In this document: positions 1 through 64,000 of the stretch, in pieces | How positions within the stretch are numbered: position 1 is the stretch's first letter | Layout of the letters: the number at the start of each line of letters is the position of its first letter | From: Luteibacter sp. Sphag1AF | Lineage (GTDB): Bacteria > Pseudomonadota > Gammaproteobacteria > Xanthomonadales > Rhodanobacteraceae | Length of the DNA: 64,000 nt | Direction of reading: 5' to 3' | Assembly: GCF_014192715.1 (NCBI RefSeq) | Contig: NZ_JACHYH010000007.1 | Span: 62,001-126,000 of the forward strand | Program-made: the position numbers and the translations under genes | The notes under the pieces: generated by a model | Told to the model about the DNA's origin: nothing | Seen by the model: the letters and a program-made list of their open reading frames with translations, nothing else | The model's database searches: none

Positions 1-203
1 CGACCAGGTGAGACCAGAATTCAAACATCGTGCGGGGCCATCTTCTTCGCTTCGGAACATCCGCAACATGATACCGCCGGCTTTCGCTGACCTTTCCACG
101 CAAAAGGCATGTCGTCACCACGTAAGTAAATGCGAATGACAGCCCGCTATTCGCACAAACGTGTCAGTTGTTACGAATGATTGAAATATTTGAGCTCAAG
201 GCC

Positions 204-230
204 TTCAGGCGGTGCCCACCCTGCCGATAG
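204..230 (+). promoter_or_regulatory. Probable sigma-28 (FliA) promoter of the chemoreceptor gene
   Basis: The -10 region GCCGATAG (223-230) matches the flagellar sigma consensus GCCGATAA at seven of eight bases. It is preceded by TTCAG (204-208) at a 14-base spacing, close to the TCAAG-type -35 used in pseudomonads. The gene start lies 43 bases downstream. Chemoreceptor genes are common FliA targets, so the position fits. The rest of 1-203 shows no gene or repeat that I can support. Confidence 0.5.
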
Positions 231-272
231 TCACGGAACCCTCTCCGTTGCTACAGGCTTTGCCGTACCGTC

Positions 273-1940
273 ATGACTATCAAGTTCAGAATTATCGCGA
301 CGATGGCTATTGCCCTCGTCGTTGCGCTCCTTGTCGGAGCGATGGGACTGGTTTCCCTGCAGCGCACCCAGACGGATATGGGCAAGGTTTTCTCCGATAC
401 GCTCAAACCCATCGTGGATGTGGGCGAGGTGCGCGCACTCGCGCTTGAGAACCGCAACGCCATCAACCGCGCCCTGCTCACTGGCGAGAAGGAGGTCGTG
501 GTGGCCGCCCGTGAGCGTATTGCGGAAAACGGCAAGCGTATCGACACCTTCTGGAATGGCTATTACCCCGCGCTGGTCAACAGTGCCGAGGAAGACGCGC
601 TGTGCAAGGCGTTCATTGCCGCCCGTGCGAAGGTGCACGACAGCGAAGGTCAGGTACTTGACCTGCTGGAAGCCGGTCAGCGCGACAAGGCGTTGGCCCT
701 GATGCTCGCAACGGTAAGGGCTCAGTTCGACGACGAAAGCGCCGTGGTCGCGAAGATCGTGGTGGAAAACGAGAAGCAGGCTCAGGAAGCCTTCTCGGCC
801 TCGGCCGTGCGCGAGCACCGCACGGTCGTCATCACCATCATCGTGTTGCTGCTGGGCATTGCGGTGGTTTCCGTCGCTTCGTTCCTGCTGATCCGTGCGG
901 TCATGCGTCCGCTGCTGCGCGCCCGCGAGCTGGCCGAGCGCATCGCCCAGGGCGAGCTCAGTCACGGCCTGGTGGTCGAGGGCAGGGACGAGCTGTCTGA
1001 CACGCTGCGCTCGCTGGCCGCGATGGACGAACAGCTGACCTCCATTGTGAAGCAGGTGCGCGACAACGCTTCGCAGGTCACGCACTCGGCGAAAGACATC
1101 TCTGCCGGCAACGACGATCTGTCCAGCCGCACCCAGGAACAGGCCTCGTCGCTGGAAGAAACCGCAGCCTCGATGGAAGAAATGACTGCCACGGTGAAGC
1201 AGAACGCTGAAGGAGCGGGTCAGGCCCTGAAGATCGCCTCCTCGCTGCGCACCGACGCGCAGTCGGGCGGCCAGGTGGCCCTCGAGGCGGTGGATGCCAT
1301 GCAGCGTATTTCAGAAGCCAGCCGCGATATCGGCGAAATTGCTGTGCTGATCGACGAAATTGCATTCCAGACCAATCTGCTGGCGCTGAACGCTGCCGTG
1401 GAAGCGGCTCGTGCGGGCGAGCAGGGCCGTGGCTTTGCCGTGGTGGCCACCGAGGTCCGTTCGCTGGCTCAGCGCAGTGCCAAGGCTGCCAGGGATATCA
1501 AGTCGATCATCAACGAGACCGGCGAGCGCGTCAGCGTGGGTGCCGAGCTGGTGCGTCGCACCGGGCAATCACTGGAAGTCATTCAGAACGGCGCCACGCG
1601 CGTGTCGGACATCATTGGCGAGATTGCTGCCGCCTCCGTGCAGCAGTCGGCCGGTATTGATCAGGTCAACGACGCCGTGACGGCACTGGACGAGGTCACC
1701 CAGCAGAACGCGGCGCTGGTGGAAGAAGCCAGCGCGGCCAGCCGCAACACGCTGGAACTGGCCCAGGAACTGATGCGCCAGGTGTCGTTCTTCCGGATAG
1801 CCGGTGAGGCGGTGGCCACCGATACGGCGCCCGCCGTCGTGACGGCCCCGGTCATTGCGCGCGTGGAAGCGCCGCGTCCGGCGGCCCGCCGCGTGGAAGG
1901 GCGGGAGCCGGAGCTTGCCGGTGTGTGGCAGGAGTTCTGA
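273..1940 (+). CDS. Methyl-accepting chemotaxis protein (Tar/Tsr type, 4HB sensor)
   Basis: A 555-residue transmembrane chemoreceptor that would sense periplasmic ligands and control CheA/CheW. TM1 is at about 7-29, followed by a four-helix-bundle-like periplasmic domain to about 185, TM2 at about 186-211, a HAMP domain, and a long signalling coiled coil. The conserved hairpin tip, with the EIAFQTNLLALNAAVEAARA-type motif, is at about residues 359-395. The protein ends in VWQEF, which matches the xWxxF form of the C-terminal pentapeptide that tethers CheR/CheB in Tar and Tsr, so it may be a high-abundance receptor with its own methylation tether. The ribosome-binding site before the ATG is weak. 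No che genes are next to it. The ligand cannot be predicted. Confidence 0.95.
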   Translation: MTIKFRIIATMAIALVVALLVGAMGLVSLQRTQTDMGKVFSDTLKPIVDVGEVRALALENRNAINRALLTGEKEVVVAARERIAENGKRIDTFWNGYYPALVNSAEEDALCKAFIAARAKVHDSEGQVLDLLEAGQRDKALALMLATVRAQFDDESAVVAKIVVENEKQAQEAFSASAVREHRTVVITIIVLLLGIAVVSVASFLLIRAVMRPLLRARELAERIAQGELSHGLVVEGRDELSDTLRSLAAMDEQLTSIVKQVRDNASQVTHSAKDISAGNDDLSSRTQEQASSLEETAASMEEMTATVKQNAEGAGQALKIASSLRTDAQSGGQVALEAVDAMQRISEASRDIGEIAVLIDEIAFQTNLLALNAAVEAARAGEQGRGFAVVATEVRSLAQRSAKAARDIKSIINETGERVSVGAELVRRTGQSLEVIQNGATRVSDIIGEIAAASVQQSAGIDQVNDAVTALDEVTQQNAALVEEASAASRNTLELAQELMRQVSFFRIAGEAVATDTAPAVVTAPVIARVEAPRPAARRVEGREPELAGVWQEF

Positions 1941-1951
1941 GGAACCTCGTG

Positions 1952-1975
1952 CGGGGGTGCTGCTCAGCGCCCCCG
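1952..1975. terminator. Hairpin between convergent genes
   Basis: A GC-rich inverted repeat (CGGGGGTGC, 6-base loop, GCGCCCCCG; one G-T pair) lies directly after the chemoreceptor stop and overlaps the stop of the convergent gene. It could terminate both transcripts. It has no long T tract on either side. Confidence 0.5.
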
Positions 1976-2443
1976 TCCACCGCTGAAACTGCCGGTGCCG
2001 GTTCCGATGGAAATACTGATGCCGCCCGTCGGGTGGCTGCAATCGCCGAAGCGCTGGCTGAGGTTGACCGCGCCGGCCTGGTAATTGCCGCTGCCGCCAC
2101 GGCTTGAACTGACCACGCCTGCGGTCAGGCTGCCGTGCACTTCGGGCTTGTTATAGGTGGCGTCGTCACAACGGGGCACGCCATCGGCCAGGTCGTCTCC
2201 CTGGATACGGGTGGACTGGTCGCCGTAGTAGGTGCCCGGCGGATCTTTGCGCCCCGTGGCGGTGGCCGTGGAGCCTGACGCCGCCGTGCCGGTGGACGGG
2301 GTGGCCGGGGGCGCGGTGCTGGCAGGCGGCGGGAAGTCGGACGGGGGCAGCTTCAGATTCAGCGGCTGGCTGGCGCTTTGCGCCCACGCGCCGGACACGG
2401 CAAGCGACAGGGCGACGGCGGCAACACGCAAAGAAAGTTTCAT
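1964..2443 (-). CDS. Small secreted Gly/Ser/Thr-rich protein, unknown function
   Basis: A 159-residue protein with a clear Sec signal peptide (cleavage after AVSGAWA, about residue 21). The mature part is rich in Pro, Ser, Thr and Gly, with two cysteines about 45 residues apart (RCDDAT and GDCSHP) that could form a disulfide. The C-terminus is a Gly/Ser tail ending in GGRGR. I do not recognise the family. I chose the ATG at 2443 because GGAG lies 7 bases upstream. A GTG six bases earlier is the alternative. It is convergent with the chemoreceptor gene. An exported structural or envelope-associated protein is the most I can say. Confidence 0.7.
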   Translation of the reverse strand: MKLSLRVAAVALSLAVSGAWAQSASQPLNLKLPPSDFPPPASTAPPATPSTGTAASGSTATATGRKDPPGTYYGDQSTRIQGDDLADGVPRCDDATYNKPEVHGSLTAGVVSSSRGGSGNYQAGAVNLSQRFGDCSHPTGGISISIGTGTGSFSGGRGR

Positions 2444-2603
2444 GGACACGCTCCGGATACAGGTGCATCAACGCGCCGGACGCGTTCCGGTGCACAGGGG
2501 GTTTGACGCCTGGAGGCAGTATGTAGTTCCCGTCTTCACATGCCCAGGCTCAAGATGTATGCCGCAAGGCCGATCAACCTGATGAGCACCCGGGGGGATT
2601 CTC

Positions 2604-2843
2604 ATGCATCTGCAACAGACAAGGCACCAAAACCTTCTCCAGCTCCTGCGTCTCATGGAAGAAGAGGGCATCTTCAGCGTCGAGGCACAGGCAAAACGCA
2701 TTGGCGGTTTTGATGCCAATGCCCTGGCCCGCATGAAAGCACAGCGGCCCATCGGCTGTCTGGTGGCCCGACGCATCGAGTGGGCCATGAGCAAGCCCAA
2801 CGGCTGGATGGACCAGCGGCACGACACGACCGAAACGGCGTAA
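2604..2843 (+). CDS. Small Cro/CI-like DNA-binding protein
   Basis: A 79-residue protein. Its centre and C-terminus (FDANALARMKAQR, then IGCLVARRIEWAMSKPNGWM) follow the pattern of the last helices of XRE/Cro repressors, where the typical wording is IG..lARRIE.al.kp.GWLD. The first helix pair (about 5-35) is less typical. It probably binds DNA as a dimer and could be a transcription factor of its own neighbourhood. It is divergent from the secreted protein gene to its left, with a 160-base shared upstream region. A G-rich stretch upstream of the ATG may serve as ribosome-binding site. Targets are unknown. Confidence 0.6.
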   Translation: MHLQQTRHQNLLQLLRLMEEEGIFSVEAQAKRIGGFDANALARMKAQRPIGCLVARRIEWAMSKPNGWMDQRHDTTETA

Positions 2844-2960
2844 AGCCCCGCCCGCAGCTGACGACGGATGTCGCGCGGCGTATACGGTCGCTTCATCGCC
2901 TGAATGCGACACCTTGGGGCCTGCGGCGCTGTTGCCGCGTGTACGCTCAAGGATAATCCC

Positions 2961-3500
2961 ATGCCCAACCGTCGCCATCTCGCCTGCGCGCTCATTGCCC
3001 TGTCCTGTGTGGGCGCCATTGCGTCTCTTCCGGCGCTGGCGCAGTCCGGTCCTGAAGCCATGTCCGAGACGTCCGGTACGGACGAAGGTTTCGTTCGCAA
3101 TGCCAGCGCCGCTGGCGCGGCTGAAATCGCGCTGGGCAAACTCGCCGCGGCTCAGGGCCATTCCGATGCCGTGAAGTCATTTGGCCAGCGCATGGTCACT
3201 GACCACACCGCGGCCAATGAAGAACTCAAGCACGCAGTCGCCGGCCAGCGCGGTTATCAGATTGCCGACGCCCCCAAGCCCGAAGATGCGCAGTTCGCCG
3301 ATGAACTGTCCCGCTTGTCCGGCAAGGAGTTCGATGCACGCTTTGCGCAGAAGATGGTGGCCGATCACAAAGAGGCCATCGCCATCTTCGAGACAGAATC
3401 GAGCAAGGGCAAGAATCCGGAGTTGAAGGCATTTGCGGCAAAGACGCTGCCCACGCTTCGTGAGCACGCGGCCATGGCACACAAGCTGCCGATGCGCTGA
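2961..3500 (+). CDS. DUF4142 secreted protein
   Basis: A 179-residue exported protein with a signal peptide ending at ALPALAQ-type residues (about 26-28). The mature part is a ferritin-like four-helix arrangement typical of DUF4142: conserved GxxEIALGKLA (first helix), VKSFGQRMVTDH (second), FARKMVADHKEAI-like (third) and PTLREHAAMAHKL (fourth). Members are predicted envelope stress proteins of unproven chemistry; the conserved His and Glu residues are suggestive of metal binding but this is not shown. The start at 2961 has AAGGA nine bases upstream. An in-frame ATG at 2904 would place 19 non-signal residues before the signal peptide and is less likely. Confidence 0.88.
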   Translation: MPNRRHLACALIALSCVGAIASLPALAQSGPEAMSETSGTDEGFVRNASAAGAAEIALGKLAAAQGHSDAVKSFGQRMVTDHTAANEELKHAVAGQRGYQIADAPKPEDAQFADELSRLSGKEFDARFAQKMVADHKEAIAIFETESSKGKNPELKAFAAKTLPTLREHAAMAHKLPMR

Positions 3501-3515
3501 TCCGCTGAATGCATG

Positions 3516-3539
3516 ACGGGTGGCACGGCTGCCACCCGT
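3516..3539 (+). terminator. Rho-independent-like terminator after DUF4142 gene
   Basis: A perfect 10-base-pair stem (ACGGGTGGCA / TGCCACCCGT) with a CGGC tetraloop begins 15 bases after the stop. The following sequence (TGGCGTTC) is only mildly T-rich. Confidence 0.75.
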
Positions 3540-3590
3540 TGGCGTTCATCGTATGCTGCGTCCCGGTCTTCCACGGAACAGGCAAAAGAC

Positions 3591-3977
3591 ATGCTCGATC
3601 ACATCGGTATCAACGCATCGGATCTCGCCCGCTCGCGTTCGTTTTACTCAAGCGCACTGGCGCCGCTGGGAGCATCGGTGGTGATGGAAGTGACGCCCGA
3701 GCAGACCGGCGCGGCAGGTCATGTGGGTTACGGCACGGCCGACAAGCCGGTGTTCTGGGTGGGCAACGGACATACGCCAGCCCCCGGCGCGCATATCGCT
3801 TTCGTGGCGACCGACCGCGCGGCGGTGGACGCGTTTTACGCTGCGGCCATGGCGGCTGGCGGCACAGACAACGGCGCACCTGGCCTTCGTCCGGGCTACC
3901 ACCCGAATTACTATGCCGCGTTCGTGCTTGATCCGGATGGCCACAACATCGAAGCGGTGTGTCACACGCCGGCCTGA
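3591..3977 (+). CDS. VOC-family (glyoxalase/dioxygenase fold) protein
   Basis: A 128-residue single-module vicinal-oxygen-chelate protein: the start LDHIGINASDLARSRSFY is the classic first beta-alpha unit and the end FVLDPDGHNIEAVCH is the second metal-ligand region. Such proteins bind a divalent metal with His/Glu residues and act as glyoxalases, isomerases, dioxygenases or resistance proteins. Nothing in the sequence fixes the substrate. The likely metal ligands are His3 of the first module and Glu near the C-terminus. The start ATG is internal to a longer open frame that begins inside the preceding terminator, so the shorter form is preferred. It is probably monocistronic. Confidence 0.88.
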   Translation: MLDHIGINASDLARSRSFYSSALAPLGASVVMEVTPEQTGAAGHVGYGTADKPVFWVGNGHTPAPGAHIAFVATDRAAVDAFYAAAMAAGGTDNGAPGLRPGYHPNYYAAFVLDPDGHNIEAVCHTPA

Positions 3978-4012
3978 CGCTTACTCGGGAAACACCATCG
4001 TCACGACCGAAT

Positions 4013-4036
4013 ACAGGCCCGTCCCTGCGGGCCTGT
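4013..4036 (+). terminator. Terminator hairpin after VOC gene
   Basis: A 9-base-pair inverted repeat (ACAGGCCCG, 6-base loop, CGGGCCTGT) lies 36 bases beyond the VOC-protein stop. It has no T tract. The rest of 3978-4202 shows nothing else I can support. Confidence 0.6.
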
Positions 4037-4202
4037 GTCCGTGGACGACATCCAATATCAGCTGAAACTGCGACCCCGTGCATGACTTGTGCACATCGGG
4101 GGCTTGTAACGTCGCGTATAGTCGGCCCGTTGCCGAAGCAGGGGGGATCCCGCGGCACCCGTTCGTTGATCGCTTATCCCTTTCACGTGGGCGGGAGAAG
4201 GG

Positions 4203-5777
4203 TTGGTGCACCACACGTTGACCGACAACCGGCGCAACTGGCTATGGAGCGCCGTCGCGTTTGTCGCTTGCGCGCTGGCGCAGTTGCTGTCTGCGGCTAT
4301 CTGGAGCCACCAGGGCGGGGCGCATACGGCGTGGTTTCCCGGGGCGGTGCTGCTGGCGCTGCTGCTGAGCACGGGCAGGGCAGCCTGGCCGGGCTGCGTC
4401 GCCGGGGCGTTCCTTGGCATCATCGCGCTCGGGCTGATATTCGGTCTTCCTGCCCTGTCCGTGGCGCTGGTCATCGCGCCGCCCCTGCTGCTATGTCCTG
4501 TCGCAGCACACGTGCTGCTGCAAATGCCGGGCAATGGCGCGCCGATGGAAGACTTTCGCAGGCTGTTTGCGTTCGTTCTGGTGGCGCTCGTGGCGTTGCC
4601 GCTGGTATCGGCGCAAGCGACGTACTACATGAGCCAGTTCACGCCGTTGCGCGGTGACGTGCTGTCGGACTGGCCCAATATCGCGCTGGCCCATTCACTG
4701 GGCTATGTCCTGTACGTCCCGGTGTGGGTCAGTGTGGCCACGGCCAGGCAGAGCCGGGCGGGCATGCCCAGCCCGAAGGTGGCGCAGGTGGTGTCGCTGG
4801 TGGCCGCCACGGCCCTGCTGGCCATCCTCTGGTATCACTATGGCGACGAGCCAAGTCTCCGGCCGCTGCTGCTTGTGGCACCTGCACCGCTGATTCTGGC
4901 CGCAAGCAGCGTGGGGCGGATGCCGGGTACGGCGATCTGCATCGCGGTGGTTGCGGTGATTGCGGCGCAGATTTCGGTGATGGGAAAAGGTCCCTTTCTG
5001 GCGTCCACGCCGCCGCTCACCACGCTGGCCGTACAGCTCTGGTCGCTGGCGATGGCGGTGGGTTCGCTTGGCCTGGGCTTGCTCATCGAGCAGCGGGTCG
5101 TGATCCGCCAGGATCTTGCCGCGACCAACCGGGAGGTGCGCGAGCTGGCAGGCCGGCTGATTGCCACCCAGGAGCAGGAGAGGGCACGGCTTGCCCGCGA
5201 CCTCCACGACGACGTCAACCAGCGGCTGGCGGCCGTGTCCATCCAGTTGTCGGCCCTGCGCCGCCGTGTGGCCATCCCCGAGCAGTCGTCGGTGGCCCGC
5301 ATCCAGGGGGCACTGATGGAGCTATCCAACGACGTTCGTCACCTTTCCCACGAACTGCATCCCAGCATGCTGCGCCAGACAGGCCTGGCCGGTGCCCTGG
5401 ATGCGCTGTGCAATTCACAGCGTCATCACAAGGGGCCCTCTATCCAACTGGAGGTTGAGGGGAAGGCGAATGACCTGCCTGCTGACATAAGCCTGTGTTT
5501 CTATCGCGTGGTGCAGGAAGCACTGGCCAACGCCATTCGCCATGCTTTTGCACGCCGCGTATACGTGGCGGTGACAGTGGATTCAGTAAAGGCAACGTTG
5601 TTTGTTTCCGACGATGGCGTGGGTTTTCTGTCGCACGTGCCGGAGGACGGGGGAAAACGAGGTATAGGGCTCATCAGCATGGGCGAGAGAGCGAAGCTGC
5701 TGGGGGGCAGTTTCGAGTTGCGCACGTCACCTGGGAAGGGAGTGGATGTATGCATACGTATTCCGTTGCCGACGTAG
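4203..5777 (+). CDS. Sensor histidine kinase with MASE1-like membrane domain (NarX/DegS type)
   Basis: A 524-residue membrane kinase. The first about 300 residues contain about eight hydrophobic segments and resemble the MASE1 integral-membrane sensor. A short coiled coil leads to a HisKA_3 dimerization domain with RDLHDDVNQRL (His335 phosphoacceptor counted from the TTG) and a HATPase domain with the N box QEALANAIRHAF, the DDGVGF G1 box and a GIGLISMGERA G2 region. It should phosphorylate the response regulator encoded just downstream, whose start lies inside this gene (28-base overlap, translational coupling). The start is TTG at 4203 or GTG at 4206, both behind GGGAGAAGG. The signal is unknown. 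Confidence 0.92.
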   Translation: MVHHTLTDNRRNWLWSAVAFVACALAQLLSAAIWSHQGGAHTAWFPGAVLLALLLSTGRAAWPGCVAGAFLGIIALGLIFGLPALSVALVIAPPLLLCPVAAHVLLQMPGNGAPMEDFRRLFAFVLVALVALPLVSAQATYYMSQFTPLRGDVLSDWPNIALAHSLGYVLYVPVWVSVATARQSRAGMPSPKVAQVVSLVAATALLAILWYHYGDEPSLRPLLLVAPAPLILAASSVGRMPGTAICIAVVAVIAAQISVMGKGPFLASTPPLTTLAVQLWSLAMAVGSLGLGLLIEQRVVIRQDLAATNREVRELAGRLIATQEQERARLARDLHDDVNQRLAAVSIQLSALRRRVAIPEQSSVARIQGALMELSNDVRHLSHELHPSMLRQTGLAGALDALCNSQRHHKGPSIQLEVEGKANDLPADISLCFYRVVQEALANAIRHAFARRVYVAVTVDSVKATLFVSDDGVGFLSHVPEDGGKRGIGLISMGERAKLLGGSFELRTSPGKGVDVCIRIPLPT

Positions 5778-6400
5778 AGCCGGAGACAGTCGCCCGTATC
5801 GCATTCGCGGACGATCATCGAATGGTTGCGGAGGGAATCGAGCGGCTGCTGGCCGACGAATTCGACCTGGTGTCGCTGGCCAGTGACGGCCGGTCTCTGC
5901 TTGAAGTGGTGCGTCGGGAGAAGCCCGACCTGGTCCTCTCGGACGTCAACATGCCGCATGGCAACGGCCTGGATGTGCTCAAGGAATTGCGCGCCGAGGG
6001 CAACATGACGCCCTTCGTGTTTCTGACCATGCATGCCGAACCGGCACTGGCCGCCGCCGCCATGCGTGCGGGAGCCAATGGTTATGTGCTGAAACTTTCC
6101 GCAGGCGAAGATCTGGTCAATGCCTTGCATCAGGTACTGGCCGGCGGCACCTATGTCACCCCATCGCTTGGCGCGCGCTACCTGCGCGGCCGATTGCAGG
6201 AGTTGCACGACCTCACCGCCAAGCAGCGCGAAGTGCTGCGTCTGGTGGGGCGCGGCCTGCGTTCCAAGCAGATCGCGGCCGAGCTGGGTCTGTCGGTGCG
6301 AACGGTCGAAGCACACAAGTACACCATGATGCAGATCCTGGACGTCCATTCGACACTGGAGCTGGTGCGCCGCTCCGAGGATCTTGGCCTGCTGTTCTGA
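5750..6400 (+). CDS. NarL/FixJ-family response regulator
   Basis: A 216-residue regulator: receiver domain (acidic pair Asp21-Asp22, phosphoacceptor Asp65 in LVLSDVNMP, conserved Lys in YVLKLSAGED) followed by a LuxR-type helix-turn-helix (LTAKQREVLRLVGRGLRSKQIAAELGLSVRTVEAHK region, about 160-200). It is the cognate partner of the overlapping histidine kinase. I placed the start at the ATG behind GGGAAGGGAGTGG because the open frame that extends further upstream lies in the kinase gene. Target genes are unknown. The EPS loci begin only 2.4 kb away, so control of surface polysaccharide is possible but unsupported. Confidence 0.92.
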   Translation: MHTYSVADVEPETVARIAFADDHRMVAEGIERLLADEFDLVSLASDGRSLLEVVRREKPDLVLSDVNMPHGNGLDVLKELRAEGNMTPFVFLTMHAEPALAAAAMRAGANGYVLKLSAGEDLVNALHQVLAGGTYVTPSLGARYLRGRLQELHDLTAKQREVLRLVGRGLRSKQIAAELGLSVRTVEAHKYTMMQILDVHSTLELVRRSEDLGLLF

Positions 6401-6514
6401 CCCGGGCAGTTTTCCGGAGTCGTTTTACCCAGCGGCGCAGCAGGTGTTTTTCGCTTGTTGCGCTGCATGCCGCCGCGCCGTGTGTGGGCACCGATTCGCT
6501 CCAGGAGAACGCCC

Positions 6515-6924
6515 ATGGCGCGCGCGACATGGGTCCTCGCTGAAGATCATCCCCCGGTGGCGGCAGATATCCGCCAGCGTCTTGAAGATCAGTTCGACGT
6601 GCTTCAGGGGTGGCCCACGGCCAGGCGCTGGTGACGGCGGCATCGCGCCTGTTGCCCGACGTCATCGTGACGGACATCAGCATGCCAGGCATGTATGGCA
6701 TTGAGGCCGCACGTCAGATCACCTCGTTGCAGCCCGCGTCGAGCGGGGTGTTTCTTGTCGTGCACGACGATCCGGCGCTGGCGCGCCTCGCGCTCACCTT
6801 GGGAAGCGGTTATGTGCTGAAGGCCGAAGCCGGGGAAGACCTGGTTGATGCCGTGTGCCCGGCGCCTGGCGGCAAGCGTTTTGTGTCGCCGTCACTGGCC
6901 TGCTCTAGGGAAGGCTTACGGTAG
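6515..6924 (+). pseudogene. Broken second response-regulator receiver domain
   Basis: The frame starting at 6515 reads as a receiver N-terminus (ATWVLAEDHPPVAADIRQRL) and stops after 39 residues. A second frame, from about 6607, continues the same domain (LLPDVIVTDISMPGM with the phospho-Asp, then GYVLKAEAGEDLVDAV). One missing G in the run at 6607-6610 accounts for the shift. After KRFVSPSLA the sequence decays and no helix-turn-helix follows, so the output domain is lost as well. It is paralogous to the intact regulator just upstream. The single-base shift could be a sequencing error. The missing HTH could not. Confidence 0.75.
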
Positions 6925-7120
6925 TTTTACCGCGTTGAAAGCCGTACTTCCTCGCTGTCCCGGACGGGGCGCGCAGGCGAGCATGACGTCGAATGGTTTT
7001 CCGTCTTCCGCAGCCACTACCCGCCATCAGGCGGGCGCCCCCACCCCGGGCGTCCCGCGGTGGCTGCGGGGGACGGACTCTTTGATCCTTGTGCGCCGGG
7101 CGCGCTGGGGAGCTGACAGT

Positions 7121-7148
7121 GTCGGGGGAGGCAGTGCTCCCCCCCGAC
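7121..7148 (-). terminator. Strong hairpin downstream of the secreted-protein gene
   Basis: GTCGGGGGAG / CTCCCCCCCGAC (two-base bulge, 6-base loop) begins seven bases beyond the stop codon of the minus-strand gene ending at 7155. It has no T tract. Between 6925 and 7120 I see no gene. Confidence 0.6.
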
Positions 7149-7154
7149 TCAGGT

Positions 7155-7718
7155 TTACTGGGTGACGGCGACGGCCAGACCTTCGTCGTACGTGGCGCGA
7201 ATGTATTCACCGGGCTTCACCTTCTTCAGGCGCGCCTGCCACTCGGGCTTCTCCACGCCCAGTGTGTATTGCTGGCCGTTCGGGCCTTCCAGGGTAATGG
7301 TGTTCTGCGTGGTGTCTACCGCGATCACTTTGGACGTGGTGACGAGACGGCGCACGCCGGCGGCGCCGGGCAGTCCACCCTGTGGAGCACGGGCAATGGA
7401 CTCGCTGGCCGTCGCACCGACTTCACCCTTCGGCTCCATCTGCACCAGCAGCGAACGCGTGTAGTCGATGTTTACCTGGTCGCCTGCTTTTACCTGATCG
7501 AAATTACGCACATCAGGACTGACCGATACGGTTTCTTCGTGGCCGTCGGGTGCACGTAGTGTCACGTGTCGCGTGGCGTGATCCACCTTCACGATCTTGC
7601 CCGTGAGATGCACGACGTTGGATGTGCTCACCTGGGCAGTAACGATGCCGCTCCACGCGACGGATGCGGCAAGCATGGAGGCCAGAAAGCGCGAAAGGCG
7701 AATGGCGTGACCCGGCAT
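7155..7718 (-). CDS. Secreted protein with two beta-rich repeats (OB/DUF5666-like)
   Basis: A 187-residue exported protein with a signal peptide (cleaved near IVTAQ, about 26-28). The mature region contains two similar beta-rich units: VVHLTGKIVKVDHATRHVTL..GHEETVSV and VVTTSKVIAVDTTQNTITLEG..GQQYTLGV, each followed by a V(K)AGD/KPGE turn and a predicted strand. This is the pattern of small barrel proteins with nucleic acid or ligand-binding-like folds used in envelope proteins. No enzyme motif is visible. The start is the ATG at 7718; in-frame sequence upstream extends to 8054 but overlaps the neighbouring gene and lacks a signal. It is followed by a hairpin terminator. Confidence 0.75.
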   Translation of the reverse strand: MPGHAIRLSRFLASMLAASVAWSGIVTAQVSTSNVVHLTGKIVKVDHATRHVTLRAPDGHEETVSVSPDVRNFDQVKAGDQVNIDYTRSLLVQMEPKGEVGATASESIARAPQGGLPGAAGVRRLVTTSKVIAVDTTQNTITLEGPNGQQYTLGVEKPEWQARLKKVKPGEYIRATYDEGLAVAVTQ

Positions 7719-7836
7719 GATGACGTCTTCTGTGGCGGAAAGAGCTTTCAGTATTGTCGCGTCGTGGTGTGTCACCAGCGAACAAGTACCGCGGTGGCCT
7801 AAGTAGTTGTACTGGCGATGCAGCGGGGCGCGTTGC

Positions 7837-8631
7837 TCAGGCACGTCGCAGGGAAGGCGTGGCCATGCGGTCGGCGTGGACGGCGGTCTCTTCCGGTGTC
7901 CATGTCCAGCCGCGCCACCGGTAGCTCCAGATGCCAACGTGCTCGCGCAGGCAGCGCGCCGACAGGGTGAGTGCAGCACGATTCGGCCACCACTTCGCAT
8001 GGGAGGCCAGGCCCGGATCGGGCGTCGGTGCCGGAATGACGCGAATGCCTGCATGGGCGAAGGAGGCGGCTGCGCGTGGCATGTGAATGTCCGTGGTCAC
8101 CAGCAACACCGTTTCCATCCCGTGTTGCCTGAGGATGCCCGCGGAGTTGGCCGCGTTCTCGTGCGTATTGGCGCTGGTGTCTTCCAGAAGCAGGGAACGT
8201 GCAGGTACGCCCTGATTTTCGAGGTCGCGCGCCATGTGACGCGCCTGGTCTCCACCAGACAGCAGCATCACGGGGGCGCGTGCGGCGCGGTAGAGCTGAA
8301 GCCCGAAGCCGAGCCGCGTGGTCTGTGCCGCTTCATCGTCCGGGCTGTCGGCGACGGCATCGGGCAGCACACCGCCGCCCAGCACCACGATGGCATCGGC
8401 TGTGGCATAGGCATCGGCGGCTTTGGGTGGCCACAGCGCAAGGCCGTTCTGTAACCACAGCGCGAACGCCGGGCTGGACGCGATCCACAGCCAGGTCAAC
8501 GCCACACCCGTGAAGACGCTGGCTGCGCGGACCCGGCGAAGGGCGGCCAGAGCGAGAGCGAGAAGCAGCAACAGCATGGCCTGCGTGCCGGGATGGGTCA
8601 GCAGGCCGGCGATGCTCGACAGCGTCAGCAC
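7837..8631 (-). CDS. YdcF/SanA-like DUF218 membrane protein
   Basis: A 264-residue protein with one or two N-terminal membrane segments and a DUF218 domain: AIVVLGGGV (about 85), LLSGGD, ANTHENAANS and LLVTTDIHMPRAA, which are the conserved loops of the YdcF/ElyC family. ElyC and SanA members act in envelope integrity and undecaprenyl-carrier metabolism in E. coli; YdcF binds SAM in vitro. A role in the same lipid-carrier economy as the EPS genes that start just beyond would make sense but is inference. I chose the GTG at 8631 because GAGG precedes it by 8 bases and the product then begins LTLSSIAGLL like its relatives. An ATG at 8706 is the alternative. Confidence 0.85.
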   Translation of the reverse strand: MLTLSSIAGLLTHPGTQAMLLLLLALALAALRRVRAASVFTGVALTWLWIASSPAFALWLQNGLALWPPKAADAYATADAIVVLGGGVLPDAVADSPDDEAAQTTRLGFGLQLYRAARAPVMLLSGGDQARHMARDLENQGVPARSLLLEDTSANTHENAANSAGILRQHGMETVLLVTTDIHMPRAAASFAHAGIRVIPAPTPDPGLASHAKWWPNRAALTLSARCLREHVGIWSYRWRGWTWTPEETAVHADRMATPSLRRA

Positions 8632-8705
8632 AGCGTTTTCCTCGCGACGGACAGGTCGGCAGATCATCTCAAGAAGCGTGCCACACGCCAGCCAGCCCGA
8701 TGGCA

Positions 8706-8721
8706 TAGGCCCAGTGGCCTA
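8706..8721. promoter_or_regulatory. Inverted repeat between YdcF-like gene and the EPS operon
   Basis: TAGGCC-4-GGCCTA lies in the divergent region 8632-8804, 84 bases before the first EPS gene. It is a candidate operator. I could not assign -35/-10 boxes with confidence. Confidence 0.3.
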
Positions 8722-8804
8722 CCGGAATCGCCTTGATGGTCAGGCGACGGTGGCAGCACAAGGGGGTAGGGTGAGTTCATGTTTCCGGCAGGGGCAGTCT
8801 GGTC

Positions 8805-9428
8805 ATGAAAAACGTCAACGGTCTTCTGGTGCTGTGCCTCGTATGGCTGGTCACGGCATGTGCCACCGGTGGTTCTACCAGTGCACCTCCCCGCGCAAGC
8901 GTCGATACCCCGGCGGTGAACACGTATCTGATCGGCGTTGACGATCAGTTGCAGATTACCGTCTGGCACAACCCCGACCTTAGCGTGAGTGTGCCGGTAC
9001 GCCCCGATGGAAAGATCACCGTGCCGCTGATCGGCGATGTGGTGGCAGGTGGCAAGACGCCTGACGATGTTTCGGCCGAGATCAAGGCCAAGCTCAACGA
9101 CTACGTGCGTGACCCGCAGGTGGCGGTGATTCTCACCGCGCTGCGCAGCCATGAATACCTGTCCCGTGTGCGTGTGACCGGTGCAGTGCGCGTACCCATT
9201 TCCATTCCCTACCGGCAGGGCATGACGGTGCTTGACGCGGTGCTTGCCGCTGGCGGCACCACGGAATTTGCCGCGCCTGACCGCACGGAGCTGTATCGCC
9301 ACACCGAATCGGGCGCAACCACGGCGTATTCGGTGCGTCTGGAGAAAATCCTCCAGCAGGGCGATCTGGCCAACAACTACCCGGTACAACCCGGCGACGT
9401 GATCACGGTGCCTCAGCGTGCCTTCTGA
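8805..9428 (+). CDS. Polysaccharide export lipoprotein (Wza/GumB/EpsA family)
   Basis: A 207-residue outer-membrane lipoprotein: the signal peptide ends in the lipobox LVTAC (Cys about 20). A Poly_export domain (YLIGVDDQLQITVWHNPDLS, then VPVRPDGKITVPLIGDV) is followed by a SLBB-like domain (VRVTGAVRVP, YRQGMTVLDAVLAAGG). It forms the periplasm-spanning export channel of Wzx/Wzy EPS systems. It is short compared with E. coli Wza (about 360 residues in the mature protein) and matches the compact form found in exosortase-A-type EPS loci. It is the first gene of the plus-strand EPS operon; the next gene starts 36 bases on. Confidence 0.93.
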   Translation: MKNVNGLLVLCLVWLVTACATGGSTSAPPRASVDTPAVNTYLIGVDDQLQITVWHNPDLSVSVPVRPDGKITVPLIGDVVAGGKTPDDVSAEIKAKLNDYVRDPQVAVILTALRSHEYLSRVRVTGAVRVPISIPYRQGMTVLDAVLAAGGTTEFAAPDRTELYRHTESGATTAYSVRLEKILQQGDLANNYPVQPGDVITVPQRAF

Positions 9429-9464
9429 ACCGATCGGCTCGCATAGTGCCGAAGGAGATTCGAC

Positions 9465-11009
9465 GTGAGCGGTGAACTTACCCCTTTTGGCGGCATGCTG
9501 CCTGCGCTGGCCATCGAAGCGCACCGCCGCCGCCTGACGCTCGGACTGATTTTTGCAGCCATTGCGCTTGCCGCACTCGCCATCGGCGCGGTGTGGCCCA
9601 AGAAATACGAGGCCTCCACCAGCATCCTGGCGCAGGATGCCAGCATCATCACGCCGCTGATGGAGGGCGCCGCATCGCCCACGGCCAACAAGAACCGCGC
9701 AGGCATGGCCCGCGACGTGATTTTCAGCCGCAAGGTGATGAGCGAAATTCTTGTGGCGGGCGGCTGGATGGCCAGCAATCCGTCACCGGTGGAACAGGAC
9801 CGGCTGATCGAAGCCATCAAGGCGCGGACCAACATCCAGACCTCCCGCGACAATCTCATCACCATCACCTATTTCGACTCTGATCCGGCCCGCGCCTTTG
9901 TGGTGACCCGCCAGTTCGCACAGTTGTTCATCACCGAAAGCCTCGCCTCCAAACAGCGCGAAAGCCGCGATGCCTACGAGTTCATCAACAGCCAGGTGGA
10001 GATGTATCGCACCAAGCTCACCGATGCCGAAGACAAGCTGAAGGACTATCGCGATGCGAATGCCGACGCGCGTCCGGGCAGTGAGGCAGACACGCTGGCG
10101 CGCATATCCCAGCTGCGTACCCAGATTGAAAACACGCGCATGAGCCTGATGGAGAAGCGCTCGCAGGAAGGTGCGCTCGCAGCGCAGCTGTCTGGCGAGT
10201 CGGAAGTCAATGCGGTGCAGACCAATGATGGTGTGTACGCCAGCCAGATGGCCGGCTTGCAGACGCAACTGGACACGCTTCTTCTGACCTACACCGATGA
10301 ATACCCGGACGTGATCCGCGTCCGCCACCAGATGGCCGATCTTCGCCAGCAGATGGCGCAGGCCGATCAGGCGCGCAAGGGCGCCGCAGCGGCGGGCACG
10401 CCGATCCCCGTGGACAACGGCATCCGCATGAATCCGCTATATCAGCAGCTGAAATTGCAGATGGCTGCCACGCGCGGAGATATCGCAGCGAGTTCGGCAC
10501 GCATCGGGGTCACTGAGTCGATGCTGGAAGCTGAGCTGGAACGCAGCAAGCGCATCGCGAACTCCGAAAACGTGACCTCCGAACTGACCCGCGACTACAA
10601 CGTGAATCGCGATGTCTATCAGGATCTGCTGAAGCGCCGCGAGAATGCACGCGTGTCGATGAACCTCGATGCCGAGCAGCGTGGCCTGACCTTCCAGATT
10701 CAGAACCCTGCCGTGATGCCGCTGGTGCCCTCGGGCCTGCGTTTCATGCACTTTGGCCTGGCTGGCATGGGGCTGTCGCTGGCGGTGCCGTTCGGACTGC
10801 TGTTTGCGCTGGTGCGATTCGATCCACGCGTACGTTCGGTATGGCAGCTGGAGCGCAGCACGGGCTTGTCCGTGCTGGCCGGTGTGCCGTTCTATCCCAC
10901 GCCACGGGACCGTCGTCGCGAGCGCCTCAACAACACCTTGCTGGTCCTGATCATCCTGGGCGTGGCAGCGGTGTACCTGGTTATGTTCTGGCTCCGGATG
11001 AAGGGGTAG
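9465..11009 (+). CDS. EPS chain-length determinant (Wzz/PCP family, XrtA type)
   Basis: A 514-residue inner-membrane protein with an N-terminal TM (about 25-45), a Wzz domain (KKYEASTSILAQD), a long periplasmic coiled coil (about 160-400) containing Q/E-rich heptads, a GNVR-like segment (LTRDYNVNRDVYQDLLKRRENARVS) and two C-terminal TM segments (about 420-440 and 487-507). There is no fused kinase; the partner ATPase is the next gene. It sets polymer length together with Wzy. The layout matches the XrtA-associated chain-length proteins. GTG start behind GAAGGAG. The kinase gene follows after 3 bases. Confidence 0.93.
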   Translation: MSGELTPFGGMLPALAIEAHRRRLTLGLIFAAIALAALAIGAVWPKKYEASTSILAQDASIITPLMEGAASPTANKNRAGMARDVIFSRKVMSEILVAGGWMASNPSPVEQDRLIEAIKARTNIQTSRDNLITITYFDSDPARAFVVTRQFAQLFITESLASKQRESRDAYEFINSQVEMYRTKLTDAEDKLKDYRDANADARPGSEADTLARISQLRTQIENTRMSLMEKRSQEGALAAQLSGESEVNAVQTNDGVYASQMAGLQTQLDTLLLTYTDEYPDVIRVRHQMADLRQQMAQADQARKGAAAAGTPIPVDNGIRMNPLYQQLKLQMAATRGDIAASSARIGVTESMLEAELERSKRIANSENVTSELTRDYNVNRDVYQDLLKRRENARVSMNLDAEQRGLTFQIQNPAVMPLVPSGLRFMHFGLAGMGLSLAVPFGLLFALVRFDPRVRSVWQLERSTGLSVLAGVPFYPTPRDRRRERLNNTLLVLIILGVAAVYLVMFWLRMKG

Positions 11010-11012
11010 TTC

Positions 11013-11774
11013 ATGTCTACGCATCCCAATGATGTGCCGTCGATCCATACACCCTCATCGCTCGAACCGACGCGTCCGGAGACGGGCCACTCCATCGCAC
11101 GCATGCGCGAAACCGATGGCACGCTGGCGCCGTTCCAACTGGAGCAGCGGCGGATGATCCACCGCGAGGAATCGGTGCGCATGCAGTCCGATGCGTTTCG
11201 TGGCATTCGTACCCGGCTGCTCGGGCTGGCAGGCAAGCAGAATTTCGTCACCCTGGTGGTTTCGGTGAGCCCCCGCTCCGGAGGCAGCTTCGTGACCCGC
11301 AATCTGGCAGCCGCCTTTGCGTTCGATGAGGCAAAGACCAGCCTGCTGATCGACTGCAACCTGCGCTACCCAAATCAGCACAAGGCGATGGGCGTGGAGC
11401 CCGATACCGGTGGCCTCATCGATTTCCTCGAGCATCCCAGCATCGGCGTGGAGCCCATCCTCTATCGCACGGGCATCCCGCGCCTGCGACTGATTCCGGC
11501 GGGAAAGTCCCGTGAAAACAGTGGCGAGTACTTCTCATCTTTCCGCATGCGCACGGTAATCGACTCGCTGCGCAGCCGGTACGCGGACAGATACATCTTC
11601 CTGGACGGCCCGGCGGTCAAGGGTTCGCCCGACGCACGCATTCTTTCCGATCTTGCCGACTTCGTGATCGTGGTGGCGGGGTATGGTCGCGACACGCCCG
11701 GGGCCATCAATCAGGCGGTAGCGAATTTCGAGCCCGACAAGCTCGCTGGTGTTGTCTTCAACCAGACCCCGTGA
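11013..11774 (+). CDS. BY-kinase-like ATPase partner of the chain-length protein, degenerate Walker A
   Basis: A 253-residue cytoplasmic P-loop protein of the CpsD/CapB/EpsG type. The Walker A' motif LLIDCNLRYP and the later IFLDGPAV (Walker B) are recognisable. The Walker A position reads SPRSGGSFVTRNLA, where the invariant Lys of the GKS/T is replaced by Gly. There is no Tyr-rich tail at the C-terminus. It may therefore act as a non-catalytic regulator of polymerisation, or use an unusual nucleotide site. The adjacent Wzz-type protein is its expected membrane partner. The first 55 residues are disordered and polar. Confidence 0.85.
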   Translation: MSTHPNDVPSIHTPSSLEPTRPETGHSIARMRETDGTLAPFQLEQRRMIHREESVRMQSDAFRGIRTRLLGLAGKQNFVTLVVSVSPRSGGSFVTRNLAAAFAFDEAKTSLLIDCNLRYPNQHKAMGVEPDTGGLIDFLEHPSIGVEPILYRTGIPRLRLIPAGKSRENSGEYFSSFRMRTVIDSLRSRYADRYIFLDGPAVKGSPDARILSDLADFVIVVAGYGRDTPGAINQAVANFEPDKLAGVVFNQTP

Positions 11775-11812
11775 ACCCCAGCGGATGGGACCATGATCCA
11801 CGTGGAGGGTAT

Positions 11813-13144
11813 ATGCCGGCGACACACAGGATGGCTCGTTCCATCGCCCTGGCGCTTGCCGCGCTTCCGGGCGCGGTATGGGCGGGAACGTTCGATTACA
11901 GCCTGTTTGCGGGTATCGAGCACAACAACAATATCGCGCTGAGCACGACCAATCCGATTTCGGAGAACGTGTTCACGCCGGGTGTGAATTTCACATACAA
12001 CGAGGCAGGTTCGACGATTCAGGCCAACGTGGTGGGTGTGCTTCAGTACAACGACTACCTGGGCGGAAAATTCGACAACCAGACGCAGACGGAGCTTGCC
12101 GGCAAGGCCAACTGGACCGTCCTACCGCAACGGCTTGATTTCGCCATCGAAGACTATGCCGGTGTGCAACCGGTGGATTCGCTGGCCAGTAACGCACCAG
12201 GCAACCAGCAACAGACCAACGTGGTGGCCCTGGGTCCGACGTTTCATTTCCTTCTGGGTGACGCTTTGCGCGGTCAGGCCGAATTACGCTACGTCAACAG
12301 TTACGCCTCGAAGGTGGATGAATTCAACTCCTCTCGCGGCGTGGCAGCACTGCGCCTGTTCCGTGACCTGAGCCCCACGGACCAGCTGTCCTTCAATGTC
12401 GAAGCGCAGCGCGTCGACTTCCGCGACACCACCGCTGCCGGCTCGGACTATGACCGCGACGAGGCCTATGTCCGCTATACCAGCAACCTGGCCCGCTTCG
12501 ACACCGACGTGTTGCTGGGCGGAACGCAGTTGCGCTTCGATCAGGGCGGCCACGACACCAGCCCGCTGGCAAGGCTGTCGCTGAGCTGGCGTCCGACCAC
12601 GCGCAGTACTTTCAACGTGACCGGTGCATACCAGTACGCCGATGCAGCGCAGGACATGTTGCTCGATCCACGTGCAACGCTGATAACCACGCCCATGGAT
12701 ACCAGTGGCCTGGGTGGCAGCAATACCGGCATCGGTACAGGCGATGCAGTCATCAACTCTGAGGTCTATCTGGAGCGGCGCATCGACCTCAGCTACACGT
12801 GGCGCTCTGATCGGCTCAATGTCTCCGTGCAGCCGGGCTATTCCAAGCTTCACTACCTCAACGACCCGACGTTCGATCAGGTCAGCAAGGACATCAGTGT
12901 CGGGGTGGGCTACCGCATTCGACCGACACTCACGCTCTCGGCGTTTGCGATTGGCGAACGGCTGGACTACCAGACGCTGGACCGGCGCGACAACACGCTT
13001 CGCGTGGGGCTTGATCTGAACCGGCAGGTGAATCAGCACTGGAGCTGGCACGCCTCGCTCAGCCGCGAGCGTCGCAACAGCAGCGCGGTGGACCAGAGTT
13101 ACCGCGATACGGAGATATTCGTCGGCGTGGTGTACCACCGATGA
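11813..13144 (+). CDS. Outer-membrane beta-barrel of the EPS operon
   Basis: A 443-residue exported protein: signal peptide cleaved after GAVWA (about residue 26), then many alternating amphipathic strands (e.g. TFDYSLFAGIEHNNNIAL, NISVGVGYRIRPTLTLSAF) ending in an aromatic-like C-terminus (TEIFVGVVYHR). It resembles the outer-membrane beta-barrel commonly found beside XrtA-type export genes (PF10082-like). It probably helps translocate or anchor the polymer at the outer membrane. I prefer the ATG at 11813 (GGAGG five bases upstream) over a GTG at 11771 that overlaps the previous gene; the signal peptide supports it. Stop and next start overlap as ATGA. Confidence 0.85.
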   Translation: MPATHRMARSIALALAALPGAVWAGTFDYSLFAGIEHNNNIALSTTNPISENVFTPGVNFTYNEAGSTIQANVVGVLQYNDYLGGKFDNQTQTELAGKANWTVLPQRLDFAIEDYAGVQPVDSLASNAPGNQQQTNVVALGPTFHFLLGDALRGQAELRYVNSYASKVDEFNSSRGVAALRLFRDLSPTDQLSFNVEAQRVDFRDTTAAGSDYDRDEAYVRYTSNLARFDTDVLLGGTQLRFDQGGHDTSPLARLSLSWRPTTRSTFNVTGAYQYADAAQDMLLDPRATLITTPMDTSGLGGSNTGIGTGDAVINSEVYLERRIDLSYTWRSDRLNVSVQPGYSKLHYLNDPTFDQVSKDISVGVGYRIRPTLTLSAFAIGERLDYQTLDRRDNTLRVGLDLNRQVNQHWSWHASLSRERRNSSAVDQSYRDTEIFVGVVYHR

Positions 13145-13929
13145 GCACAGGAGCATTGAAGGAAATGCCGCGCTTCTTCGGCGCCAACAGGGAACTCTTC
13201 GGGCTGTTTCACCCCGGAGCGCCCGACGCGCCGCATGCGGTGCTGCTTTGCCCGCCGCTGGGGCAGGACCAGATCCGCTGCCACCGTCTGTACCGCCAGC
13301 TTGCTCAGGCGCTGGCGGCCGAAGGTGTGCCAGCGCTGCGCTTCGACTACTACGGCAGTGGCGATTCGGCTGGCGACAGTGCCGGACTGGACTGGAACCG
13401 TTGTGTCGACGACGCCATGGAGGCGGCCAACGAGCTTCGCAGGCATTCGGGCGTCGACCGCGTGGTCGCGTTCGGAGCGCGGCTGGGAGCAAGTATTGCT
13501 ATCACCGCGGCAACGGAGGCGCGTTTTGCCGGCATCGTGGCCTGGGACCCTGTGCTCGAAGGCGGCAGTCACGTAGCGCGACTGGATGCCTTGCAGGAAG
13601 CCCTGCGTACAGACAGCAGCCGCTTCATGGCGTCACGCACGGCAGCCGATATTGCGGGCCAATGGCAGGGGTTTGCGATCAGCGACCGCCTTCGCCGCCA
13701 GCTTCTTGAACTGTATGTGGAACCGCCCGCCGTGCCGCTGCTGGTCGTGGATACCCAGCCTGACCGTGTGGCGCGCTCATGGCGCCACACGGTGGGCGAC
13801 GAGGCGCAGGTCGTGCGGCTTCAGTCCGCCACGCCTTGGGACGAACTGGAGCGGATGGAAGTGGCGATTCTTTCCCAGCCGGTGATTCGGGCGGTGACCG
13901 GTCATCTGAAGGAGGTCGCCCATGCATGA
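13141..13929 (+). CDS. Alpha/beta hydrolase-fold protein resembling exosortase A-associated hydrolase 2
   Basis: A 262-residue cytoplasmic alpha/beta-hydrolase-like protein starting PRFFGANRELFGLFHPG, with oxyanion-type loop CPPLGQD and the strand RFDYYGSGDSAGD. At the nucleophile elbow the sequence is FGARLGA, so the expected Ser is Arg (about residue 114). The same replacement occurs, from memory, in the hydrolase-2 family of exosortase-A EPS loci. It is therefore probably not a classical Ser hydrolase. It overlaps the next hydrolase gene by 8 bases, suggesting the two work as a pair. Role unknown; possible acyl transfer or product handling for the NRPS-PKS genes in the opposing operon is speculation. 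Confidence 0.75.
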   Translation: MSTGALKEMPRFFGANRELFGLFHPGAPDAPHAVLLCPPLGQDQIRCHRLYRQLAQALAAEGVPALRFDYYGSGDSAGDSAGLDWNRCVDDAMEAANELRRHSGVDRVVAFGARLGASIAITAATEARFAGIVAWDPVLEGGSHVARLDALQEALRTDSSRFMASRTAADIAGQWQGFAISDRLRRQLLELYVEPPAVPLLVVDTQPDRVARSWRHTVGDEAQVVRLQSATPWDELERMEVAILSQPVIRAVTGHLKEVAHA

Positions 13930-14758
13930 GGAAGCCTTCCGCTTTGGCCGCGCCTCGCATCTGGTGGGGGTTGCCGGTCTGCCTCCCACGGGCGTGCGCG
14001 AGACCACGGGCGTGGTGCTTCTTAATGCCGGGCTGGTTCATCACGTCGGGCCGTTCCGCCTGCACGTCGAGCTGACCCGTGCGCTCAATACGCTGGGTTA
14101 TCCGACCTTGCGTTTTGATCTTTCCACCATTGGCGACAGCGGCTCCAGCGGCGAATCGCAGACCAGGCACCAACAGATCTGCGCCGATGTGGACGATGCG
14201 ATGAATCTGCTGGCTCACGAGGCCGGATGTTCGCGCTTCGTCCTGGTAGGCCTTTGCTCGGGAGCCCAGAACGCTCACGTGGTGGCGTGCACGGATCCGC
14301 GTGTTGCGGGTGCCGTGTTCATGGACGGCTATGCGTACCGGACGCTGGGGTTCAAGGTTCGCCACTATCTGCCCCGGCTGATGAAGCCTGCGAGCCTGCT
14401 GCGCCGGCTGACGCGTCGCCGCGCCGCAAAGGGCGTGCCGGGTGCGCAGGCCCAGCCCGTGTTCGCGGTGGCAGCGTCGCCACGAGCCGTGGTCAGGGCG
14501 GATTTCACCGGCATGGTGGAGCGCGGGATGCGGCTGTGCCTCATCTACAGCGGCGGCATCAGCAATTTTTTCAACCACCCGCGCCAGTTCCGCGAGTGCT
14601 TCGGCGCGGTGATGCGCAGCCCGGAGGTCACCACCTTTTTCGTGCGCGAGAGCGATCACACCTATGTCCTCACGCCCGACCGTCAGCGGCTGATCGAGCG
14701 CATTGGTCAATGGCTGAGTCTCAATTTTCCTGTTCAACGAGCGGGTAGTACCTCATGA
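13922..14758 (+). CDS. Alpha/beta hydrolase resembling exosortase A-associated hydrolase 1
   Basis: A 278-residue alpha/beta hydrolase: oxyanion loop LLNAGLVHHVGP, strand TLRFDLSTIGDSG, and nucleophile elbow GLCSGAQNA with Cys112 at the nucleophile position (GxCxG instead of GxSxG). Late motif RESDHTYVLTP offers the catalytic His. A Cys nucleophile is seen in dienelactone-hydrolase-like and some thioesterase enzymes. The start has a very strong AGGAGG seven bases upstream and lies within the previous gene. Together with its neighbour it resembles the hydrolase pair of exosortase-A EPS clusters. Substrate unknown. It could act as a stand-alone thioesterase for the assembly line, which has none of its own. 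Confidence 0.75.
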   Translation: MHEEAFRFGRASHLVGVAGLPPTGVRETTGVVLLNAGLVHHVGPFRLHVELTRALNTLGYPTLRFDLSTIGDSGSSGESQTRHQQICADVDDAMNLLAHEAGCSRFVLVGLCSGAQNAHVVACTDPRVAGAVFMDGYAYRTLGFKVRHYLPRLMKPASLLRRLTRRRAAKGVPGAQAQPVFAVAASPRAVVRADFTGMVERGMRLCLIYSGGISNFFNHPRQFRECFGAVMRSPEVTTFFVRESDHTYVLTPDRQRLIERIGQWLSLNFPVQRAGSTS

Positions 14759-15759
14759 ACGCAGTACTTGTGACCGGCGGTGCCGGGTACATCGGTAGCC
14801 ACGTGGTCCAGCGGCTGGTTGCGCGTGGTGACCGTGTGGTGGTGGTCGACAACCTGTCCACCGGCTTCCGCGACGCTGTGCGCGGCGCGGAGCTGATCGT
14901 GGGCAACGTGGGCGACATGACGCTGATGAACCGGGTGATGCTGGATCACGGCGTGGATGCCGTGCTGCATTTCGCGGCGCACACGGTCGTGCCGGACTCG
15001 GTCGCGGATCCCTTGCGCTACTACGGCAACAACACGTGCAACACGCGAAACCTGTTGATGGCCTGCGCCGATGCGCATGTCGACAAGTTCATTTTTTCAT
15101 CTACGGCGGCTGTCTACGGCCTCACCGACAACGGCATCGCGGACGAGGACACGCCGACGCGCCCGTTCAATCCCTATGGCACGTCCAAGCTGATGTCCGA
15201 GACCATGCTGAAGGATCACTCGGCCACTGGGGCAATGCGTCACGTGATCCTCCGTTATTTCAATGTGGCCGGCTGCGATCCGGAAGGGCGTATTGGTCAT
15301 TCCACGCCGCAGGCCACACTGCTTGTGAAGGTCGCTTGCGAGCATGCGGTGGGAAAGCGTGCGAACGTCTCGATTTTCGGCACCGACTACGACACGCCGG
15401 ACGGCACCGGGATCCGTGATTTCATCCACGTGGAAGACCTGGCCACCGCACATCTGAACGCGCTTGACCATCTGCGCGACGGTGGCGATTCCCTCGTGCT
15501 CAATTGCGGTTACGGACACGGATACAGTGTGCGTCAGGTGATCGATGCCGTGGCCCGGCTGTCCGGTCACGCGCTGGACGTGCGCGAACTGCCACGCCGC
15601 CCGGGCGATCTGCCCATGCTGATCGCATGCAGCGACCAGCTGAAACAGCGGCTCGGCTGGACGCCCCGTTTCGATGATCTGGATGCGATTGTTGGTACTG
15701 CCCTGAAGTGGGAATACCGCCTGCTTTCGCTGGACCATCGCGTTGCATTCGTCGCATGA
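14755..15759 (+). CDS. galE: UDP-glucose 4-epimerase
   Basis: A 334-residue extended SDR: NAD-binding GGAGYIGSH (8-16), SSTAAVYG with the catalytic Ser/Thr, YxxxK in NPYGTSKLMSE, and the substrate motif RYFNVAGCDPEG typical of GalE. It interconverts UDP-glucose and UDP-galactose (or the GlcNAc forms) and supplies precursors to the EPS. The start overlaps the previous stop (ATGA) and the stop overlaps the next start. It lies inside the export operon, so it is likely dedicated to this polymer rather than to galactose catabolism. Confidence 0.93.
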   Translation: MNAVLVTGGAGYIGSHVVQRLVARGDRVVVVDNLSTGFRDAVRGAELIVGNVGDMTLMNRVMLDHGVDAVLHFAAHTVVPDSVADPLRYYGNNTCNTRNLLMACADAHVDKFIFSSTAAVYGLTDNGIADEDTPTRPFNPYGTSKLMSETMLKDHSATGAMRHVILRYFNVAGCDPEGRIGHSTPQATLLVKVACEHAVGKRANVSIFGTDYDTPDGTGIRDFIHVEDLATAHLNALDHLRDGGDSLVLNCGYGHGYSVRQVIDAVARLSGHALDVRELPRRPGDLPMLIACSDQLKQRLGWTPRFDDLDAIVGTALKWEYRLLSLDHRVAFVA

Positions 15760-17402
15760 TGCGGCGCCTGCTGATCGTCTTTCTCGGTGCGCTTGCGTGC
15801 TTCGGTGTCGTGCATGCGGCCACGCCGTTGCCAGCCGCGCAGCGCATCGTGGTGCACCGGCTGGGCACGGGACGTGGACCGGTGCGCGTTTCGGTCGGCA
15901 TTCCGTTTGCTCCGGCCTCGCTTGCCGATCCACACCTGGTGCGCATCGTGGACGAGCAGGGCACGGAAGTACCCGCGCACGTGACGACGATGCTGAAGTG
16001 GTACGTGCGCGGCGGCGGCGTTCGCGCCGTGCGGGCGCAGTTTGTCGCGCAGGGTACCGGCGCGGACAGTACCTATTACTTCATCGTGGGCCAGCCACGC
16101 ACGCGTGACGATGCCGGCTGGAACTATGCCGATGGGCTGGAAGGCAGCGGTGCCCAGGCGCGGCCAGCGGCGTTGGGCGTGTTGACCGCCGCCTGGCTGT
16201 GCGCATCGCAGATGGCCGGCCCGCAGATACCGGCTACCCGTGATGAACCCTATGCGGGCTATGTGTCGGCGCAGTTTGCGTGGGCGAAAAAGCTGCCGAC
16301 CGCCGATCCTACAGCGTGGCTGTTTGATCGCCCCAGCACACTGTTCAAGGCTTATGTACGCACGGGTCGTGAGGATTATCTTGAGGCGGCCGAAGCGAGC
16401 TACCGCTATTACATGAGCGGCATCCGAAGAGACGGCTTTGCCATGAGTCCGATGTGTGCGGGCGGATGGACATACGACAAGAAGCCCTGCGACGTGAAAT
16501 ACGTGTACATCGAACCGATTCTTCTCGCCGTGGGGCTGACCGGCGACGACAGCATGCACGACACCGAAACCGTCGATCACATGATGACCCTGTGGGACAA
16601 CGGCGGCTGGAACCCCCGCGCCGGTGCTTACAAGGCACCCTCGGACTATTTCACCGAACGGCTTGCAGGCCTCGGGCTTATCGAGACCGTGTCCGGCTAT
16701 GAGCTGACCGGCGATCCGGACTACCTGGCCTACGTGAAGAAACGTCTCGACTGGCTGGCCGATCATCAGCGCGCCAACCCCGATGGGCTGGGCAACGATG
16801 GCTCATGGCGCAACAGCTGGGCCATGCACGAGAACGACACGTACGACGCAGCTACCGACGTGCGCGGTGCCTCGCCATGGATGAGTGAGAACATCATCGA
16901 CGGCCTGTGGCATGCCTGGCTGGTCACCGCCGATCCGCGCATCCCCGGCATGATTTCCGGCTTCGGACGCTACCTCGAACGCTATGGCTGGATCGCGCAC
17001 GATCATCTGGTGAATCCGCACGACTGGCGCAACCCGTGCTCTGGCCCGGATGGGCAGATTGCCTGGTACTGGTCATCCGCCCATGCGGACTCGCACAACC
17101 TCGACACGATTCAGGATTCCGAAGGCTGGTACAGCGACGCACACACCGTGGAGCTGGGGCTGGCCGTCGCTGCTGCCTGGTACTTTGAAACCGATCCGGC
17201 TGCCGCTGCCGCACAGAAACGCCGCTTCACCGCACTGGCTTCCTCTTATGCGCCCTCCTGCGCCGCGATCTCGGATACGGCGCGCCGTTTCAACTGGAAC
17301 AATCGGGGAGCCGGTGTGGCCCAGTGGATGATTCGCCAGCCGTCAGGCAGCGGTGCATCGGGTACCCGGGCGGTTGCCGTCACGACGGGAGTGTCGCCAT
17401 GA
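15756..17402 (+). CDS. Secreted alpha-helical-barrel-like protein in the EPS operon, possible polysaccharide lyase/hydrolase
   Basis: A 548-residue exported protein (signal peptide cleaved after FGVVHA, about 21). A beta-rich N-terminal part (about 25-130) precedes a long helical region with repeated hairpins and aromatic/acidic motifs (WLFDRPSTLFKAYVRTG, GGWNPRAGAYKAPSDYF, WMSENIIDGLWHAWLVT, WSSAHADSHNLDTIQDSEG). This is the look of six-hairpin glycosidases and alginate/uronate lyases. Such enzymes in EPS operons trim polymer in the periplasm or release cells. I do not recognise the family, so the activity is inference. It is translationally coupled with galE and Wzx. Confidence 0.65.
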   Translation: MMRRLLIVFLGALACFGVVHAATPLPAAQRIVVHRLGTGRGPVRVSVGIPFAPASLADPHLVRIVDEQGTEVPAHVTTMLKWYVRGGGVRAVRAQFVAQGTGADSTYYFIVGQPRTRDDAGWNYADGLEGSGAQARPAALGVLTAAWLCASQMAGPQIPATRDEPYAGYVSAQFAWAKKLPTADPTAWLFDRPSTLFKAYVRTGREDYLEAAEASYRYYMSGIRRDGFAMSPMCAGGWTYDKKPCDVKYVYIEPILLAVGLTGDDSMHDTETVDHMMTLWDNGGWNPRAGAYKAPSDYFTERLAGLGLIETVSGYELTGDPDYLAYVKKRLDWLADHQRANPDGLGNDGSWRNSWAMHENDTYDAATDVRGASPWMSENIIDGLWHAWLVTADPRIPGMISGFGRYLERYGWIAHDHLVNPHDWRNPCSGPDGQIAWYWSSAHADSHNLDTIQDSEGWYSDAHTVELGLAVAAAWYFETDPAAAAAQKRRFTALASSYAPSCAAISDTARRFNWNNRGAGVAQWMIRQPSGSGASGTRAVAVTTGVSP

Positions 17403-18931
17403 ATCGCCGTCTGGCTGCGTTGCGCAGTGTGACCATCGTATCGGTGGCCACGTATATCGAGTACGCGCTGGGCCTCCTGATGAGCGTGTGGATCGCGCGC
17501 GCGCTGGGTCCGGCCGATTTCGGCCGTTATGCGTTCACCGTCTGGCTGTGCGGCTGGCTGCTGGTGTGCAGCAACCACGCGCTGACTACTTCGTCGATGA
17601 AATTCATCGCAGAAGCGGAAGGGGCAGGGCGACCGGATATCGCCTCGCACATTTCGCACCGGCTCTCCCGGGCGCAGCACCTCAGCTCGCTGGTGGTGAT
17701 TTCGCTCTTCCTCATCGTGGTGATGTTCTGGCAGCCGTCCGAATGGCACGATTTCCTGTTCCCTGCGACGTTGCTGGTGGTCATCGCTGTGGCGGCGAAG
17801 GCCAACTACGCCATGCTGGTGGCGATTGCCAAGGGCCAGGAGCATTTTGAAACCGAGGCCATCGCCACGGTGGTGGCGGGAGTGATTGGTGTCGGGCTGA
17901 TCGTGGCAGCCGCCTTCGCGCACGTCGGGCTACTGGGATTTGTGGCTCTCTTCGCTGTGGCCTGCCTTATGTTGAACGTCATCAACCGCATGGCGTATCG
18001 CCACTACTGCAAGCCGTTCTCCGCCGGCCCGGTGCCTGACGACATCAGCGAACGTCTGCGCCGGCATCTGCGGTTGACCGCGCTGATCGTGCTGCTGGGT
18101 TCATTCAAGGCGAGCACTATCGAGGTGTTCCTGCTCAACGCGTTCAGCACCTCGACGGCCGTGGGCTTCTTTGCCATCGCCGCCACGCTGACCCGCGGGG
18201 CCGTGCAGATGTTCTCCGTGGGCCTCACGTCCACGTTGCTGCCCTACATGGCGCGCTCTTATGGCGAACGCGGTCACGAGCACGCGACGCGCCTGCTCGC
18301 GGAAGCCACGCGCTTCTACTGGGCCACGGGTCTGGCCATCGCCGGCATCGGCGTCATCGCCACGCCGGATCTGGTGCACCTGATGTACGGCAACCGCTAT
18401 ACAGACGCGATTCCCGCCATTGAAGCCACGCTGGTGCTTGCCGGCCTGTTGCTGATCGTCAACGGCATCACGGCGTTCCAGACCGTGGTGGACCGGCAGG
18501 GCGACCGTGTGCGCATGGCGGTGATCTCGCTGGCGGCCAATGCGGTGCTGGGCATTGCGCTGATCCCCGCCTTTGGCCTGACCGGTGCGGTGCTGACGTA
18601 TGCAGGCACGCGACTGTGCGAACTGGCCTTGTCGATCTACTACCTGCGTCGCGCCACCGCATGGGGGCTGCCGCTTGGACCCATGCTGAAGCTCACCGTG
18701 ATCGCGCTGGTGGCCACGGGCCTTGGCTGGTGGGTGACCGACGTGATTCCGGGGCGCTACGCGTTTCTTGTGGGCTCGGTGCTCTTCACCGTGATCTTCC
18801 TGCCCGCGAGCGTGGTGATGCGTTACTGGAACGACGACGACTATCGCCTGATCGGTGCCATTGCCGAACGCCTGGGCGCGCCCGGGCGCTGGCTGATGCG
18901 TGGACTGGCCCCGTGGCAGGGAGCGTCATAG
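17399..18931 (+). CDS. Wzx-type polysaccharide flippase (MATE/MOP superfamily)
   Basis: A 510-residue integral-membrane protein with about 12-14 hydrophobic segments. It starts VTIVSVATYIEYALGLLMSVWIARALGPADFGRYAF, a typical Wzx/O-antigen transporter entry, and the central loop carries several basic residues (RRHLRLTALI). It flips undecaprenyl-linked repeat units to the periplasm for the Wzy-like polymerase encoded on the opposing operon. It is the last gene of the plus-strand operon and ends 17 bases from the convergent cold-shock-like gene. Confidence 0.92.
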   Translation: MNRRLAALRSVTIVSVATYIEYALGLLMSVWIARALGPADFGRYAFTVWLCGWLLVCSNHALTTSSMKFIAEAEGAGRPDIASHISHRLSRAQHLSSLVVISLFLIVVMFWQPSEWHDFLFPATLLVVIAVAAKANYAMLVAIAKGQEHFETEAIATVVAGVIGVGLIVAAAFAHVGLLGFVALFAVACLMLNVINRMAYRHYCKPFSAGPVPDDISERLRRHLRLTALIVLLGSFKASTIEVFLLNAFSTSTAVGFFAIAATLTRGAVQMFSVGLTSTLLPYMARSYGERGHEHATRLLAEATRFYWATGLAIAGIGVIATPDLVHLMYGNRYTDAIPAIEATLVLAGLLLIVNGITAFQTVVDRQGDRVRMAVISLAANAVLGIALIPAFGLTGAVLTYAGTRLCELALSIYYLRRATAWGLPLGPMLKLTVIALVATGLGWWVTDVIPGRYAFLVGSVLFTVIFLPASVVMRYWNDDDYRLIGAIAERLGAPGRWLMRGLAPWQGAS

Positions 18932-18948
18932 CGGCTCACTGAGGAGAC

Positions 18949-19173
18949 TTACGCGGGCTCGCAACAGTGCAGGTGGTACGCACGTCGTCCACGGTCGACG
19001 ATCTTCAACTCGAAGTGCACGCGGGTGCGTGCGCGTACCGGGTCCCATCCCGCTTCGGCGGCAAGGGCGTAGATGTCCACCATGTCGACGAGCAGTTCGG
19101 GTTCGCCGTCGTCCGGACGGAGGATGGCCCATCCCTTGCGGGCGTTGTATTTCACGAGCGTGCCGATTGCCAT
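18949..19173 (-). CDS. Small cold-shock/OB-like protein
   Basis: A 74-residue protein MAIGTLVKYNARKGWAILRP, resembling the first strands of cold-shock domains (typically GTVKWFNAEKGFGFI) but with several changes (LVKYNARKGWAI). A D-x-L-V-D loop sits where the second RNA-binding motif would be (PELLVDMVDI). A C-terminal Cys pair (HLHCCEPA) is present. It probably binds single-stranded nucleic acid. The ATG at 19173 is preferred over an upstream frame to 19224. It stands alone between the ends of the two convergent EPS operons, and its 5-prime region holds an inverted repeat CGGCGAC / GTCGCCG near 19187-19209. Confidence 0.65.
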   Translation of the reverse strand: MAIGTLVKYNARKGWAILRPDDGEPELLVDMVDIYALAAEAGWDPVRARTRVHFELKIVDRGRRAYHLHCCEPA

Positions 19174-19186
19174 GTGCACCCCAGCG

Positions 19187-19209
19187 TGATTGGGACGGCG
19201 ACAATGGAC
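19187..19209. promoter_or_regulatory. Hairpin-forming inverted repeat upstream of the cold-shock-like gene
   Basis: CGGCGAC-8-GTCGCCG. It lies in the 115-base region between the end of the minus-strand EPS operon (19289) and the cold-shock-like gene start (19173). It could be an operator, a leader hairpin of the cold-shock-like gene, or a terminator of the long operon (no T tract). A second copy of GGCGACAAT lies at about 19261-19269. Confidence 0.35.
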
Positions 19210-19288
19210 CGTCGCCGAAAGCATTGCCCTGTCGTCGCATAGTCGGGGGTGTGTGAAGGTGGCGACAATATCCCGTTGGTTGTAGGCG

Positions 19289-20062
19289 TCAATCAGCGCC
19301 CAGTTTCCACTGCCGAATCAGCGCATAAGCGGGACGGGCCCAACGTTTTAACGGCCGCTTTGCATTCCAGGAAAGCCACTGGCTTTCGCGCAAAAAACCC
19401 TTGTTTAAAGCGAGATGGTGCGCATCGCGTTCGCTACTCGCACGAAACATGGCGTAGCGTCCAAGGACATCGCATCCGGCGGATTTGCCTATTGTCGTGA
19501 CGGGTTCGGATGTGAACAGATATTTGATGCCACATGAAGAAACGGCATTTTTAACGCTTTCCGAGGTGAATCCACCAGGAACAGAGGCACAGTCGATCGC
19601 CTGGCCGAGCAAGCCAGACAGGATGCTGAGGCTTTGTGTCCATTCACTTTCAAGCTGTGCGCGCGGCAATCGCGATATGTCGTGAGGATGCGTGTGCGAG
19701 TGACTGCCAATGACGTGACCGGCCTCGCGCAATGCCCGCAGGTCGGCGGGCGTCACGAAGCCGGGCTGGCCAATGCGTGCGGTGGTGATAAAGAAATGAC
19801 CCGTCATACCGTGCTCGTCGAGCAAGGCACCAATGTGCCTGGCGCTGCTGCCGCCGTCGTCGAAGGTGAGAATCACATCGGTATCGGTGCTGCTTTGGAC
19901 TGCCGGAAATCTCAGGCCCGTGGCAAGCAATGCCTTCAGGTGGCGCTCGAACAGTGCCGTATCCAGTTTGTAATGAGCTGCCGCAGCCCCCGTAAAGCCA
20001 CTGTCATCGCAGTGTGCGCTGTCGGTTACCACGTCGTGATACATCAGCGTCGTGCGTTTCAT
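19289..20062 (-). CDS. Polysaccharide deacetylase (NodB/CE4)
   Basis: A 257-residue NodB-fold protein: first motif LTFDDGG (Asp-Asp), second motif IGSHSHTHPH (the His-x3-His metal site), later PGGF motif, and a C-terminal part containing Cys residues. It should remove N- or O-acetyl groups from amino-sugar residues of a polymer or lipid-linked precursor. No signal peptide is visible; the start MKRTTLMYHD fits directly to the first NodB strand, so it may act in the cytoplasm or on the membrane. ATGA overlap with the formyltransferase gene; last gene of the minus-strand operon. Confidence 0.88.
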   Translation of the reverse strand: MKRTTLMYHDVVTDSAHCDDSGFTGAAAAHYKLDTALFERHLKALLATGLRFPAVQSSTDTDVILTFDDGGSSARHIGALLDEHGMTGHFFITTARIGQPGFVTPADLRALREAGHVIGSHSHTHPHDISRLPRAQLESEWTQSLSILSGLLGQAIDCASVPGGFTSESVKNAVSSCGIKYLFTSEPVTTIGKSAGCDVLGRYAMFRASSERDAHHLALNKGFLRESQWLSWNAKRPLKRWARPAYALIRQWKLGAD

Positions 20063-20853
20063 GACGCAACCCGCCGCGCTGCCATGCGCCATCGCAGATA
20101 GCGCGTGAGCCAGGGCTGTCCCCAGACGGCGCTGCTGCGGCCCTCGCTGGTTTCAGGGACCGCGTAACCGTGGGCAATTTCCAGAAGCTTGTCGCGCAGG
20201 CTTTCGAGGTTTTCGGACACGACACGGTACTGGATCACCACGTGCGATTCGCGTTTCTCATCGAACGGATAAGAGTAGCGTCCAAAGACCGGCCCGGTGT
20301 CCACACCAGCGTCGATCTTCAGAAGCGTCATGCCTACCCGGTTGAGATCACGTTCGGCAAGCGCCCAGAAGCAGCCGTGCGCGTTGCGGTATTCGGGGCA
20401 GATGCCCGGGTGCATCACGAAGGTGCCCAGCGGTGCGAGCGACAGCGCCTTGCGTTTCAGCAGCTGCTTGCATCGTGCGATGACCATGTCCGGTCGCTGG
20501 GCTTGCAGAAATTCAAGCACGCGCTCGTCGTTGACATCGGACGCGACCAGCACGGGGACATGGGGCGCGCCGCCATACTCGCTTTCCATGGTTTGCAACG
20601 CGCTTTCGAGCCAGCGCCGGTTGGCGCGTGCCAGCACCAGTTGCTGATACACACGCATGGCCAGCACGTCGGTGATGCGCAGCCAGCCAACGCGCTTGAT
20701 CTCACGTCGCAACCTGGCGATGACCTGCGCGCGGGTTTCTTCAAGCACCACGATGCCGGCCAGTGTGGTGAACGAGTCGAGCCACGCGGCCAGGCCTTCG
20801 CGGTCGAAGCGGTCACCTGCGTGGCAGATCAACACACTGCGGGGCGTGCTCAT
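20059..20853 (-). CDS. Formyltransferase-like protein
   Basis: A 264-residue protein with the central signature of methionyl-tRNA/sugar formyltransferases: PDMVIARCKQLLK, then GTFVMHPGICPEYRNAHGCFWALAERD (normally HPSLLPxYRG), then VGMTLLKIDAGVDTGPVF. In sugar formyltransferases such as WbkC or ArnA this region binds N10-formyl-tetrahydrofolate and transfers formyl to an amine. Asn and His of the catalytic triad are at RNAHG and the Asp at GVDTG. It could formylate an amino-sugar of the EPS, fitting the deacetylases on both sides. ATG start overlaps the previous gene's stop. Confidence 0.8.
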   Translation of the reverse strand: MSTPRSVLICHAGDRFDREGLAAWLDSFTTLAGIVVLEETRAQVIARLRREIKRVGWLRITDVLAMRVYQQLVLARANRRWLESALQTMESEYGGAPHVPVLVASDVNDERVLEFLQAQRPDMVIARCKQLLKRKALSLAPLGTFVMHPGICPEYRNAHGCFWALAERDLNRVGMTLLKIDAGVDTGPVFGRYSYPFDEKRESHVVIQYRVVSENLESLRDKLLEIAHGYAVPETSEGRSSAVWGQPWLTRYLRWRMAARRVAS

Positions 20854-22010
20854 GGCGCGCGATTGGGCGGCGGGGGAAGCGAGAAGTCGCGCCACCGGTT
20901 CGGGTCGCCGTTCTTTCCCGCTTCTGCGGCCTTGATGATGTTGTAGGTTTCCCGCGCTGTAACGTAATGCAGCACGTAGTTCTGGCCGTCGTTGTATCGG
21001 GTTTCCAGATGGGTGTACATGGCGTCGGCAGGTTCGCCGAGCAGCGTGTCCATGTCGCGCTCCTGGGTGCCGTGCGTGTGCACCTTGATGAAGATCCACT
21101 CGGGCCGGCCCTCCACGTGGATACCGGCTTGAACCCACGCATCGACGCGTGACGGTGTGGGTGGGCAGGCTTTGCGCACATCGGAATTCTCGATGCGCGG
21201 GATGATGCCCCAGCGCCGTTCGCGCCAGTTGAGGCCAAGCGGGCCCTGCACGATCATCAGGTCGCCGCTGGCACGGCCGCCCACGCGTACGGGCACACCC
21301 TTGTCGTGGGACTTGCAGCCGTGCGGGTCGTCGGTCGCGTAGTAGATCGCGTTGGACGTGGAGGTCTGCGTGTCACTGGGTGCCGAAGGGAGGGTGAAGT
21401 CCGCGTAGCAGCCCAGTTCGCGCAGCAGGATCAGTTCGTTGTTGATGCCGCACCAGCGACCGTCCGCGCGCGAGTTGTCCAGGCTCCAGTTTCCGTGGAT
21501 GAAACCGAAGCGCAACTGGCCGGTGACCGGGTCGGCGGGCAACGCGCCATGGCGCTCGTGCAGCAGCTTGTTGAAGCGGTCGATGGTGGCGATGAAGTTG
21601 TCCGGCGTGTCGTTGTCGTGGTGCAGGTGGATTTCGATTTCGCCGTATCCGTCTGCACACAGGCTGGCCAGCTTGTTCAGATGTTCCTCGGCATATTCCT
21701 CTTCCGGATAGAAGAAGCTGTGCTGCGGCGGCACGCCATCGGCATCCCGGTGGCGCTCGGCCATCTGCCGGTACTCGCGGCACCAGCGGTCCACGCGCGC
21801 CCGCTGGGTATCCAGGTTCACCTTGCCCCAGCCGGGCTCGAAATGGTCGACGAAGCAGAACATCACATGGACCGGCCCGTCCTTAAGTTCAGGGCGGCGG
21901 CGCGTGAGATAGCCCCAGAGCCAGATCTGCATGTTGCGCGCGCGTAGGGCCAGCGTGAGAAGCACCGCGAACGCGATCAGCAAAAAGATGACCACGATCA
22001 GGGCAGTCAT
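20850..22010 (-). CDS. Membrane-anchored, divergent deacetylase-like protein of the EPS operon
   Basis: A 386-residue protein with one N-terminal TM helix (about 3-24). The body has features that look like relics of a NodB fold: VMFCFVDHFEPGWG (first-motif-like Asp-His), PQHSFFYPEEEY, GEIEIHLHHDNDTPDNF (His-rich second motif) and FGFIHGNWSLDNS. It has no confident family assignment. Several Asp/His clusters suggest a metal-dependent carbohydrate enzyme acting on the outside of the membrane. The start has the ATGA overlap with the upstream GT4 gene. It sits among GTs and the formyltransferase gene, so a modification of the glycan is the most likely job. Confidence 0.6.
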   Translation of the reverse strand: MTALIVVIFLLIAFAVLLTLALRARNMQIWLWGYLTRRRPELKDGPVHVMFCFVDHFEPGWGKVNLDTQRARVDRWCREYRQMAERHRDADGVPPQHSFFYPEEEYAEEHLNKLASLCADGYGEIEIHLHHDNDTPDNFIATIDRFNKLLHERHGALPADPVTGQLRFGFIHGNWSLDNSRADGRWCGINNELILLRELGCYADFTLPSAPSDTQTSTSNAIYYATDDPHGCKSHDKGVPVRVGGRASGDLMIVQGPLGLNWRERRWGIIPRIENSDVRKACPPTPSRVDAWVQAGIHVEGRPEWIFIKVHTHGTQERDMDTLLGEPADAMYTHLETRYNDGQNYVLHYVTARETYNIIKAAEAGKNGDPNRWRDFSLPPPPNRAP

Positions 22011-23176
22011 GACGCGGATGCCGACGGCAGCAGGCTGAGCAGTTGCTCGGCGTTGTTGCGCCATTGCCGCTCGCGGCGGATGTAGTCGCGGGCAGCGGTT
22101 CCGATCCGCCTGCGTTCCTCCACGCACAGCGCCAGTGCCAGTACCCGTTCCACGCACGCGGCGGTTTCCCCGTGAGGAAACAGCCAGCCGGTCTGCGCAT
22201 CGCGGATGACTTCGGCGACCGGGGCATAGTCGGGCGCGACCACGGGAACACCCATGCCCATGAACTCGAACAACTTCATGGGAGAGCCGTAGTGGTTGGA
22301 ATTGGGCAGCACGGCGTAATCCATGCACGCGATCCAGCTGGCGATTTCGTCGTGGCCCACGCGGCCGGGCAGGATCACCCGGTCAGCCAGGCCGCGTTCG
22401 GCCACCAGCGCGCGTACGGCCGGCAGGGTAACGCCGTCACCCACGAACACGAGTGCCAGTTCGGGTACTTCGGCCAGCCGTGCCGCAATGGCTTCCACGA
22501 AGGCATCTACGCCATGCCAGTGAGCGAACACGCCGATGTGTCCGCATACGATGCGATAGCTCAGGCCACGTTCGGCGCGCAGGCGCCGGGCGTCGAACCG
22601 TGCAGGATCGAAACGGCTGAGGTCCACGGCGTTGGGGGAGATGACCGATGGCGCTATCTGGCCGTAGGCGTCAATGGCCTGATCGCGGAACCACGTGGAA
22701 ATGAAGACCAGCCCGGTGGCCTGGCGCATGCACCAGCCCTCGATGTACCGCGCAAGTTTCTTCAGGCGCAGCGGGCGCACGCGCTGGACCAGCGCTGAGT
22801 CGTTGATTTCCAGCACGATGGGTATGCCGCGCATGCGGGCCAGCCAGACGGTGGCAAACAGGAACAGCGAGTAGCGCTCGTAGATCAGGTCTGGCCGCGG
22901 ATTGCGCAGCATGCCACCCACGCGGAACCAGGTAACGGGGTTGTAAAGCAGTTCCAGCAGTTCAAACAGCACGCCGGGCATGCCCGATATCAGCCGTGCC
23001 AGGCCACTGCGACGCGCATGCCCTGCGGCCGGCGCCGCTTCGTGCTCTGGATCGGCGCCGGGGAACGACACCACCGTGACCTCGTGGCCCATCTCGCGCA
23101 GCGCATGCACGATGCCGCGGATGTGCACGCCTTCCACGTGCCGGCCGCGGGTGCGGTGGTGGTAGATGATGTTCAT
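22007..23176 (-). CDS. Glycosyltransferase family 4
   Basis: A 389-residue GT-B enzyme: N-terminal Rossmann part beginning MNIIYHHRTRGRHVEGVHIRG, C-terminal donor domain with HIGVFAHWHGVDAFVEAIA, VFVGDGVTLPAVRAL and the E-x7-E region SPMKLFEFMGMGVPVVAPD. It adds one sugar to the lipid-linked EPS repeat; donor and linkage are not readable. It overlaps the deacetylase gene upstream by one base. Confidence 0.92.
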   Translation of the reverse strand: MNIIYHHRTRGRHVEGVHIRGIVHALREMGHEVTVVSFPGADPEHEAAPAAGHARRSGLARLISGMPGVLFELLELLYNPVTWFRVGGMLRNPRPDLIYERYSLFLFATVWLARMRGIPIVLEINDSALVQRVRPLRLKKLARYIEGWCMRQATGLVFISTWFRDQAIDAYGQIAPSVISPNAVDLSRFDPARFDARRLRAERGLSYRIVCGHIGVFAHWHGVDAFVEAIAARLAEVPELALVFVGDGVTLPAVRALVAERGLADRVILPGRVGHDEIASWIACMDYAVLPNSNHYGSPMKLFEFMGMGVPVVAPDYAPVAEVIRDAQTGWLFPHGETAACVERVLALALCVEERRRIGTAARDYIRRERQWRNNAEQLLSLLPSASAS

Positions 23177-23817
23177 CAGTCACCCGCCGGCAGGGCGCGG
23201 AAATGAAACCCGCTGCGACGCCATTCGGGCAGCAGTATTTCCAGGGCGTCCAGCGCGCGTGCATTGTCGTCGTGCATCAGCACGATGTCGCCCGGGCCGG
23301 GTGGTTGCTCACGCAGACGCCTGATGAAGTGTTCGCGGGCCATATCCACCTGGTAGTCGAGGCTGTCGTAGGACCAGTAGATGAAGCTGCGCCGCTTTAT
23401 TGCGAAATGCAGCATCAGGCCCGCACCGACGTAGCCATGGGGTGGCCGCATCGCATGGTGATCGCGCCTGTCGAACTTCGACAGCAAGGCATCGGTGCGA
23501 TGGACTTCATCGAGCTGCTTCTGAAGGTTCATGTGCGTGAACGACCAGTGGCTGTAGGAGTGGTTTCCGATCATGTGGCCGTCGGCAACGATGCGGCGCA
23601 CGATGTCGGGATGCTTTTCGATCTTTTTGCCTACGAGGAAGAAGCTTGCTTTCGCGTCATGCCGGGCCAGGAGGTCCAGCAGTGGTTCGGTGTGGACTGG
23701 ATCCGGGCCGTCGTCAAAACTGAGGTAGCGGGCCTGACCCGCAGCACCGCCGCGGGTCAGTACCAGACGGTCGGGAAGCAGGCCGAGCAGATCGTTCTTG
23801 CTGGGTTTCCAGCTCAT
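23176..23817 (-). CDS. Polysaccharide deacetylase (NodB/CE4), compact
   Basis: A 213-residue NodB protein: LSFDDGPDP (first motif), GNHSYSHWSF (second), RPPHGYV (third) and LMHDDNA near the C-terminus, all residues of the CE4 active site present. Starts with about 25 residues before the fold and no signal peptide, so it may work in the cytoplasm on lipid-linked sugars. It likely de-N-acetylates an amino-sugar in the EPS repeat. One of three NodB proteins in the operon. The start overlaps the previous gene by 4 bases. Confidence 0.92.
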   Translation of the reverse strand: MSWKPSKNDLLGLLPDRLVLTRGGAAGQARYLSFDDGPDPVHTEPLLDLLARHDAKASFFLVGKKIEKHPDIVRRIVADGHMIGNHSYSHWSFTHMNLQKQLDEVHRTDALLSKFDRRDHHAMRPPHGYVGAGLMLHFAIKRRSFIYWSYDSLDYQVDMAREHFIRRLREQPPGPGDIVLMHDDNARALDALEILLPEWRRSGFHFRALPAGD

Positions 23818-24983
23818 GCGGAGGCGCCAACGGGGAGGGAGTGGGCGAGCGCGACGTCATGGAGCACCTGTTCCAGTGCATCCACGTTGTCGTTCCAGCG
23901 AAAGCCCGCGGCGTGTGCCGCGATGGCTTCGTGGTCAAACGTGCGGTAAAGCGTGTCGGTCAATGCGTGGGCAAGCGCGCGCGCGTCGTGAGGGGGTACC
24001 AGCGCGCCCGCATAATCAGGAACTACCTCGGGTATGCCACCCACGCGCGTGGCTACCACCGGGGTGCCGCATGCCATGGCTTCCAGCACCACGTTGGGCA
24101 CTCCTTCGTTGTGGCTGGGCAGGCACAGCAGGGTTGCTGCGCGGAACCAGTCGGGAAGTTGCGCGTGGGGCCATGCGCCGCGCAGGTCCAGGTGTTCCGC
24201 GCATCCCAGTTCGTTGGCACGCTGGATCATGGCCTGACGATCTGCGCCGGAGCCGATCACCACGAAGCGGACAGTGGGATGGGCGGCAATCACCTCCGGC
24301 ATGGCCTCGACCAGGTCGACGCAGCCCTTGCTGGTCTTGAGGTTGCCCACGTAAAGAATGATCGGGCCATCGACCAGGCCCAGGCGGTCACGTGCCTGGC
24401 CGTCCGGGTCGGGCGAGAACACGTCGCTGTCGATGCCGTTGTAGATCACGTGCACGCGATCCGGCGAACAACCCAGCGTGCGCAATTTGCCGCCCAGTGC
24501 ACGACTGACGGCAATGGCCGCACCAGCGCCTTTGAGCGCATTGCGAATCTGCAATCGCCGCATCACGTGGTTGGCCTGCACGTTGAGGTCGCTGCCGTGC
24601 ACCTTGATGACATACGGGATGCCCAGGCGCCTGCCGACCCAGCCTGCCGCGGCGCCGTCCGGATAGGCCCAGCTCACCAGCAGCACATCGTAATGTTCGT
24701 GGGCCAGCCGTCTTCCATGCTGCCACATCAGTGAGAAGTACCAGCACAGCGCGTGCCACGCGCGGCCGAAGCGCGGCGGGTACACGAACACAAAGTGACC
24801 GGTCTTCATGTGGGGAAACTGAAGATCTCCCTTCGTTCCGCGCATGCGCTGGCGAAAGTCGACGGCCGTGATGATTTCCACTTCGTGACGCTCTGCCAGC
24901 CGGGTAAATTGCTGACGGTTGAACGCGCCCCGCAGCGGATCGTAGGGGGTGGGGAAGAGGTTGGTGAGGATGAGGATCTTCAT
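23814..24983 (-). CDS. Glycosyltransferase family 4
   Basis: A 389-residue GT-B enzyme starting MKILILTNLFPTPYDPLRGAF. Conserved parts: VIYNGIDSDVFSP, ILYVGNLKTSKGCVDLVEAM, VVIGSGADRQAM, and the donor-site motif CLPSHNEGVPNVVLEAMACGTPVVAT. It is a standard GT4 that adds a sugar in EPS repeat assembly; the donor is unknown. ATGA overlaps with the gene upstream. A longer in-frame extension to 25244 lies inside that gene and is rejected. Confidence 0.93.
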   Translation of the reverse strand: MKILILTNLFPTPYDPLRGAFNRQQFTRLAERHEVEIITAVDFRQRMRGTKGDLQFPHMKTGHFVFVYPPRFGRAWHALCWYFSLMWQHGRRLAHEHYDVLLVSWAYPDGAAAGWVGRRLGIPYVIKVHGSDLNVQANHVMRRLQIRNALKGAGAAIAVSRALGGKLRTLGCSPDRVHVIYNGIDSDVFSPDPDGQARDRLGLVDGPIILYVGNLKTSKGCVDLVEAMPEVIAAHPTVRFVVIGSGADRQAMIQRANELGCAEHLDLRGAWPHAQLPDWFRAATLLCLPSHNEGVPNVVLEAMACGTPVVATRVGGIPEVVPDYAGALVPPHDARALAHALTDTLYRTFDHEAIAAHAAGFRWNDNVDALEQVLHDVALAHSLPVGASA

Positions 24984-26098
24984 GCCGGACTCCGCGTGGC
25001 CTGTCCGTCGTACAGCGCGCCGTAGCGCGAGGCCATGGCGCGAAGTGATCCGTGGTGCTCGACCCACGCGCGCGCAGCCTGTCCATAACGGCGGGCTTCG
25101 GTCTGGTCGCGCAGCAGCTCCAGCATGGCCTCGGCCAGTGCGCAGGCATCGCGTGCGGGCACCAGGTGTCCGCTGAAGCCATCGTGCACGATCTCCGCAT
25201 TGCCGCCCACGGCCGTTGCGACGATGGGTAGCCCTGTCGCGCACGCTTCCAGGAGTGCCATGGAATAGCCTTCGCTGATGGAGGGAAGCACGAACAGGTC
25301 CAGCCCCTGGAGCAGGTCACGCACGTCGCTGCGATCTCCCAGGAAGTACACGCTGTTGCTGACGCCTTCGGACGCGGCACAGATTTCCAGCTCGTCGCGC
25401 AATTCGCCGTCGCCAATGAGCACCAGCGCGGTGTCGGGACGACGGTCGTGCACGTGGCGAAAGGCACGGATCAGGTTGACCTGATCTTTTGCCCAGTTCA
25501 GCCGGCCGACGGTGCCGATGATCTCGCTGCGTTCGGACAGCCTGAGGATGCGCTTCAGGCGCAGGCGCATCTGCGCATTGGTGACGTGAAACGCCCCCAC
25601 GTCGATGCCGTTGGGCACGACCATCGCTTTGGCGCGCGGCACGATGCCCCGGCGAATGGCATCAGTGCGTGCCGCTTCACAGACGGCCACCACGGTATGC
25701 GTGCGGCTCAGCGCGCGGCGGTAGAACCATTCGCGGCGGCGTGCGCGCTGATTGCCGCCCATGCCGTGCCGGGTGTTGATGACACGAAGGGACATGCCCC
25801 AGGTGGCAAGTACCGACTGGTAATGCGCTACCGCGTTATGGGTATGCATCACCTCGGTGTCGTGCCGGCGAACCTGCTCACGGACGCGGGCCAGGGCACG
25901 AAAGTCCACACCATTGCGCTTCTTGCAGGCCATGACGGGGATGCCGAGGGCGTCCAGTTCGTGCGCCAGTGAACCGGTTTCGTAAAGGCACACCACCTGG
26001 CAGCGGTGACCCTGGATATGCTGAAGCTTCACCAACTCAAGAACCATGCGTTCCAGTCCGCCGCGATCCAGGCTTTCAACGACATGGGTGATATTCAT
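24980..26098 (-). CDS. Glycosyltransferase family 4
   Basis: A 372-residue GT-B enzyme beginning NITHVVESLDRGGLERMVLEL (the GGxE acceptor loop), with VVPNGIDVGAFH, IGTVGRLNWAKDQVNLIRAF, LIGDGELRDELE and the donor motif VLPSISEGYSMALLEACATGLPIVAT. It resembles WbpH/TuaC-like GT4 enzymes that build EPS repeats. I chose the ATG at 26098; a TTG six bases upstream overlaps the previous gene's stop as TTGA and is an alternative. Confidence 0.92.
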   Translation of the reverse strand: MNITHVVESLDRGGLERMVLELVKLQHIQGHRCQVVCLYETGSLAHELDALGIPVMACKKRNGVDFRALARVREQVRRHDTEVMHTHNAVAHYQSVLATWGMSLRVINTRHGMGGNQRARRREWFYRRALSRTHTVVAVCEAARTDAIRRGIVPRAKAMVVPNGIDVGAFHVTNAQMRLRLKRILRLSERSEIIGTVGRLNWAKDQVNLIRAFRHVHDRRPDTALVLIGDGELRDELEICAASEGVSNSVYFLGDRSDVRDLLQGLDLFVLPSISEGYSMALLEACATGLPIVATAVGGNAEIVHDGFSGHLVPARDACALAEAMLELLRDQTEARRYGQAARAWVEHHGSLRAMASRYGALYDGQATRSPA

Positions 26099-26100
26099 GG

Positions 26101-27453
26101 TCAAAGCTCTGAGATGGTGACGCGGAGTTTTCCACTTCGCGTCAGGGGAATATCGTCTGGAAAGTGGTAATGAAGTTCTACGCTTTGGCCAAGGACCTTG
26201 TCGATTTCCCGTTGGATATAGGCCAATGAGGCATCGTTAAATGCTGCGTTTCTGACGATGGCCAGATCGAGTCTGTCGAGGCGCTTTTGCACCAGCTGGA
26301 AGCGGGTGACCCCGGGTACGTCCTTGAGCATGTGGGGAAAAAATTCACCCGGCAGCACACGGCCGTCAGCCGTGCGGATCACGTCCAGAATGCGCCCGTC
26401 CACCCGGGCGAGGAGCGGCAGACCGCGTCCGCACGGGCATCCCTGCGTGCAGGAGGTGGCCATGTCGCCATTTCCATAGCGAAGCAGGGGCATGCCGTAG
26501 TTGGACAGGTCGGTGACGACCACCGTGCCGGTCTGGCCGGGGGGCACGGGGCCATGGGTGCCGGCCAGTTCCACCAGCAGGTGGTCGGCATTGATGTGAA
26601 GACCGCTGTGGTGTTCACATTCGGCCGCGATCAGCATGAATTCGCGACAGCCGTAAGTATTGAACACCGGGGCGCCAAACGCTTCTTCCATTGCATCGCG
26701 CTGGAAATCATGCAGCGTCTCGGCGGCAGCGATGATGCTTTCGGGCGCGTACACGCGCCGGCCAGTGGCAATCAGCCATTCGGCCAGCCGGTACAACGCG
26801 CCGACGTAGCCCACCAGGACGGCCGGGCGGTAGCGGTCGATCTGGTCGGCGAAGTCGCTCATGGTCGACTCGCTCATGCGGAAAGTGTTGAGCATGCGGC
26901 GACCAAAGGCGGCGTTGTAGATGCGGTCTTTCATCCGGTGGGCACGCGTGGGCTCGCCCACCGAACCACCCCACAGGAACAGCGTGCGCCTGCCCATGCG
27001 CGCGCCCGCCCAGCCGTAGCCGCGCCACATCACGGCGATGCGCCGGTCGTTGCTTTCCCGCGTGTAGCCGAAGCGCAGTGGTTCGCCGGTAGATCCGCCG
27101 GTGGCTTTGTAGAGCAACTGGTTTTTCAGCGAGTCGGCTTTGAATTCGTCGAAGTGGGCGCGGATTTCTGCCTTGTCCAGAACCGGCAGGGCGCTGAAGT
27201 CGGCCAGGTTGCGAAGGTCGCCGACCTGGATGCCCAGCTCGCGCCAGCGGCGGCGGTAGTAGGGCACCTCTTGCGCGCAGTGTTCCAGAAGGCGGCGAAG
27301 CCGTTCCCATTGCAGGGCGGCCAGACGTTCCGGGTCCAGCCACTGGTCGGCTTCGTAACGCTTCATGTAGTCCAGTGTGTGCCGGCGGCGCAGCCCTTTT
27401 TCGTACGCCGGAAACAGCACGTGGCGAAAGGCGTGTTCGTAGAGCGTGTTCAT
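26101..27453 (-). CDS. CapK/PaaK-like AMP-forming acyl-activating enzyme
   Basis: A 450-residue protein of the CapK (phenylacetate-CoA ligase-like) family: LLYKATGGSTGEPLRF is the AMP-binding P-loop, FNTYGCREFMLIAAECE the A5-like region and LPLLRYGNGDMATS the A8 region; HINADHLLVEL follows. Family members occur in polysaccharide loci and activate small acids for transfer, with function mostly unproven. Here it lies in one operon with an NRPS ending in C-PCP that lacks its own adenylation domain, so loading that carrier in trans is a testable possibility. It overlaps the Wzy gene by TGATG. Confidence 0.85.
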   Translation of the reverse strand: MNTLYEHAFRHVLFPAYEKGLRRRHTLDYMKRYEADQWLDPERLAALQWERLRRLLEHCAQEVPYYRRRWRELGIQVGDLRNLADFSALPVLDKAEIRAHFDEFKADSLKNQLLYKATGGSTGEPLRFGYTRESNDRRIAVMWRGYGWAGARMGRRTLFLWGGSVGEPTRAHRMKDRIYNAAFGRRMLNTFRMSESTMSDFADQIDRYRPAVLVGYVGALYRLAEWLIATGRRVYAPESIIAAAETLHDFQRDAMEEAFGAPVFNTYGCREFMLIAAECEHHSGLHINADHLLVELAGTHGPVPPGQTGTVVVTDLSNYGMPLLRYGNGDMATSCTQGCPCGRGLPLLARVDGRILDVIRTADGRVLPGEFFPHMLKDVPGVTRFQLVQKRLDRLDLAIVRNAAFNDASLAYIQREIDKVLGQSVELHYHFPDDIPLTRSGKLRVTISEL

Positions 27454-28715
27454 CACCCGGTCCTCAGCAGGACGGCCACCAGCACGAAGAGGGCAGCAAC
27501 GCCCCCCATGGCGGCCGGCACCCAGCGCCAGCCGCTGCGCGAGAGCTCAAAGGCCGGCAGGTCGGGGAAGCGCTGGCGTGCCCCGATGTAGTAACCCACG
27601 GCCATCGCGGCCAGCAGGTATAGAACGATCATGTAGCTGCGACTCAAGAAGAATGCGGCGGCGAACAGGCCGCACAGCACCAGCAGCAGGGTGAGCGCGA
27701 TGGTGCGCTCCTTCGCCCATTCCGCAGCCCTGGCCGGGTCGTCACTGAAGTCGGGCTTGTACCGGAGCACGGTCAGCATCATCCAGAAGCTGTAGCCAAC
27801 GAAGGCCAGCCACAGCACAAAGCCGACGAAACCGGTTTCTGCGAGCACAAGAACGAAGGAGTTGTGCGCCGTGAGGTCGTTGTATTCGGTGAAGTTGCCG
27901 GCACCCACGCCGAAGATGGGATGGGAGGTGAACATGTGCAGGCCGGAATACCAGGCATCCACACGGCCCAGCGCGGATTCTTCGTCCGCGTCCAGTTCCT
28001 GCATGCGGGCAGATACCAGTTTCATGGCAGCGAGGCCCACCGCGCCGAGCACGCCGGCCGTGAGCAGTCCGCGCTTGTGCCACACATACACGCCGGCCAC
28101 CACCAGCACGGCAAGCAGGGCGCCGCGTGAGTTGGTGAGGTAGACGGCGTAAAGCAGCAGCAATGCGCCGGCCAGCCAGAACACGCGGCCCAGGAAGCCA
28201 CCGCGCTTGCTCAGAAAGACGGCCATGGGCAACGTGGCGGCGAACAGCAGACCCAGATCGTTGGGGTCGTTGAAGATGCCGACATACTGGATCCGGCCTT
28301 CCTCGCCCAGCGGCATGCCGGTCCAGCCGACGCCCGTGGTGGCCTGTTGCACGCCATGCACCGCCAGCACCATGGCGCACAGCGTGAAGGTCGCCATGGC
28401 AAGCACGACATTGCGTCGGGAGGTGCAGCCGGCAGCGAATATCCAGAACGAGATGACCGTGGGCCCGAACTTCACCAGCTCATCCACCGCGCCGCCCGCC
28501 CAGCCATTGACCAGCTGGGAAATCATCAGGACGACCAGGAATATCGGCAGGAGGATGAGCTGCGGGGCGTTCCAGCTCTTCTTGCCCGACGCCAGCCACG
28601 CCACGAAGGCCAGCACCAGAACCACGGGTAAAACGGGGACACCGACCAGGCCCGGCAGATAATCCTGCGGGCGAATGATCGTGAGAACCAGATAGCAGAG
28701 AATCAGGGGGAACAT
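27453..28715 (-). CDS. Wzy/O-antigen-ligase-like EPS polymerase
   Basis: A 420-residue inner-membrane protein with about 10-12 hydrophobic helices and a central periplasmic loop. Wzy_C-type motifs are present: LTNSRGALLAVLVV (about 195), HPIFGVGAGNFTEYN (about 265) and AHNSFVLVLAETG (about 280), which are the usual signatures of O-antigen ligases and polymerases. No other polymerase-like gene is seen in the window, so I call it the EPS polymerase. It overlaps the deacetylase gene upstream by 13 bases. Confidence 0.9.
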   Translation of the reverse strand: MFPLILCYLVLTIIRPQDYLPGLVGVPVLPVVLVLAFVAWLASGKKSWNAPQLILLPIFLVVLMISQLVNGWAGGAVDELVKFGPTVISFWIFAAGCTSRRNVVLAMATFTLCAMVLAVHGVQQATTGVGWTGMPLGEEGRIQYVGIFNDPNDLGLLFAATLPMAVFLSKRGGFLGRVFWLAGALLLLYAVYLTNSRGALLAVLVVAGVYVWHKRGLLTAGVLGAVGLAAMKLVSARMQELDADEESALGRVDAWYSGLHMFTSHPIFGVGAGNFTEYNDLTAHNSFVLVLAETGFVGFVLWLAFVGYSFWMMLTVLRYKPDFSDDPARAAEWAKERTIALTLLLVLCGLFAAAFFLSRSYMIVLYLLAAMAVGYYIGARQRFPDLPAFELSRSGWRWVPAAMGGVAALFVLVAVLLRTG

Positions 28716-29812
28716 GCAGCCACCGGATCGCTACCCGTTTCGTGGTGAATGGTCGGGTAGCTCATGAGTTTTGGCAGAGTCAGCATGGCGGCAAACCAGC
28801 CCGGCCCCATGTCACGCTCCACCGGCAACCGGTACAGGGCGTAACGATTGGTGGACGGATCAGCATTGGTGCCACAGATGTACGAACAGGCGGCGCGGAA
28901 GCCGGCTTCGCGTGTCGCCTCGATCACCGACTGGTTGAACGACCGGTCACCGCCCACCGGATAGGACATCAATGCCGCCCGCTCGGGCAGCTCCCGGTCC
29001 AGCGTTGCCTTCGATGCGCGGATTTCGCGGATCATTTCGTCTTCGGGCAGCTTGGCCAGCATGCGGTGATACACGCCGTGAGAGCCGATTTCGTAGCCCG
29101 CTGCGTGCATCTCGCGCAGCTGATCCCAGGTCATGGGCCGGCACTGTGCAGGCGCGCACAGCGACGGCATCCGCCAGTCGCGTTCCAGACGGTCAATCAT
29201 GGCCGACTGTTCCAGGGCGCTGATGTCTTTCATGCGCAGCAGCACGAGGCCCGCCAGTGCGCGCTTTTCGTCACGTCGTGCAGGCATCGGCATGTCGATG
29301 TTCAGCTCCGGCAGCACGAGCGACGGCGCACCCGTGCGCAGCAGCATGTGTACCAGCCAGTCATAGAGGAACGGCTTGCCGGTGTCGATGTGGCCGGTGG
29401 AAACGAAGAACGTGGCAGGTATGCCCAGGTCGCGCAGTATGGGAAAAGCCACGCGATAGTTATCGTCGTAACCATCGTCGAAGGTCACGGCGACAGCATC
29501 CGGGGGCAGCGCCTCACCGGCATCCAGTGCCTCGGCCACATCGGTGAGGCGCATGGGCCGGAAGCGCCTGCGCAGCAGGCTCATCTGGTCGTGGAAGCGC
29601 TCCGGCGACGTGCTGATGAGTTCAAGATCGAAGTCATAGGTATCCGGATCGGGATAATCCATGATCCGGTGATAGGCGAGAATCCGCAGATCCTTGCGCC
29701 ACCATGAGCGCGCGCGCTGCAACGAATGCAGCAGGCCGCTGGAGTAGCACAGCTCCCCAAGGCGTCCGCGAATGCCCGAGGCCCGGCCTTCAGCTATCGT
29801 CATCTTCACCAT
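28703..29812 (-). CDS. Polysaccharide deacetylase (NodB/CE4), large
   Basis: A 369-residue protein with a basic N-terminal region (about 1-50) and a NodB domain: ILAYHRIMDY, VAVTFDDGYDDNY (first motif), FFVSTGHID, IGSHGVYHRML (second motif, with Tyr instead of Thr) and MSYPVGGD. It belongs to the YadE/PgaB-like branch. It probably deacetylates an amino sugar of the EPS. The start has AAGGA eight bases upstream and lies inside the GT2 gene; an ATG at 29803 is a second choice. The 40-residue insertion between motifs one and two is longer than in the other two NodB proteins. Confidence 0.9.
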   Translation of the reverse strand: MVKMTIAEGRASGIRGRLGELCYSSGLLHSLQRARSWWRKDLRILAYHRIMDYPDPDTYDFDLELISTSPERFHDQMSLLRRRFRPMRLTDVAEALDAGEALPPDAVAVTFDDGYDDNYRVAFPILRDLGIPATFFVSTGHIDTGKPFLYDWLVHMLLRTGAPSLVLPELNIDMPMPARRDEKRALAGLVLLRMKDISALEQSAMIDRLERDWRMPSLCAPAQCRPMTWDQLREMHAAGYEIGSHGVYHRMLAKLPEDEMIREIRASKATLDRELPERAALMSYPVGGDRSFNQSVIEATREAGFRAACSYICGTNADPSTNRYALYRLPVERDMGPGWFAAMLTLPKLMSYPTIHHETGSDPVAACSP

Positions 29813-30936
29813 AAATGCAGTCCTTGATGGCGGGCGAAGGCCAAGAGGGCCTGCGCCGAAAAAAGATTCAGGTAATAGAACGCCGTGGCCAGCCGGACGG
29901 GCAGCCAGCGCGCAACGCGTGGAAGCAGGTGCCCGGCGACGACCAGGGCGGCAAAGGCCAGCAGGCCGGCAAACATGGCTGCGTAGAGCAAGTGCCGCGT
30001 GGCAAGCGCGGCCGTGGAAATCGCAAAAAGAACCATCAGCCAGGGAGCAATCAGGCGCAGGAGCTTGTGGCTGATGAAACGGAACCACAAAGGATTGCTT
30101 GCCGGCGATAGCAGCCAGGGCGCCAGTTGCAGCAGCTGGTAGTTCCCGGCCAGGGTGCGGATCTTGCGTTTGCGTTCGGCCTCAGGATGCTGGGAGGGCG
30201 TATCCCAGGCGATGGCACGGGGCTCGAACACCACGCGCTTGCCGACGGCGGCGACACGCATGGGCACCAGCACGTCGTCCAGCACGGTGCCGTCGGGCAG
30301 CGGAAGGAAGAGTTCGCGGCGCATGGCATACAGCGCGCCGCTGACGCCGATGGTGGAGCCGGACTGGCTTTCGGAAAGGCGGATGCGTTTTTCGTAGCGC
30401 CAGTAGGCATCCACACCCTGTGCAAAGCCGGTACGGACATCTTCCATCTGCAACTCGCCGCCCACGGCGCCCACCGTGCGGTCAGCAAGGTTGGCAACCA
30501 GCTCGCGCAGCGAGCGTGGCGACAGTTTCTGGCGCAGGTCGGTGAACAGCAGCACCTCGCCGGTTGCAGCATCCACGCCGTCGTTGATGCATGCGGCCTT
30601 GCCGCGACGCACGGGATTCTCGATGACCATCACGCGCGTGTCGCCGCTGGTACGGGCCAGTGCGGCGGTGGCGTCAGTGCAGCCGTCACAGACGATGATG
30701 ATCTGGATGCGGTCGGCGGGATAGTCCAGCGCGCGCAGGTTGGCCAGGCGTGCGCGGATGCGGCGCCCGCCGTTGAACACCGCCACCACGATGCTGACCG
30801 TTGGCGTGATCGGCGCGCGGGCCACAGGGCGCGGCGACATGCGCGCAAGCGCCCAGGTCATCAGCGGATAGCCGACGAACACGTGGGCGAGCAGCAACAG
30901 GCTGCCCCAACAGGCGAGTTCGGCCAGGTAAGTCAT
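29806..30936 (-). CDS. Glycosyltransferase family 2 (membrane-associated)
   Basis: A 376-residue GT2: N-terminal TM helix (about 5-25), catalytic GT-A domain with VSIVVAVFNGGRRI, IIVCDGCTDAT, EVLLFTDLRQ (DxD position), VSGALYAMRREL, LDDVLVPMRVA and an RKIRTLAGNYQLL motif resembling the QxxRW box of processive synthases; then three C-terminal TM helices. Similar in layout to cellulose/HA synthase-like enzymes. It could add a sugar processively or prime a branch. It follows the NRPS gene by 33 bases and is probably cotranscribed. Confidence 0.9.
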   Translation of the reverse strand: MTYLAELACWGSLLLLAHVFVGYPLMTWALARMSPRPVARAPITPTVSIVVAVFNGGRRIRARLANLRALDYPADRIQIIIVCDGCTDATAALARTSGDTRVMVIENPVRRGKAACINDGVDAATGEVLLFTDLRQKLSPRSLRELVANLADRTVGAVGGELQMEDVRTGFAQGVDAYWRYEKRIRLSESQSGSTIGVSGALYAMRRELFLPLPDGTVLDDVLVPMRVAAVGKRVVFEPRAIAWDTPSQHPEAERKRKIRTLAGNYQLLQLAPWLLSPASNPLWFRFISHKLLRLIAPWLMVLFAISTAALATRHLLYAAMFAGLLAFAALVVAGHLLPRVARWLPVRLATAFYYLNLFSAQALLAFARHQGLHLW

Positions 30937-30969
30937 TCGGTCCCCCCCGAACCGATGCTGGACATGGTC

Positions 30970-33900
30970 TCAGCGCCGGCCGAAAAGCTTGCCGAACAGA
31001 GAGGTTGGCTTGCGCGCCCCACGTGCACCGGCGGCATCCAGTTCCGCCGCCAGCGTCCCGAGTGTGCCGTTCGCGATGTCCAGCAGGTTCAGTTGTACGC
31101 CAGTGCCCTGGCGTACACGGTTGGCCATGTCGACGGCAAGCAGTGAGTGACCTCCGAGGTCGAAGAAGTTGTCGCCCGGATGCACGTCGCATACATCCAG
31201 GAGTTCGCCCCAGAGCTTCGCAAGCATCGCTTCGGACGGTGTACGCGTCGCCGTGTGCGTCGCCAGGATCGGTGCAGGCGTCGGGGTGACCGTCGCGCTT
31301 GTCGCCGGTCGCATCATGCCCTCGGCCAGTTCGCGCAGGCTTCCCACTGTTTGCCGCGCATCCCGCCCGGCGCTGGCCAGCAGTGACAGATAGCGGTCGC
31401 GCATGGTGGCTGCCGTGGTCGCGTGAAGCAGGTCGGCGTTGTAGGTCACGCCACCGACCATGCCGCGTGCATTCTCCAGGAACCAGAGCCCCAGGTCTTC
31501 CGTGGCACCGCTCTGGAACAGCAGGATCTGCTCATGTTCCAGACCACCCCAGTCCACCACCCGCTGGCGTGCATCCTGGAAGGAGAACAGTGCCTGGTAC
31601 AGCACGTTGCCGCCGCCGTGGCTGACCTTGAGCTCGCGGGTCAGGTATTCCATGGGCACATCGGGATGACCGAACCCTTCCAGGGCTACGCTCTTCACAT
31701 GGCGAACGAAGTCGAGGAAGGTCATCTCCGGATGCATGCTGACGTGCAGCGGGAGCAGGTTGTTGAAGTAACCCATCACCGATTCGACCTCGGTCTGGTT
31801 GCGCCCGCGAACGGGTGTGCCGACGACCAGGTGCTGTTGCCCGGACATGCCCGATAGCAGCACGTAGTACAGCGCAAGCAGCGTCATGTTGAGCGTGGCA
31901 TCAGCACTGCGTGCCACTTCGTGCAGAAGATCGGTGGTGTCCCGTGACACGCGTATCCATTCGGTAGAACCCTTGCCGGACATGCCCGGGCGGCGCGGCA
32001 TGTCGGTGGGCAGCGCCTGCGCGGCGGGGCAACGCGACAGGCGGTCCTTCCAGAATTCCAGCTGCTCACGAAACTGCGGACCTTCCAGCCACTGGGTATG
32101 CCAGGTGGCGTAATCGCCGTAGCTGACCGGCAGCGCAGCCAGTGGCGAGGGTTCACCACGCGAGAAGGCGCGATACAGTGCCGACAGCTCGGCATAAAGG
32201 ATGTCGAACGACCAGCCGTCCCAGATGATGTGATGCGGCATGAAGAAGAACGCGTGGTTCTCGTCGGACAGGCGGAACATCTTCGCGCTGAACAGCGGAG
32301 CGGTGGCCGGATCAAACGGCGTGTCGGTGAGCTGCTGGAGGCGGCGCATGAGGGTGCGTTCGCGTTCATGCGGTGGCAGCGCTGAGAGGTCTTCGGCGGG
32401 GAAAAGCCTGGTGGGCAAGTGCGGCGCCACCACCTGCACGATGGCGTCACCCTCGCGGCGAAGCGACGTGCGCAGGCTGGCCTGGCGTGCCACCAGTGCG
32501 GCAAAGGCCTGCTCGAATGCGGCCGTGTCCAGCAGGCCGGTGAGGCGATGCGCAGAAGGCGCGTTGTAGGTCACGCGGCCCGGCTGCATCTCTTCCAGGG
32601 CAAACAGGCGCGCCTGCATCAGCGAGGCGGGCGCGCGGTCCTGAATGGGCCGGCGAACGATGGGGTGATGCGCGAACTCATGCCCGGCGGCCTTCAGGTC
32701 TGCGATGGCCAGGGCAAGTTCGGCGATGGTTGGTGCGTCGAATAGCGTACGGAACGACAGGTTCACCGAGAATTCGCGATTGAGACGCGCGGTCAGTTGC
32801 GCGGCCAGCAGGGAATGGCCGCCCAGCGCGAAGAAGTTGTCGCGAACATCGAGGTCCGGAAGGGCGAGCACCGCTTCCATCGCGGCGGCGACGCGGCGTT
32901 CGTCGTCGTTGCGCGGCGGCGTGCGATCCGTCGCGGTGGCCACCGACTGCACGGGTGGTGCAGGAAGCGCGCGGCGATCCGTCTTTCCGTTGGGGAGCAG
33001 CGGAATGGCATCCAGCAGCATCACGTGCTGCGGAAGCATGTAATCGGGCAGGCGCATCTTCATTTCCGTGCGCAGCGTGCCTTCGTCCAGCCTGGCGCCA
33101 TCCACCCCGACGACATAGGCCACCAGCCGCACATCGCCCGGACGATCTTCGCGAGCCATGACGACCGCACGTGCCACTTCCGGCAGGTCGACCAGTACCG
33201 ACTCGATTTCGCCCGGCTCAATGCGATAGCCGCGCACCTTGACCTGGAAATCCAGGCGACCCAGGTGTTCGATCTGGCCACTGGCCAGCCAGCGACCGCG
33301 GTCGCCCGTGCGATACATGCGTGCGTTCGGCATGGGTGAGAACAGATCCCGCACGAAGCGCTCGGCGGTCAGTTCAGGGCGATTGAGATAACCCAGCGTG
33401 ACGCCCGCGCCACCGATATGGATTTCGCCAGGCACTCCCAGCGGGCACGGCGAGCCGGCAGCGTCGAGAATGTAGACGGTGGTGTTGGCGATGGGCGTGC
33501 CGATGACGATGCCTTCGCGGGGCGCCTTCACAGCCCAGTACGTGGAATAGATGGTGGTTTCCGTGGGGCCGTAGCCGTTCCAGACACTGCCGCAGCGTTG
33601 CAGCAACGCTTCGGCCAGATCGACGGCCAGCGGCTCGCCACCCGACACGGCGCGGAATCCGGAATGGCCCTGCCAGCCGGACTCGATAAGGATGCGCCAG
33701 CCTGCGGGGGTGGCCTGCATCATGGTGGCGTGGCTGCGCTCCACCAGGTTGCGCAGCGCGGCGCCATCACGCACGTCGTCGTGATCGGCCACGATCACCT
33801 CGGCTCCCACGGACAGCGGGAGCATCAGTTCCATGAAAGCGATGTCGAACGACAGCGTGGTCACGGCTACCAGCCGGTCGGCTTCGGAGATGCCGGGAAC

Positions 33901-35883
33901 GCGTTGCATGCTGGTGAGGAAGTTGGACAGCGCGCCATGGGGCACGCGCACACCCTTGGGGCGGCCCGTCGAGCCAGAGGTGAAGATCACATACGCTACG
34001 GAATCCGGGGTGGCAGAGAGTTCGTCGCGTGGCAGGCGCGTGGCGGGGGCGTGCTCGATTTCGTCGCGATCATGCGTGAGGATCAGCGTTTTCGCCGGAT
34101 CAAACGGAAACGCGGTGGGCGGCACGTCCACAATGAGTGCAGCCAGTGCTGCATCCTCGACCATGAAGGCCAGGCGGTCAGCAGGGAACGCCGGATCCAG
34201 CGGCACATAACCTGCGCCTGCCTTGAGCACGCCAAGCAGCGTCGCCACCATGTCGGTACCGCGCGACACGCACAAGCCGACGAGTGAGCCGCGTCCCACG
34301 CCGCGCTTGCGCAGGCAGTGAGCGATGCGATTGGCACGATGCTCCAGGTCGATATAGCTCAGCCGCTCGGCTCCGTGGCGTACGGCAGCGCGAGCTGGCG
34401 TGACGTCGACCTGCTGCTCCATGGCTTCGTGGGCGAGCCGGTTCTCCGGATACGGCGTGGGCGCGGGCTGCATGGCGATGATCGCCTGGCGGCCCGCATC
34501 GGATACGGCAGGCAGGCGACGGGCTTCCTCATCGGGTGCTTCGGTGGCACCGCGCAGCAGTGTCTCGTAGGCCTCAAGCCATGCGGCGATGGTGGCCGGC
34601 TGGAACAGGTCGGCGTTGTACTGGCATTCCAGACGGAGGGTGCCGTCGACCTGTACGGCGTTGATGAAGAGTTCAAAGTTTTCGTAGCGGCGTGCGTTCG
34701 CCGAGAAGGTGAAGCCAAGGCCCGGGAAACTGAGCGTGGAGGTGTCCAGTGCCTGATCGAGATTGAACAGCACGCTCACCAGCGGAAGACGCGCAGGATC
34801 ACGCGGCAGCGAGAGGTGGGCAAGCAGGCTGCCAATCGTGTACTGCTGGTGGTCAAACGCATCCAGCAGGCCGCCGCGCACGTCGTCCACCAGCTGTCCG
34901 AACGACTGCTCCGGCTTCACTTCTGTGCGCAGCGGCAACACGTTGACGCAGTGTCCGACCAGTGCATCGTGACCTCCCTCAGCCTGTCCTGCGCACGGAA
35001 TGCCGATCACCAGGTCTTGCTGGCCGCTGATGCGTTCAAGAGCGAGCGCGAAGCCCGCAAGCAGCGTGGCGTAGAGGCTGGCATGGCGTTTGGCGCCCAT
35101 GCGGCGTATGGCCGAGACGAGTTCAGCGTCCAGCACACGGTCTTCGCGGCGCGAGGTGAACGTGCGGCGGCGGGCGCGTGGCCGGTCGGTGGGCAGATCC
35201 AGGGACGGCACGCTGCCGCTGAAGCGCGACACCCAGTAGGAGCGCGCGTCCGCGTTGTCCGCGCCGCGGGCACGCACGGCTTCTTCCATCGCGTAGGCGG
35301 CGAATGAATCCGCGGGTGCCGGTGCGAAGCCATCGGCGACGCGCGCACCATACAGGGTGGCCAGATCATTCATCAGCACGCTGAAGGACCAGCCATCGCA
35401 GATGATGTGATGGGCGGTGAGGACCAGTACATGATGCAGCGGGCCGCGGCGCAGCAGTGACGCGCGCAACAGGGGACCGTGCTCGAGATCAAACGGTGTG
35501 GTGACGGCGTCGTCCAGCGCGGCCTGAATGGCGGCGGCCTGCGCCGCTGCATCAAGCGTGGCCAGGTCGACCAGGGGGCACGGCAGGTCGCGCTCCTGTG
35601 CGATGCACAGTTCTTCGCCGTCGACGCTCACGGTCGCGCGGAGGGCTTCGTGCCGGGTAACCAGGTCCGCGAGAGCCGCGACGAGAGCGGTGGTGTCGAG
35701 CGGGCCGGTGAGTTCCAGCGAGACAGATTCGTTATAGGCGAGCGATCCCTCTTCGGACAACGTGGAGGCCAGCCAGATTTCGCGCTGCGGCGCCGTGGTC
35801 GGGACGACGCGCGCAAGCGCCACGCCAGCGAAGGGATCGTAGTCGACAGCCTGGGTAGCCGCCATCACGTCGTTCGGAGTCAT
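30970..35883 (-). CDS. Nonribosomal peptide synthetase, C-A-PCP-C-PCP
   Basis: A 1637-residue NRPS. C1 (about 25-460) has HHIICDG (His158-His159); A (about 485-965) has IFTSGSTGRPKG and NGYGPTETT; PCP1 has GGHSLLAAQ (Ser1024); C2 (about 1070-1500) has HHIIWDG (His1217-His1218); PCP2 has GGHSLLAVD (Ser1580). There is no thioesterase, reductase or second adenylation domain. The pocket residues of A, read by motif alignment, are about D-I-M-Q-A-S-G-I-Y; the start resembles glycine codes but the rest does not, so no substrate is called. It accepts the product of the hybrid protein encoded just upstream (ATGA overlap). How the last carrier is loaded and how product is released are unclear. Confidence 0.95.
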   Translation of the reverse strand: MTPNDVMAATQAVDYDPFAGVALARVVPTTAPQREIWLASTLSEEGSLAYNESVSLELTGPLDTTALVAALADLVTRHEALRATVSVDGEELCIAQERDLPCPLVDLATLDAAAQAAAIQAALDDAVTTPFDLEHGPLLRASLLRRGPLHHVLVLTAHHIICDGWSFSVLMNDLATLYGARVADGFAPAPADSFAAYAMEEAVRARGADNADARSYWVSRFSGSVPSLDLPTDRPRARRRTFTSRREDRVLDAELVSAIRRMGAKRHASLYATLLAGFALALERISGQQDLVIGIPCAGQAEGGHDALVGHCVNVLPLRTEVKPEQSFGQLVDDVRGGLLDAFDHQQYTIGSLLAHLSLPRDPARLPLVSVLFNLDQALDTSTLSFPGLGFTFSANARRYENFELFINAVQVDGTLRLECQYNADLFQPATIAAWLEAYETLLRGATEAPDEEARRLPAVSDAGRQAIIAMQPAPTPYPENRLAHEAMEQQVDVTPARAAVRHGAERLSYIDLEHRANRIAHCLRKRGVGRGSLVGLCVSRGTDMVATLLGVLKAGAGYVPLDPAFPADRLAFMVEDAALAALIVDVPPTAFPFDPAKTLILTHDRDEIEHAPATRLPRDELSATPDSVAYVIFTSGSTGRPKGVRVPHGALSNFLTSMQRVPGISEADRLVAVTTLSFDIAFMELMLPLSVGAEVIVADHDDVRDGAALRNLVERSHATMMQATPAGWRILIESGWQGHSGFRAVSGGEPLAVDLAEALLQRCGSVWNGYGPTETTIYSTYWAVKAPREGIVIGTPIANTTVYILDAAGSPCPLGVPGEIHIGGAGVTLGYLNRPELTAERFVRDLFSPMPNARMYRTGDRGRWLASGQIEHLGRLDFQVKVRGYRIEPGEIESVLVDLPEVARAVVMAREDRPGDVRLVAYVVGVDGARLDEGTLRTEMKMRLPDYMLPQHVMLLDAIPLLPNGKTDRRALPAPPVQSVATATDRTPPRNDDERRVAAAMEAVLALPDLDVRDNFFALGGHSLLAAQLTARLNREFSVNLSFRTLFDAPTIAELALAIADLKAAGHEFAHHPIVRRPIQDRAPASLMQARLFALEEMQPGRVTYNAPSAHRLTGLLDTAAFEQAFAALVARQASLRTSLRREGDAIVQVVAPHLPTRLFPAEDLSALPPHERERTLMRRLQQLTDTPFDPATAPLFSAKMFRLSDENHAFFFMPHHIIWDGWSFDILYAELSALYRAFSRGEPSPLAALPVSYGDYATWHTQWLEGPQFREQLEFWKDRLSRCPAAQALPTDMPRRPGMSGKGSTEWIRVSRDTTDLLHEVARSADATLNMTLLALYYVLLSGMSGQQHLVVGTPVRGRNQTEVESVMGYFNNLLPLHVSMHPEMTFLDFVRHVKSVALEGFGHPDVPMEYLTRELKVSHGGGNVLYQALFSFQDARQRVVDWGGLEHEQILLFQSGATEDLGLWFLENARGMVGGVTYNADLLHATTAATMRDRYLSLLASAGRDARQTVGSLRELAEGMMRPATSATVTPTPAPILATHTATRTPSEAMLAKLWGELLDVCDVHPGDNFFDLGGHSLLAVDMANRVRQGTGVQLNLLDIANGTLGTLAAELDAAGARGARKPTSLFGKLFGRR

Positions 35884-38800
35884 GCGTTCACCCTCAGATA
35901 CTTTCCGGGGACATCGGGATGGGGGACAAACCAGGCGGGATGGCCTTCGGCGTCGCGGCCCAGGCGGGCGCCTTCGACCGGCGGCCGATCCACGTCCAGC
36001 GTGCGGGCTTCAAGGATGTGGCGCGGCAGGAATTCGGCTTCCTGCAACTCCAGTACGGAATCCTTGAAGGCTTTCGCCATCGCAGCGAAGTCTTCTTCGC
36101 TGTGCGAAGTGGTGAAGAAACAGGGGAAGTTATCCAGGATGTGGATGCCCCGGCTGCGCATCATGGCGAACAGCAATTCCTGCATCGGGTGGTCTTCCGG
36201 GAACGTGGTCTTCCACACCGAGGCGTAGTGCACCACCTTGATCGGCGCGCCGACGGCGGTGCAGAAGATGTTCAATTCGTCCACGAATGCAGCGGTGCGC
36301 TCGTTCAGCGATTCCTGCAACGCCGGGCCCGCTTCGGACAAATGCGTGAGCACCGCATGAGCGGCGGCGAGCGCCAGCGGATGGCGTACGAACGTGCCGG
36401 CAAAATACGTGACGCCTACGGTGGGTACGGAGTCGTCGCCGTACTGCCAGTGGCCGCCGTCCAGTGCGTCCATGAAGCGGCGTTTGCCTGCGATGACGCC
36501 GATGGGGAATCCGCCACCGACCACCTTGCCGTACGAAGCCAGGTCGGCATCAATGCCGAGCATGGCCTGCGCACCGCGCGGGTGCGTGCGGAAGCCGGTG
36601 ACCACCTCGTCGAAGATGAGCAGCGCGCCCGCGTCTTCGGTGATGGCGCGCAGTTCCTGGAGGAATTCGCGCGGCTGGAAATCCGGGCGGCGGCTTTGCA
36701 CGGGCTCTACAAGCACGGCGGCGATGGTGGAGGCGCGCTCGCGGATGATGGCCAGCGACTCGGGCGTACCGTAATCAAGCACAAGCACGTTCTCGGCCGT
36801 GTTGCGCAGAATGCCGGGAGCCGCCGGAACCGAGCGCAGCTTCTTCGTGCCGCGCACGATCACTTCATCGAAGATGCCATGGTACGAGCCGGTGAAGATC
36901 ACCAGCGTGTCGCGGCCCGTGACAGTGCGCGCGATGCGTACGGTGCCCATCACCGCTTCAGAGCCGGTGTTGCACAGGGCAGCGCGGTCGAAGCCGGTGA
37001 GGTCGCAGATCTGCCGCGCCACCACGCCTGCCAGAGGGTGCTGTGGCCCGATTTCGTAGCCGGTGTCTAGCTGTGCGCGCACGGCGCTGGTCACGAAGTC
37101 CGGCTGCCAGCCGAACAGGTTCATGCCAAAACCGTTGAGTGCGTCGATATATTCGTTGCCGTCGATGTCCCAGACCCGTGAGCCTTTCGAGCGCTCTACA
37201 ACCATCTGATAAATCATTTCCTTCAGCAACGGACGGAAGCCATTCACCACGCGGGGATCGGCCAGATGGTCGCGATGTTCTGTCGTATAGGCCTTCGACG
37301 CAGCGGTGCGCGCGATGTAGCGGCGCATGAAAGCATCCAGGCGTCCGCGCTGGCGCGTGGTCAGTTCGGTCGACGTGGAATGGATGCGTGCGATGGCGCC
37401 GAATGCCTTCTTGACGTCGTAAGTGGTGTGGGCCAGTGCGGCTTCTTCGGTGTCGGCGACGGGCGCGTCCGGTGTCCTGGCTACTGCCGCGGCAGGCGCT
37501 GGTACAGCCGCGCTCGGCGCACCGGCAAGCAGTGCCAGTTGCTGCTGCATGATCTGCATCTGCTGCTGGATCACGTCCTGCATCAGATTTCCCGTGACGG
37601 TGGTGGCGGGCGCACTCGCGGCAGCGACAGATGGGGCGGCAGGCGCGGGCTGAGCGACAGGCGCGCTGGCTTCCGGTGGCAGAAGCCGGTCGATGTGCGC
37701 GGCCAGTGCGGTGAACGAGGAGCAGTTTTCCATCAGCTCGCGGAAGGTGATCTTCAGCGCGTACGTTTTCTGCAATTGCAGCGCCACCTGGGTGAGCGAC
37801 AGCGAATCCAGGCCCAGTTCGAGGAAGTTGGCATCCGGCGCGCTGTCGGCAAAGTCGTTGCCGGAAACCTCTTCAAACAGGGCCGCGAGCTCGGGAATGA
37901 GGCGGCTCGTGCGGGGGGCGGCAGGCATGGCCATGGACGGCTCCGGTGACGCGGGCATGGAAGTGGCAGGGGTGACATCGGGCGCGATGGCCGGCGCGAT
38001 GCCTTGCGGCAAGGCGTCCACCCAGTGACGGCGACGCTCGAAGGGATAAGTGGGCAGGCGCACACGCTGGCGATGCTGGCGGCGGTCAAGCACAGATAGA
38101 TCGACGTCCACGCCGCTGGCCCAGAGTTGGCCCATCGCGTCCAGCCAGGTGCTGCGCTCGGCGGTCGCCGAGTCGGCCAGGGAAGCGACGGTCACATGCT
38201 GGCGGGCATTCGGATGCTGGCGGGTCAACAGGGTCAGGGTGTTGCGCGGGCCCACTTCGAGGAACACATGCGTGCCCTGATCGAGCCGGGTGGTAAGGGC
38301 CCCGGAAAAGCGTACCGTGCCGCGCAGATGACGTGTCCAGTAGTCGACGGACATCGCTTCGTTGTCGGTCAGGGTCATGCCGGTCAGGGTGGAGATGATC
38401 GGCATGTCCGGAGCATTCAGGGTGATCGCGGCGACTTCGGCGCGGAACGCAGCCAGTGCCGGGTCCATCATGGCGGAGTGGAACGCGTGCGAGGTATGCA
38501 GCACGCGGCAGGCGATGCCAGAGGCATCAAGCGCTGCACGGAAGGTTTCGATAGGCGCGGTTTCTCCGGAAACGACGCACGCGGACGGCGCATTTTCCGC
38601 AGCGAGTGAAAGCTCGGCGGGCAGGCGCGCAGCGAGCGAGGCGGCATCCATGCGTACCGACAGCATGGTCCCGGGTGCCATCGCCTGCATCAGCTTGCCT
38701 CGCCGGGCAACGAGCCGCGCGCCGTCACCCAGCGACATGACACCCGCGAGCACGGCGGCAGCGAACTCGCCGACGCTATGGCCGATCATGGCGGCAGGAC

Positions 38801-41800
38801 GCACCCCCGCACTCATCCACAGCCTGGCCAGCGCGTATTCGATAGCGAACGTCGCCGGCTGAGTAAGCGATGTTTCGCGAAGTGCTTCCGGATCATCGGC
38901 AAACATGCGTTCGGCAAGGTCGAAACCGAGGTCATCACGCAGTGCTTCGACACAGGCATCCAGCGCATCGCGGAAAACCGGTTCGCGGCGATACAGTTCA
39001 CGACCCATGCCGGCGTACTGCGAGCCCTGACCCGGGAAAAGGAAGACGACAGGCGCGTGCTGCGCAGACACCTGGCGCACGGGCGCAGCGTGATCGGCGA
39101 GTTGGCTTGCCACCTGGGCCGCATCGTCCGCCACCAGCCAGCTACGCTGCGCGAACGCCTTGCGGCCGTGAGCCAGCGTCAGCGCCACGTCCGCAAGGTT
39201 GCTTTCCGGCGCGCGGGCAAGATGCGCACCCAGCTGCTGCCAGGCATGCTGCACGGCAGCGTCTGAACGCGCGGAAACGAGCAACAGTTGCGCGCCTTCA
39301 GCGGGGTCGGACGGTGTGCGCGCGGGTGCTTCTTCCAGAATCACATGGGCATTCGTGCCGCCCACACCGAACGAACTGACGCCTGCGCGACGTGGCGATT
39401 CGCCGTGCGTCCACGGCGTCAACGCGGCATTGACCACAAAGGGGGAGGATGTGAGGGAGAGTGCCGGGTTGGGTGCGACGTAATGCAGTGAAGCGGGAAT
39501 CTGCTTTGTGGCCAGCGCGAGCGCCGTCTTGATAACGCCTGCCGCACCGGCCGCCATGACCAGGTGACCGACGTTGCTCTTAACCGAGCCGATGGCGCAG
39601 AAGCCGGTAGCCGCGGTGTGCCTGCGGAACGCATGGGTGAGGCCTTCGATCTCGATGGGATCGCCGAGCGGAGTTGCCGTCCCGTGGGTTTCCACATACG
39701 AGAGCGAGCCTGCATCGACGCCTGCATTGCGCAGCGCGGCCGTGATGACGGCGGCCTGACCGGCACTGCTGGGGGCCGTGAAACTGGCCTTGCCGCCGCC
39801 ATCGTTGTTGACGGCGGCGCCACGGATCACGGCATACACCGGATCGCCGTCGCGCAGTGCGTCGTCCAGCCGCTTGAGCAGGACCACGGCGGCACCATCG
39901 CTGAAAACGGTGCCACGCGCGTTCGCATCGAAGCTGCGCGTATGGCCGTCGGGAGACAGCATGGAGCCTTCCTGCGCGATGTAGCCACTGCGCGGCGGAC
40001 AGGTGATCGACGAGCCGCCCGCCAGGGCCATGTCACAGCGGCCGGCGCGCAGCGCATCGAATGCCTGGGCGATGGCCACCAGCGACGTGGAGCACGCCGT
40101 GTTCATGCTGATGGCGGGGCCGGTGAGGTTGAGCTTGTGGGCAACATGCGTCGACAGATAGTCCTTTTCGTTGCCCAGCATGGTCTGGAAAGCACCAAAG
40201 CGGGCAATCAGCTCCGGATGCGTTTGCAGATGACGCTGAAAGTATGTGGCGTTGTGCATGCCGGCGAAGATGCCGACAGGCGCCGTCTGGGCATCGGGCA
40301 CGTAGCCGCCGCGCTCAAGACATTCCCAGCACAGCTCCATGAAAATGCGCTGCTGCGGGTCGGTCAGCTCGGCTTCGCGGGGCGACATACCGAAGAAGGC
40401 GGCATCGAAATCTTCCACGCCATCGACAATGCCGCGCGCGAATACATAGTTCGGATCGTCGCGCTCATCCGCAGGCACGCCAGGATCAAGATCCTCGCGC
40501 GTGAAGGTGGTAATGGATTCGCGCGATGCACACAGGTTGTCCCAGAACGTTTCCACGTCGGCGGCGCCCGGGAAGCGCCCGGCCATGGCGGTGATCGCGA
40601 CCGGCGAGGCTGCGGGCATATCGCGTGGCGCTTCGGCGACCGGTGCCGGGGCTGCCTGGGCCAGGCTCGCTGCGATGGCGGCGGGCGTGGGAGCAGCGAA
40701 AAAGCTGGCTACGCTGACGGCGGTCGAGATACCGGCATGAATGCGCGCAAGCGCAGCCGTCGCCAGCAGCGATGAACCGCCGAGGTCGAAGAAGTGATCG
40801 TCACGACCGATGCGGGCAATACCAAGCAGGTCGGAGAAGATGCCGCAAAGCGCACGTTCGTTGTCGTTCACCGGTTCCACATAGTCACCAGCGAGCGCCG
40901 GGCGGTCGTTGCCGGGGATGGGAAGCGCGCGGCGGTCCAGCTTGCCGTTGGCGGTGATCGGCATGGACTCCAGCGGTACGAAGACGGCGGGCAGCATGAA
41001 GGCGGGAAGCGTCCTGGCCAGCGCGTCGCGCAAGGCGGCGGCCGCAGGTGCATCCGGGTACGGCACGTAGTAGGCCAGCAGGCGCTTGCCGCCGTGATCG
41101 TCGTCGCGCGCGATCACAGCCGCGTCTCGGACACCCGGCAGCGCATGCATGGCGTGTTCGATTTCGCCCAGTTCGATGCGGTAGCCGCGAATCTTCACCT
41201 GGCCGTCGCGGCGGCCGATGAATTCAAGTGTGCCGTCCTCACGCCAGCGCACCAGGTCGCCCGTGCGGTACAGGCGTCCGCCTGAGCCTGCGAATACGTC
41301 GTTGAGAAAGCGCTGCGCGTTGAGTTCGGGGCGGCCGAGATAACCACGCGCCACGCCCGCGCCACCGATGTACAGCTCACCGGTTACGCCCACTGGGACG
41401 GGTTCTCCACGCGCGTTCAGAACATACAGCGTGGTGTCTGCAATGGGCCGACCCACAGGTACGCTTTGCAGCGCCGGGTCCAGCTCGCGGGGAATGGCCC
41501 AGGTGGTCGCAAACGTCGTGCATTCGGTGGGACCGTAGCCATTGCTGAGCTGCGTGTTCGGCAGCGCTTCCAGCGCCTTGCGCACATGCACGAGCGACAG
41601 CGCTTCGCCGCCTGTGATGATGTGTTTCAGGCCAGCGAGTCTGGCCGGGTTCTCGTCGATGATGGCGTTGAACAGAGCGGCAGTCAGCCAGGCGACGCGG
41701 GCACCGTGGACAACGATGCTTTCCTCCAGCCCGCATGCGGTGGGCACGGCTTCGTGGTGCACGACGCAGGTGCCACCATTCAGAAGCGGCCCCCATATTT

Positions 41801-43058
41801 CAAAGGTGGCTGCATCAAAGCCCAGTGGCGCGGCGTGCAGCACGCGCGTGTCGGCGGTCAGCGCAACGTAGCCGACATCGCGCACCAGCCGGATGATGGA
41901 GCGATGCTCGATCTGCGCACCCTTCGGGGTACCCGTGGAGCCGGACGTGTACATCACGTACGCCAGCGACTCGCCCGTGCCAGGCGGCAGCGCAGGGGCG
42001 ATTTCGGCGGGCAGATGGCTGATGTCGAGCACGGTGGCGGTCAGCCCGGCGGTTGCCGTGGCGCCACAGGCAATGACGGTGGTGGCGCCGGCATCGGCCA
42101 GCATGAAATTGAGGCGCTCTGTCGGCTGGGAGGGGTCCAGAGGCAGATAGGCCGCGCCGGCCTTGAGGATGCCCAGCATGGCGACAATCGCGCCCGGCGA
42201 GCGCAGGGCGAGCAGGCCAACAGGCGCTTCGGCGTGAATGCCCGCAGCCAGAAGGCCGGCTGCCACGCGCGAGGATTGCGCGTCCAGCTGCGCATAGGTC
42301 AGCGTGCCGTCTTGCCATGCCAGTGCCACAGCGTCGGGACTGGAAGCGGCGACCTCGGCAAACAGGGAGTGCACGGTGTCTCCGGCACGACGCGGACGGG
42401 CCGTGTGATTGAAGTCTTCCAGGATGCGGCGGCGCTCGTCGGCGCTCATTACTCCCACGTCGTGCATGGAGCGCGCGCCTTCGTGAAGCAGCGTGCAGAG
42501 CACTTCAACGACGGCGCCGGCCAGAAGATCCATGGCCGCATCGGTGAACGGTGCCGGAAAGTCGACCTGGATACGGGCGGGCGATTCGATCATCAGGCGC
42601 CAGCGGCTGCCGCAGCAGGGTTCGTCGCTGGCATTCGGGCCATCGCAGGCCGGGCGCGTATCGGTGTCCACCACGATCCATGGCGCATGACCGCGGGCGT
42701 GAACTTCGGCGGCGAGCAGCGCATGGATCTGCTGCGTCAGCCACGCGTCGTGGCTGGCATCGTCGTCGATGGTGAGGTAAGCGCGCAGATTCACGCCATC
42801 GTAGCTGCGCCATGCGGGAACGCGGCTGGCGCCGGTCAGGCGCGCTTCCACGAGGCCCAGCGCGATGCAGAAAAGCATCTCAGCTCCCACGCCATGCTTG
42901 AGCACGGCGTGTTCGACCAGTTCGGGAAGGGCCGCGTCCAGCGCGTATTCGTAGTGCTTCCAGCGCGGGCCCACCTGGGCGACGTGGCAGGGCAGCACAT
43001 CGACCAGCGTTGGCGGCGTATCGTCCTGGGTGCGGTTGGCCGTAATGAACGGATTCAT
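35880..43058 (-). CDS. NRPS-PKS-aminotransferase hybrid (A-PCP-KS-AT-ACP-AMT)
   Basis: About 2392 residues. Residues 1-215 resemble a condensation-domain remnant without HHxxxDG. A domain about 225-700 with YTSGSTGTPKG; pocket read as D-A-F-W-I-G-G-T-F, the well-known valine signature. PCP Ser763 (GGSSLLA). KS about 815-1240 with NTACSTS (Cys989), THGTATPLGDP and KSNVGH. AT about 1325-1640, GHSVGE Ser1428, HAFH (1524-1527) indicating malonyl-CoA. ACP Ser1752 (GLDSLSL). An Ala/Pro linker with a Q-rich helix leads to a class III aminotransferase (Lys2178 in YGKVVGGG, Asp in FDEVVTGF) like MycA/ItuA/McyE. No KR, so the beta-ketone is probably transaminated. The ATG at 43058 is preferred to a GTG 18 bases earlier. 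Confidence 0.95.
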   Translation of the reverse strand: MNPFITANRTQDDTPPTLVDVLPCHVAQVGPRWKHYEYALDAALPELVEHAVLKHGVGAEMLFCIALGLVEARLTGASRVPAWRSYDGVNLRAYLTIDDDASHDAWLTQQIHALLAAEVHARGHAPWIVVDTDTRPACDGPNASDEPCCGSRWRLMIESPARIQVDFPAPFTDAAMDLLAGAVVEVLCTLLHEGARSMHDVGVMSADERRRILEDFNHTARPRRAGDTVHSLFAEVAASSPDAVALAWQDGTLTYAQLDAQSSRVAAGLLAAGIHAEAPVGLLALRSPGAIVAMLGILKAGAAYLPLDPSQPTERLNFMLADAGATTVIACGATATAGLTATVLDISHLPAEIAPALPPGTGESLAYVMYTSGSTGTPKGAQIEHRSIIRLVRDVGYVALTADTRVLHAAPLGFDAATFEIWGPLLNGGTCVVHHEAVPTACGLEESIVVHGARVAWLTAALFNAIIDENPARLAGLKHIITGGEALSLVHVRKALEALPNTQLSNGYGPTECTTFATTWAIPRELDPALQSVPVGRPIADTTLYVLNARGEPVPVGVTGELYIGGAGVARGYLGRPELNAQRFLNDVFAGSGGRLYRTGDLVRWREDGTLEFIGRRDGQVKIRGYRIELGEIEHAMHALPGVRDAAVIARDDDHGGKRLLAYYVPYPDAPAAAALRDALARTLPAFMLPAVFVPLESMPITANGKLDRRALPIPGNDRPALAGDYVEPVNDNERALCGIFSDLLGIARIGRDDHFFDLGGSSLLATAALARIHAGISTAVSVASFFAAPTPAAIAASLAQAAPAPVAEAPRDMPAASPVAITAMAGRFPGAADVETFWDNLCASRESITTFTREDLDPGVPADERDDPNYVFARGIVDGVEDFDAAFFGMSPREAELTDPQQRIFMELCWECLERGGYVPDAQTAPVGIFAGMHNATYFQRHLQTHPELIARFGAFQTMLGNEKDYLSTHVAHKLNLTGPAISMNTACSTSLVAIAQAFDALRAGRCDMALAGGSSITCPPRSGYIAQEGSMLSPDGHTRSFDANARGTVFSDGAAVVLLKRLDDALRDGDPVYAVIRGAAVNNDGGGKASFTAPSSAGQAAVITAALRNAGVDAGSLSYVETHGTATPLGDPIEIEGLTHAFRRHTAATGFCAIGSVKSNVGHLVMAAGAAGVIKTALALATKQIPASLHYVAPNPALSLTSSPFVVNAALTPWTHGESPRRAGVSSFGVGGTNAHVILEEAPARTPSDPAEGAQLLLVSARSDAAVQHAWQQLGAHLARAPESNLADVALTLAHGRKAFAQRSWLVADDAAQVASQLADHAAPVRQVSAQHAPVVFLFPGQGSQYAGMGRELYRREPVFRDALDACVEALRDDLGFDLAERMFADDPEALRETSLTQPATFAIEYALARLWMSAGVRPAAMIGHSVGEFAAAVLAGVMSLGDGARLVARRGKLMQAMAPGTMLSVRMDAASLAARLPAELSLAAENAPSACVVSGETAPIETFRAALDASGIACRVLHTSHAFHSAMMDPALAAFRAEVAAITLNAPDMPIISTLTGMTLTDNEAMSVDYWTRHLRGTVRFSGALTTRLDQGTHVFLEVGPRNTLTLLTRQHPNARQHVTVASLADSATAERSTWLDAMGQLWASGVDVDLSVLDRRQHRQRVRLPTYPFERRRHWVDALPQGIAPAIAPDVTPATSMPASPEPSMAMPAAPRTSRLIPELAALFEEVSGNDFADSAPDANFLELGLDSLSLTQVALQLQKTYALKITFRELMENCSSFTALAAHIDRLLPPEASAPVAQPAPAAPSVAAASAPATTVTGNLMQDVIQQQMQIMQQQLALLAGAPSAAVPAPAAAVARTPDAPVADTEEAALAHTTYDVKKAFGAIARIHSTSTELTTRQRGRLDAFMRRYIARTAASKAYTTEHRDHLADPRVVNGFRPLLKEMIYQMVVERSKGSRVWDIDGNEYIDALNGFGMNLFGWQPDFVTSAVRAQLDTGYEIGPQHPLAGVVARQICDLTGFDRAALCNTGSEAVMGTVRIARTVTGRDTLVIFTGSYHGIFDEVIVRGTKKLRSVPAAPGILRNTAENVLVLDYGTPESLAIIRERASTIAAVLVEPVQSRRPDFQPREFLQELRAITEDAGALLIFDEVVTGFRTHPRGAQAMLGIDADLASYGKVVGGGFPIGVIAGKRRFMDALDGGHWQYGDDSVPTVGVTYFAGTFVRHPLALAAAHAVLTHLSEAGPALQESLNERTAAFVDELNIFCTAVGAPIKVVHYASVWKTTFPEDHPMQELLFAMMRSRGIHILDNFPCFFTTSHSEEDFAAMAKAFKDSVLELQEAEFLPRHILEARTLDVDRPPVEGARLGRDAEGHPAWFVPHPDVPGKYLRVNA

Positions 43059-43149
43059 GGACTCTCGCTCTCTCACGCTTCCTCAAAAAGGCCATGCGTT
43101 GCCCGGCATGGAACGACCCTTTCCCCTTGTGCCTATCGTCAGTGCGAAG

Positions 43150-43206
43150 CGCGCCTGGTGGAATACGGCATACGGGCTAACCGAAGTGTGGTCAGGCGCG
43201 TTTTTT
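43150..43206. promoter_or_regulatory. Long-loop stem in the gap before the NRPS-PKS gene
   Basis: CGCGCCTG (43150-43157) pairs perfectly with CAGGCGCG (43193-43200), followed by six T on the plus strand. It lies in the 172-base gap between the cupin stop and the NRPS-PKS start, so on the operon transcript it forms a 35-base-loop hairpin in the leader. The palindrome GGCCTTAGGCC (43227-43237) overlaps the cupin stop. Either could regulate readthrough into the giant genes; no canonical promoter was assigned. Confidence 0.35.
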
Positions 43207-43230
43207 CCTGCATTTGCCGGGCTATTGGCC

Positions 43231-44181
43231 TTAGGCCGTTTGGTCTATGCCCCGATGAGCCAGTGCATCGAAGCCCCGGTGCACCCGTTGACCCAGCCTC
43301 GCCACGTGGCATTTGGCGCGATCAACGACTTCGCTGCGGCCCACGGCGCGGGGATGCAGACCGAGGCCGCGCAGGCGCGCGTTGAGACGATGTGCATCGG
43401 TGGCCATGTCCGAGTGGCGCGTGCGGAAAGTGAGGGCCAGCGACACCGACAGCTCCGAACCGGTATGCACTCGGTGCGGAGCAATGAACGGGTGATGCAC
43501 GCCCAGGCCGGGGGTGAGGTTCCATTCGGTGGCCAGTGGCTCGATCGCCTCGCTGTAGGGTGGCCGGCCACCCACATGGGCAAGCAGGTGGTCCTTCTCG
43601 CGGGAAGACATCACGGTTTCATCCATGGGGTCCCACAGATATACGGTCTTTTTGCCCTGCAACTGAAGCAGGTAGTTCATCTCCCGATCCATGTGATACG
43701 GCGTGACCGCATCGCGCGTGGAGATGAACACATAGGTGGAAAACCAGGTGATGCCGGGGTCCAGCGCATGCGTGCGCGACGCTACTTCACCCATCAGGCC
43801 TTCGATCAGCGGGGCGTATGCGGGGTCGCGTTCGGGATTGTTGATGCAGATGTACGCTTGATGTTCCTCGAAGCCGTCCAGCACGCTGTCCAGAGTGAGA
43901 CCGGCGCGGTAACGGTCGTAGGACGTATCCAGGTCAGCGTTGCCGGGGATGGCGCCCATGCGATAGAGGATGCTTTCGACGGGCATACGGCGGCAAAGCG
44001 CGAACAGGCTGGTCAGCGAAAACATCGGATGAGCCGTGAGGTCATGGCCGATCAGGAACGGGGCGCGGTTGTATGACTGGGTGACCACTTCCTCGTCGAA
44101 ATGAAGCAGGGGCGTGGAGACCGTGCGTCCGTGCTGAAGCAGTTCGTCGTACCGCGAGGTCGAAAGATAGGTGCCGAGCAT
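43231..44181 (-). CDS. Cupin/JmjC-like Fe(II)/2-oxoglutarate oxygenase
   Basis: A 316-residue cupin_8/JmjC-type protein: TPYHMDREMNYLLQLQGKK carries the H-x-D metal ligands (about 165-183), and VHHPFIAPHRVHTG followed by VSLALTFRT supplies the distal His and the 2-oxoglutarate-binding region (about 230-252). The C-terminal 60 residues are basic and low in structure. Such enzymes hydroxylate amino acids or peptides, including free or carrier-bound residues in NRPS pathways. Its place directly before the hybrid synthetase points to tailoring of the same product. A JmjC-type sugar/peptide modifier is the alternative. Confidence 0.82.
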   Translation of the reverse strand: MLGTYLSTSRYDELLQHGRTVSTPLLHFDEEVVTQSYNRAPFLIGHDLTAHPMFSLTSLFALCRRMPVESILYRMGAIPGNADLDTSYDRYRAGLTLDSVLDGFEEHQAYICINNPERDPAYAPLIEGLMGEVASRTHALDPGITWFSTYVFISTRDAVTPYHMDREMNYLLQLQGKKTVYLWDPMDETVMSSREKDHLLAHVGGRPPYSEAIEPLATEWNLTPGLGVHHPFIAPHRVHTGSELSVSLALTFRTRHSDMATDAHRLNARLRGLGLHPRAVGRSEVVDRAKCHVARLGQRVHRGFDALAHRGIDQTA

Positions 44182-44204
44182 GACAGTGCTCTCCGCGCGT
44201 GAGG

Positions 44205-44945
44205 TCAGGGCGCCTGAAAGGCGAACAGGAACAGAAGCGCGCCCTGTACGGGGGCGGCAGTCCAGGTGACCTGCCAGACACCAGGTCCTGCCACCTGGCG
44301 CGTTGCAACCGCGACCTGCACTCCGCTTTCGTCGGGCAGGTCGGTAAAGCGGTCAATCACGGTGAAGCCATCGCCTGCTTCGGCAGTCATCTTCTTCACG
44401 CCGCCATCGCCCCACCACACGGCAATCAGCGTGGCCGGCCCGGTCGTCTGCACGGCGCCACTGGTGACGACGAGCGCAGGCGGCGCATAGGTGCTGGTCA
44501 TCGCGTGCAGCGTGTTCGCGCCGCGAATCTCGATGAAGGGCACGGATATCTCGCCAGCGGGCTCACCGGGCTTGTTGATGCGAACCGTGTGGTCCGGGCC
44601 GCCGTGGGCGTTGTCGGCCACATAGGCTTTCACGTCGAAGCGGTCGCCGTACTCGTTGCCGTAGGGCACCTGGGCCACACGCTTCCAGCGGTTGCCATAG
44701 CTGTCTGCCGGCGTGCCGTTGTTGCTGATGTAGCCACCATCGAGCACCAGGAAAGAGCTGCCCGTGGTTTGCGTGGTCAGCGGCGCGGTGACAGCGGGCG
44801 ACACGCCCGATCCCTCACCCACGCCAAGCAGCGTATGCGCGCCCAGCGCCGGGGGCGAGGTGGCCATGGCGACTCCTGATGCGGCCATCGCAAGACAGGC
44901 ACCCGTCGCCCATATGAGGCTTCTGATCCGGCGGCCCGTGTGCAA
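44205..44945 (-). CDS. Secreted protein of unknown function, first gene of the NRPS/EPS operon
   Basis: About 246 residues with a signal peptide (RRIRSLIWATGACLAMAASGVAMA, cleaved near residue 29). The mature protein is rich in Gly, Ala, Thr and Val, with aromatic turns (WWGDGGVKKM, GVWQVTWTAAP) suggesting a beta-sandwich. No family is recognised. The start is uncertain: TTG at 44945 gives a proper signal peptide, ATG at 44888 cuts it short. The stop is 23 bases before the cupin start, so it may be cotranscribed with the synthetases. The same frame stays open far upstream through the divergent gene, which is a shadow. Confidence 0.6.
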   Translation of the reverse strand: MHTGRRIRSLIWATGACLAMAASGVAMATSPPALGAHTLLGVGEGSGVSPAVTAPLTTQTTGSSFLVLDGGYISNNGTPADSYGNRWKRVAQVPYGNEYGDRFDVKAYVADNAHGGPDHTVRINKPGEPAGEISVPFIEIRGANTLHAMTSTYAPPALVVTSGAVQTTGPATLIAVWWGDGGVKKMTAEAGDGFTVIDRFTDLPDESGVQVAVATRQVAGPGVWQVTWTAAPVQGALLFLFAFQAP

Positions 44946-45011
44946 ATTGTGCTTGCCGCCGTGCGCGCTGTGCGCGACGCTGGGGGCCGACGGCAATGAA
45001 GAGGATGTGCT

Positions 45012-45644
45012 GTGTCCGGTGAGACCGATTTCCTCGACCTTTACCAGAAGCTGGGAGTCGGTCCCGACTGTGCCGTGGCCGAGTTCAAGCAGGCGTATCG
45101 CCGCCACGTCGCCCAACTGCACCCGGATCGTTTTCCCGGTGCGGACAGCGCGAACGAACTTCAGGGCGTTACCGCGCAATACAGCGCGGCGATGGATTTC
45201 CTGCGCAGGCACGGTCGATTGCCCGGCGCCTCGGCCGGGCCGCGCGTCACGATCACGCGTGACTACGTATCGCAGCCCTTGCCCGGGCGTGATGTCCGTG
45301 AGGCCCCGGCATCGCGGATGCGCTGGGTGCTGCTCGCCGCCGTGGTGATCGGCGCGGTACTGGTGTGGCAACTGGATCCGTTCGCTACGGCCGACGAAGG
45401 CGGGAGTGCGGTAGCCGTGGATGGCGTAGCCAGCCGCTCTGCCAGCAGCAGTGAGGTGCCGACGCTGACATTGGGCATGTCGCGTGACGAAGTGCGCAGC
45501 GTGCAGGGGGAGCCGCTGCTCATGCACGACGATCAATGGGACTATGGTCCCTCCTGGATTCGTTTCGAGCATGACCGTGTCAGTGACTGGTACAGCTCGC
45601 CGATGCATACCCTTGCCACCAGCCAGACCCGACCACAACGCTGA
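45012..45644 (+). CDS. J-domain protein with TM and SmpA/OmlA-like C-terminus
   Basis: A 210-residue protein with three parts. Residues 5-68 form a DnaJ domain (DLYQKLGVGPDCAVAEFKQAYRR, with the essential HPD in LHPDRFPG). A single TM helix lies at about 100-118 (WVLLAAVVIGAVLVW). The periplasmic C-terminus (about 145-200) starts LTLGMSRDEVRSVQGEPLL and resembles the SmpA/OmlA (BamE-like) fold found in outer-membrane lipoproteins. It would bring DnaK to the inner membrane. GTG start behind AGAGGA. It is divergent from the secreted-protein gene and interrupts the minus-strand gene run on the other strand. Confidence 0.8.
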   Translation: MSGETDFLDLYQKLGVGPDCAVAEFKQAYRRHVAQLHPDRFPGADSANELQGVTAQYSAAMDFLRRHGRLPGASAGPRVTITRDYVSQPLPGRDVREAPASRMRWVLLAAVVIGAVLVWQLDPFATADEGGSAVAVDGVASRSASSSEVPTLTLGMSRDEVRSVQGEPLLMHDDQWDYGPSWIRFEHDRVSDWYSSPMHTLATSQTRPQR

Positions 45645-45658
45645 CCGGTGCGTTTTCA

Positions 45659-47065
45659 TCAGCGTGCACCACGTCCGAACAACACGACCTCCACCGTCTC
45701 GATCAGGATCACCATGTCGAGTAAGAGGTTGTGGTTCTTCACGTAGAACAGATCGTATTTCAGCTTCTCCGCCGCATCTTCTTCCGATGCTCCGTACGGA
45801 TAGCTGAGCTGGGCCCATCCGGCCAATCCGGGCTTGAGGCAATGGCGAAGGGTGTAGTAACGGATCTTGGTCGCCAGATCGGCAACGAATTGCGGACGTT
45901 CCGGGCGCGGTCCCACGATGCTCATTTCGCCCTTGAGCACATTCCATAGCTGCGGCAGTTCATCAAAGCGCAGCTTGCGGCAGATGCGGCCGACGCGGGT
46001 CACGCGACTGTCACCCTGTGAGGCCCAGCGGGCCACGCCGTCGCATTCGGCGTCGGTGCGCATGCTGCGGAATTTGTAGAGCATGAAGGGCTTGCCGTGT
46101 TCCCCCACGCGCTCTTGCAGATACATCACGGGCTGGCCGCGGCCTGATTCAATGGCAATGGCCAGTGCGACCAGCAGCATCAGCGGCCAGAGCAGGGCTA
46201 GCATCAGCAGCGCGGCGGCGATATCGAAGCATCGCTTCACGAACAGATGCATGGGTGTTGCATTGAAACCCCGGGAGAATACGAGCCAGGACGGGTCAAG
46301 CAGGGAAAGCTGCACGCGTCCGGATTCACGTTCAAAGAAGGTCGTCAGGTCGGTGATGGTGACGCCGGCCTGGCGGCATTCCAGCAGATCGTCCATGGGC
46401 AGGCGCCCGCGACGGTCGTCGACCCCCACGACGATTTCATCGACCTGGTAATGCGTGGCGATGGCATGCAGCGGCAGCTGTGTGGTGATGACCAGAGGCT
46501 CGGGTACCACCATGGGATCGTTGGGGCAGCGCACGTAACCCACCACGGTGAAGCCGCGACGGTCGGAACGGCGACGCATGCGGTTGTGAATCTGGGCAGC
46601 GCGTTCGCCGGCGCCCAGGATCAGGACGCGCCGTTTGAGGGCTTCCAGTTCCACCAGCCGCATGAATGCGATGCGGAACGTGGCGACGGCAAGGAAGCCG
46701 ATCACCAGCGCCATGGAAAGGACACCGCGGCCGACGTACGCCTGGGGAATGGCGTAATAAACGACCACCAGCCCGATGCCGCCCAGTATAAAAGCCACGG
46801 CCTGGCGCGCCACGATGCCCAGCCAGTTGGTGCGAAGGTGGGTGCGGTATTCGCCAAGAGCCAGCATGCCCAGGAAGATGACCACGGCGAAAACAAACGA
46901 CCGTTGGGGCAGATGCTGGGTGAACTCCGCCAGATCGTCCGGGTAAAGGAAGAATCGCAGATACATGGCGACGTTGAGCGAACCTGCCAGAAGAAGCAGT
47001 TCACAGACGCCCAGCAGCAGGAGCCAGCGCACGATGCGCAGACGCAGAATCCGAAGCATCCTCAT
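45659..47065 (-). CDS. Priming sugar phosphotransferase (polyprenyl-P, XrtA type)
   Basis: A 468-residue membrane enzyme: four N-terminal TM helices (about 15-130), a Rossmann-like central domain (VLILGAGERAAQI), a TM near 285-305, and a C-terminal bacterial sugar transferase domain with KRCFDIAAALLML, YLQERVG, YKFRSMRTDAE and LRFDELPQLWNVLKGEMSIV, PRPE. It transfers a sugar-1-phosphate to undecaprenyl phosphate, starting the EPS repeat. The stretch ITDLTTFFERESGRVQLSLL followed by PSWLVFSRGF is typical of exosortase-A-associated members. An in-frame ATG two codons later (47059) has a better-spaced GAGG. It is monocistronic, divergent from the secretion-effector module. Confidence 0.93.
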   Translation of the reverse strand: MRMLRILRLRIVRWLLLLGVCELLLLAGSLNVAMYLRFFLYPDDLAEFTQHLPQRSFVFAVVIFLGMLALGEYRTHLRTNWLGIVARQAVAFILGGIGLVVVYYAIPQAYVGRGVLSMALVIGFLAVATFRIAFMRLVELEALKRRVLILGAGERAAQIHNRMRRRSDRRGFTVVGYVRCPNDPMVVPEPLVITTQLPLHAIATHYQVDEIVVGVDDRRGRLPMDDLLECRQAGVTITDLTTFFERESGRVQLSLLDPSWLVFSRGFNATPMHLFVKRCFDIAAALLMLALLWPLMLLVALAIAIESGRGQPVMYLQERVGEHGKPFMLYKFRSMRTDAECDGVARWASQGDSRVTRVGRICRKLRFDELPQLWNVLKGEMSIVGPRPERPQFVADLATKIRYYTLRHCLKPGLAGWAQLSYPYGASEEDAAEKLKYDLFYVKNHNLLLDMVILIETVEVVLFGRGAR

Positions 47066-47365
47066 GACCTCTTTGCCGTTTGTGTGCAGAACCTCCCTGG
47101 AGGCGAAGCCGACGTTAGTCTTCGGGATGCCCGCGCGCCATGCGCCGAACGGTCAGGATTGGATAGGCCGGATGGTGTAGCCGGCCGGGGTGGGGTGGGT
47201 TTTCGCGAATTCCTGCGAGATTGCTCGCGACGTGGACTCGTCACATGACACCCGCCAACCCCATCACTTTCCACGCGTGACGTGTGCCCATCGACTCGGC
47301 GCGCGTTCGAGCGCTATGCCATCATCGTCGGACACGGATCGTATTCACCTTCTTGAGGACCTGGC
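47066..47365. other. Divergent intergenic region between sugar transferase and VirD4-like genes
   Basis: Three hundred bases without a gene. It contains a small inverted repeat GCGAG/CTCGC (47215-47228) resembling REP-type cores. GAGG lies at the correct distance before the ATG at 47366. I did not find -35/-10 boxes with confidence. It probably holds promoters for both flanking genes. Confidence 0.4.
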
Positions 47366-49771
47366 ATGGAGCCATGGGCAAAACGTTTTTGTGCGCTGGT
47401 TTTTGTATTCATTGCGCTGGTCGTTTCGATGAGCGTAGCCAGTGCCCTGATTTCCTGGGTGTACAACGTTCGGCATCCGGTGCATGGCCCCCTGATGACC
47501 TTGGTGCTCTGGAACAACCTCAGCGCGCCCAACATCAAACCGATCGCCACCGGCCTCCTCTGCTGGAGCCTTGCTGGCTTCCTTCCCACGCTGCTGTTCT
47601 TTGCGTGGCTGGGCTGGCAATTGCACGACTACCAGCGCACTTGCTGGCCGGCCCCGGTTCCTCCGTTTGCAAAGCCGCGCCTTCGCGAGTGGATGCGGCA
47701 AGGCCAGCGCAGAGGCAGCATCGCCATGGGGTCACGCTTCGGACAAAACCTGTTCGCGCCGGAGACGGCCTCGGTGCTGGTGGCAGGACCTCGCCTGAAG
47801 GGCCTGGCGCTGATGGCCACGCTGCGGCATGTCGATGGCCCGGTGCTGGTCATCGACACCGATAGCGTCACGTATAAGGCAACGGCGCAATGGCGTGCCG
47901 CCCGTGGAGACGCGGTGGTGAGTGTCATGCCCTTCGGCGGTGGCCATGCGTGGAATCCGCTGCGGCAGGCGTGGACACCGCATGGCTGGGATGACGAGGC
48001 GTTACGGCAACTGGCCGCGCACTGGTATCCCGCCACGTCGTCGCGACATCCTTTGCTTGCCAGTCAGGTCCGCCATGCCTTCGTGACGCTGATTTACGCG
48101 CTGGACGACGTGCTGCATGGAGGGGACGAGCCGGGCACCGTCGTCTCACTGACTGACCTGTGTCGGGTGTGCCGTGCGTGCGAGGATGATCCGGATCACC
48201 GCCCATTGAGGATGCTGGCCGATCATCCGGGGCTGAAGCCTTCCACGCGCGATGCCCTCCAGGAGTGGCTTGCTCTGGACTCAGCCTCCCTCGCCAGGGT
48301 CTGGCAGGAACTGCGCGAGCCGCTGGCACCCTTTGCGCCGCGTCACGCGGACAGCGATGCCGTGGACCGCTGCGGGAACGTGTTTGCACGTCGCGATCCG
48401 CGCCGCACGACGCTCTACCTGCATATCCCCGCCGACCGGCGTCGAGGCGCATCGCTGGTGATCGACACCTTCGTTGCCCAGTGGCGGGCGCACCTGCAAC
48501 ACCACGATCCCCAGGCCCGGCCGCTGGTCGTGATCCATCAGCTGGAGGGGTTCGGTCGCCTGAACAGCCTGACCCACGGCTCGCACACGATGCGCTGGCT
48601 CGCCACCGTCGAAGGGCTGGAAGGTTTGCAGGCGGTCTACCACCGAACCACGCCGGAGGTGATGCGGCGCTTCAGCCGATGCGTGGTGCAGGCGCCATCC
48701 CATCTTGCCGGGGCCGAGGCGCAGAGGGCGGCACTGGACGTGTTTCACGACGCGCATGTGGCCCAGGGGGCCAGCCGGGCGTCCTTTGGCCTGCCCACGT
48801 CCGCCGAGCTGATGACCCTGCGTCGACGTCAGCAAGTCATCACCGGCCCCGGTATTCGCCAGGCGGTACTCAGCCGCACGCCACGGTACCCCCCACCGTT
48901 GTCACCGCCGCCTCATGTTCCCGGAGAACCCATGCCCCTGCCCAAACCGATCATCGCCCTTGTCGCTTCCCTGATGGCGGCATGCACCACCTCCCCCGTG
49001 CCGATCAACGACACCACGGGGCCGAACCCGTGCGGCGCCCGTCCGCCCGCGCGGCGTCCGGGGAATCAGATGCTGGAGGCGTGTCTGGGAAGGCAGCGTT
49101 TTCAGCTGCCCAAAAACCTGTTCAATTGGCAGGACGGTCAGGATGATCGGGACACCCTTGACCTCGCTGTGCGCTGGCCCGCCATGCAGCCGATACCGAT
49201 GGGCGTGGATTTTCACGACGATCCGGAAACGTATTTTTCAACGCTGCGGATAACGGTCGTACACGTATCACGGCGAACGGACGAAGGGTATCGAACCCTC
49301 ATGATGACATCGATCCAACCGATGAGTCCGGATGATCCGGAGCAACGCGACAATCCGGCCTGGAATCTGGATATGCGCATCAAGGGTGAGCCGGTCCACG
49401 GGCTGACGCCGTACTACGCAAACTTCGACAAGATCAAGGCGCACTATACGAAATATCACGGCCCCAATAGCCGCGCTTCCGAGCCGGAAAATAACGATGA
49501 CTGGTTCGTGCAGCTCGATAGGGAAGGTATTCCCACCACGTTCATCCGCTGCTCATCGCACCTATTCCCGGATGGGCTGCATATCGAACAGGGGCGTGTC
49601 ATCGATGACATCGAGCGTGACGGTCGCCGGTCCAATTGCACTCACGAATTTTTGATTCCTGAGTACAAAGCCCATGTCTCGATCCACTACATGCGCGTGT
49701 TGTTGCCGTACTGGGCGCAGTTTGAAGCGCATGTTCGTGCACTGCTCAAGAACGCGGAGGTCCATGCATGA
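47366..49771 (+). CDS. VirD4-like protein with degenerate P-loop, continuous with a lipoprotein domain
   Basis: An 801-codon frame with two parts. Residues 1-522 resemble type IV coupling proteins: two N-terminal TM helices (about 8-30, 60-85), the segment VLVAGPRLKGLALMATL (about 137-153) where the P-loop GPTRSGKG should be, VLVIDTDSVTYKATAQWRA where VLVxDPKGENWxLTAGWR is usual, and PLVVIHQLEGFGRL at the Walker B position (about 385). Both nucleotide motifs lack key residues. Residues 523-801 form a lipoprotein-like domain described separately. There is no stop between them, so either a fusion is made or the second part is translated from an internal ATG. The fusion would place the C-terminal part in the periplasm. 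Adjacent to a predicted T4SS effector. Confidence 0.8.
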   Translation: MEPWAKRFCALVFVFIALVVSMSVASALISWVYNVRHPVHGPLMTLVLWNNLSAPNIKPIATGLLCWSLAGFLPTLLFFAWLGWQLHDYQRTCWPAPVPPFAKPRLREWMRQGQRRGSIAMGSRFGQNLFAPETASVLVAGPRLKGLALMATLRHVDGPVLVIDTDSVTYKATAQWRAARGDAVVSVMPFGGGHAWNPLRQAWTPHGWDDEALRQLAAHWYPATSSRHPLLASQVRHAFVTLIYALDDVLHGGDEPGTVVSLTDLCRVCRACEDDPDHRPLRMLADHPGLKPSTRDALQEWLALDSASLARVWQELREPLAPFAPRHADSDAVDRCGNVFARRDPRRTTLYLHIPADRRRGASLVIDTFVAQWRAHLQHHDPQARPLVVIHQLEGFGRLNSLTHGSHTMRWLATVEGLEGLQAVYHRTTPEVMRRFSRCVVQAPSHLAGAEAQRAALDVFHDAHVAQGASRASFGLPTSAELMTLRRRQQVITGPGIRQAVLSRTPRYPPPLSPPPHVPGEPMPLPKPIIALVASLMAACTTSPVPINDTTGPNPCGARPPARRPGNQMLEACLGRQRFQLPKNLFNWQDGQDDRDTLDLAVRWPAMQPIPMGVDFHDDPETYFSTLRITVVHVSRRTDEGYRTLMMTSIQPMSPDDPEQRDNPAWNLDMRIKGEPVHGLTPYYANFDKIKAHYTKYHGPNSRASEPENNDDWFVQLDREGIPTTFIRCSSHLFPDGLHIEQGRVIDDIERDGRRSNCTHEFLIPEYKAHVSIHYMRVLLPYWAQFEAHVRALLKNAEVHA
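48932..49771 (+). CDS. Candidate X-T4SS immunity lipoprotein, nested in frame
   Basis: The ATG at 48932 (in frame with the VirD4-like gene) has GGAG six bases upstream. It would begin a 279-residue lipoprotein, MPLPKPIIALVASLMAAC, with a lipobox-like Cys18. The mature domain (CLGRQRFQLPKNLF, then several beta-rich segments, CTHEFLIPEYKAHVSIHY) resembles the periplasmic inhibitors (X-Tfi) that pair with X-T4SS effectors. The stop overlaps the effector start by ATGA, the usual immunity-then-effector layout. Resemblance is by eye; the family assignment needs a profile search. Confidence 0.7.
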   Translation: MPLPKPIIALVASLMAACTTSPVPINDTTGPNPCGARPPARRPGNQMLEACLGRQRFQLPKNLFNWQDGQDDRDTLDLAVRWPAMQPIPMGVDFHDDPETYFSTLRITVVHVSRRTDEGYRTLMMTSIQPMSPDDPEQRDNPAWNLDMRIKGEPVHGLTPYYANFDKIKAHYTKYHGPNSRASEPENNDDWFVQLDREGIPTTFIRCSSHLFPDGLHIEQGRVIDDIERDGRRSNCTHEFLIPEYKAHVSIHYMRVLLPYWAQFEAHVRALLKNAEVHA

Positions 49772-51018
49772 CGGCCGCGCTTGCAGGGTTGTCCGAGAAA
49801 GACCTGCGAATACTTGCCTACTACGCTGGCAGGGGAAATCGCGAACGCTACTGGAACTACCTGGCCAGTCTCCCCGGAAACGATGGCTATGGTCTTCTCG
49901 CTCTGGGCGTGGTCCGCAACGACAACATGCCCGGCGCGGTCGCCAATCTGTATGCACAGGAGTATGCGAAGACCCATAACGGCAGGGTGCTGACCGAGCG
50001 CGAATGGGACGCCTTTGGCGTTGATTTGATCAGACAAGATCTGTCCTTTCGTCATCAGCGGATGAACAAATATCAGCGGGCTGATCTGGCCCTCAATCTG
50101 CCGGTCATCGATGTACAGACGGCTCACGAACTGAGCTTCGACAAGATCCACGTGGATCGGGACGCGTGGACCCCGCGCAAAGTCCTTCAGGCTCTTCGCA
50201 TCGACGAAAGAGGCGCTGAGATCAAGACCGCGGCGCTCTGGAAAAGCATGCTCGACAACCGCTTTGGCGGCGCAAACCGCATGGCCAGGACACTCGCCGA
50301 GGTCGTCACGCTGGACAGCATGCCGGCACGCGAACAACGCAGCTACAGTGTGGACATGATGAGCGCGTATTCCGCTGCGACGATCGAGCGCCCACACACG
50401 AATCCCACGCTCATCGGCACAAGGCACGACTACTACCAGCGCGACCGCATGGGTGCGTGGACGCACGTGCAGGCCGCCGTCACGCCCCGACATCCGCCGC
50501 TGATGACCCGCGTAACTCATCCGGACGCGCACGCGTGGCTGGAAGATACCTACAGGCTCCGGCTTGAACGCCAGCGCGCCCGCGATGAAATTCACCCCGA
50601 AGACCGCAGCGAGCTGCTGCCTTCGCCGCATCCGGTGGCCGTGCGCAAGCCGCGGGCGAGTACGCCCGTGCCCGGGGATGATCCGTTATATGCCGAGCTG
50701 CGGGTGAAGTTGCCGATGCAGGTATCCGACGATCAGGTCGCGGTGCTGGCGTGCGATGTGCGGCGGGCGGGTTTTCGCCGGCCCGGCTGTGTGCAGGACG
50801 CGCAGCTTGAAGACAATCAGATCACGATCAGCATGCCCGACCGCACGCTGACCCTGGACATGGAGACGCGCGTACCGCCCCGGGAGGAAAGCATGGAGCT
50901 GGCGCAGCAGTTGGATGAAGAGGCCAGGCAACTGGCCATGCAGCAGGCGATGGAACGGGAGCTGGTGGCGCGGCAGGAGGTGACCATGCGGCATCGGGGA
51001 CCGGTGATGCGGTTGTAG
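49768..51018 (+). CDS. Predicted X-T4SS effector with XVIPCD-like C-terminus
   Basis: A 416-residue soluble protein without signal peptide. The N-terminal part (about 1-290) begins LAGLSEKDLRILAYYAGRGN and includes a conserved-looking PGNDGYGLLALGVVRNDN block; no enzyme family is recognised. The C-terminal about 115 residues look like an XVIPCD, the secretion signal bound by VirD4 in Xanthomonadales killer T4SSs: DDPLYAELRVKLPMQVSDDQ, then VRRAGFRRPGCVQDAQLED, then VPPREESMELAQQL and a Q/E-rich tail. Overlap with the lipoprotein gene supports an effector/immunity pair. The T4SS itself is not in the window. Codon use does not obviously differ from neighbours. Confidence 0.75.
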   Translation: MTAALAGLSEKDLRILAYYAGRGNRERYWNYLASLPGNDGYGLLALGVVRNDNMPGAVANLYAQEYAKTHNGRVLTEREWDAFGVDLIRQDLSFRHQRMNKYQRADLALNLPVIDVQTAHELSFDKIHVDRDAWTPRKVLQALRIDERGAEIKTAALWKSMLDNRFGGANRMARTLAEVVTLDSMPAREQRSYSVDMMSAYSAATIERPHTNPTLIGTRHDYYQRDRMGAWTHVQAAVTPRHPPLMTRVTHPDAHAWLEDTYRLRLERQRARDEIHPEDRSELLPSPHPVAVRKPRASTPVPGDDPLYAELRVKLPMQVSDDQVAVLACDVRRAGFRRPGCVQDAQLEDNQITISMPDRTLTLDMETRVPPREESMELAQQLDEEARQLAMQQAMERELVARQEVTMRHRGPVMRL

Positions 51019-51039
51019 TGGTTTGGCAAGCGATCGGGC

Positions 51040-51076
51040 TGGGAGCCACTTTTTTCGCGAGCAAGTTCGCTCCCAC
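51040..51076. repeat. REP-like palindromic element after the effector gene
   Basis: TGGGAGCCACTTTTTTCGCG at 51040-51059 followed by AGCAAGTTCGCTCCCACA forms an inverted repeat (GGGAGC / GCTCCC) and contains the core GCGAACTTGCTCGCG of REP elements common in pseudomonads and related genera. It also has a T6 run and could act as a terminator between the convergent effector and GMC genes. I saw no second copy in the window. Confidence 0.65.
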
Positions 51077-51089
51077 ACGCATACAGCGG

Positions 51090-52784
51090 CTAAACCACGG
51101 TCATGATTTCGCGCAGGTGTTCGGCCAGACGCAGGCTCAAGGCCACGATGGTGAAGGTGGGGAATGCCCAGCCGCCGGTGGGGAAGACAGAGCTTCCGGC
51201 GATGTGGAGATTGTTGATGCCGTGCACGCGGCAGTTGGTGTCTACCACGCCCTGTGCGGGGTCGGGGGACATGCGGGTGGTGCCGATGTGGTGGGCGGTG
51301 CCATGCACTTCCACTGGAAGTGATTCATCGGTGATCCAGGGCGCCGGTTCAAACCGTCCGTTGCATGCGGCTGCGAGTTCGGCGCCGAAGAGGGCGGCTG
51401 AGGTGCGGTAGGTGTGGCGATCCAGTGAGGTCAGTTGCCAATCGACACTGACTTTGCGCAGGCCAAGTGCGTCCACGTCGTTACTCAGCGTGATGCGGCT
51501 GTCGGGGTTGGGGGCCTGCTCGAAATAACCGATCAGCTCGACGTGCTGGCTGGCGACGGTCGGTCGGCGGGCGAGTTTCTGGTAAGCCGCTTTGGCGATG
51601 TCACCCAATCCGAGCCCAAGCCGCCATGCAAGTGTCAGCTTGCTGGTGCTGCCGGCGACGGTGCTGTCGCCCGCCGAAGGGCCATTCTTCATCGCAGCAC
51701 ACAGGCGCGCTTCCAGCACGGCGTTCTCGTCCAGTTTTCGCGTGCGCAACGACGCGCGCAACTCGCGCAGTGCGCGCAATCCTTTGGGCACGTCGCCTTC
51801 GACAGGGAAGGGGTGGACGCGACCACTCAGCATGCCGTGCGCACGTTGAGCCTGGGTGGACAGGCCGATTTCCGGAAACGAGGGCGCGACGCCCTTGCCC
51901 AGGCTGCGGTCGTAGGGTGTGGTGAGCCGTGCCGGGTCTTCGGTATGCACGGTGCCCAGGCTGCCGCTGGGGTGGTCCATGAAGAACCGGCCGACGAGAT
52001 CGTGCGCGTTACCCAGTCCTTCTTTCACCACATGGGACGAAAGCAGCAGCAGACGGGCGTTCTCGATGCCACCGGACGCCAGCACGTAGTGACGCGCGCG
52101 AATGCTGCCCTGACGTCCGCTCAAGGTGCCGATGCGTGCTTCGCGTACGGTGGCACCGTCGTCCGAAGGCATCAGCTCCAGCAGGTTGGCGTGCAACAGC
52201 ACCGTGATGTTGGGCGCCTGGGCGAGTTCATCGTGGTAGGCGCGTCCGAACAGGATCGGGCTGCGTGCGAAAACCTGGTTGACCAGCTTGTCCGCATCAA
52301 ACGGTATGGGCGTGTGAGCCAGCGGCGCAAGGAACGATCCGTTGGCAAAATCGTGCGGCTCGATGCGGCAATAGTCGCGTGCGCGCAGGTAGTAGGGCTC
52401 CAGTTCTTCATAGGCCAGGGGCCAGCCGCTGTGTGGCACCCAGTCGCGCGGCCCCATGTCTTGCTGGCCGAGCGGTATGCAACCGCCACCCCACAGATTG
52501 CAGCTTCCGCCGAACACGCGCATGCGCGAGCTGCCCGGATCAAATGGCTGACTTCCTACGGAGCTTCCGGTGTACAGCGCCTGCGTGCGCTCTTCGCCTC
52601 CCAGGCCGCCACTTTCCACGATACACACGGTGGTAGCAGTGCCGAGAAAACTCCGGGCGATGGCGATGCCTGCGGCGCCCGCGCCCACGATGCACAAGTC
52701 GGCATCCACCGTGGATGGGCCGTTGTGATGGAAGTAATCGACGATCACGGAGCCTCCCGGCCAAGGTGCTTGTTGGGGCGTCAC
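51090..52784 (-). CDS. GMC-family FAD oxidoreductase
   Basis: A 564-residue flavoprotein: LCIVGAGAAGIAIARSF (FAD fold), VFGGSCNLWGGGCIPLG (flavin loop, a Cys-rich variant), YVLASGGIENARLLLLSS, and the C-terminal GMC_oxred_C region HGTAHHIGTTRM (catalytic His) and NLHIAGSSVFPTGGWAFPTFTIVAL. The family oxidises alcohols including sugars. The gene overlaps the epimerase gene as GTGA and forms a three-gene operon with two UDP-sugar genes, which suggests that it oxidises a sugar or an EPS residue. A later GTG at 52748 (GGAGG upstream) is a possible start. Confidence 0.9.
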   Translation of the reverse strand: MTPQQAPWPGGSVIVDYFHHNGPSTVDADLCIVGAGAAGIAIARSFLGTATTVCIVESGGLGGEERTQALYTGSSVGSQPFDPGSSRMRVFGGSCNLWGGGCIPLGQQDMGPRDWVPHSGWPLAYEELEPYYLRARDYCRIEPHDFANGSFLAPLAHTPIPFDADKLVNQVFARSPILFGRAYHDELAQAPNITVLLHANLLELMPSDDGATVREARIGTLSGRQGSIRARHYVLASGGIENARLLLLSSHVVKEGLGNAHDLVGRFFMDHPSGSLGTVHTEDPARLTTPYDRSLGKGVAPSFPEIGLSTQAQRAHGMLSGRVHPFPVEGDVPKGLRALRELRASLRTRKLDENAVLEARLCAAMKNGPSAGDSTVAGSTSKLTLAWRLGLGLGDIAKAAYQKLARRPTVASQHVELIGYFEQAPNPDSRITLSNDVDALGLRKVSVDWQLTSLDRHTYRTSAALFGAELAAACNGRFEPAPWITDESLPVEVHGTAHHIGTTRMSPDPAQGVVDTNCRVHGINNLHIAGSSVFPTGGWAFPTFTIVALSLRLAEHLREIMTVV

Positions 52785-53791
52785 ACCCGGTAATAGTCGC
52801 GGTACCAGCGTACAAATTCGGCAACACCGGTTTCTACCGACACTTTCGGTCTATATCCAACGGCCGATATCAGGCCGGACACATCGGCCTGCGTGTCGGG
52901 CACATCGCCCGGTTGCAGCGGAAGCATCTCCAGCGTGGCCTTGCGGCCAAGGCACGATTCAAGCACGTCGATGTAGTGCATCAGCGGCACGGGTTCTTCG
53001 TTGCCGATGTTGTAGAGGCGATACGGTGCCACGCCGCTGGTGGCCGGATTGGGCATGCGGCCGTCCCACTGCGGATCGGGCACGGGCAGGTGGTCCAGCG
53101 TGCGCACCACCCCTTCGGCGATATCGTCCACATAGGTGAAGCTGCGCGTATGTTTGCCGTGGTTGAACACGGGAATCGGTTCCCCGGCAAGCATTTTTCG
53201 CGCAAAGAGAAACAGCGCCATGTCCGGACGACCCCACGGGCCGTACACCGTGAAGAAGCGCAGGCCGGTGCACGCAAGCCCGTACAGGTGCGCGTAGCTA
53301 TGGGCCATCTGCTCGTTGGCTTTCTTCGTGGCCGCGTAAAGTGTCAGCGGGTGCTCGGTGGACTGCGTTTCTGCAAAGGGCAGGGAACGGTTGGCGCCAT
53401 ACACCGAACTGGTGGAGGCGAACACCAGATGCCTGACTTGGTGCCGGCGGCATCCTTCGAGGATATGCAGGAAGCCGGTGACGTTGCTGGACACATAGAT
53501 ATGCGGGTTTTCTGCCGCGTAACGCACGCCGGCCTGCGCGGCCAGATGCACGACGCGCTCGGGCTGATGCGTGGCAAACAGCGATTCGATGGCATCGCGA
53601 TCAGCCAGATCAGCATGCACGTGCGTGTATGCGCGGTGTGCAGCCACGCGCTCAAGGCGCGCCTGCTTCAACGTCACGTCGTAGTAGTCGTTGAGGTTGT
53701 CCAGCCCGATGACCTCGTCACCACGGTCCAGCAGTCGCTGGGCGACGTGTGAACCGATGAATCCGGCGGTGCCGGTGACGAGGATTTTCAT
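52781..53791 (-). CDS. UDP-glucuronate 4-epimerase-like SDR
   Basis: A 336-residue extended SDR: GTAGFIGSHVAQRLLDRG (NAD-binding), LDNLNDYYDVTLKQARL (characteristic of LspL/CapI/WbnF UDP-glucuronate epimerases), SSVYGA, YAATKKANE (catalytic YxxxK), FFTVYGPWGRPDMALF. It interconverts UDP-glucuronate and UDP-galacturonate, giving a uronic acid for the polymer. 11 bases separate it from the dehydrogenase gene. Confidence 0.92.
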   Translation of the reverse strand: MKILVTGTAGFIGSHVAQRLLDRGDEVIGLDNLNDYYDVTLKQARLERVAAHRAYTHVHADLADRDAIESLFATHQPERVVHLAAQAGVRYAAENPHIYVSSNVTGFLHILEGCRRHQVRHLVFASTSSVYGANRSLPFAETQSTEHPLTLYAATKKANEQMAHSYAHLYGLACTGLRFFTVYGPWGRPDMALFLFARKMLAGEPIPVFNHGKHTRSFTYVDDIAEGVVRTLDHLPVPDPQWDGRMPNPATSGVAPYRLYNIGNEEPVPLMHYIDVLESCLGRKATLEMLPLQPGDVPDTQADVSGLISAVGYRPKVSVETGVAEFVRWYRDYYRV

Positions 53792-53802
53792 GGCACGGCG
53801 CG

Positions 53803-55080
53803 TCAGAGCCTGCCGTCCACCGCGTGACGCGGCAGCACGTATTTGACGTCGTATACCACGCAGGCCGGTTTGCCGAAGGCACGGATGCCATCAACACCCA
53901 TCGCCACGAATTCGCGGTGACCCACGGCCACGATCACCGCGTCGTAGTCGCCTTGCGCAGGCGTGGACACGGGCGTGATGCCGTATTCATGCTTTGCATC
54001 GGCACCGTTGACCCAGGGGTCGTGGATGTCGACTGTGGCGTTGTAGCTTCGCAGCGCGTGCAGGATGTCCACGACGCGGGTGTTGCGCAGGTCCGGGCAG
54101 TTTTCCTTGAACGCCAGGCCCAGCACCAGAACGCGTGCCTGCACGGGGTTGATGCCCTTGCGAACCATCAGGCGGATCACTTCGCTGGCGATATACGGAC
54201 CCATGCCGTCATTGGTGCGCCGGCCTGCGAGGATCACATCAGGGTGATGGCCCACTTCGGCGGCTTTATGGGTGAGGTAGTAGGGGTCCACGCCGATGCA
54301 GTGGCCGCCCACCAGGCCGGGACGGAAGGGCAGGAAGTTCCACTTGGTGCCGGCGGCCTGAAGGACTTCCAGGGTGTCGATGCCCAGTTTGTTGAAGAGG
54401 ATGGCCAAGTCATTGACCAGTGCGATGTTGAGATCGCGCTGGGTGTTCTCGATGACCTTGGCTGCCTCGGCCACTTTCAGGCTGCTGGCTTTGTGCGTGC
54501 CTGCGGTGATGACGGAGCTGTACAGGCCATCCACGAAATCGGCGGTTTCCGGCGTGGAGCCGGAGGTCACCTTCAGGATGCTGGTGACCCGGTGCGATTT
54601 GTCGCCGGGATTGATGCGTTCGGGGCTGTAGCCTGCGAAGAAGTCTTTGTTGAAGGTCAGGCCCGAGGCCTTCTCAAGGATGGGGACGCATACTTCTTCG
54701 GTACAACCGGGATACACGGTGGATTCGTAGATGACGACATCGCCCGCTTTCAGCACGCTGCCAATGAGTTCGCTTGCCCTGACCAGGGGGGTCAGGTCGG
54801 GACGTTTGGCGCTGTCGATGGGTGTGGGCACGGTCACGATGAAGACGTTGCGCCCGGCCAGATCATCCAGCGAGTCGGAGAAGCGAAGCTGGCTGGCAGC
54901 GTTCAGTTCGTCCGCATCCACTTCCAGGGTGCTGTCGCGCCCGAGACGCAGCTCGGCAATGCGGGCAGCGTTGATGTCGAAGCCGATGGTGTCGTACTGC
55001 TTGCCGAATTCCACGGCCAGCGGCAGACCTACATAGCCGAGGCCGATGATCGCAAGCCGCGTGCTTTCCCGATCGTGCAT
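53803..55080 (-). CDS. Nucleotide-sugar 6-dehydrogenase (TviB/WbpO type)
   Basis: A 425-residue dehydrogenase: GLGYVGLPLAVEFGKQYDTIGFDIN (N-terminal NAD fold), VPTPID, YESTVYPGCTEE, GYSPERINPGD, KVIENTQRDLNIALVND and the catalytic-Cys region GLVGGHCIGVDPYYLTHKA (Cys near 270). This branch oxidises UDP-GlcNAc or UDP-ManNAc to the uronate (TviB, WbpO) rather than UDP-glucose. It would supply acidic amino-sugars to the EPS. Together with the epimerase the pair resembles TviB/TviC of Vi antigen. ATG start with AGGA eight bases upstream. Confidence 0.92.
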   Translation of the reverse strand: MHDRESTRLAIIGLGYVGLPLAVEFGKQYDTIGFDINAARIAELRLGRDSTLEVDADELNAASQLRFSDSLDDLAGRNVFIVTVPTPIDSAKRPDLTPLVRASELIGSVLKAGDVVIYESTVYPGCTEEVCVPILEKASGLTFNKDFFAGYSPERINPGDKSHRVTSILKVTSGSTPETADFVDGLYSSVITAGTHKASSLKVAEAAKVIENTQRDLNIALVNDLAILFNKLGIDTLEVLQAAGTKWNFLPFRPGLVGGHCIGVDPYYLTHKAAEVGHHPDVILAGRRTNDGMGPYIASEVIRLMVRKGINPVQARVLVLGLAFKENCPDLRNTRVVDILHALRSYNATVDIHDPWVNGADAKHEYGITPVSTPAQGDYDAVIVAVGHREFVAMGVDGIRAFGKPACVVYDVKYVLPRHAVDGRL

Positions 55081-55140
55081 GTGGATCGTCCTGTGGTCGA
55101 TTCCCCGGTGAAACCAGCCTATCAGGGCGCGACCGGTCTG

Positions 55141-55156
55141 CCTTCTGGCCAGAAGG
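55141..55156. promoter_or_regulatory. Perfect 16-base palindrome upstream of the UDP-sugar operon
   Basis: CCTTCTGGCCAGAAGG is an exact palindrome 61-76 bases before the dehydrogenase start. With no loop it looks like a dimeric-protein operator rather than a terminator for the diguanylate cyclase gene that ends 40 bases upstream. The regulator is unknown. Confidence 0.5.
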
Positions 55157-55195
55157 GGGATGCCGTATGCCTGATGGACAGATTGGGGCAGGTGG

Positions 55196-56977
55196 TCAGG
55201 GTGGTGAAAACGAAGTCTGTCCGGGGCGACCGGCGCGCGCTTCATACAGGCGTCGGTCGGCCTGCTCGATGGCCGTTTCAAGGGCGATGCCCGGCGCCTT
55301 CAGCGACAGGCCGAGGGTGAAGGCGATAGGCGCATCGGCGGCGTCGGCAGCCAGGCGTGTGGAGACCGATTGCAGCAACACGTTGCTGGCGGCACGCAGA
55401 ACGATCAGGAATTCATCGCCACCCAGGCGGACCACGGCGTCATGGGTGCGGGTGTGCGCACTCAGATAACGGGCCATTTCCACCAGCACGTCGTCGCCAC
55501 GCTGGTGACCGTAGGTGTCGTTGATGGCTTTGAAACGGTCGAGGTCGATGGTGATGAGGCCGAGGGTTTCGTCGGTGGTCTCGCCAGCCAGTTGCGAAAG
55601 GAAACGACGGTTGTAGCAATGCGTGAGGGGATCTCTCAGCGACCATTCGCGCAGTTGCCGCTCGTTCTTCTGCTGCTCGGTGACGTCCTGGGCATGGCCC
55701 AGCACATAGGTCTCGTCGCCGTCCTGATCCAGTACGTTGTGGTATGCCCAGATGCGCGAGGCGCCGTCACGGCCCACCAGTTCCAGATGCCCGGAGTCGG
55801 TGCCATGTTGCACCACGCGACGCAGATAGGCCTCGAAATGGCGGTGCGCAGCCGGGCGCAGGAAGTCGGTCATCGGACGTCCCATCACATCGGCCACGGT
55901 GTAGCCCAGGGAGCTTGCCGCCGCCGGATTGACCGAAAGCAATACACCGTCCAGATCGTGCGTGCAGATCAGCCCCAGGCTGTAATGAAACAGCTTGCGG
56001 AAACGACGCTCGCTGGACTCCACCGCGGCGATGGCACGACGCCTGTCCGTGGTGTCCTGCACGGCACCGACCAGCCGCTGCGCCGGACCACCCGCTGGTT
56101 CCACATGGCCAACGATACGTACCCACAGTGGCCGTCCCGCCGCAGTGACCAGCGGCAATTCGAGGTCCCAGCCGGTGCTCTCGGCCACGGCGCGTGAGAA
56201 CGCCTCGCCCAGGGTTTCGCGACCGGGCTGCGGATAAAACGCAAGCATCTCGTCCAGCGTGGGCTGGTAGCCGGGCTGAAGGTCGTGAATGCGGCAGGTT
56301 TGTGCGGACCACAGGATGCTGCCGGTGGCCAGCTCGATTTCCCAGCCACCCACACCGGCCATGGCACCCGTGCGATGGAGAAACCCTTCGCTGGCGCGCA
56401 GGCGCACTTCCCATTCCTGTGCGGTGTGGCGCAACTGCCGCTCCAGCACCACTTCGCGGCTCAGTGTGTCGTCGCGTTCCAGCGCGGCGGCGCGTTGCTC
56501 CAGCGCCAGGGCGGCAGCATGGGCCAGTTCCTTCAGGATGAGTCGCTGCGTATCGGTGAGGTGGCGCGGCACCTGGTCAATGACGCACAGCGTGCCCATC
56601 GTCATCCCATTGCTCAGCGTGATGGGGGCGCCTGCATAGAAGCGGATGTCCGGTGCGCCGGTGACCAGCGGGTTGTTGGCAAAGCGCGGATCGGCCGTGG
56701 CATCGGGCACTTCAAAGACGGCGTCGCCCAGGATGGCATAGGTACAGAATGCTGCTTCGAGCGGCGTTTCCACGGCGCCCTTCAGGCCATGGTTGGCTTT
56801 GAACCACTGGCGATCAGCGTCGATCAGGCTGACCAGCGCGATGGGTGTGCCCACAACCAGGGAAGCGGCCCGCACCAGCGCGTCAAAAATGGGCTCTGGC
56901 GCTGTATCCAGTACCTTCAGCTCCCGTAGCCGGGACAGGCGTGCGGATTCATGGGGGGATACCGGTGCCGTGACCAT
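55196..56977 (-). CDS. GAF-PAS-PAS-GGDEF diguanylate cyclase
   Basis: A 593-residue cytoplasmic enzyme: GAF domain (about 20-170), two PAS domains (about 200-310 and 320-430, the second ending VLGHAQDVTEQQ), and a GGDEF domain (about 435-590) with an intact RLGGDEFLIV site near 520. The upstream RTHD, five residues before GGDEF, is a canonical RxxD inhibitory site. It makes cyclic di-GMP from GTP, feedback-limited. Its proximity to EPS sugar genes suggests control of polymer production. ATG start with AGGAG. Divergent from the helicase gene. Confidence 0.93.
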   Translation of the reverse strand: MVTAPVSPHESARLSRLRELKVLDTAPEPIFDALVRAASLVVGTPIALVSLIDADRQWFKANHGLKGAVETPLEAAFCTYAILGDAVFEVPDATADPRFANNPLVTGAPDIRFYAGAPITLSNGMTMGTLCVIDQVPRHLTDTQRLILKELAHAAALALEQRAAALERDDTLSREVVLERQLRHTAQEWEVRLRASEGFLHRTGAMAGVGGWEIELATGSILWSAQTCRIHDLQPGYQPTLDEMLAFYPQPGRETLGEAFSRAVAESTGWDLELPLVTAAGRPLWVRIVGHVEPAGGPAQRLVGAVQDTTDRRRAIAAVESSERRFRKLFHYSLGLICTHDLDGVLLSVNPAAASSLGYTVADVMGRPMTDFLRPAAHRHFEAYLRRVVQHGTDSGHLELVGRDGASRIWAYHNVLDQDGDETYVLGHAQDVTEQQKNERQLREWSLRDPLTHCYNRRFLSQLAGETTDETLGLITIDLDRFKAINDTYGHQRGDDVLVEMARYLSAHTRTHDAVVRLGGDEFLIVLRAASNVLLQSVSTRLAADAADAPIAFTLGLSLKAPGIALETAIEQADRRLYEARAGRPGQTSFSPP

Positions 56978-57063
56978 GGGGGCTCCTGCGGGAATGGCGC
57001 AGACTATCTCCTTCACACCACAAGTGGGATGAACGGGCTCACGGCTTGGTGAAATTCTCCGGG

Positions 57064-59556
57064 ATGGCGCATCCGGTCGCACGATATGAGACGAGGCCCT
57101 TCTACAAGAAGATCCCCGCCGCACCCGATGATTTGCCCATGGCCGCTTACCTTTCCGCCCTGAAGTCCGATGAGGGCGACTCGCTGCTTGCCACACGGGT
57201 GGATGGTCACACGCTGGCCAGCCGGTTGACCGACAAATACGGAGACCGGGTGTGCTCGGCGTTTACCGTTTTCGGCAAGGAAGGCCGGTTCGAGCCCATC
57301 CCGACCGATGTGCCGCAGGGGCTGGCCAGGGCGCTGGAAGCGCGCGGCATCGGTCAGCTGTACAGCCACCAGCGCCTTGCCTGGGACGCGGCGCGCGCCG
57401 GGCGCAACGTGCTGGTGTCCACGCCCACTGCGTCGGGCAAGACGCTGTGCTACACGCTGCCGGTCGTGGCCTCGGTGCTGGAGAAAGGCGGCAAGGCGCT
57501 GTACCTCTTTCCCACCAAGGCGCTGGCACAGGACCAGGTGGCCGAGTTGCTGGACATCAACCGGGCGGGTGATCTGGGTGTCAGGGCATTCACGTTCGAC
57601 GGCGACACGCCCGGCGACGCCCGACAGGCCATTCGCCTGCATGGCGATGTGGTGGTCAGCAATCCGGACATGCTGCATCAGGCCATTCTTCCGCATCACA
57701 CCAAGTGGGCGCAGTTTTTCGAAAACCTGCGCTACATCGTGATTGATGAAATCCACACCTATCGCGGCGTGTTCGGCTCACATCTGGCCAATGTGCTGCG
57801 CCGGCTGAAGCGCATCTGCGCGTTCTACGGCGTGCGTCCGCAGTTCATCCTGTGCTCGGCCACTATCGGTAATGCCACCGAGCATGCACAGGCGCTGATC
57901 GAAGACGAAGTCGTCACCATCACCGACAGCGGCGCACCCAGCGGCGACAAGCATGTGTTGCTGTGGAATCCGCCGGTCATCAATCCGGATCTGGGATTGC
58001 GCGCCTCGGCACGCTCGCAGACCAACCTCATTGCCCGCGTGGCGATCAAGGCGAAGCTGAAAACGCTGGTCTTCGCGCAGTCACGACTGATGGTGGAGGT
58101 ACTGACCAAATACCTCAAGGACGTGTTCGATCACGATACGCGGCTTCCTGCGCGCATCCGTGCCTATCGCGGCGGTTACCTGCCCACGGAGCGCCGTGAG
58201 GTGGAGCGGGAAATGCGTGCCGGCAACGTGGATGGCATCGTGTCCACTTCCGCGCTGGAGCTGGGCGTGGATATCGGCAGCCTGGACGCCGTGGTGCTCA
58301 ATGGCTATCCCGGCTCCATTGCTGCCACCTGGCAGAGGTTTGGTCGCGCCGGGCGGCGCCAGCAGCCGTCGCTGGGCGTGCTGGTGGCCACCAGTGCACC
58401 ACTGGATCAATACCTGATGCGGCATCCGGCCTTCCTCACCGAGGCGAGCCCGGAGCATGCCCGCATCCAGCCGGACCAGCCGCTGATTCTGCTGGATCAC
58501 GTGCGTTGCGCGGCATTTGAGTTGCCGTTCGTTTCCGGCGACGCCTTTGGCCCCATCGACGCCGAGCCGTATCTGCAAGTGCTGGCCGAAAGCGAAGTGC
58601 TGCATCAGGAGGGCAATCGCTGGGAATGGATCGCAGACAGTTATCCGGCCAACGCAGTGAGCCTGCGCTCGGTGGCTGATGGCAACTTCGTGGTCGTGGA
58701 CCGCACCGAGGGCCGGCAGACGATCATCGCCGAGGTGGATTATTCGGCGGCGGCGCTCACGCTGTACGAGGGTGCGATTCACATGATCCAGTCGGTGCCT
58801 TATCAGGTGGAAAAACTCGACTGGGAAGGGCGCAAGGCGTATTGCACACGCACCCGGGTGGACTATTACACCGACGCCATTGACTTCACCAGACTCAAGG
58901 AGCTGGAATGCTTCGATGGTGCCAACGCCGGGCAGGGCAGCGCGCGACATGGCGAAGTGCACGTGGTGCGGCGCGTGTCCGGCTACAAGAAAATTCGTTA
59001 CTACACGCATGAAAATATCGGTTACGGGCCGGTCAATCTGCCGGATCAGGAGCTGCACACCACGGCGGTCTGGTGGCAGCTTCCGCAGACCACGCTGGAT
59101 GAAGCCTTCGGATCGCGGCAGGCCGCGCTGGATGGCTTCCTCGGTGCCGCGTATGCGCTGCACACGGCGGCCGTGGTGGCGGTAATGGCTGAAGCGCGCG
59201 ATCTGCAAAAGGCCGTGGGCAGCGGCGAGGGTGAGTGGTCTGCGCATGTGGACAGCAGTGGACGCGGTCAGGTCCGCGCGCCGGATGGCGGTCTGGGTGT
59301 TGTTGATGCGCTTGAGCGTTTCCTGCCAACCGTCTATCTGTACGACAACTTCCCCGGGGGTGTTGGGCTCAGCGAGCCGCTGTTCCAGCGTGCCGATGAA
59401 CTCACGCGTCTGGCACTTGCCACGGTGGAGGGGTGTGAGTGCAAGGCGGGCTGCCCCGCATGCGTGGGCCCGGTGCTTGCCGCCGATGAACACCGCGACG
59501 AGACGCCGCGCATGCTCGCATCGCGCGTGCTGCGCCTTTTGGGAGCGATGGCGTGA
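57064..59556 (+). CDS. MrfA-like DEAH/DUF1998 DNA helicase
   Basis: An 830-residue SF2 helicase: LYSHQRLAWDAARAGRNVLV, Walker A TPTASGKT (about 120), IDEIHTY (DEAH-like box, about 228), SATIGN, YRGGYLPTERREVE, and motif VI GRAGRRQQ. The C-terminus ends with a four-Cys zinc-type cluster CECKAGCPAC typical of DUF1998 (YprA/MrfA). In Bacillus, MrfA with the nuclease MrfB repairs mitomycin lesions. Here the MrfB-like gene overlaps by GTGA. The TTG at 57046 opens the frame; ATG at 57064 or 57139 may be the true start. Confidence 0.9.
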   Translation: MAHPVARYETRPFYKKIPAAPDDLPMAAYLSALKSDEGDSLLATRVDGHTLASRLTDKYGDRVCSAFTVFGKEGRFEPIPTDVPQGLARALEARGIGQLYSHQRLAWDAARAGRNVLVSTPTASGKTLCYTLPVVASVLEKGGKALYLFPTKALAQDQVAELLDINRAGDLGVRAFTFDGDTPGDARQAIRLHGDVVVSNPDMLHQAILPHHTKWAQFFENLRYIVIDEIHTYRGVFGSHLANVLRRLKRICAFYGVRPQFILCSATIGNATEHAQALIEDEVVTITDSGAPSGDKHVLLWNPPVINPDLGLRASARSQTNLIARVAIKAKLKTLVFAQSRLMVEVLTKYLKDVFDHDTRLPARIRAYRGGYLPTERREVEREMRAGNVDGIVSTSALELGVDIGSLDAVVLNGYPGSIAATWQRFGRAGRRQQPSLGVLVATSAPLDQYLMRHPAFLTEASPEHARIQPDQPLILLDHVRCAAFELPFVSGDAFGPIDAEPYLQVLAESEVLHQEGNRWEWIADSYPANAVSLRSVADGNFVVVDRTEGRQTIIAEVDYSAAALTLYEGAIHMIQSVPYQVEKLDWEGRKAYCTRTRVDYYTDAIDFTRLKELECFDGANAGQGSARHGEVHVVRRVSGYKKIRYYTHENIGYGPVNLPDQELHTTAVWWQLPQTTLDEAFGSRQAALDGFLGAAYALHTAAVVAVMAEARDLQKAVGSGEGEWSAHVDSSGRGQVRAPDGGLGVVDALERFLPTVYLYDNFPGGVGLSEPLFQRADELTRLALATVEGCECKAGCPACVGPVLAADEHRDETPRMLASRVLRLLGAMA

Positions 59557-60395
59557 GTGATCTTGCCCGGCGGCTTGCCAGCCTGCGTCGTCAGGCGGGG
59601 GGTGTGGCTCCGGTGCCTGCTATGGCGCCCAAGCCCGCGGTGTCACGTCCCGATCTGGACGCGTTGCGTCGCATGGCGGGTGTGCGTGCGCGTCTGGGGC
59701 TGTCGTTGCCCGCGCGTTCGGGGGAATCGCGCGATGTGCCTGGCGACGAACTGGCGCCAGGCCTGCGTTACCTCGAACAGCGTTATGCGTGGCCGGATGC
59801 ACCGGCCGTACTGGATCTCTCGTTCGCGAAACTGGATAACGCGCAGCGTCACCGTTTCCTGCATTTCGACACGGAAACCACCGGCCTTGCAGGCGGCACG
59901 GGCACGCGAGCCTTCATGATCGGTGCAGCGGACTGGCTGGACGGCGTGCTGCGCGTGCGCCAGCTCTACATCACGGCGATGAGTGGCGAGTGCGCCATGC
60001 TTCGAGAGTTTTCCACGTGGATTGCACCGGACACCGTGCTGGTGAGCTACAACGGAAAATCCTACGATGCGCCCCTGCTGGCCACACGCTACCGGTTGGC
60101 GCGGATACCCAACCCGCTGTCAGGACTGGCGCATGTTGACCTGCTTCACCCCATGCGTCGCCGGTACCGGCACATCTGGCCCAACTGCAAAATGGCCACG
60201 GCCGAGCGGCAGCTGCTGGGCGTGGTGCGCGAAGACGATTTGCCCGGCTCCGAAGCGCCGCGTGCGTGGCTGACATACCTGCGGGGCGGCTCATCCACCA
60301 ACCTCAAGCGCGTGGCCGCGCACAACCTGCAGGACGTGCGCAGCCTGGGCGGGCTTCTGGTGAAGGCGCATGCGTGGGCTGATGACGAAAAATAG
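59553..60395 (+). CDS. MrfB-like DnaQ-fold exonuclease
   Basis: A 280-residue RNase H-like nuclease. The catalytic acidic residues lie in FDTETTGLAGGTGT (about 104), VSYNGKSYDAPLL (about 165) and HNLQDVRSLGGLL (about 262), matching the YprB/MrfB pattern of DEDDh-like exonucleases. The N-terminal 90 residues are Arg/Pro-rich and may bind DNA. It overlaps the MrfA-like helicase gene, so the two probably function together in excision of inter- or intrastrand damage. GTG start. Confidence 0.88.
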   Translation: MSDLARRLASLRRQAGGVAPVPAMAPKPAVSRPDLDALRRMAGVRARLGLSLPARSGESRDVPGDELAPGLRYLEQRYAWPDAPAVLDLSFAKLDNAQRHRFLHFDTETTGLAGGTGTRAFMIGAADWLDGVLRVRQLYITAMSGECAMLREFSTWIAPDTVLVSYNGKSYDAPLLATRYRLARIPNPLSGLAHVDLLHPMRRRYRHIWPNCKMATAERQLLGVVREDDLPGSEAPRAWLTYLRGGSSTNLKRVAAHNLQDVRSLGGLLVKAHAWADDEK

Positions 60396-60451
60396 ACGCA
60401 TCGCCGCGCAACCTCGGAAGTCACCGCGCGCAAGTCACGAGGCGACAAGCG

Positions 60452-60616
60452 ATGGACGAGAAAACCAAGCCCTGCGATCACGATGCATGTAACTGTCGCG
60501 TACCGGCCGAGCAGGAATTCTGTAGCGAAGCCTGCCGGATGGCGGTGGAAAGCCAGACGATGAGCGGACAGTGCGAGTGCGGTCATGCCGCCTGTCAGCA
60601 GCGCGTTCGCTCCTGA
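60452..60616 (+). CDS. Small metallothionein-like protein
   Basis: A 54-residue protein with eight Cys (8, 13, 15, 24, 28, 41, 43, 48) and two His, in the order C-D-H-x2-C-x-C ... FCSEAC ... CECGHAAC. This is the spacing of bacterial metallothioneins such as SmtA and Pseudomonas PmtA. It would bind Zn, Cd or Cu. GAGG lies upstream of the ATG. Positions between the helicase pair and a small Lys/Pro-rich gene suggest that the two small genes may be cotranscribed. High Cys content is very unlike the neighbours. Confidence 0.82.
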   Translation: MDEKTKPCDHDACNCRVPAEQEFCSEACRMAVESQTMSGQCECGHAACQQRVRS

Positions 60617-60632
60617 GCACACGAGGTACACG

Positions 60633-60782
60633 ATGAAAGACGAAGGCAAGCAACCCACGCCCGGCTATGCCGAAGACCAACTGAAGCCCTCCAAGGGGAA
60701 GCCGAAACTTCCCGGGGAAGGCGGTGCGCAGGAATCGCAGAACATGCCAAAGAAAAAGCCGGGGAAACAATCCTCGGCTTGA
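60633..60782 (+). CDS. Small Lys/Pro-rich hydrophilic protein
   Basis: A 49-residue protein, MKDEGKQPTPGYAEDQLKPS and then a Lys-rich tail ending KKKPGKQSSA. It has no TM helix or motif and looks disordered. GAGG is eight bases before the ATG. It starts 17 bases after the metallothionein-like gene, so probably one transcript. Function unknown. Confidence 0.6.
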   Translation: MKDEGKQPTPGYAEDQLKPSKGKPKLPGEGGAQESQNMPKKKPGKQSSA

Positions 60783-60814
60783 TCCTTGTGTCTTCGTGCT
60801 GGGGACACGTGGGT

Positions 60815-61399
60815 TTATGCGGCCTGGCGCAGCAGGGCATTGACGCCGGACAGCGCGCCCTGGACGGCGGATTCCTTGAGTTCGGCGCCCAGGTTCACAC
60901 CTTCAGCGCGCACGAACTCGATGTCCGTGATGCCGAGGAAGCCGAGCACGGCACGCAGGTACGGCTCCTGGAAGTCCACGCTGGCACCCTGCGAACCGGC
61001 GCTGTAGATGCCGCCACGCGAGGAAACGATGATCACGCGCTTGCCGCCCGCCAGGCCTTCCGCACCATTGGCGGTGTACCGGAACGTCTTGCCAGCGACG
61101 GCGACGCGGTCGATCCAGGCTTTCAGGTTGCTGGGGATGCCGAAGTTGTACATCGGGGCGCCCACGACGATCACGTCGGCGGCGAGGAATTCTTCAAGCA
61201 CCGCCGTGGATTCACGCGCGGCCGGATGTTCTGCGTCGGCGACCGGGGCCCAGTGGGTCAGCGGTGCGGCAGCGAGGTCGCGGTAGGTCACGTCGATCTG
61301 GGGGTGGGCCGCCTTGAACTCCGCAACGACCGCAGCCGTCAGGCCGCGCGACACGGAATGGGCGCCCAGTGCGCTGGAATCAATATGCAGAAGTTTCAT
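60815..61399 (-). CDS. azoR: FMN-dependent NADH-azoreductase
   Basis: A 194-residue flavodoxin-like quinone/azo reductase: MKLLHIDSSALGAHSVSRGL (phosphate-binding loop), APMYNFGIPSNLKAWIDRV (FMN and dimer loop) and SSRGGIYSAGSQGAS. It reduces azo dyes and quinones by two-electron transfers and protects from thiol or electrophile stress. ATG with GGAG seven bases upstream. It is divergent from a LysR gene, the usual regulator arrangement. Confidence 0.93.
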   Translation of the reverse strand: MKLLHIDSSALGAHSVSRGLTAAVVAEFKAAHPQIDVTYRDLAAAPLTHWAPVADAEHPAARESTAVLEEFLAADVIVVGAPMYNFGIPSNLKAWIDRVAVAGKTFRYTANGAEGLAGGKRVIIVSSRGGIYSAGSQGASVDFQEPYLRAVLGFLGITDIEFVRAEGVNLGAELKESAVQGALSGVNALLRQAA

Positions 61400-61465
61400 G
61401 AGGTTCTCCGGTGAGGCTCGGCCGCTGTGGCGGGATGGGAGAACGATACTCGTCGGACAATGCAA

Positions 61466-61498
61466 CGATTAGTCCGCTTGGAGTAGACTGATCGTTCC
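61466..61498. promoter_or_regulatory. Likely LysR operator between azoR and lysR-type gene
   Basis: AACGATTAGTC-11-GACTGATCGTT is an 11+11-base inverted repeat with one mismatch and an 11-base spacer, 24 bases before the LysR start. It has the T-N11-A style of LTTR boxes, in the 122-base shared promoter region. Confidence 0.65.
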
Positions 61499-61521
61499 AA
61501 ACGGGAAACGATGGGGCAGGG

Positions 61522-62475
61522 ATGGAAGGCGCGTTGCAGGACCTGAATGATCTGTACTTCTTTGCCTCCGTGGTTGAACACGGCGGGTTTTCTGCGGCGG
61601 GACGGGCACTTGGCATTCCCAAGTCACGCCTGAGCAAGCGGATTGCCCAGTTGGAAGACCGCCTGGGGGTGCGCCTGCTTCAGCGCACCACCCGCCGATT
61701 TGTGGTCACCGAGATCGGTGAACGCTTCTATGCCCACTGCCGTGCCGTGCTGGAAGAGGCTCGTGCAGCGCAGGACGCGGTGGATGAACTGCGCACCGAG
61801 CCGCGTGGCGTGGTCCGGGTCAGTTGCCCGGTATCGCTGGCCCAGAACGTCCTGGGCCCCATGCTGCCCGCCTTCCTGCTGGAGCACCCGAAGGTGCAGG
61901 TCCGTGTCACGGCCACCAATCGGCGGGTGGACCTCATCGGCGAAGGCTTTGATGTGGCTATCCGCGTCCGCGAGAAGCTGGACACCGACGCCACCCTGGT
62001 GCTTCGCAGTTTTGGCTACGCGCGCAATCTGCTGGTAGCCAGCCCGAAATTCCTCGATACCCATGGCCGTCCGAAGACGCTGGAAGACCTGACGTCATTG
62101 CCTGCGCTGTCGATGTACGAGCACGAGGGCGCGCACGTGTGGGAACTGGTGGACACGCAGGGCAAGAAGGCTGCCGTGGAAGTGCGGCCCCGCCTGGTCA
62201 GTGGCGATTTTGCCGTGCTGATGAATGCGGCGCTGCAATGCTGCGGCGTGGCCCTGATTCCCGAAGACTATTGCGCGCCACTGATCAGCGCGGGTGAACT
62301 GGAATGGGTGCTGCCCGATTACGGCACCGCGCAGGGCACATTGCACTTCGTTTATCCGAGTCGCCGCGGCCTGCTGCCGGCCATTCGCAGCTTTGTGGAC
62401 TTTCTCGCGGACAGGCTGCCGCAGGCGCAGCAGGACCAGCACAAAGACTGCGAATCCGCACGTCGCAAGCGTTGA
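61522..62475 (+). CDS. LysR-family transcriptional regulator
   Basis: A 317-residue LTTR: winged HTH (about 5-65: LYFFASVVEHGGFSAAGRALGIPKSRLSKRIAQLE) and an effector domain (VRVSCPVSLAQ...). The RVSCP start of the effector domain is common in regulators of quinone/azo reductases. Divergent from azoR with an inverted repeat between; it is likely to sense an electrophile or aromatic compound and activate azoR. Confidence 0.93.
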   Translation: MEGALQDLNDLYFFASVVEHGGFSAAGRALGIPKSRLSKRIAQLEDRLGVRLLQRTTRRFVVTEIGERFYAHCRAVLEEARAAQDAVDELRTEPRGVVRVSCPVSLAQNVLGPMLPAFLLEHPKVQVRVTATNRRVDLIGEGFDVAIRVREKLDTDATLVLRSFGYARNLLVASPKFLDTHGRPKTLEDLTSLPALSMYEHEGAHVWELVDTQGKKAAVEVRPRLVSGDFAVLMNAALQCCGVALIPEDYCAPLISAGELEWVLPDYGTAQGTLHFVYPSRRGLLPAIRSFVDFLADRLPQAQQDQHKDCESARRKR

Positions 62476-62547
62476 GCGCCCCCGCGCATGCCTCGTGCTA
62501 GCATGCGTACAAGGGGCACCATTTAGCCGTCTATAAGCGAAGGCAAC

Positions 62548-63693
62548 ATGCAGATCGACACCAAACTGCCGAAGGTCGGCACCACCATTTTCAGCGTCAT
62601 GAGCCAGCTGGCTCTTGAGCACAAGGCAGTGAATCTGGGTCAGGGCTTCCCTGACTTCGAGCCGCCCCAGGCCCTGCGCGATTCGATCACGCGCGCCATG
62701 GCCGAAGGCAAGAATCAGTACGCTCCGGGCATCGGCATTCCGAAGCTGCGCGAGCAGATCGCCCTGAAAACCGAACGCCTGTACGGCCACAAGGTCAGCC
62801 CGGACACTGAAGTGACCGTGACCTCCGGTGCCACCGAAGCGCTGTTCGCCGCCATTGCCGCTGTGGTTCGCGCAGGCGAGGAAGTGATCGTTTTCGATCC
62901 GTGCTACGACAGCTACGAGCCGGCCATCGACCTGCAGGGTGCCAAAGCGGTGCATATCCCGCTGACCTTGCCAGACTTCGGCATCGACTGGCAGCGCGTG
63001 CGCGATGCCATCACGCCGAAGACGAAGATGATCCTCATCAATTCGCCGCACAATCCGTCCGGTGCCGTGCTGTCGCGCGCTGACCTGGATGAACTGGCGG
63101 CTATTGTCCGCGACACCGCTATCGTGGTGCTGTCTGACGAGGTGTACGAGCACATCGTATTTGACGGCGCACAGCACCAGAGCGTGCTGCGCCATCCGGA
63201 ACTGGCCACGCGCAGTGTCGTGGTGTCTTCGTTCGGCAAGACGTATCACTGCACGGGCTGGAAGGTCGGTTACGCCATCGCTCCCAAGGCGCTGACGGCC
63301 GAGTTCCGCAAGGTGCACCAGTACCTGACCTTCTGCACGTTCAATCCGGCGCAGTGGGCATTTGCTGAATTCCTCGAAGCGCACCCGGAACACTATCTGG
63401 AGCTTCCGGCCTTCTATCAGGCCAAGCGCGATCGCTTCCGCCAGTTGCTGGCGCCCTCGCGCCTGAAGCTGCTGGATGTGCCGGGCGGTTACTTCCAACT
63501 GGTGGACTATTCGGCCATTCGCGATATCGACGATATCAACTTCAGCGAATACCTCGTACGCGAAGGCGGCGTGGCAGTCATTCCGCTGACGCCGTTCTAC
63601 GAGACGGCGCCGGAAACACGCCTGGTTCGCCTGTGCTTTGCCAAGAACGATGCCACGATGGAAGCGGCAGCGGAGCGGCTATGCAAGCTCTGA
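62548..63693 (+). CDS. Class I/II aminotransferase (YbdL/methionine-aminotransferase-like)
   Basis: A 381-residue PLP enzyme: VNLGQGFPDFEPPQAL, NQYAPGIGIPKLREQIA, INSPHNPSGAV, and the PLP-Lys in SFGKTYHCTGWKVGY. Best match by eye is the kynurenine/methionine aminotransferase group (YbdL). It overlaps an omega-amidase-like gene by 13 bases; this pair usually salvages 2-oxo acids formed in glutamine transamination (the K/omega-amidase pathway). Confidence 0.93.
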   Translation: MQIDTKLPKVGTTIFSVMSQLALEHKAVNLGQGFPDFEPPQALRDSITRAMAEGKNQYAPGIGIPKLREQIALKTERLYGHKVSPDTEVTVTSGATEALFAAIAAVVRAGEEVIVFDPCYDSYEPAIDLQGAKAVHIPLTLPDFGIDWQRVRDAITPKTKMILINSPHNPSGAVLSRADLDELAAIVRDTAIVVLSDEVYEHIVFDGAQHQSVLRHPELATRSVVVSSFGKTYHCTGWKVGYAIAPKALTAEFRKVHQYLTFCTFNPAQWAFAEFLEAHPEHYLELPAFYQAKRDRFRQLLAPSRLKLLDVPGGYFQLVDYSAIRDIDDINFSEYLVREGGVAVIPLTPFYETAPETRLVRLCFAKNDATMEAAAERLCKL

Positions 63694-64000
63694 CCGTATC
63701 GCTGGTACAGGGCGCCACGCGCTGGCACGACGCCGCGGGCAACCGGGAGTATTACGGTGCGCTGGTGCGTTCGGCGGCAAAAAGTGACCTGATCGTGCTG
63801 CCGGAGACATTCCTCTCCGGCTTCACCAACGACACCCGTGCCAATGCGGAAACGATGGATGGCGAAAGCGTTGCGTGGATGCGTGCGCTGGCGGCAGAAG
63901 TGGGCGCCACGATCACCGGCAGCCTGGTCATCCGCGAAGGCGAGACCGTCTATAACCGCCTGATCTGGGCCAGCCCGGATGGCGTGTTGTCGTGGTACGA
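63681..64000 (+). CDS. Carbon-nitrogen hydrolase, omega-amidase-like (partial, cut by window end)
   Basis: The first 106 codons of a nitrilase-superfamily protein (MQALTVSLVQGATRWHDAAG, then SDLIVLPETFLSGFTNDT). The Glu in LPETFLSGF is the first residue of the Glu-Lys-Cys triad; the Lys and Cys lie beyond the window. Placement after a YbdL-type aminotransferase suggests YafV/omega-amidase, hydrolysing 2-oxoglutaramate or alpha-ketosuccinamate. The start overlaps the aminotransferase gene end. No stop is seen in the window. Confidence 0.85.
   Translation, partial: MQALTVSLVQGATRWHDAAGNREYYGALVRSAAKSDLIVLPETFLSGFTNDTRANAETMDGESVAWMRALAAEVGATITGSLVIREGETVYNRLIWASPDGVLSWY

Follow-up and report, generated by a model that had tools for sequence, protein, structure and literature searches.

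Organization of the locus

The locus described here raises the question of why an NRPS-PKS assembly line should be encoded among genes for a sugar polymer. The window, that is, the whole 64,000-nucleotide stretch of Luteibacter sp. Sphag1AF DNA that was analyzed, contains a minus-strand run of cupin-like, NRPS1, NRPS2, GT2, deacetylase, Wzy, adenylating-enzyme, GT4 and formyltransferase genes, which reaches position 19289, beyond the range given in the first-pass annotation. These genes, with two further minus-strand genes, are as follows:

45659..47059, minus: polyprenyl-phosphate sugar-1-phosphate transferase (TIGR03013, 561 bits, over cut-off)
44205..44930, minus: putative secreted protein, about 241 aa (start uncertain; no Pfam family; 62–71% in L. 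rhizovicinus)
43231..44181, minus: cupin-like protein, putative hydroxylase (71% ortholog in L. rhizovicinus)
35880..43058, minus: NRPS1 (NRPS-PKS), 2392 aa (Pfam, domain map, A-domain code, motifs)
30970..35883, minus: NRPS2, C-A-PCP-C-PCP, 1637 aa (Pfam, domain map, A-domain codes, motifs)
29806..30936, minus: GT2 glycosyltransferase (Pfam)
28703..29812, minus: PgaB-like polysaccharide deacetylase (profile matches on longer ORF; start from gene caller)
27453..28715, minus: Wzy-type polymerase/ligase (PF04932 over cut-off; TIGR03097 below)
26101..27453, minus: CapK/phenylacetate-CoA-ligase-like adenylating enzyme (profiles below cut-offs; no Pfam match)
24980..26098, minus: GT4 glycosyltransferase (profile matches)
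23814..24983, minus: GT4 glycosyltransferase (profile match; gene caller)
23176..23817, minus: NodB-like polysaccharide deacetylase (profile matches)
22007..23176, minus: GT4 glycosyltransferase (profile match)
20850..22010, minus: conserved 386-aa protein (no Pfam or PDB match)
20059..20853, minus: formyltransferase (profile match on longer ORF; start from gene caller)
19289..20062, minus: polysaccharide deacetylase (profile match; gene caller)

The first-pass annotation had described a cupin oxygenase, an A-PCP-KS-AT-ACP-aminotransferase protein and a C-A-PCP-C-PCP protein that run into EPS genes, and these coordinates and domain orders were confirmed. The cupin protein is present, but its family assignment is weak, PF13621 scoring 25.1 bits where the cut-off is 27.4. 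The genes had also been said to overlap mostly by a few bases without a clear break, in agreement with the junctions: NRPS1 and NRPS2 overlap by 4 bp, NRPS2 and GT2 are 33 bp apart, and the ten junctions downstream of GT2 range from −13 to +2 bp, most of these genes overlapping by 1–13 bp. Gene starts were taken from a caller trained on window genes, which was poor on some genomes, and tblastn was used there. An uninformative terminator and promoter scan gave 7 terminator-like sites at positions 28600–47400 against a shuffle mean of 10.9, fewer than in the shuffles; none lay in the NRPS2–GT2 gap, and one weak site (43111–43092) was located inside the 172-bp cupin–NRPS1 gap.

Further polysaccharide genes and two hydrolase genes were found on the plus strand:

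8805..9428, plus: XrtA-type export protein (TIGR03027, 208 bits, over cut-off)
9465..11009, plus: chain-length determinant, XrtA-type (TIGR03007, 366 bits, over cut-off)
11013..11774, plus: tyrosine kinase (TIGR03018, below cut-off)
ends at 13144, plus: outer-membrane protein (TIGR03016, below cut-off)
13141..13929, plus: hydrolase 2, TIGR03101-like (74.6 bits, below the cut-off of 203; Arg at nucleophile position)
13922..14758, plus: hydrolase 1, TIGR03100-like (76.5 bits, below the cut-off of 168; Cys112 and His246 invariant)
14755..15759, plus: galE-type epimerase adjoining the hydrolase pair (TIGR01179, over cut-off)
15756..17402, plus: 548-aa protein (no confident family)
17399..18931, plus: Wzx-type flippase (PF01943)

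All parts of a Wzx/Wzy-dependent locus are present, from the initiating transferase and the flippase to Wzy and the proteins for chain length and export. Classing the locus as a PEP-CTERM/exosortase system was rejected because PF09721 gave no exosortase match in the window's genome (3 of 18 genomes matched, 2 over the cut-off). The CapK-like enzyme was considered as a partner of the synthetases and rejected: it also occurs in genomes G041 and G245 and therefore belongs to the glycan core. These two genomes have no NRPS in the stretch read, yet share a large part of the GT core, and they carry a stand-alone ligase and an ACP (below cut-offs), a type of pair not seen among the scanned window genes. 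The idea that such a pair strictly replaces the NRPS was also rejected, since G045 has both NRPS and ligase-like genes.

Domain organization of the synthetases

NRPS1 consists of a degenerate N-terminal stretch followed by A, PCP, KS, AT, ACP and class III aminotransferase (AMT) domains. Its A-domain code is DAFWIGGTFK, which we take to be Val-like. The AT carries the motifs GHSxGE and HAFH, and the closest solved relative of the AMT is MycA of mycosubtilin (6kfm; E value, 7.7e-123). KS, malonyl-type AT, ACP and AMT are therefore combined in a single protein with their catalytic motifs present.

NRPS2 of the window is without the last A domain found in longer relatives. This domain is absent from 24 of 71 NRPS2 proteins, and most of another 25 are without its core motifs. 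No terminal thioesterase (TE) was found in the window, where 56 aa extend beyond the last PCP serine; the median among the 71 proteins is 60 aa, which leaves no room for a TE. A GxSxG pattern lies beyond the last PCP in 10 of the 71. Four proteins have a tail of about 325 aa, namely L199, L203 and L207 (hydrolase 2) and L200 (TE); the long tail of L193 was an artefact of a missed motif. A C-terminal TE was found in genomes G037 and G027, neither with a hydrolase 1 match, and L200 and G027 are one record and hence a single TE case. According to the A-domain codes, the residue added by NRPS2 would be of the Gly type in many relatives; the code table lists some genomes under both G and L identifiers and includes a few stand-alone ligases. 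A second, shorter NRPS architecture was found with the same neighbours.

Distribution and synteny

The layout is not a one-off but widespread, from Luteibacter through Dyella, Frateuria, Rhodanobacter, Lysobacter and Luteimonas to Pseudoxanthomonas and others. The AMT module was matched in 23 of 23 Luteibacter-group genomes and 104 of 233 family genomes, and the block recurs in L. rhizovicinus with 53–90% identity. NRPS2 is followed by GT2 and Wzy in 10 of 15 compared genomes, some counted under both G and L identifiers (G207 has one extra NRPS gene between). Polysaccharide-type neighbours were present at 54 of 57 named loci with flanks of at least 20 kb, the exceptions being L193, L195 and L208; 12 of 23 shorter loci were without one. 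With the 386-aa protein as marker of the polysaccharide core, the AMT lay within 25 kb of the marker in 71 of the 74 genomes that have both on one contig. The co-occurrence counts are raw genome numbers that ignore kinship, and 21 of 133 chain-length matches (weak, 23–29% identity) were dropped before counting.

Of 20 further genomes that carry the synthetase, 17 matched TIGR03007; Xenophilus, a Variovorax bin and bin G522 gave no match. The order in Xenophilus azovorans is NRPS1-NRPS2-PPTase-hydrolase 2-hydrolase 1, and this cassette sits among housekeeping genes (TtcA, MiaB-like, MdoH, SRP54 and RNR). In G037, the TE-bearing synthetase is 45 kb from a chain-length gene of the XrtA type, so a TE does not mean that polysaccharide genes are absent. 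A literature search, with most subscription journals outside its reach, found no description of this arrangement.

The hydrolase pair

The two hydrolase genes lie outside the region covered by the first-pass annotation and were overlooked there. Both encode alpha/beta-hydrolases related to "exosortase A-associated hydrolases". In all 43 aligned rows (32 distinct), hydrolase 1 has a Cys in the nucleophile elbow, where solved hydrolases have Ser, and the catalytic His is also present. The nucleophile position of hydrolase 2 is Arg in all but one of 39 rows (31 distinct); some genomes are present in these rows under both G and L identifiers. Hydrolase 1 is a predicted transacylase, and hydrolase 2 is probably a pseudo-enzyme.

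The occurrence of the pair tracks the synthetase rather than the polysaccharide core. Hydrolase 1 was present in 96 of 104 AMT-positive genomes and absent from 9 of 12 core-positive, AMT-negative genomes. Among the eight AMT-positive genomes without it, G027 and G037 have a TE, G106, G112, G225 and G230 seem to have assembly lines of another kind, and G220 and G026 have their loci on contigs that end (tblastn). Three genomes have the hydrolase only: G069 and G133, of 86 and 77% completeness, respectively, and G082, with an NRPS2 match on the hydrolase contig. Three Luteimonas loci carry hydrolase 2 as a C-terminal extension of NRPS2, after its final carrier domain (E values, 1e-58 to 1e-61). 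AMT and hydrolase 1 distances were correlated (Mantel r 0.36; 0 of 2000 permutations), which is weak support with duplicate loci included. At L236, an 82-aa ACP-like protein precedes a hydrolase pair with these Cys and Arg residues, and its hydrolase 1 scores over the TIGR03100 cut-off; the same bin carries synthetase L193 about 65 kb off on the same contig.

Proposed mechanism and alternatives

A functional link between the synthetases and the polysaccharide genes is well supported because of the conserved synteny, the lack of a TE and a hydrolase pair that co-occurs with the synthetase and, in Luteimonas, is fused to it. The earlier proposal of combined peptide–glycan machinery stands to this extent; its further step, covalent attachment of the peptide to the glycan, is one that we infer only. 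Our best explanation, with a probability of roughly 0.47, is that the synthetases belong functionally to the exopolysaccharide locus and that the hydrolases release the peptide and transfer it to a polysaccharide precursor. An assembly line among sugar-polymer genes, with two hydrolases that probably pass its peptide on, suggests an undescribed kind of peptide-decorated polysaccharide. More tentatively still, a Cys-transacylase/pseudo-hydrolase pair transferring acyl groups from the carrier to the glycan precursor may be part of a widespread, undescribed route by which Wzx/Wzy polysaccharides are decorated with a nonribosomal diamino-acid peptide.

Judging from the domains, NRPS1 would load a Val-type residue and extend it with malonate, and its AMT would transaminate the beta-keto group to give a 3,4-diamino-acyl chain. 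NRPS2 would then add one or two small residues and hold the chain, presumably a peptide of the Val-malonate(beta-amino)-aminoacyl type, on its last PCP. The genomic evidence argues strongly for release by the Cys nucleophile of hydrolase 1, and not by a built-in TE, with hydrolase 2, its nucleophile lost, in an assisting role. The pair may hand the peptide to a predicted acceptor on the polysaccharide precursor before Wzx/Wzy export, and the acceptor would most likely be an amine freed by the deacetylases of the locus.

Several observations count against this explanation: the housekeeping context in Xenophilus and the lack of TIGR03007 there, in the Variovorax bin and in G522; a hydrolase 1 located 76–465 kb from the synthetase in G002, G021, G005 and G111, and the position of the pair on the opposite strand to the synthetases in the window; the ACP–hydrolase unit of L236, which is not NRPS-free; the TE of G037, in a genome with a polysaccharide gene 45 kb away; and the free N-acyl amino acids obtained from genes linked to PEP-CTERM/polysaccharide loci (PMC7293339). 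The product could instead be a free small peptide (a signal, inhibitor or matrix-associated metabolite) released by hydrolysis or cyclisation, whose glycan linkage reflects biofilm co-regulation only. This possibility is real, if somewhat doubtful; the Xenophilus cassette and the absence of TIGR03007 from it and from the Variovorax bin fit it, as do the TE-bearing versions in G027 and G037, both without the core marker, and the free N-acyl amino acids known from genes next to PEP-CTERM/polysaccharide loci, which set a precedent (PMC7293339). The conserved position inside the glycan gene run speaks against it, and the only transporter found among the scanned genes of the block is the polysaccharide flippase. 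A Cys rather than a Ser nucleophile, as in hydrolase 1, is moreover often tied to transfer.

With GT genes directly downstream in a single transcriptional direction, the peptide might also be an aglycone or anchor on which the GTs build a glycopeptide or glycolipopeptide. We consider this unlikely, given the usual Und-PP route indicated by the initiating sugar-phosphate transferase, Wzx, Wzy and chain-length control, and the GT core kept by G041 and G245. SyrC and CmaE load aminoacyl groups onto carrier proteins in trans, and the Cys nucleophile of hydrolase 1 and the frequent loss of the last A domain would suit a comparable shuttle that loads the A-less PCP, with release by another enzyme. 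The pair, however, is also present at loci whose last A domain has retained its motifs (e.g., L197 and L204) and is replaced by a TE in G027 and G037, which makes such a shuttle quite improbable. Chance adjacency of an inserted secondary-metabolite cluster could be read from the flanking plus-strand genes, whose place next to the block is not conserved in L. rhizovicinus; it was rejected as highly improbable because the block itself recurs in that species and because of the synteny and co-occurrence (10/15, 71/74 and 54/57).

If peptide transfer to the polysaccharide is true, NRPS-PKS lines would, beyond free metabolites, also build structural parts of biofilm polymers in many genera, the assembly line occurring in Luteibacter as well as in many of its relatives from soil and water. 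Two hydrolase families that are hypothetical in NCBIfam would be given a function open to experiment, and some gene sets that genome mining records as orphan secondary metabolites may in fact serve glycan modification. Polymer-bound peptide amines would alter charge and cross-linking.

Comparison with known systems

The KS-AT-ACP-AMT order is shared with the mycosubtilin/iturin NRPS-PKS, and the AMT of the window is close to MycA; in contrast to mycosubtilin, the window line has an amino-acid A domain at its start, lacks a TE and lies in a glycan gene run. Hydrolase 1 can be likened, by description, to SyrC and CmaE, which are alpha/beta-hydrolase family members with a Cys nucleophile beside carrier proteins, but it is paired with a nucleophile-less partner. 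In the Dlt D-alanylation of teichoic acids, adenylation and a carrier protein likewise serve to decorate an envelope polymer; Dlt uses a single D-Ala and DltB, whereas the window has a multimodular peptide line and a Cys hydrolase pair. XrtA/PEP-CTERM EPS loci share TIGR03013, TIGR03007 and TIGR03027, all over cut-off here, and relatives of hydrolases 1 and 2; they differ in that the window's genome is without an exosortase match, its hydrolases fall below the TIGR03100 and TIGR03101 cut-offs and an NRPS-PKS is present. N-acyl amino acids are free products of genes tied to PEP-CTERM/polysaccharide loci (PMC7293339, with reference to Craig et al., 2011). These stieleriacine-type genes resemble the window in linking amino-acid-derived products to such loci, but they encode a single N-acyl amino acid synthase with a free product, whereas the window encodes a multimodular NRPS-PKS without a TE.

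Organization of the synthetase locus

Pfam analysis of the window assigned the domain order A-PCP-KS-AT-ACP-AMT to NRPS1 (43058-35880, minus strand), in which AMT is a class III aminotransferase domain, and C-A-PCP-C-PCP to NRPS2 (35883-30970, minus strand). The GT2 gene starts 33 bp past NRPS2, and genes overlap at most junctions from there to 19289. The first-pass annotation had described an NRPS-PKS and an NRPS running into a GT2-led series of genes, and these domain orders, the short gap and the overlaps bear this out; the cupin oxygenase it named is a weak assignment. The following genes accompany the block:

8805-18931, opposite strand, left of the block: genes for XrtA-type export, chain length, a kinase and an outer-membrane protein; a pair of alpha/beta-hydrolase genes; galE; genes for a 548-aa protein and a flippase
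20850-22010, minus strand: 386-aa protein conserved at 58-81% identity across 12 relatives; no match in Pfam or PDB
47366-51018, plus strand: T4SS inhibitor/effector-like pair (Smlt3025/Smlt3024 type, below cut-offs), between the sugar transferase and GMC oxidoreductase genes
51090-55281, minus strand: GMC oxidoreductase; epimerase; TviB-like UDP-sugar dehydrogenase (match over cut-off)

Elsewhere in the genome, one further condensation-domain-like stretch was a partial match (G000:C5:217489-218439).

Conservation and distribution

The minus-strand block is kept in L. rhizovicinus with 53-90% identity, and the GMC oxidoreductase, epimerase and UDP-sugar dehydrogenase genes beyond it travel with it; the T4SS-effector-like pair had no match in the 55 kb around the same block. 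Among 15 genomes compared, NRPS2 is followed by GT2 and Wzy in 10 and directly by the hydrolase pair in three (G042, G058, and G045), and two (G120 and G037) have different layouts. The gene order was thus found in other genomes, as the earlier annotation had proposed to check. The same neighbors recur beside a shorter, alternative architecture, A-PCP plus KS-AT-ACP-AMT-C-A-PCP, with the hydrolase pair immediately behind in G050, G059, G061, and G215 and GT2-deacetylase-Wzy behind in G129, G149, and G173.

The AMT part was matched in 104 of 233 family genomes (E up to 1e-110) and 91 of 398 order genomes (E 1e-70). In the named-genome scan, the best 80 of 358 relatives were taken further, including Luteibacter, Dyella, Frateuria, Rhodanobacter, Lysobacter, Luteimonas, Pseudoxanthomonas, Dokdonella, Thiomonas, Xenophilus, and several bins. 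Among these 80, polysaccharide-type neighbors (BLAST matches to window genes, E up to 1e-15, leaving out the cupin and secreted protein) occurred at 54 of 57 loci with at least 20 kb and 11 of 23 with less than 20 kb. We consider the synthetases to be functionally part of the polysaccharide locus, with a probability of about 0.85.

Predicted product

The best solved-chain match of AMT was the mycosubtilin MycA domain; therefore, AMT probably converts a beta-keto to a beta-amino group. All 65 NRPS1 proteins carried the serine motifs of AT and ACP, the malonyl-type HAFH, and the lysine motif of the aminotransferase; stricter KS patterns were matched in 45-57, the PCP pattern in 57, and the A-core pattern in 62; the window protein matched every pattern checked. 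Ten-residue A-domain codes were read at positions and with meanings that we take to be those of GrsA and published codes; read in this way, the A domain of NRPS1 was Val-like in 63 of 82 rows, the first of NRPS2 Gly-like in 51 of 90 (DIMQ[VI]GG[VI]YK in 27 of 90, window included), and the last, found in longer NRPS2 relatives, Gly-like in 25 of 50. The substrates are predictions from these codes.

Of 71 NRPS2 proteins (window and named loci), 24, including that of the window, are too short for the last A domain. The other 47 comprise 21 with three or all four of the A-domain core motifs, one with one, and 25 with none, among them the thioesterase form L200. The last PCP persists whether this domain is intact, motif-less, or missing. 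These counts indicate that the last A domain degenerates and disappears without loss of the last PCP.

Release and fate of the chain

NRPS2 ends a median of 60 aa past the last PCP serine. In three Luteimonas loci (L199, L203, and L207), its C-terminal extension is hydrolase 2 (TIGR03101-like) and a separate hydrolase 1 (TIGR03100-like) comes next; in G037 and G027 (the same record as L200), the extension is a classical thioesterase, and neither genome had a match to hydrolase 1 or to the 386-aa core marker. G037 does, however, have a chain-length gene 45 kb from the synthetase. Hydrolase 1 was matched in 99 of 233 genomes, 96 of them also AMT-positive. Twelve genomes had the core marker without an AMT match; nine lacked hydrolase 1, and the other three (G069, G082, and G133) are incomplete or fragmented. 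Hydrolase 1 therefore tracks the synthetase, not the glycan core; the co-occurrence Fisher values (e.g., 1.7e-51) take no account of shared ancestry. The hydrolase pair is likely the release machinery of the synthetases.

Hydrolase 1 has an invariant His and, at the nucleophile elbow, an invariant Cys that falls on the Ser of a solved hydrolase in profile alignment; it is possible that this enzyme acts by hydrolysis. Hydrolase 2 has Arg at the nucleophile position in 38 of 39 rows. In a Burkholderiales bin (L236:332-2388), three genes lie in a row, encoding an 82-aa protein that is ACP-like as judged by eye, an Arg-type hydrolase 2, and a Cys-type hydrolase 1 (over the TIGR03100 cut-off). Since synthetase L193 is on the same contig, approximately 65 kb away, this pair may serve either it or the ACP-like protein. 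In Lysobacter arvi, the next gene behind hydrolase 1 encodes a Wzx-type flippase.

Several findings speak against a peptide joined to the glycan. An XrtA-type chain-length determinant (TIGR03007) was over cut-off in 17 of 20 further synthetase-bearing genomes and had no match in Xenophilus or in two bins, one of Variovorax and the other 2.7 Mb in size. The Xenophilus cassette, NRPS1-NRPS2-PPTase-hydrolase 2-hydrolase 1, is surrounded by housekeeping genes. In Xenophilus azovorans, the phosphopantetheinyl transferase gene is interposed between NRPS2 and the hydrolase pair (L216:16580-17305). The product in these three may be free or passed to another acceptor. PMC7293339 describes free N-acyl amino acids produced beside PEP-CTERM/polysaccharide genes and thereby offers a precedent for a free product. 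That the NRPS-PKS peptide ends up on the polysaccharide is a tentative reading, slightly short of even odds. In the literature searched, we found no description of synthetase, polysaccharide genes, and hydrolase pair in combination; the individual parts are of known kinds.
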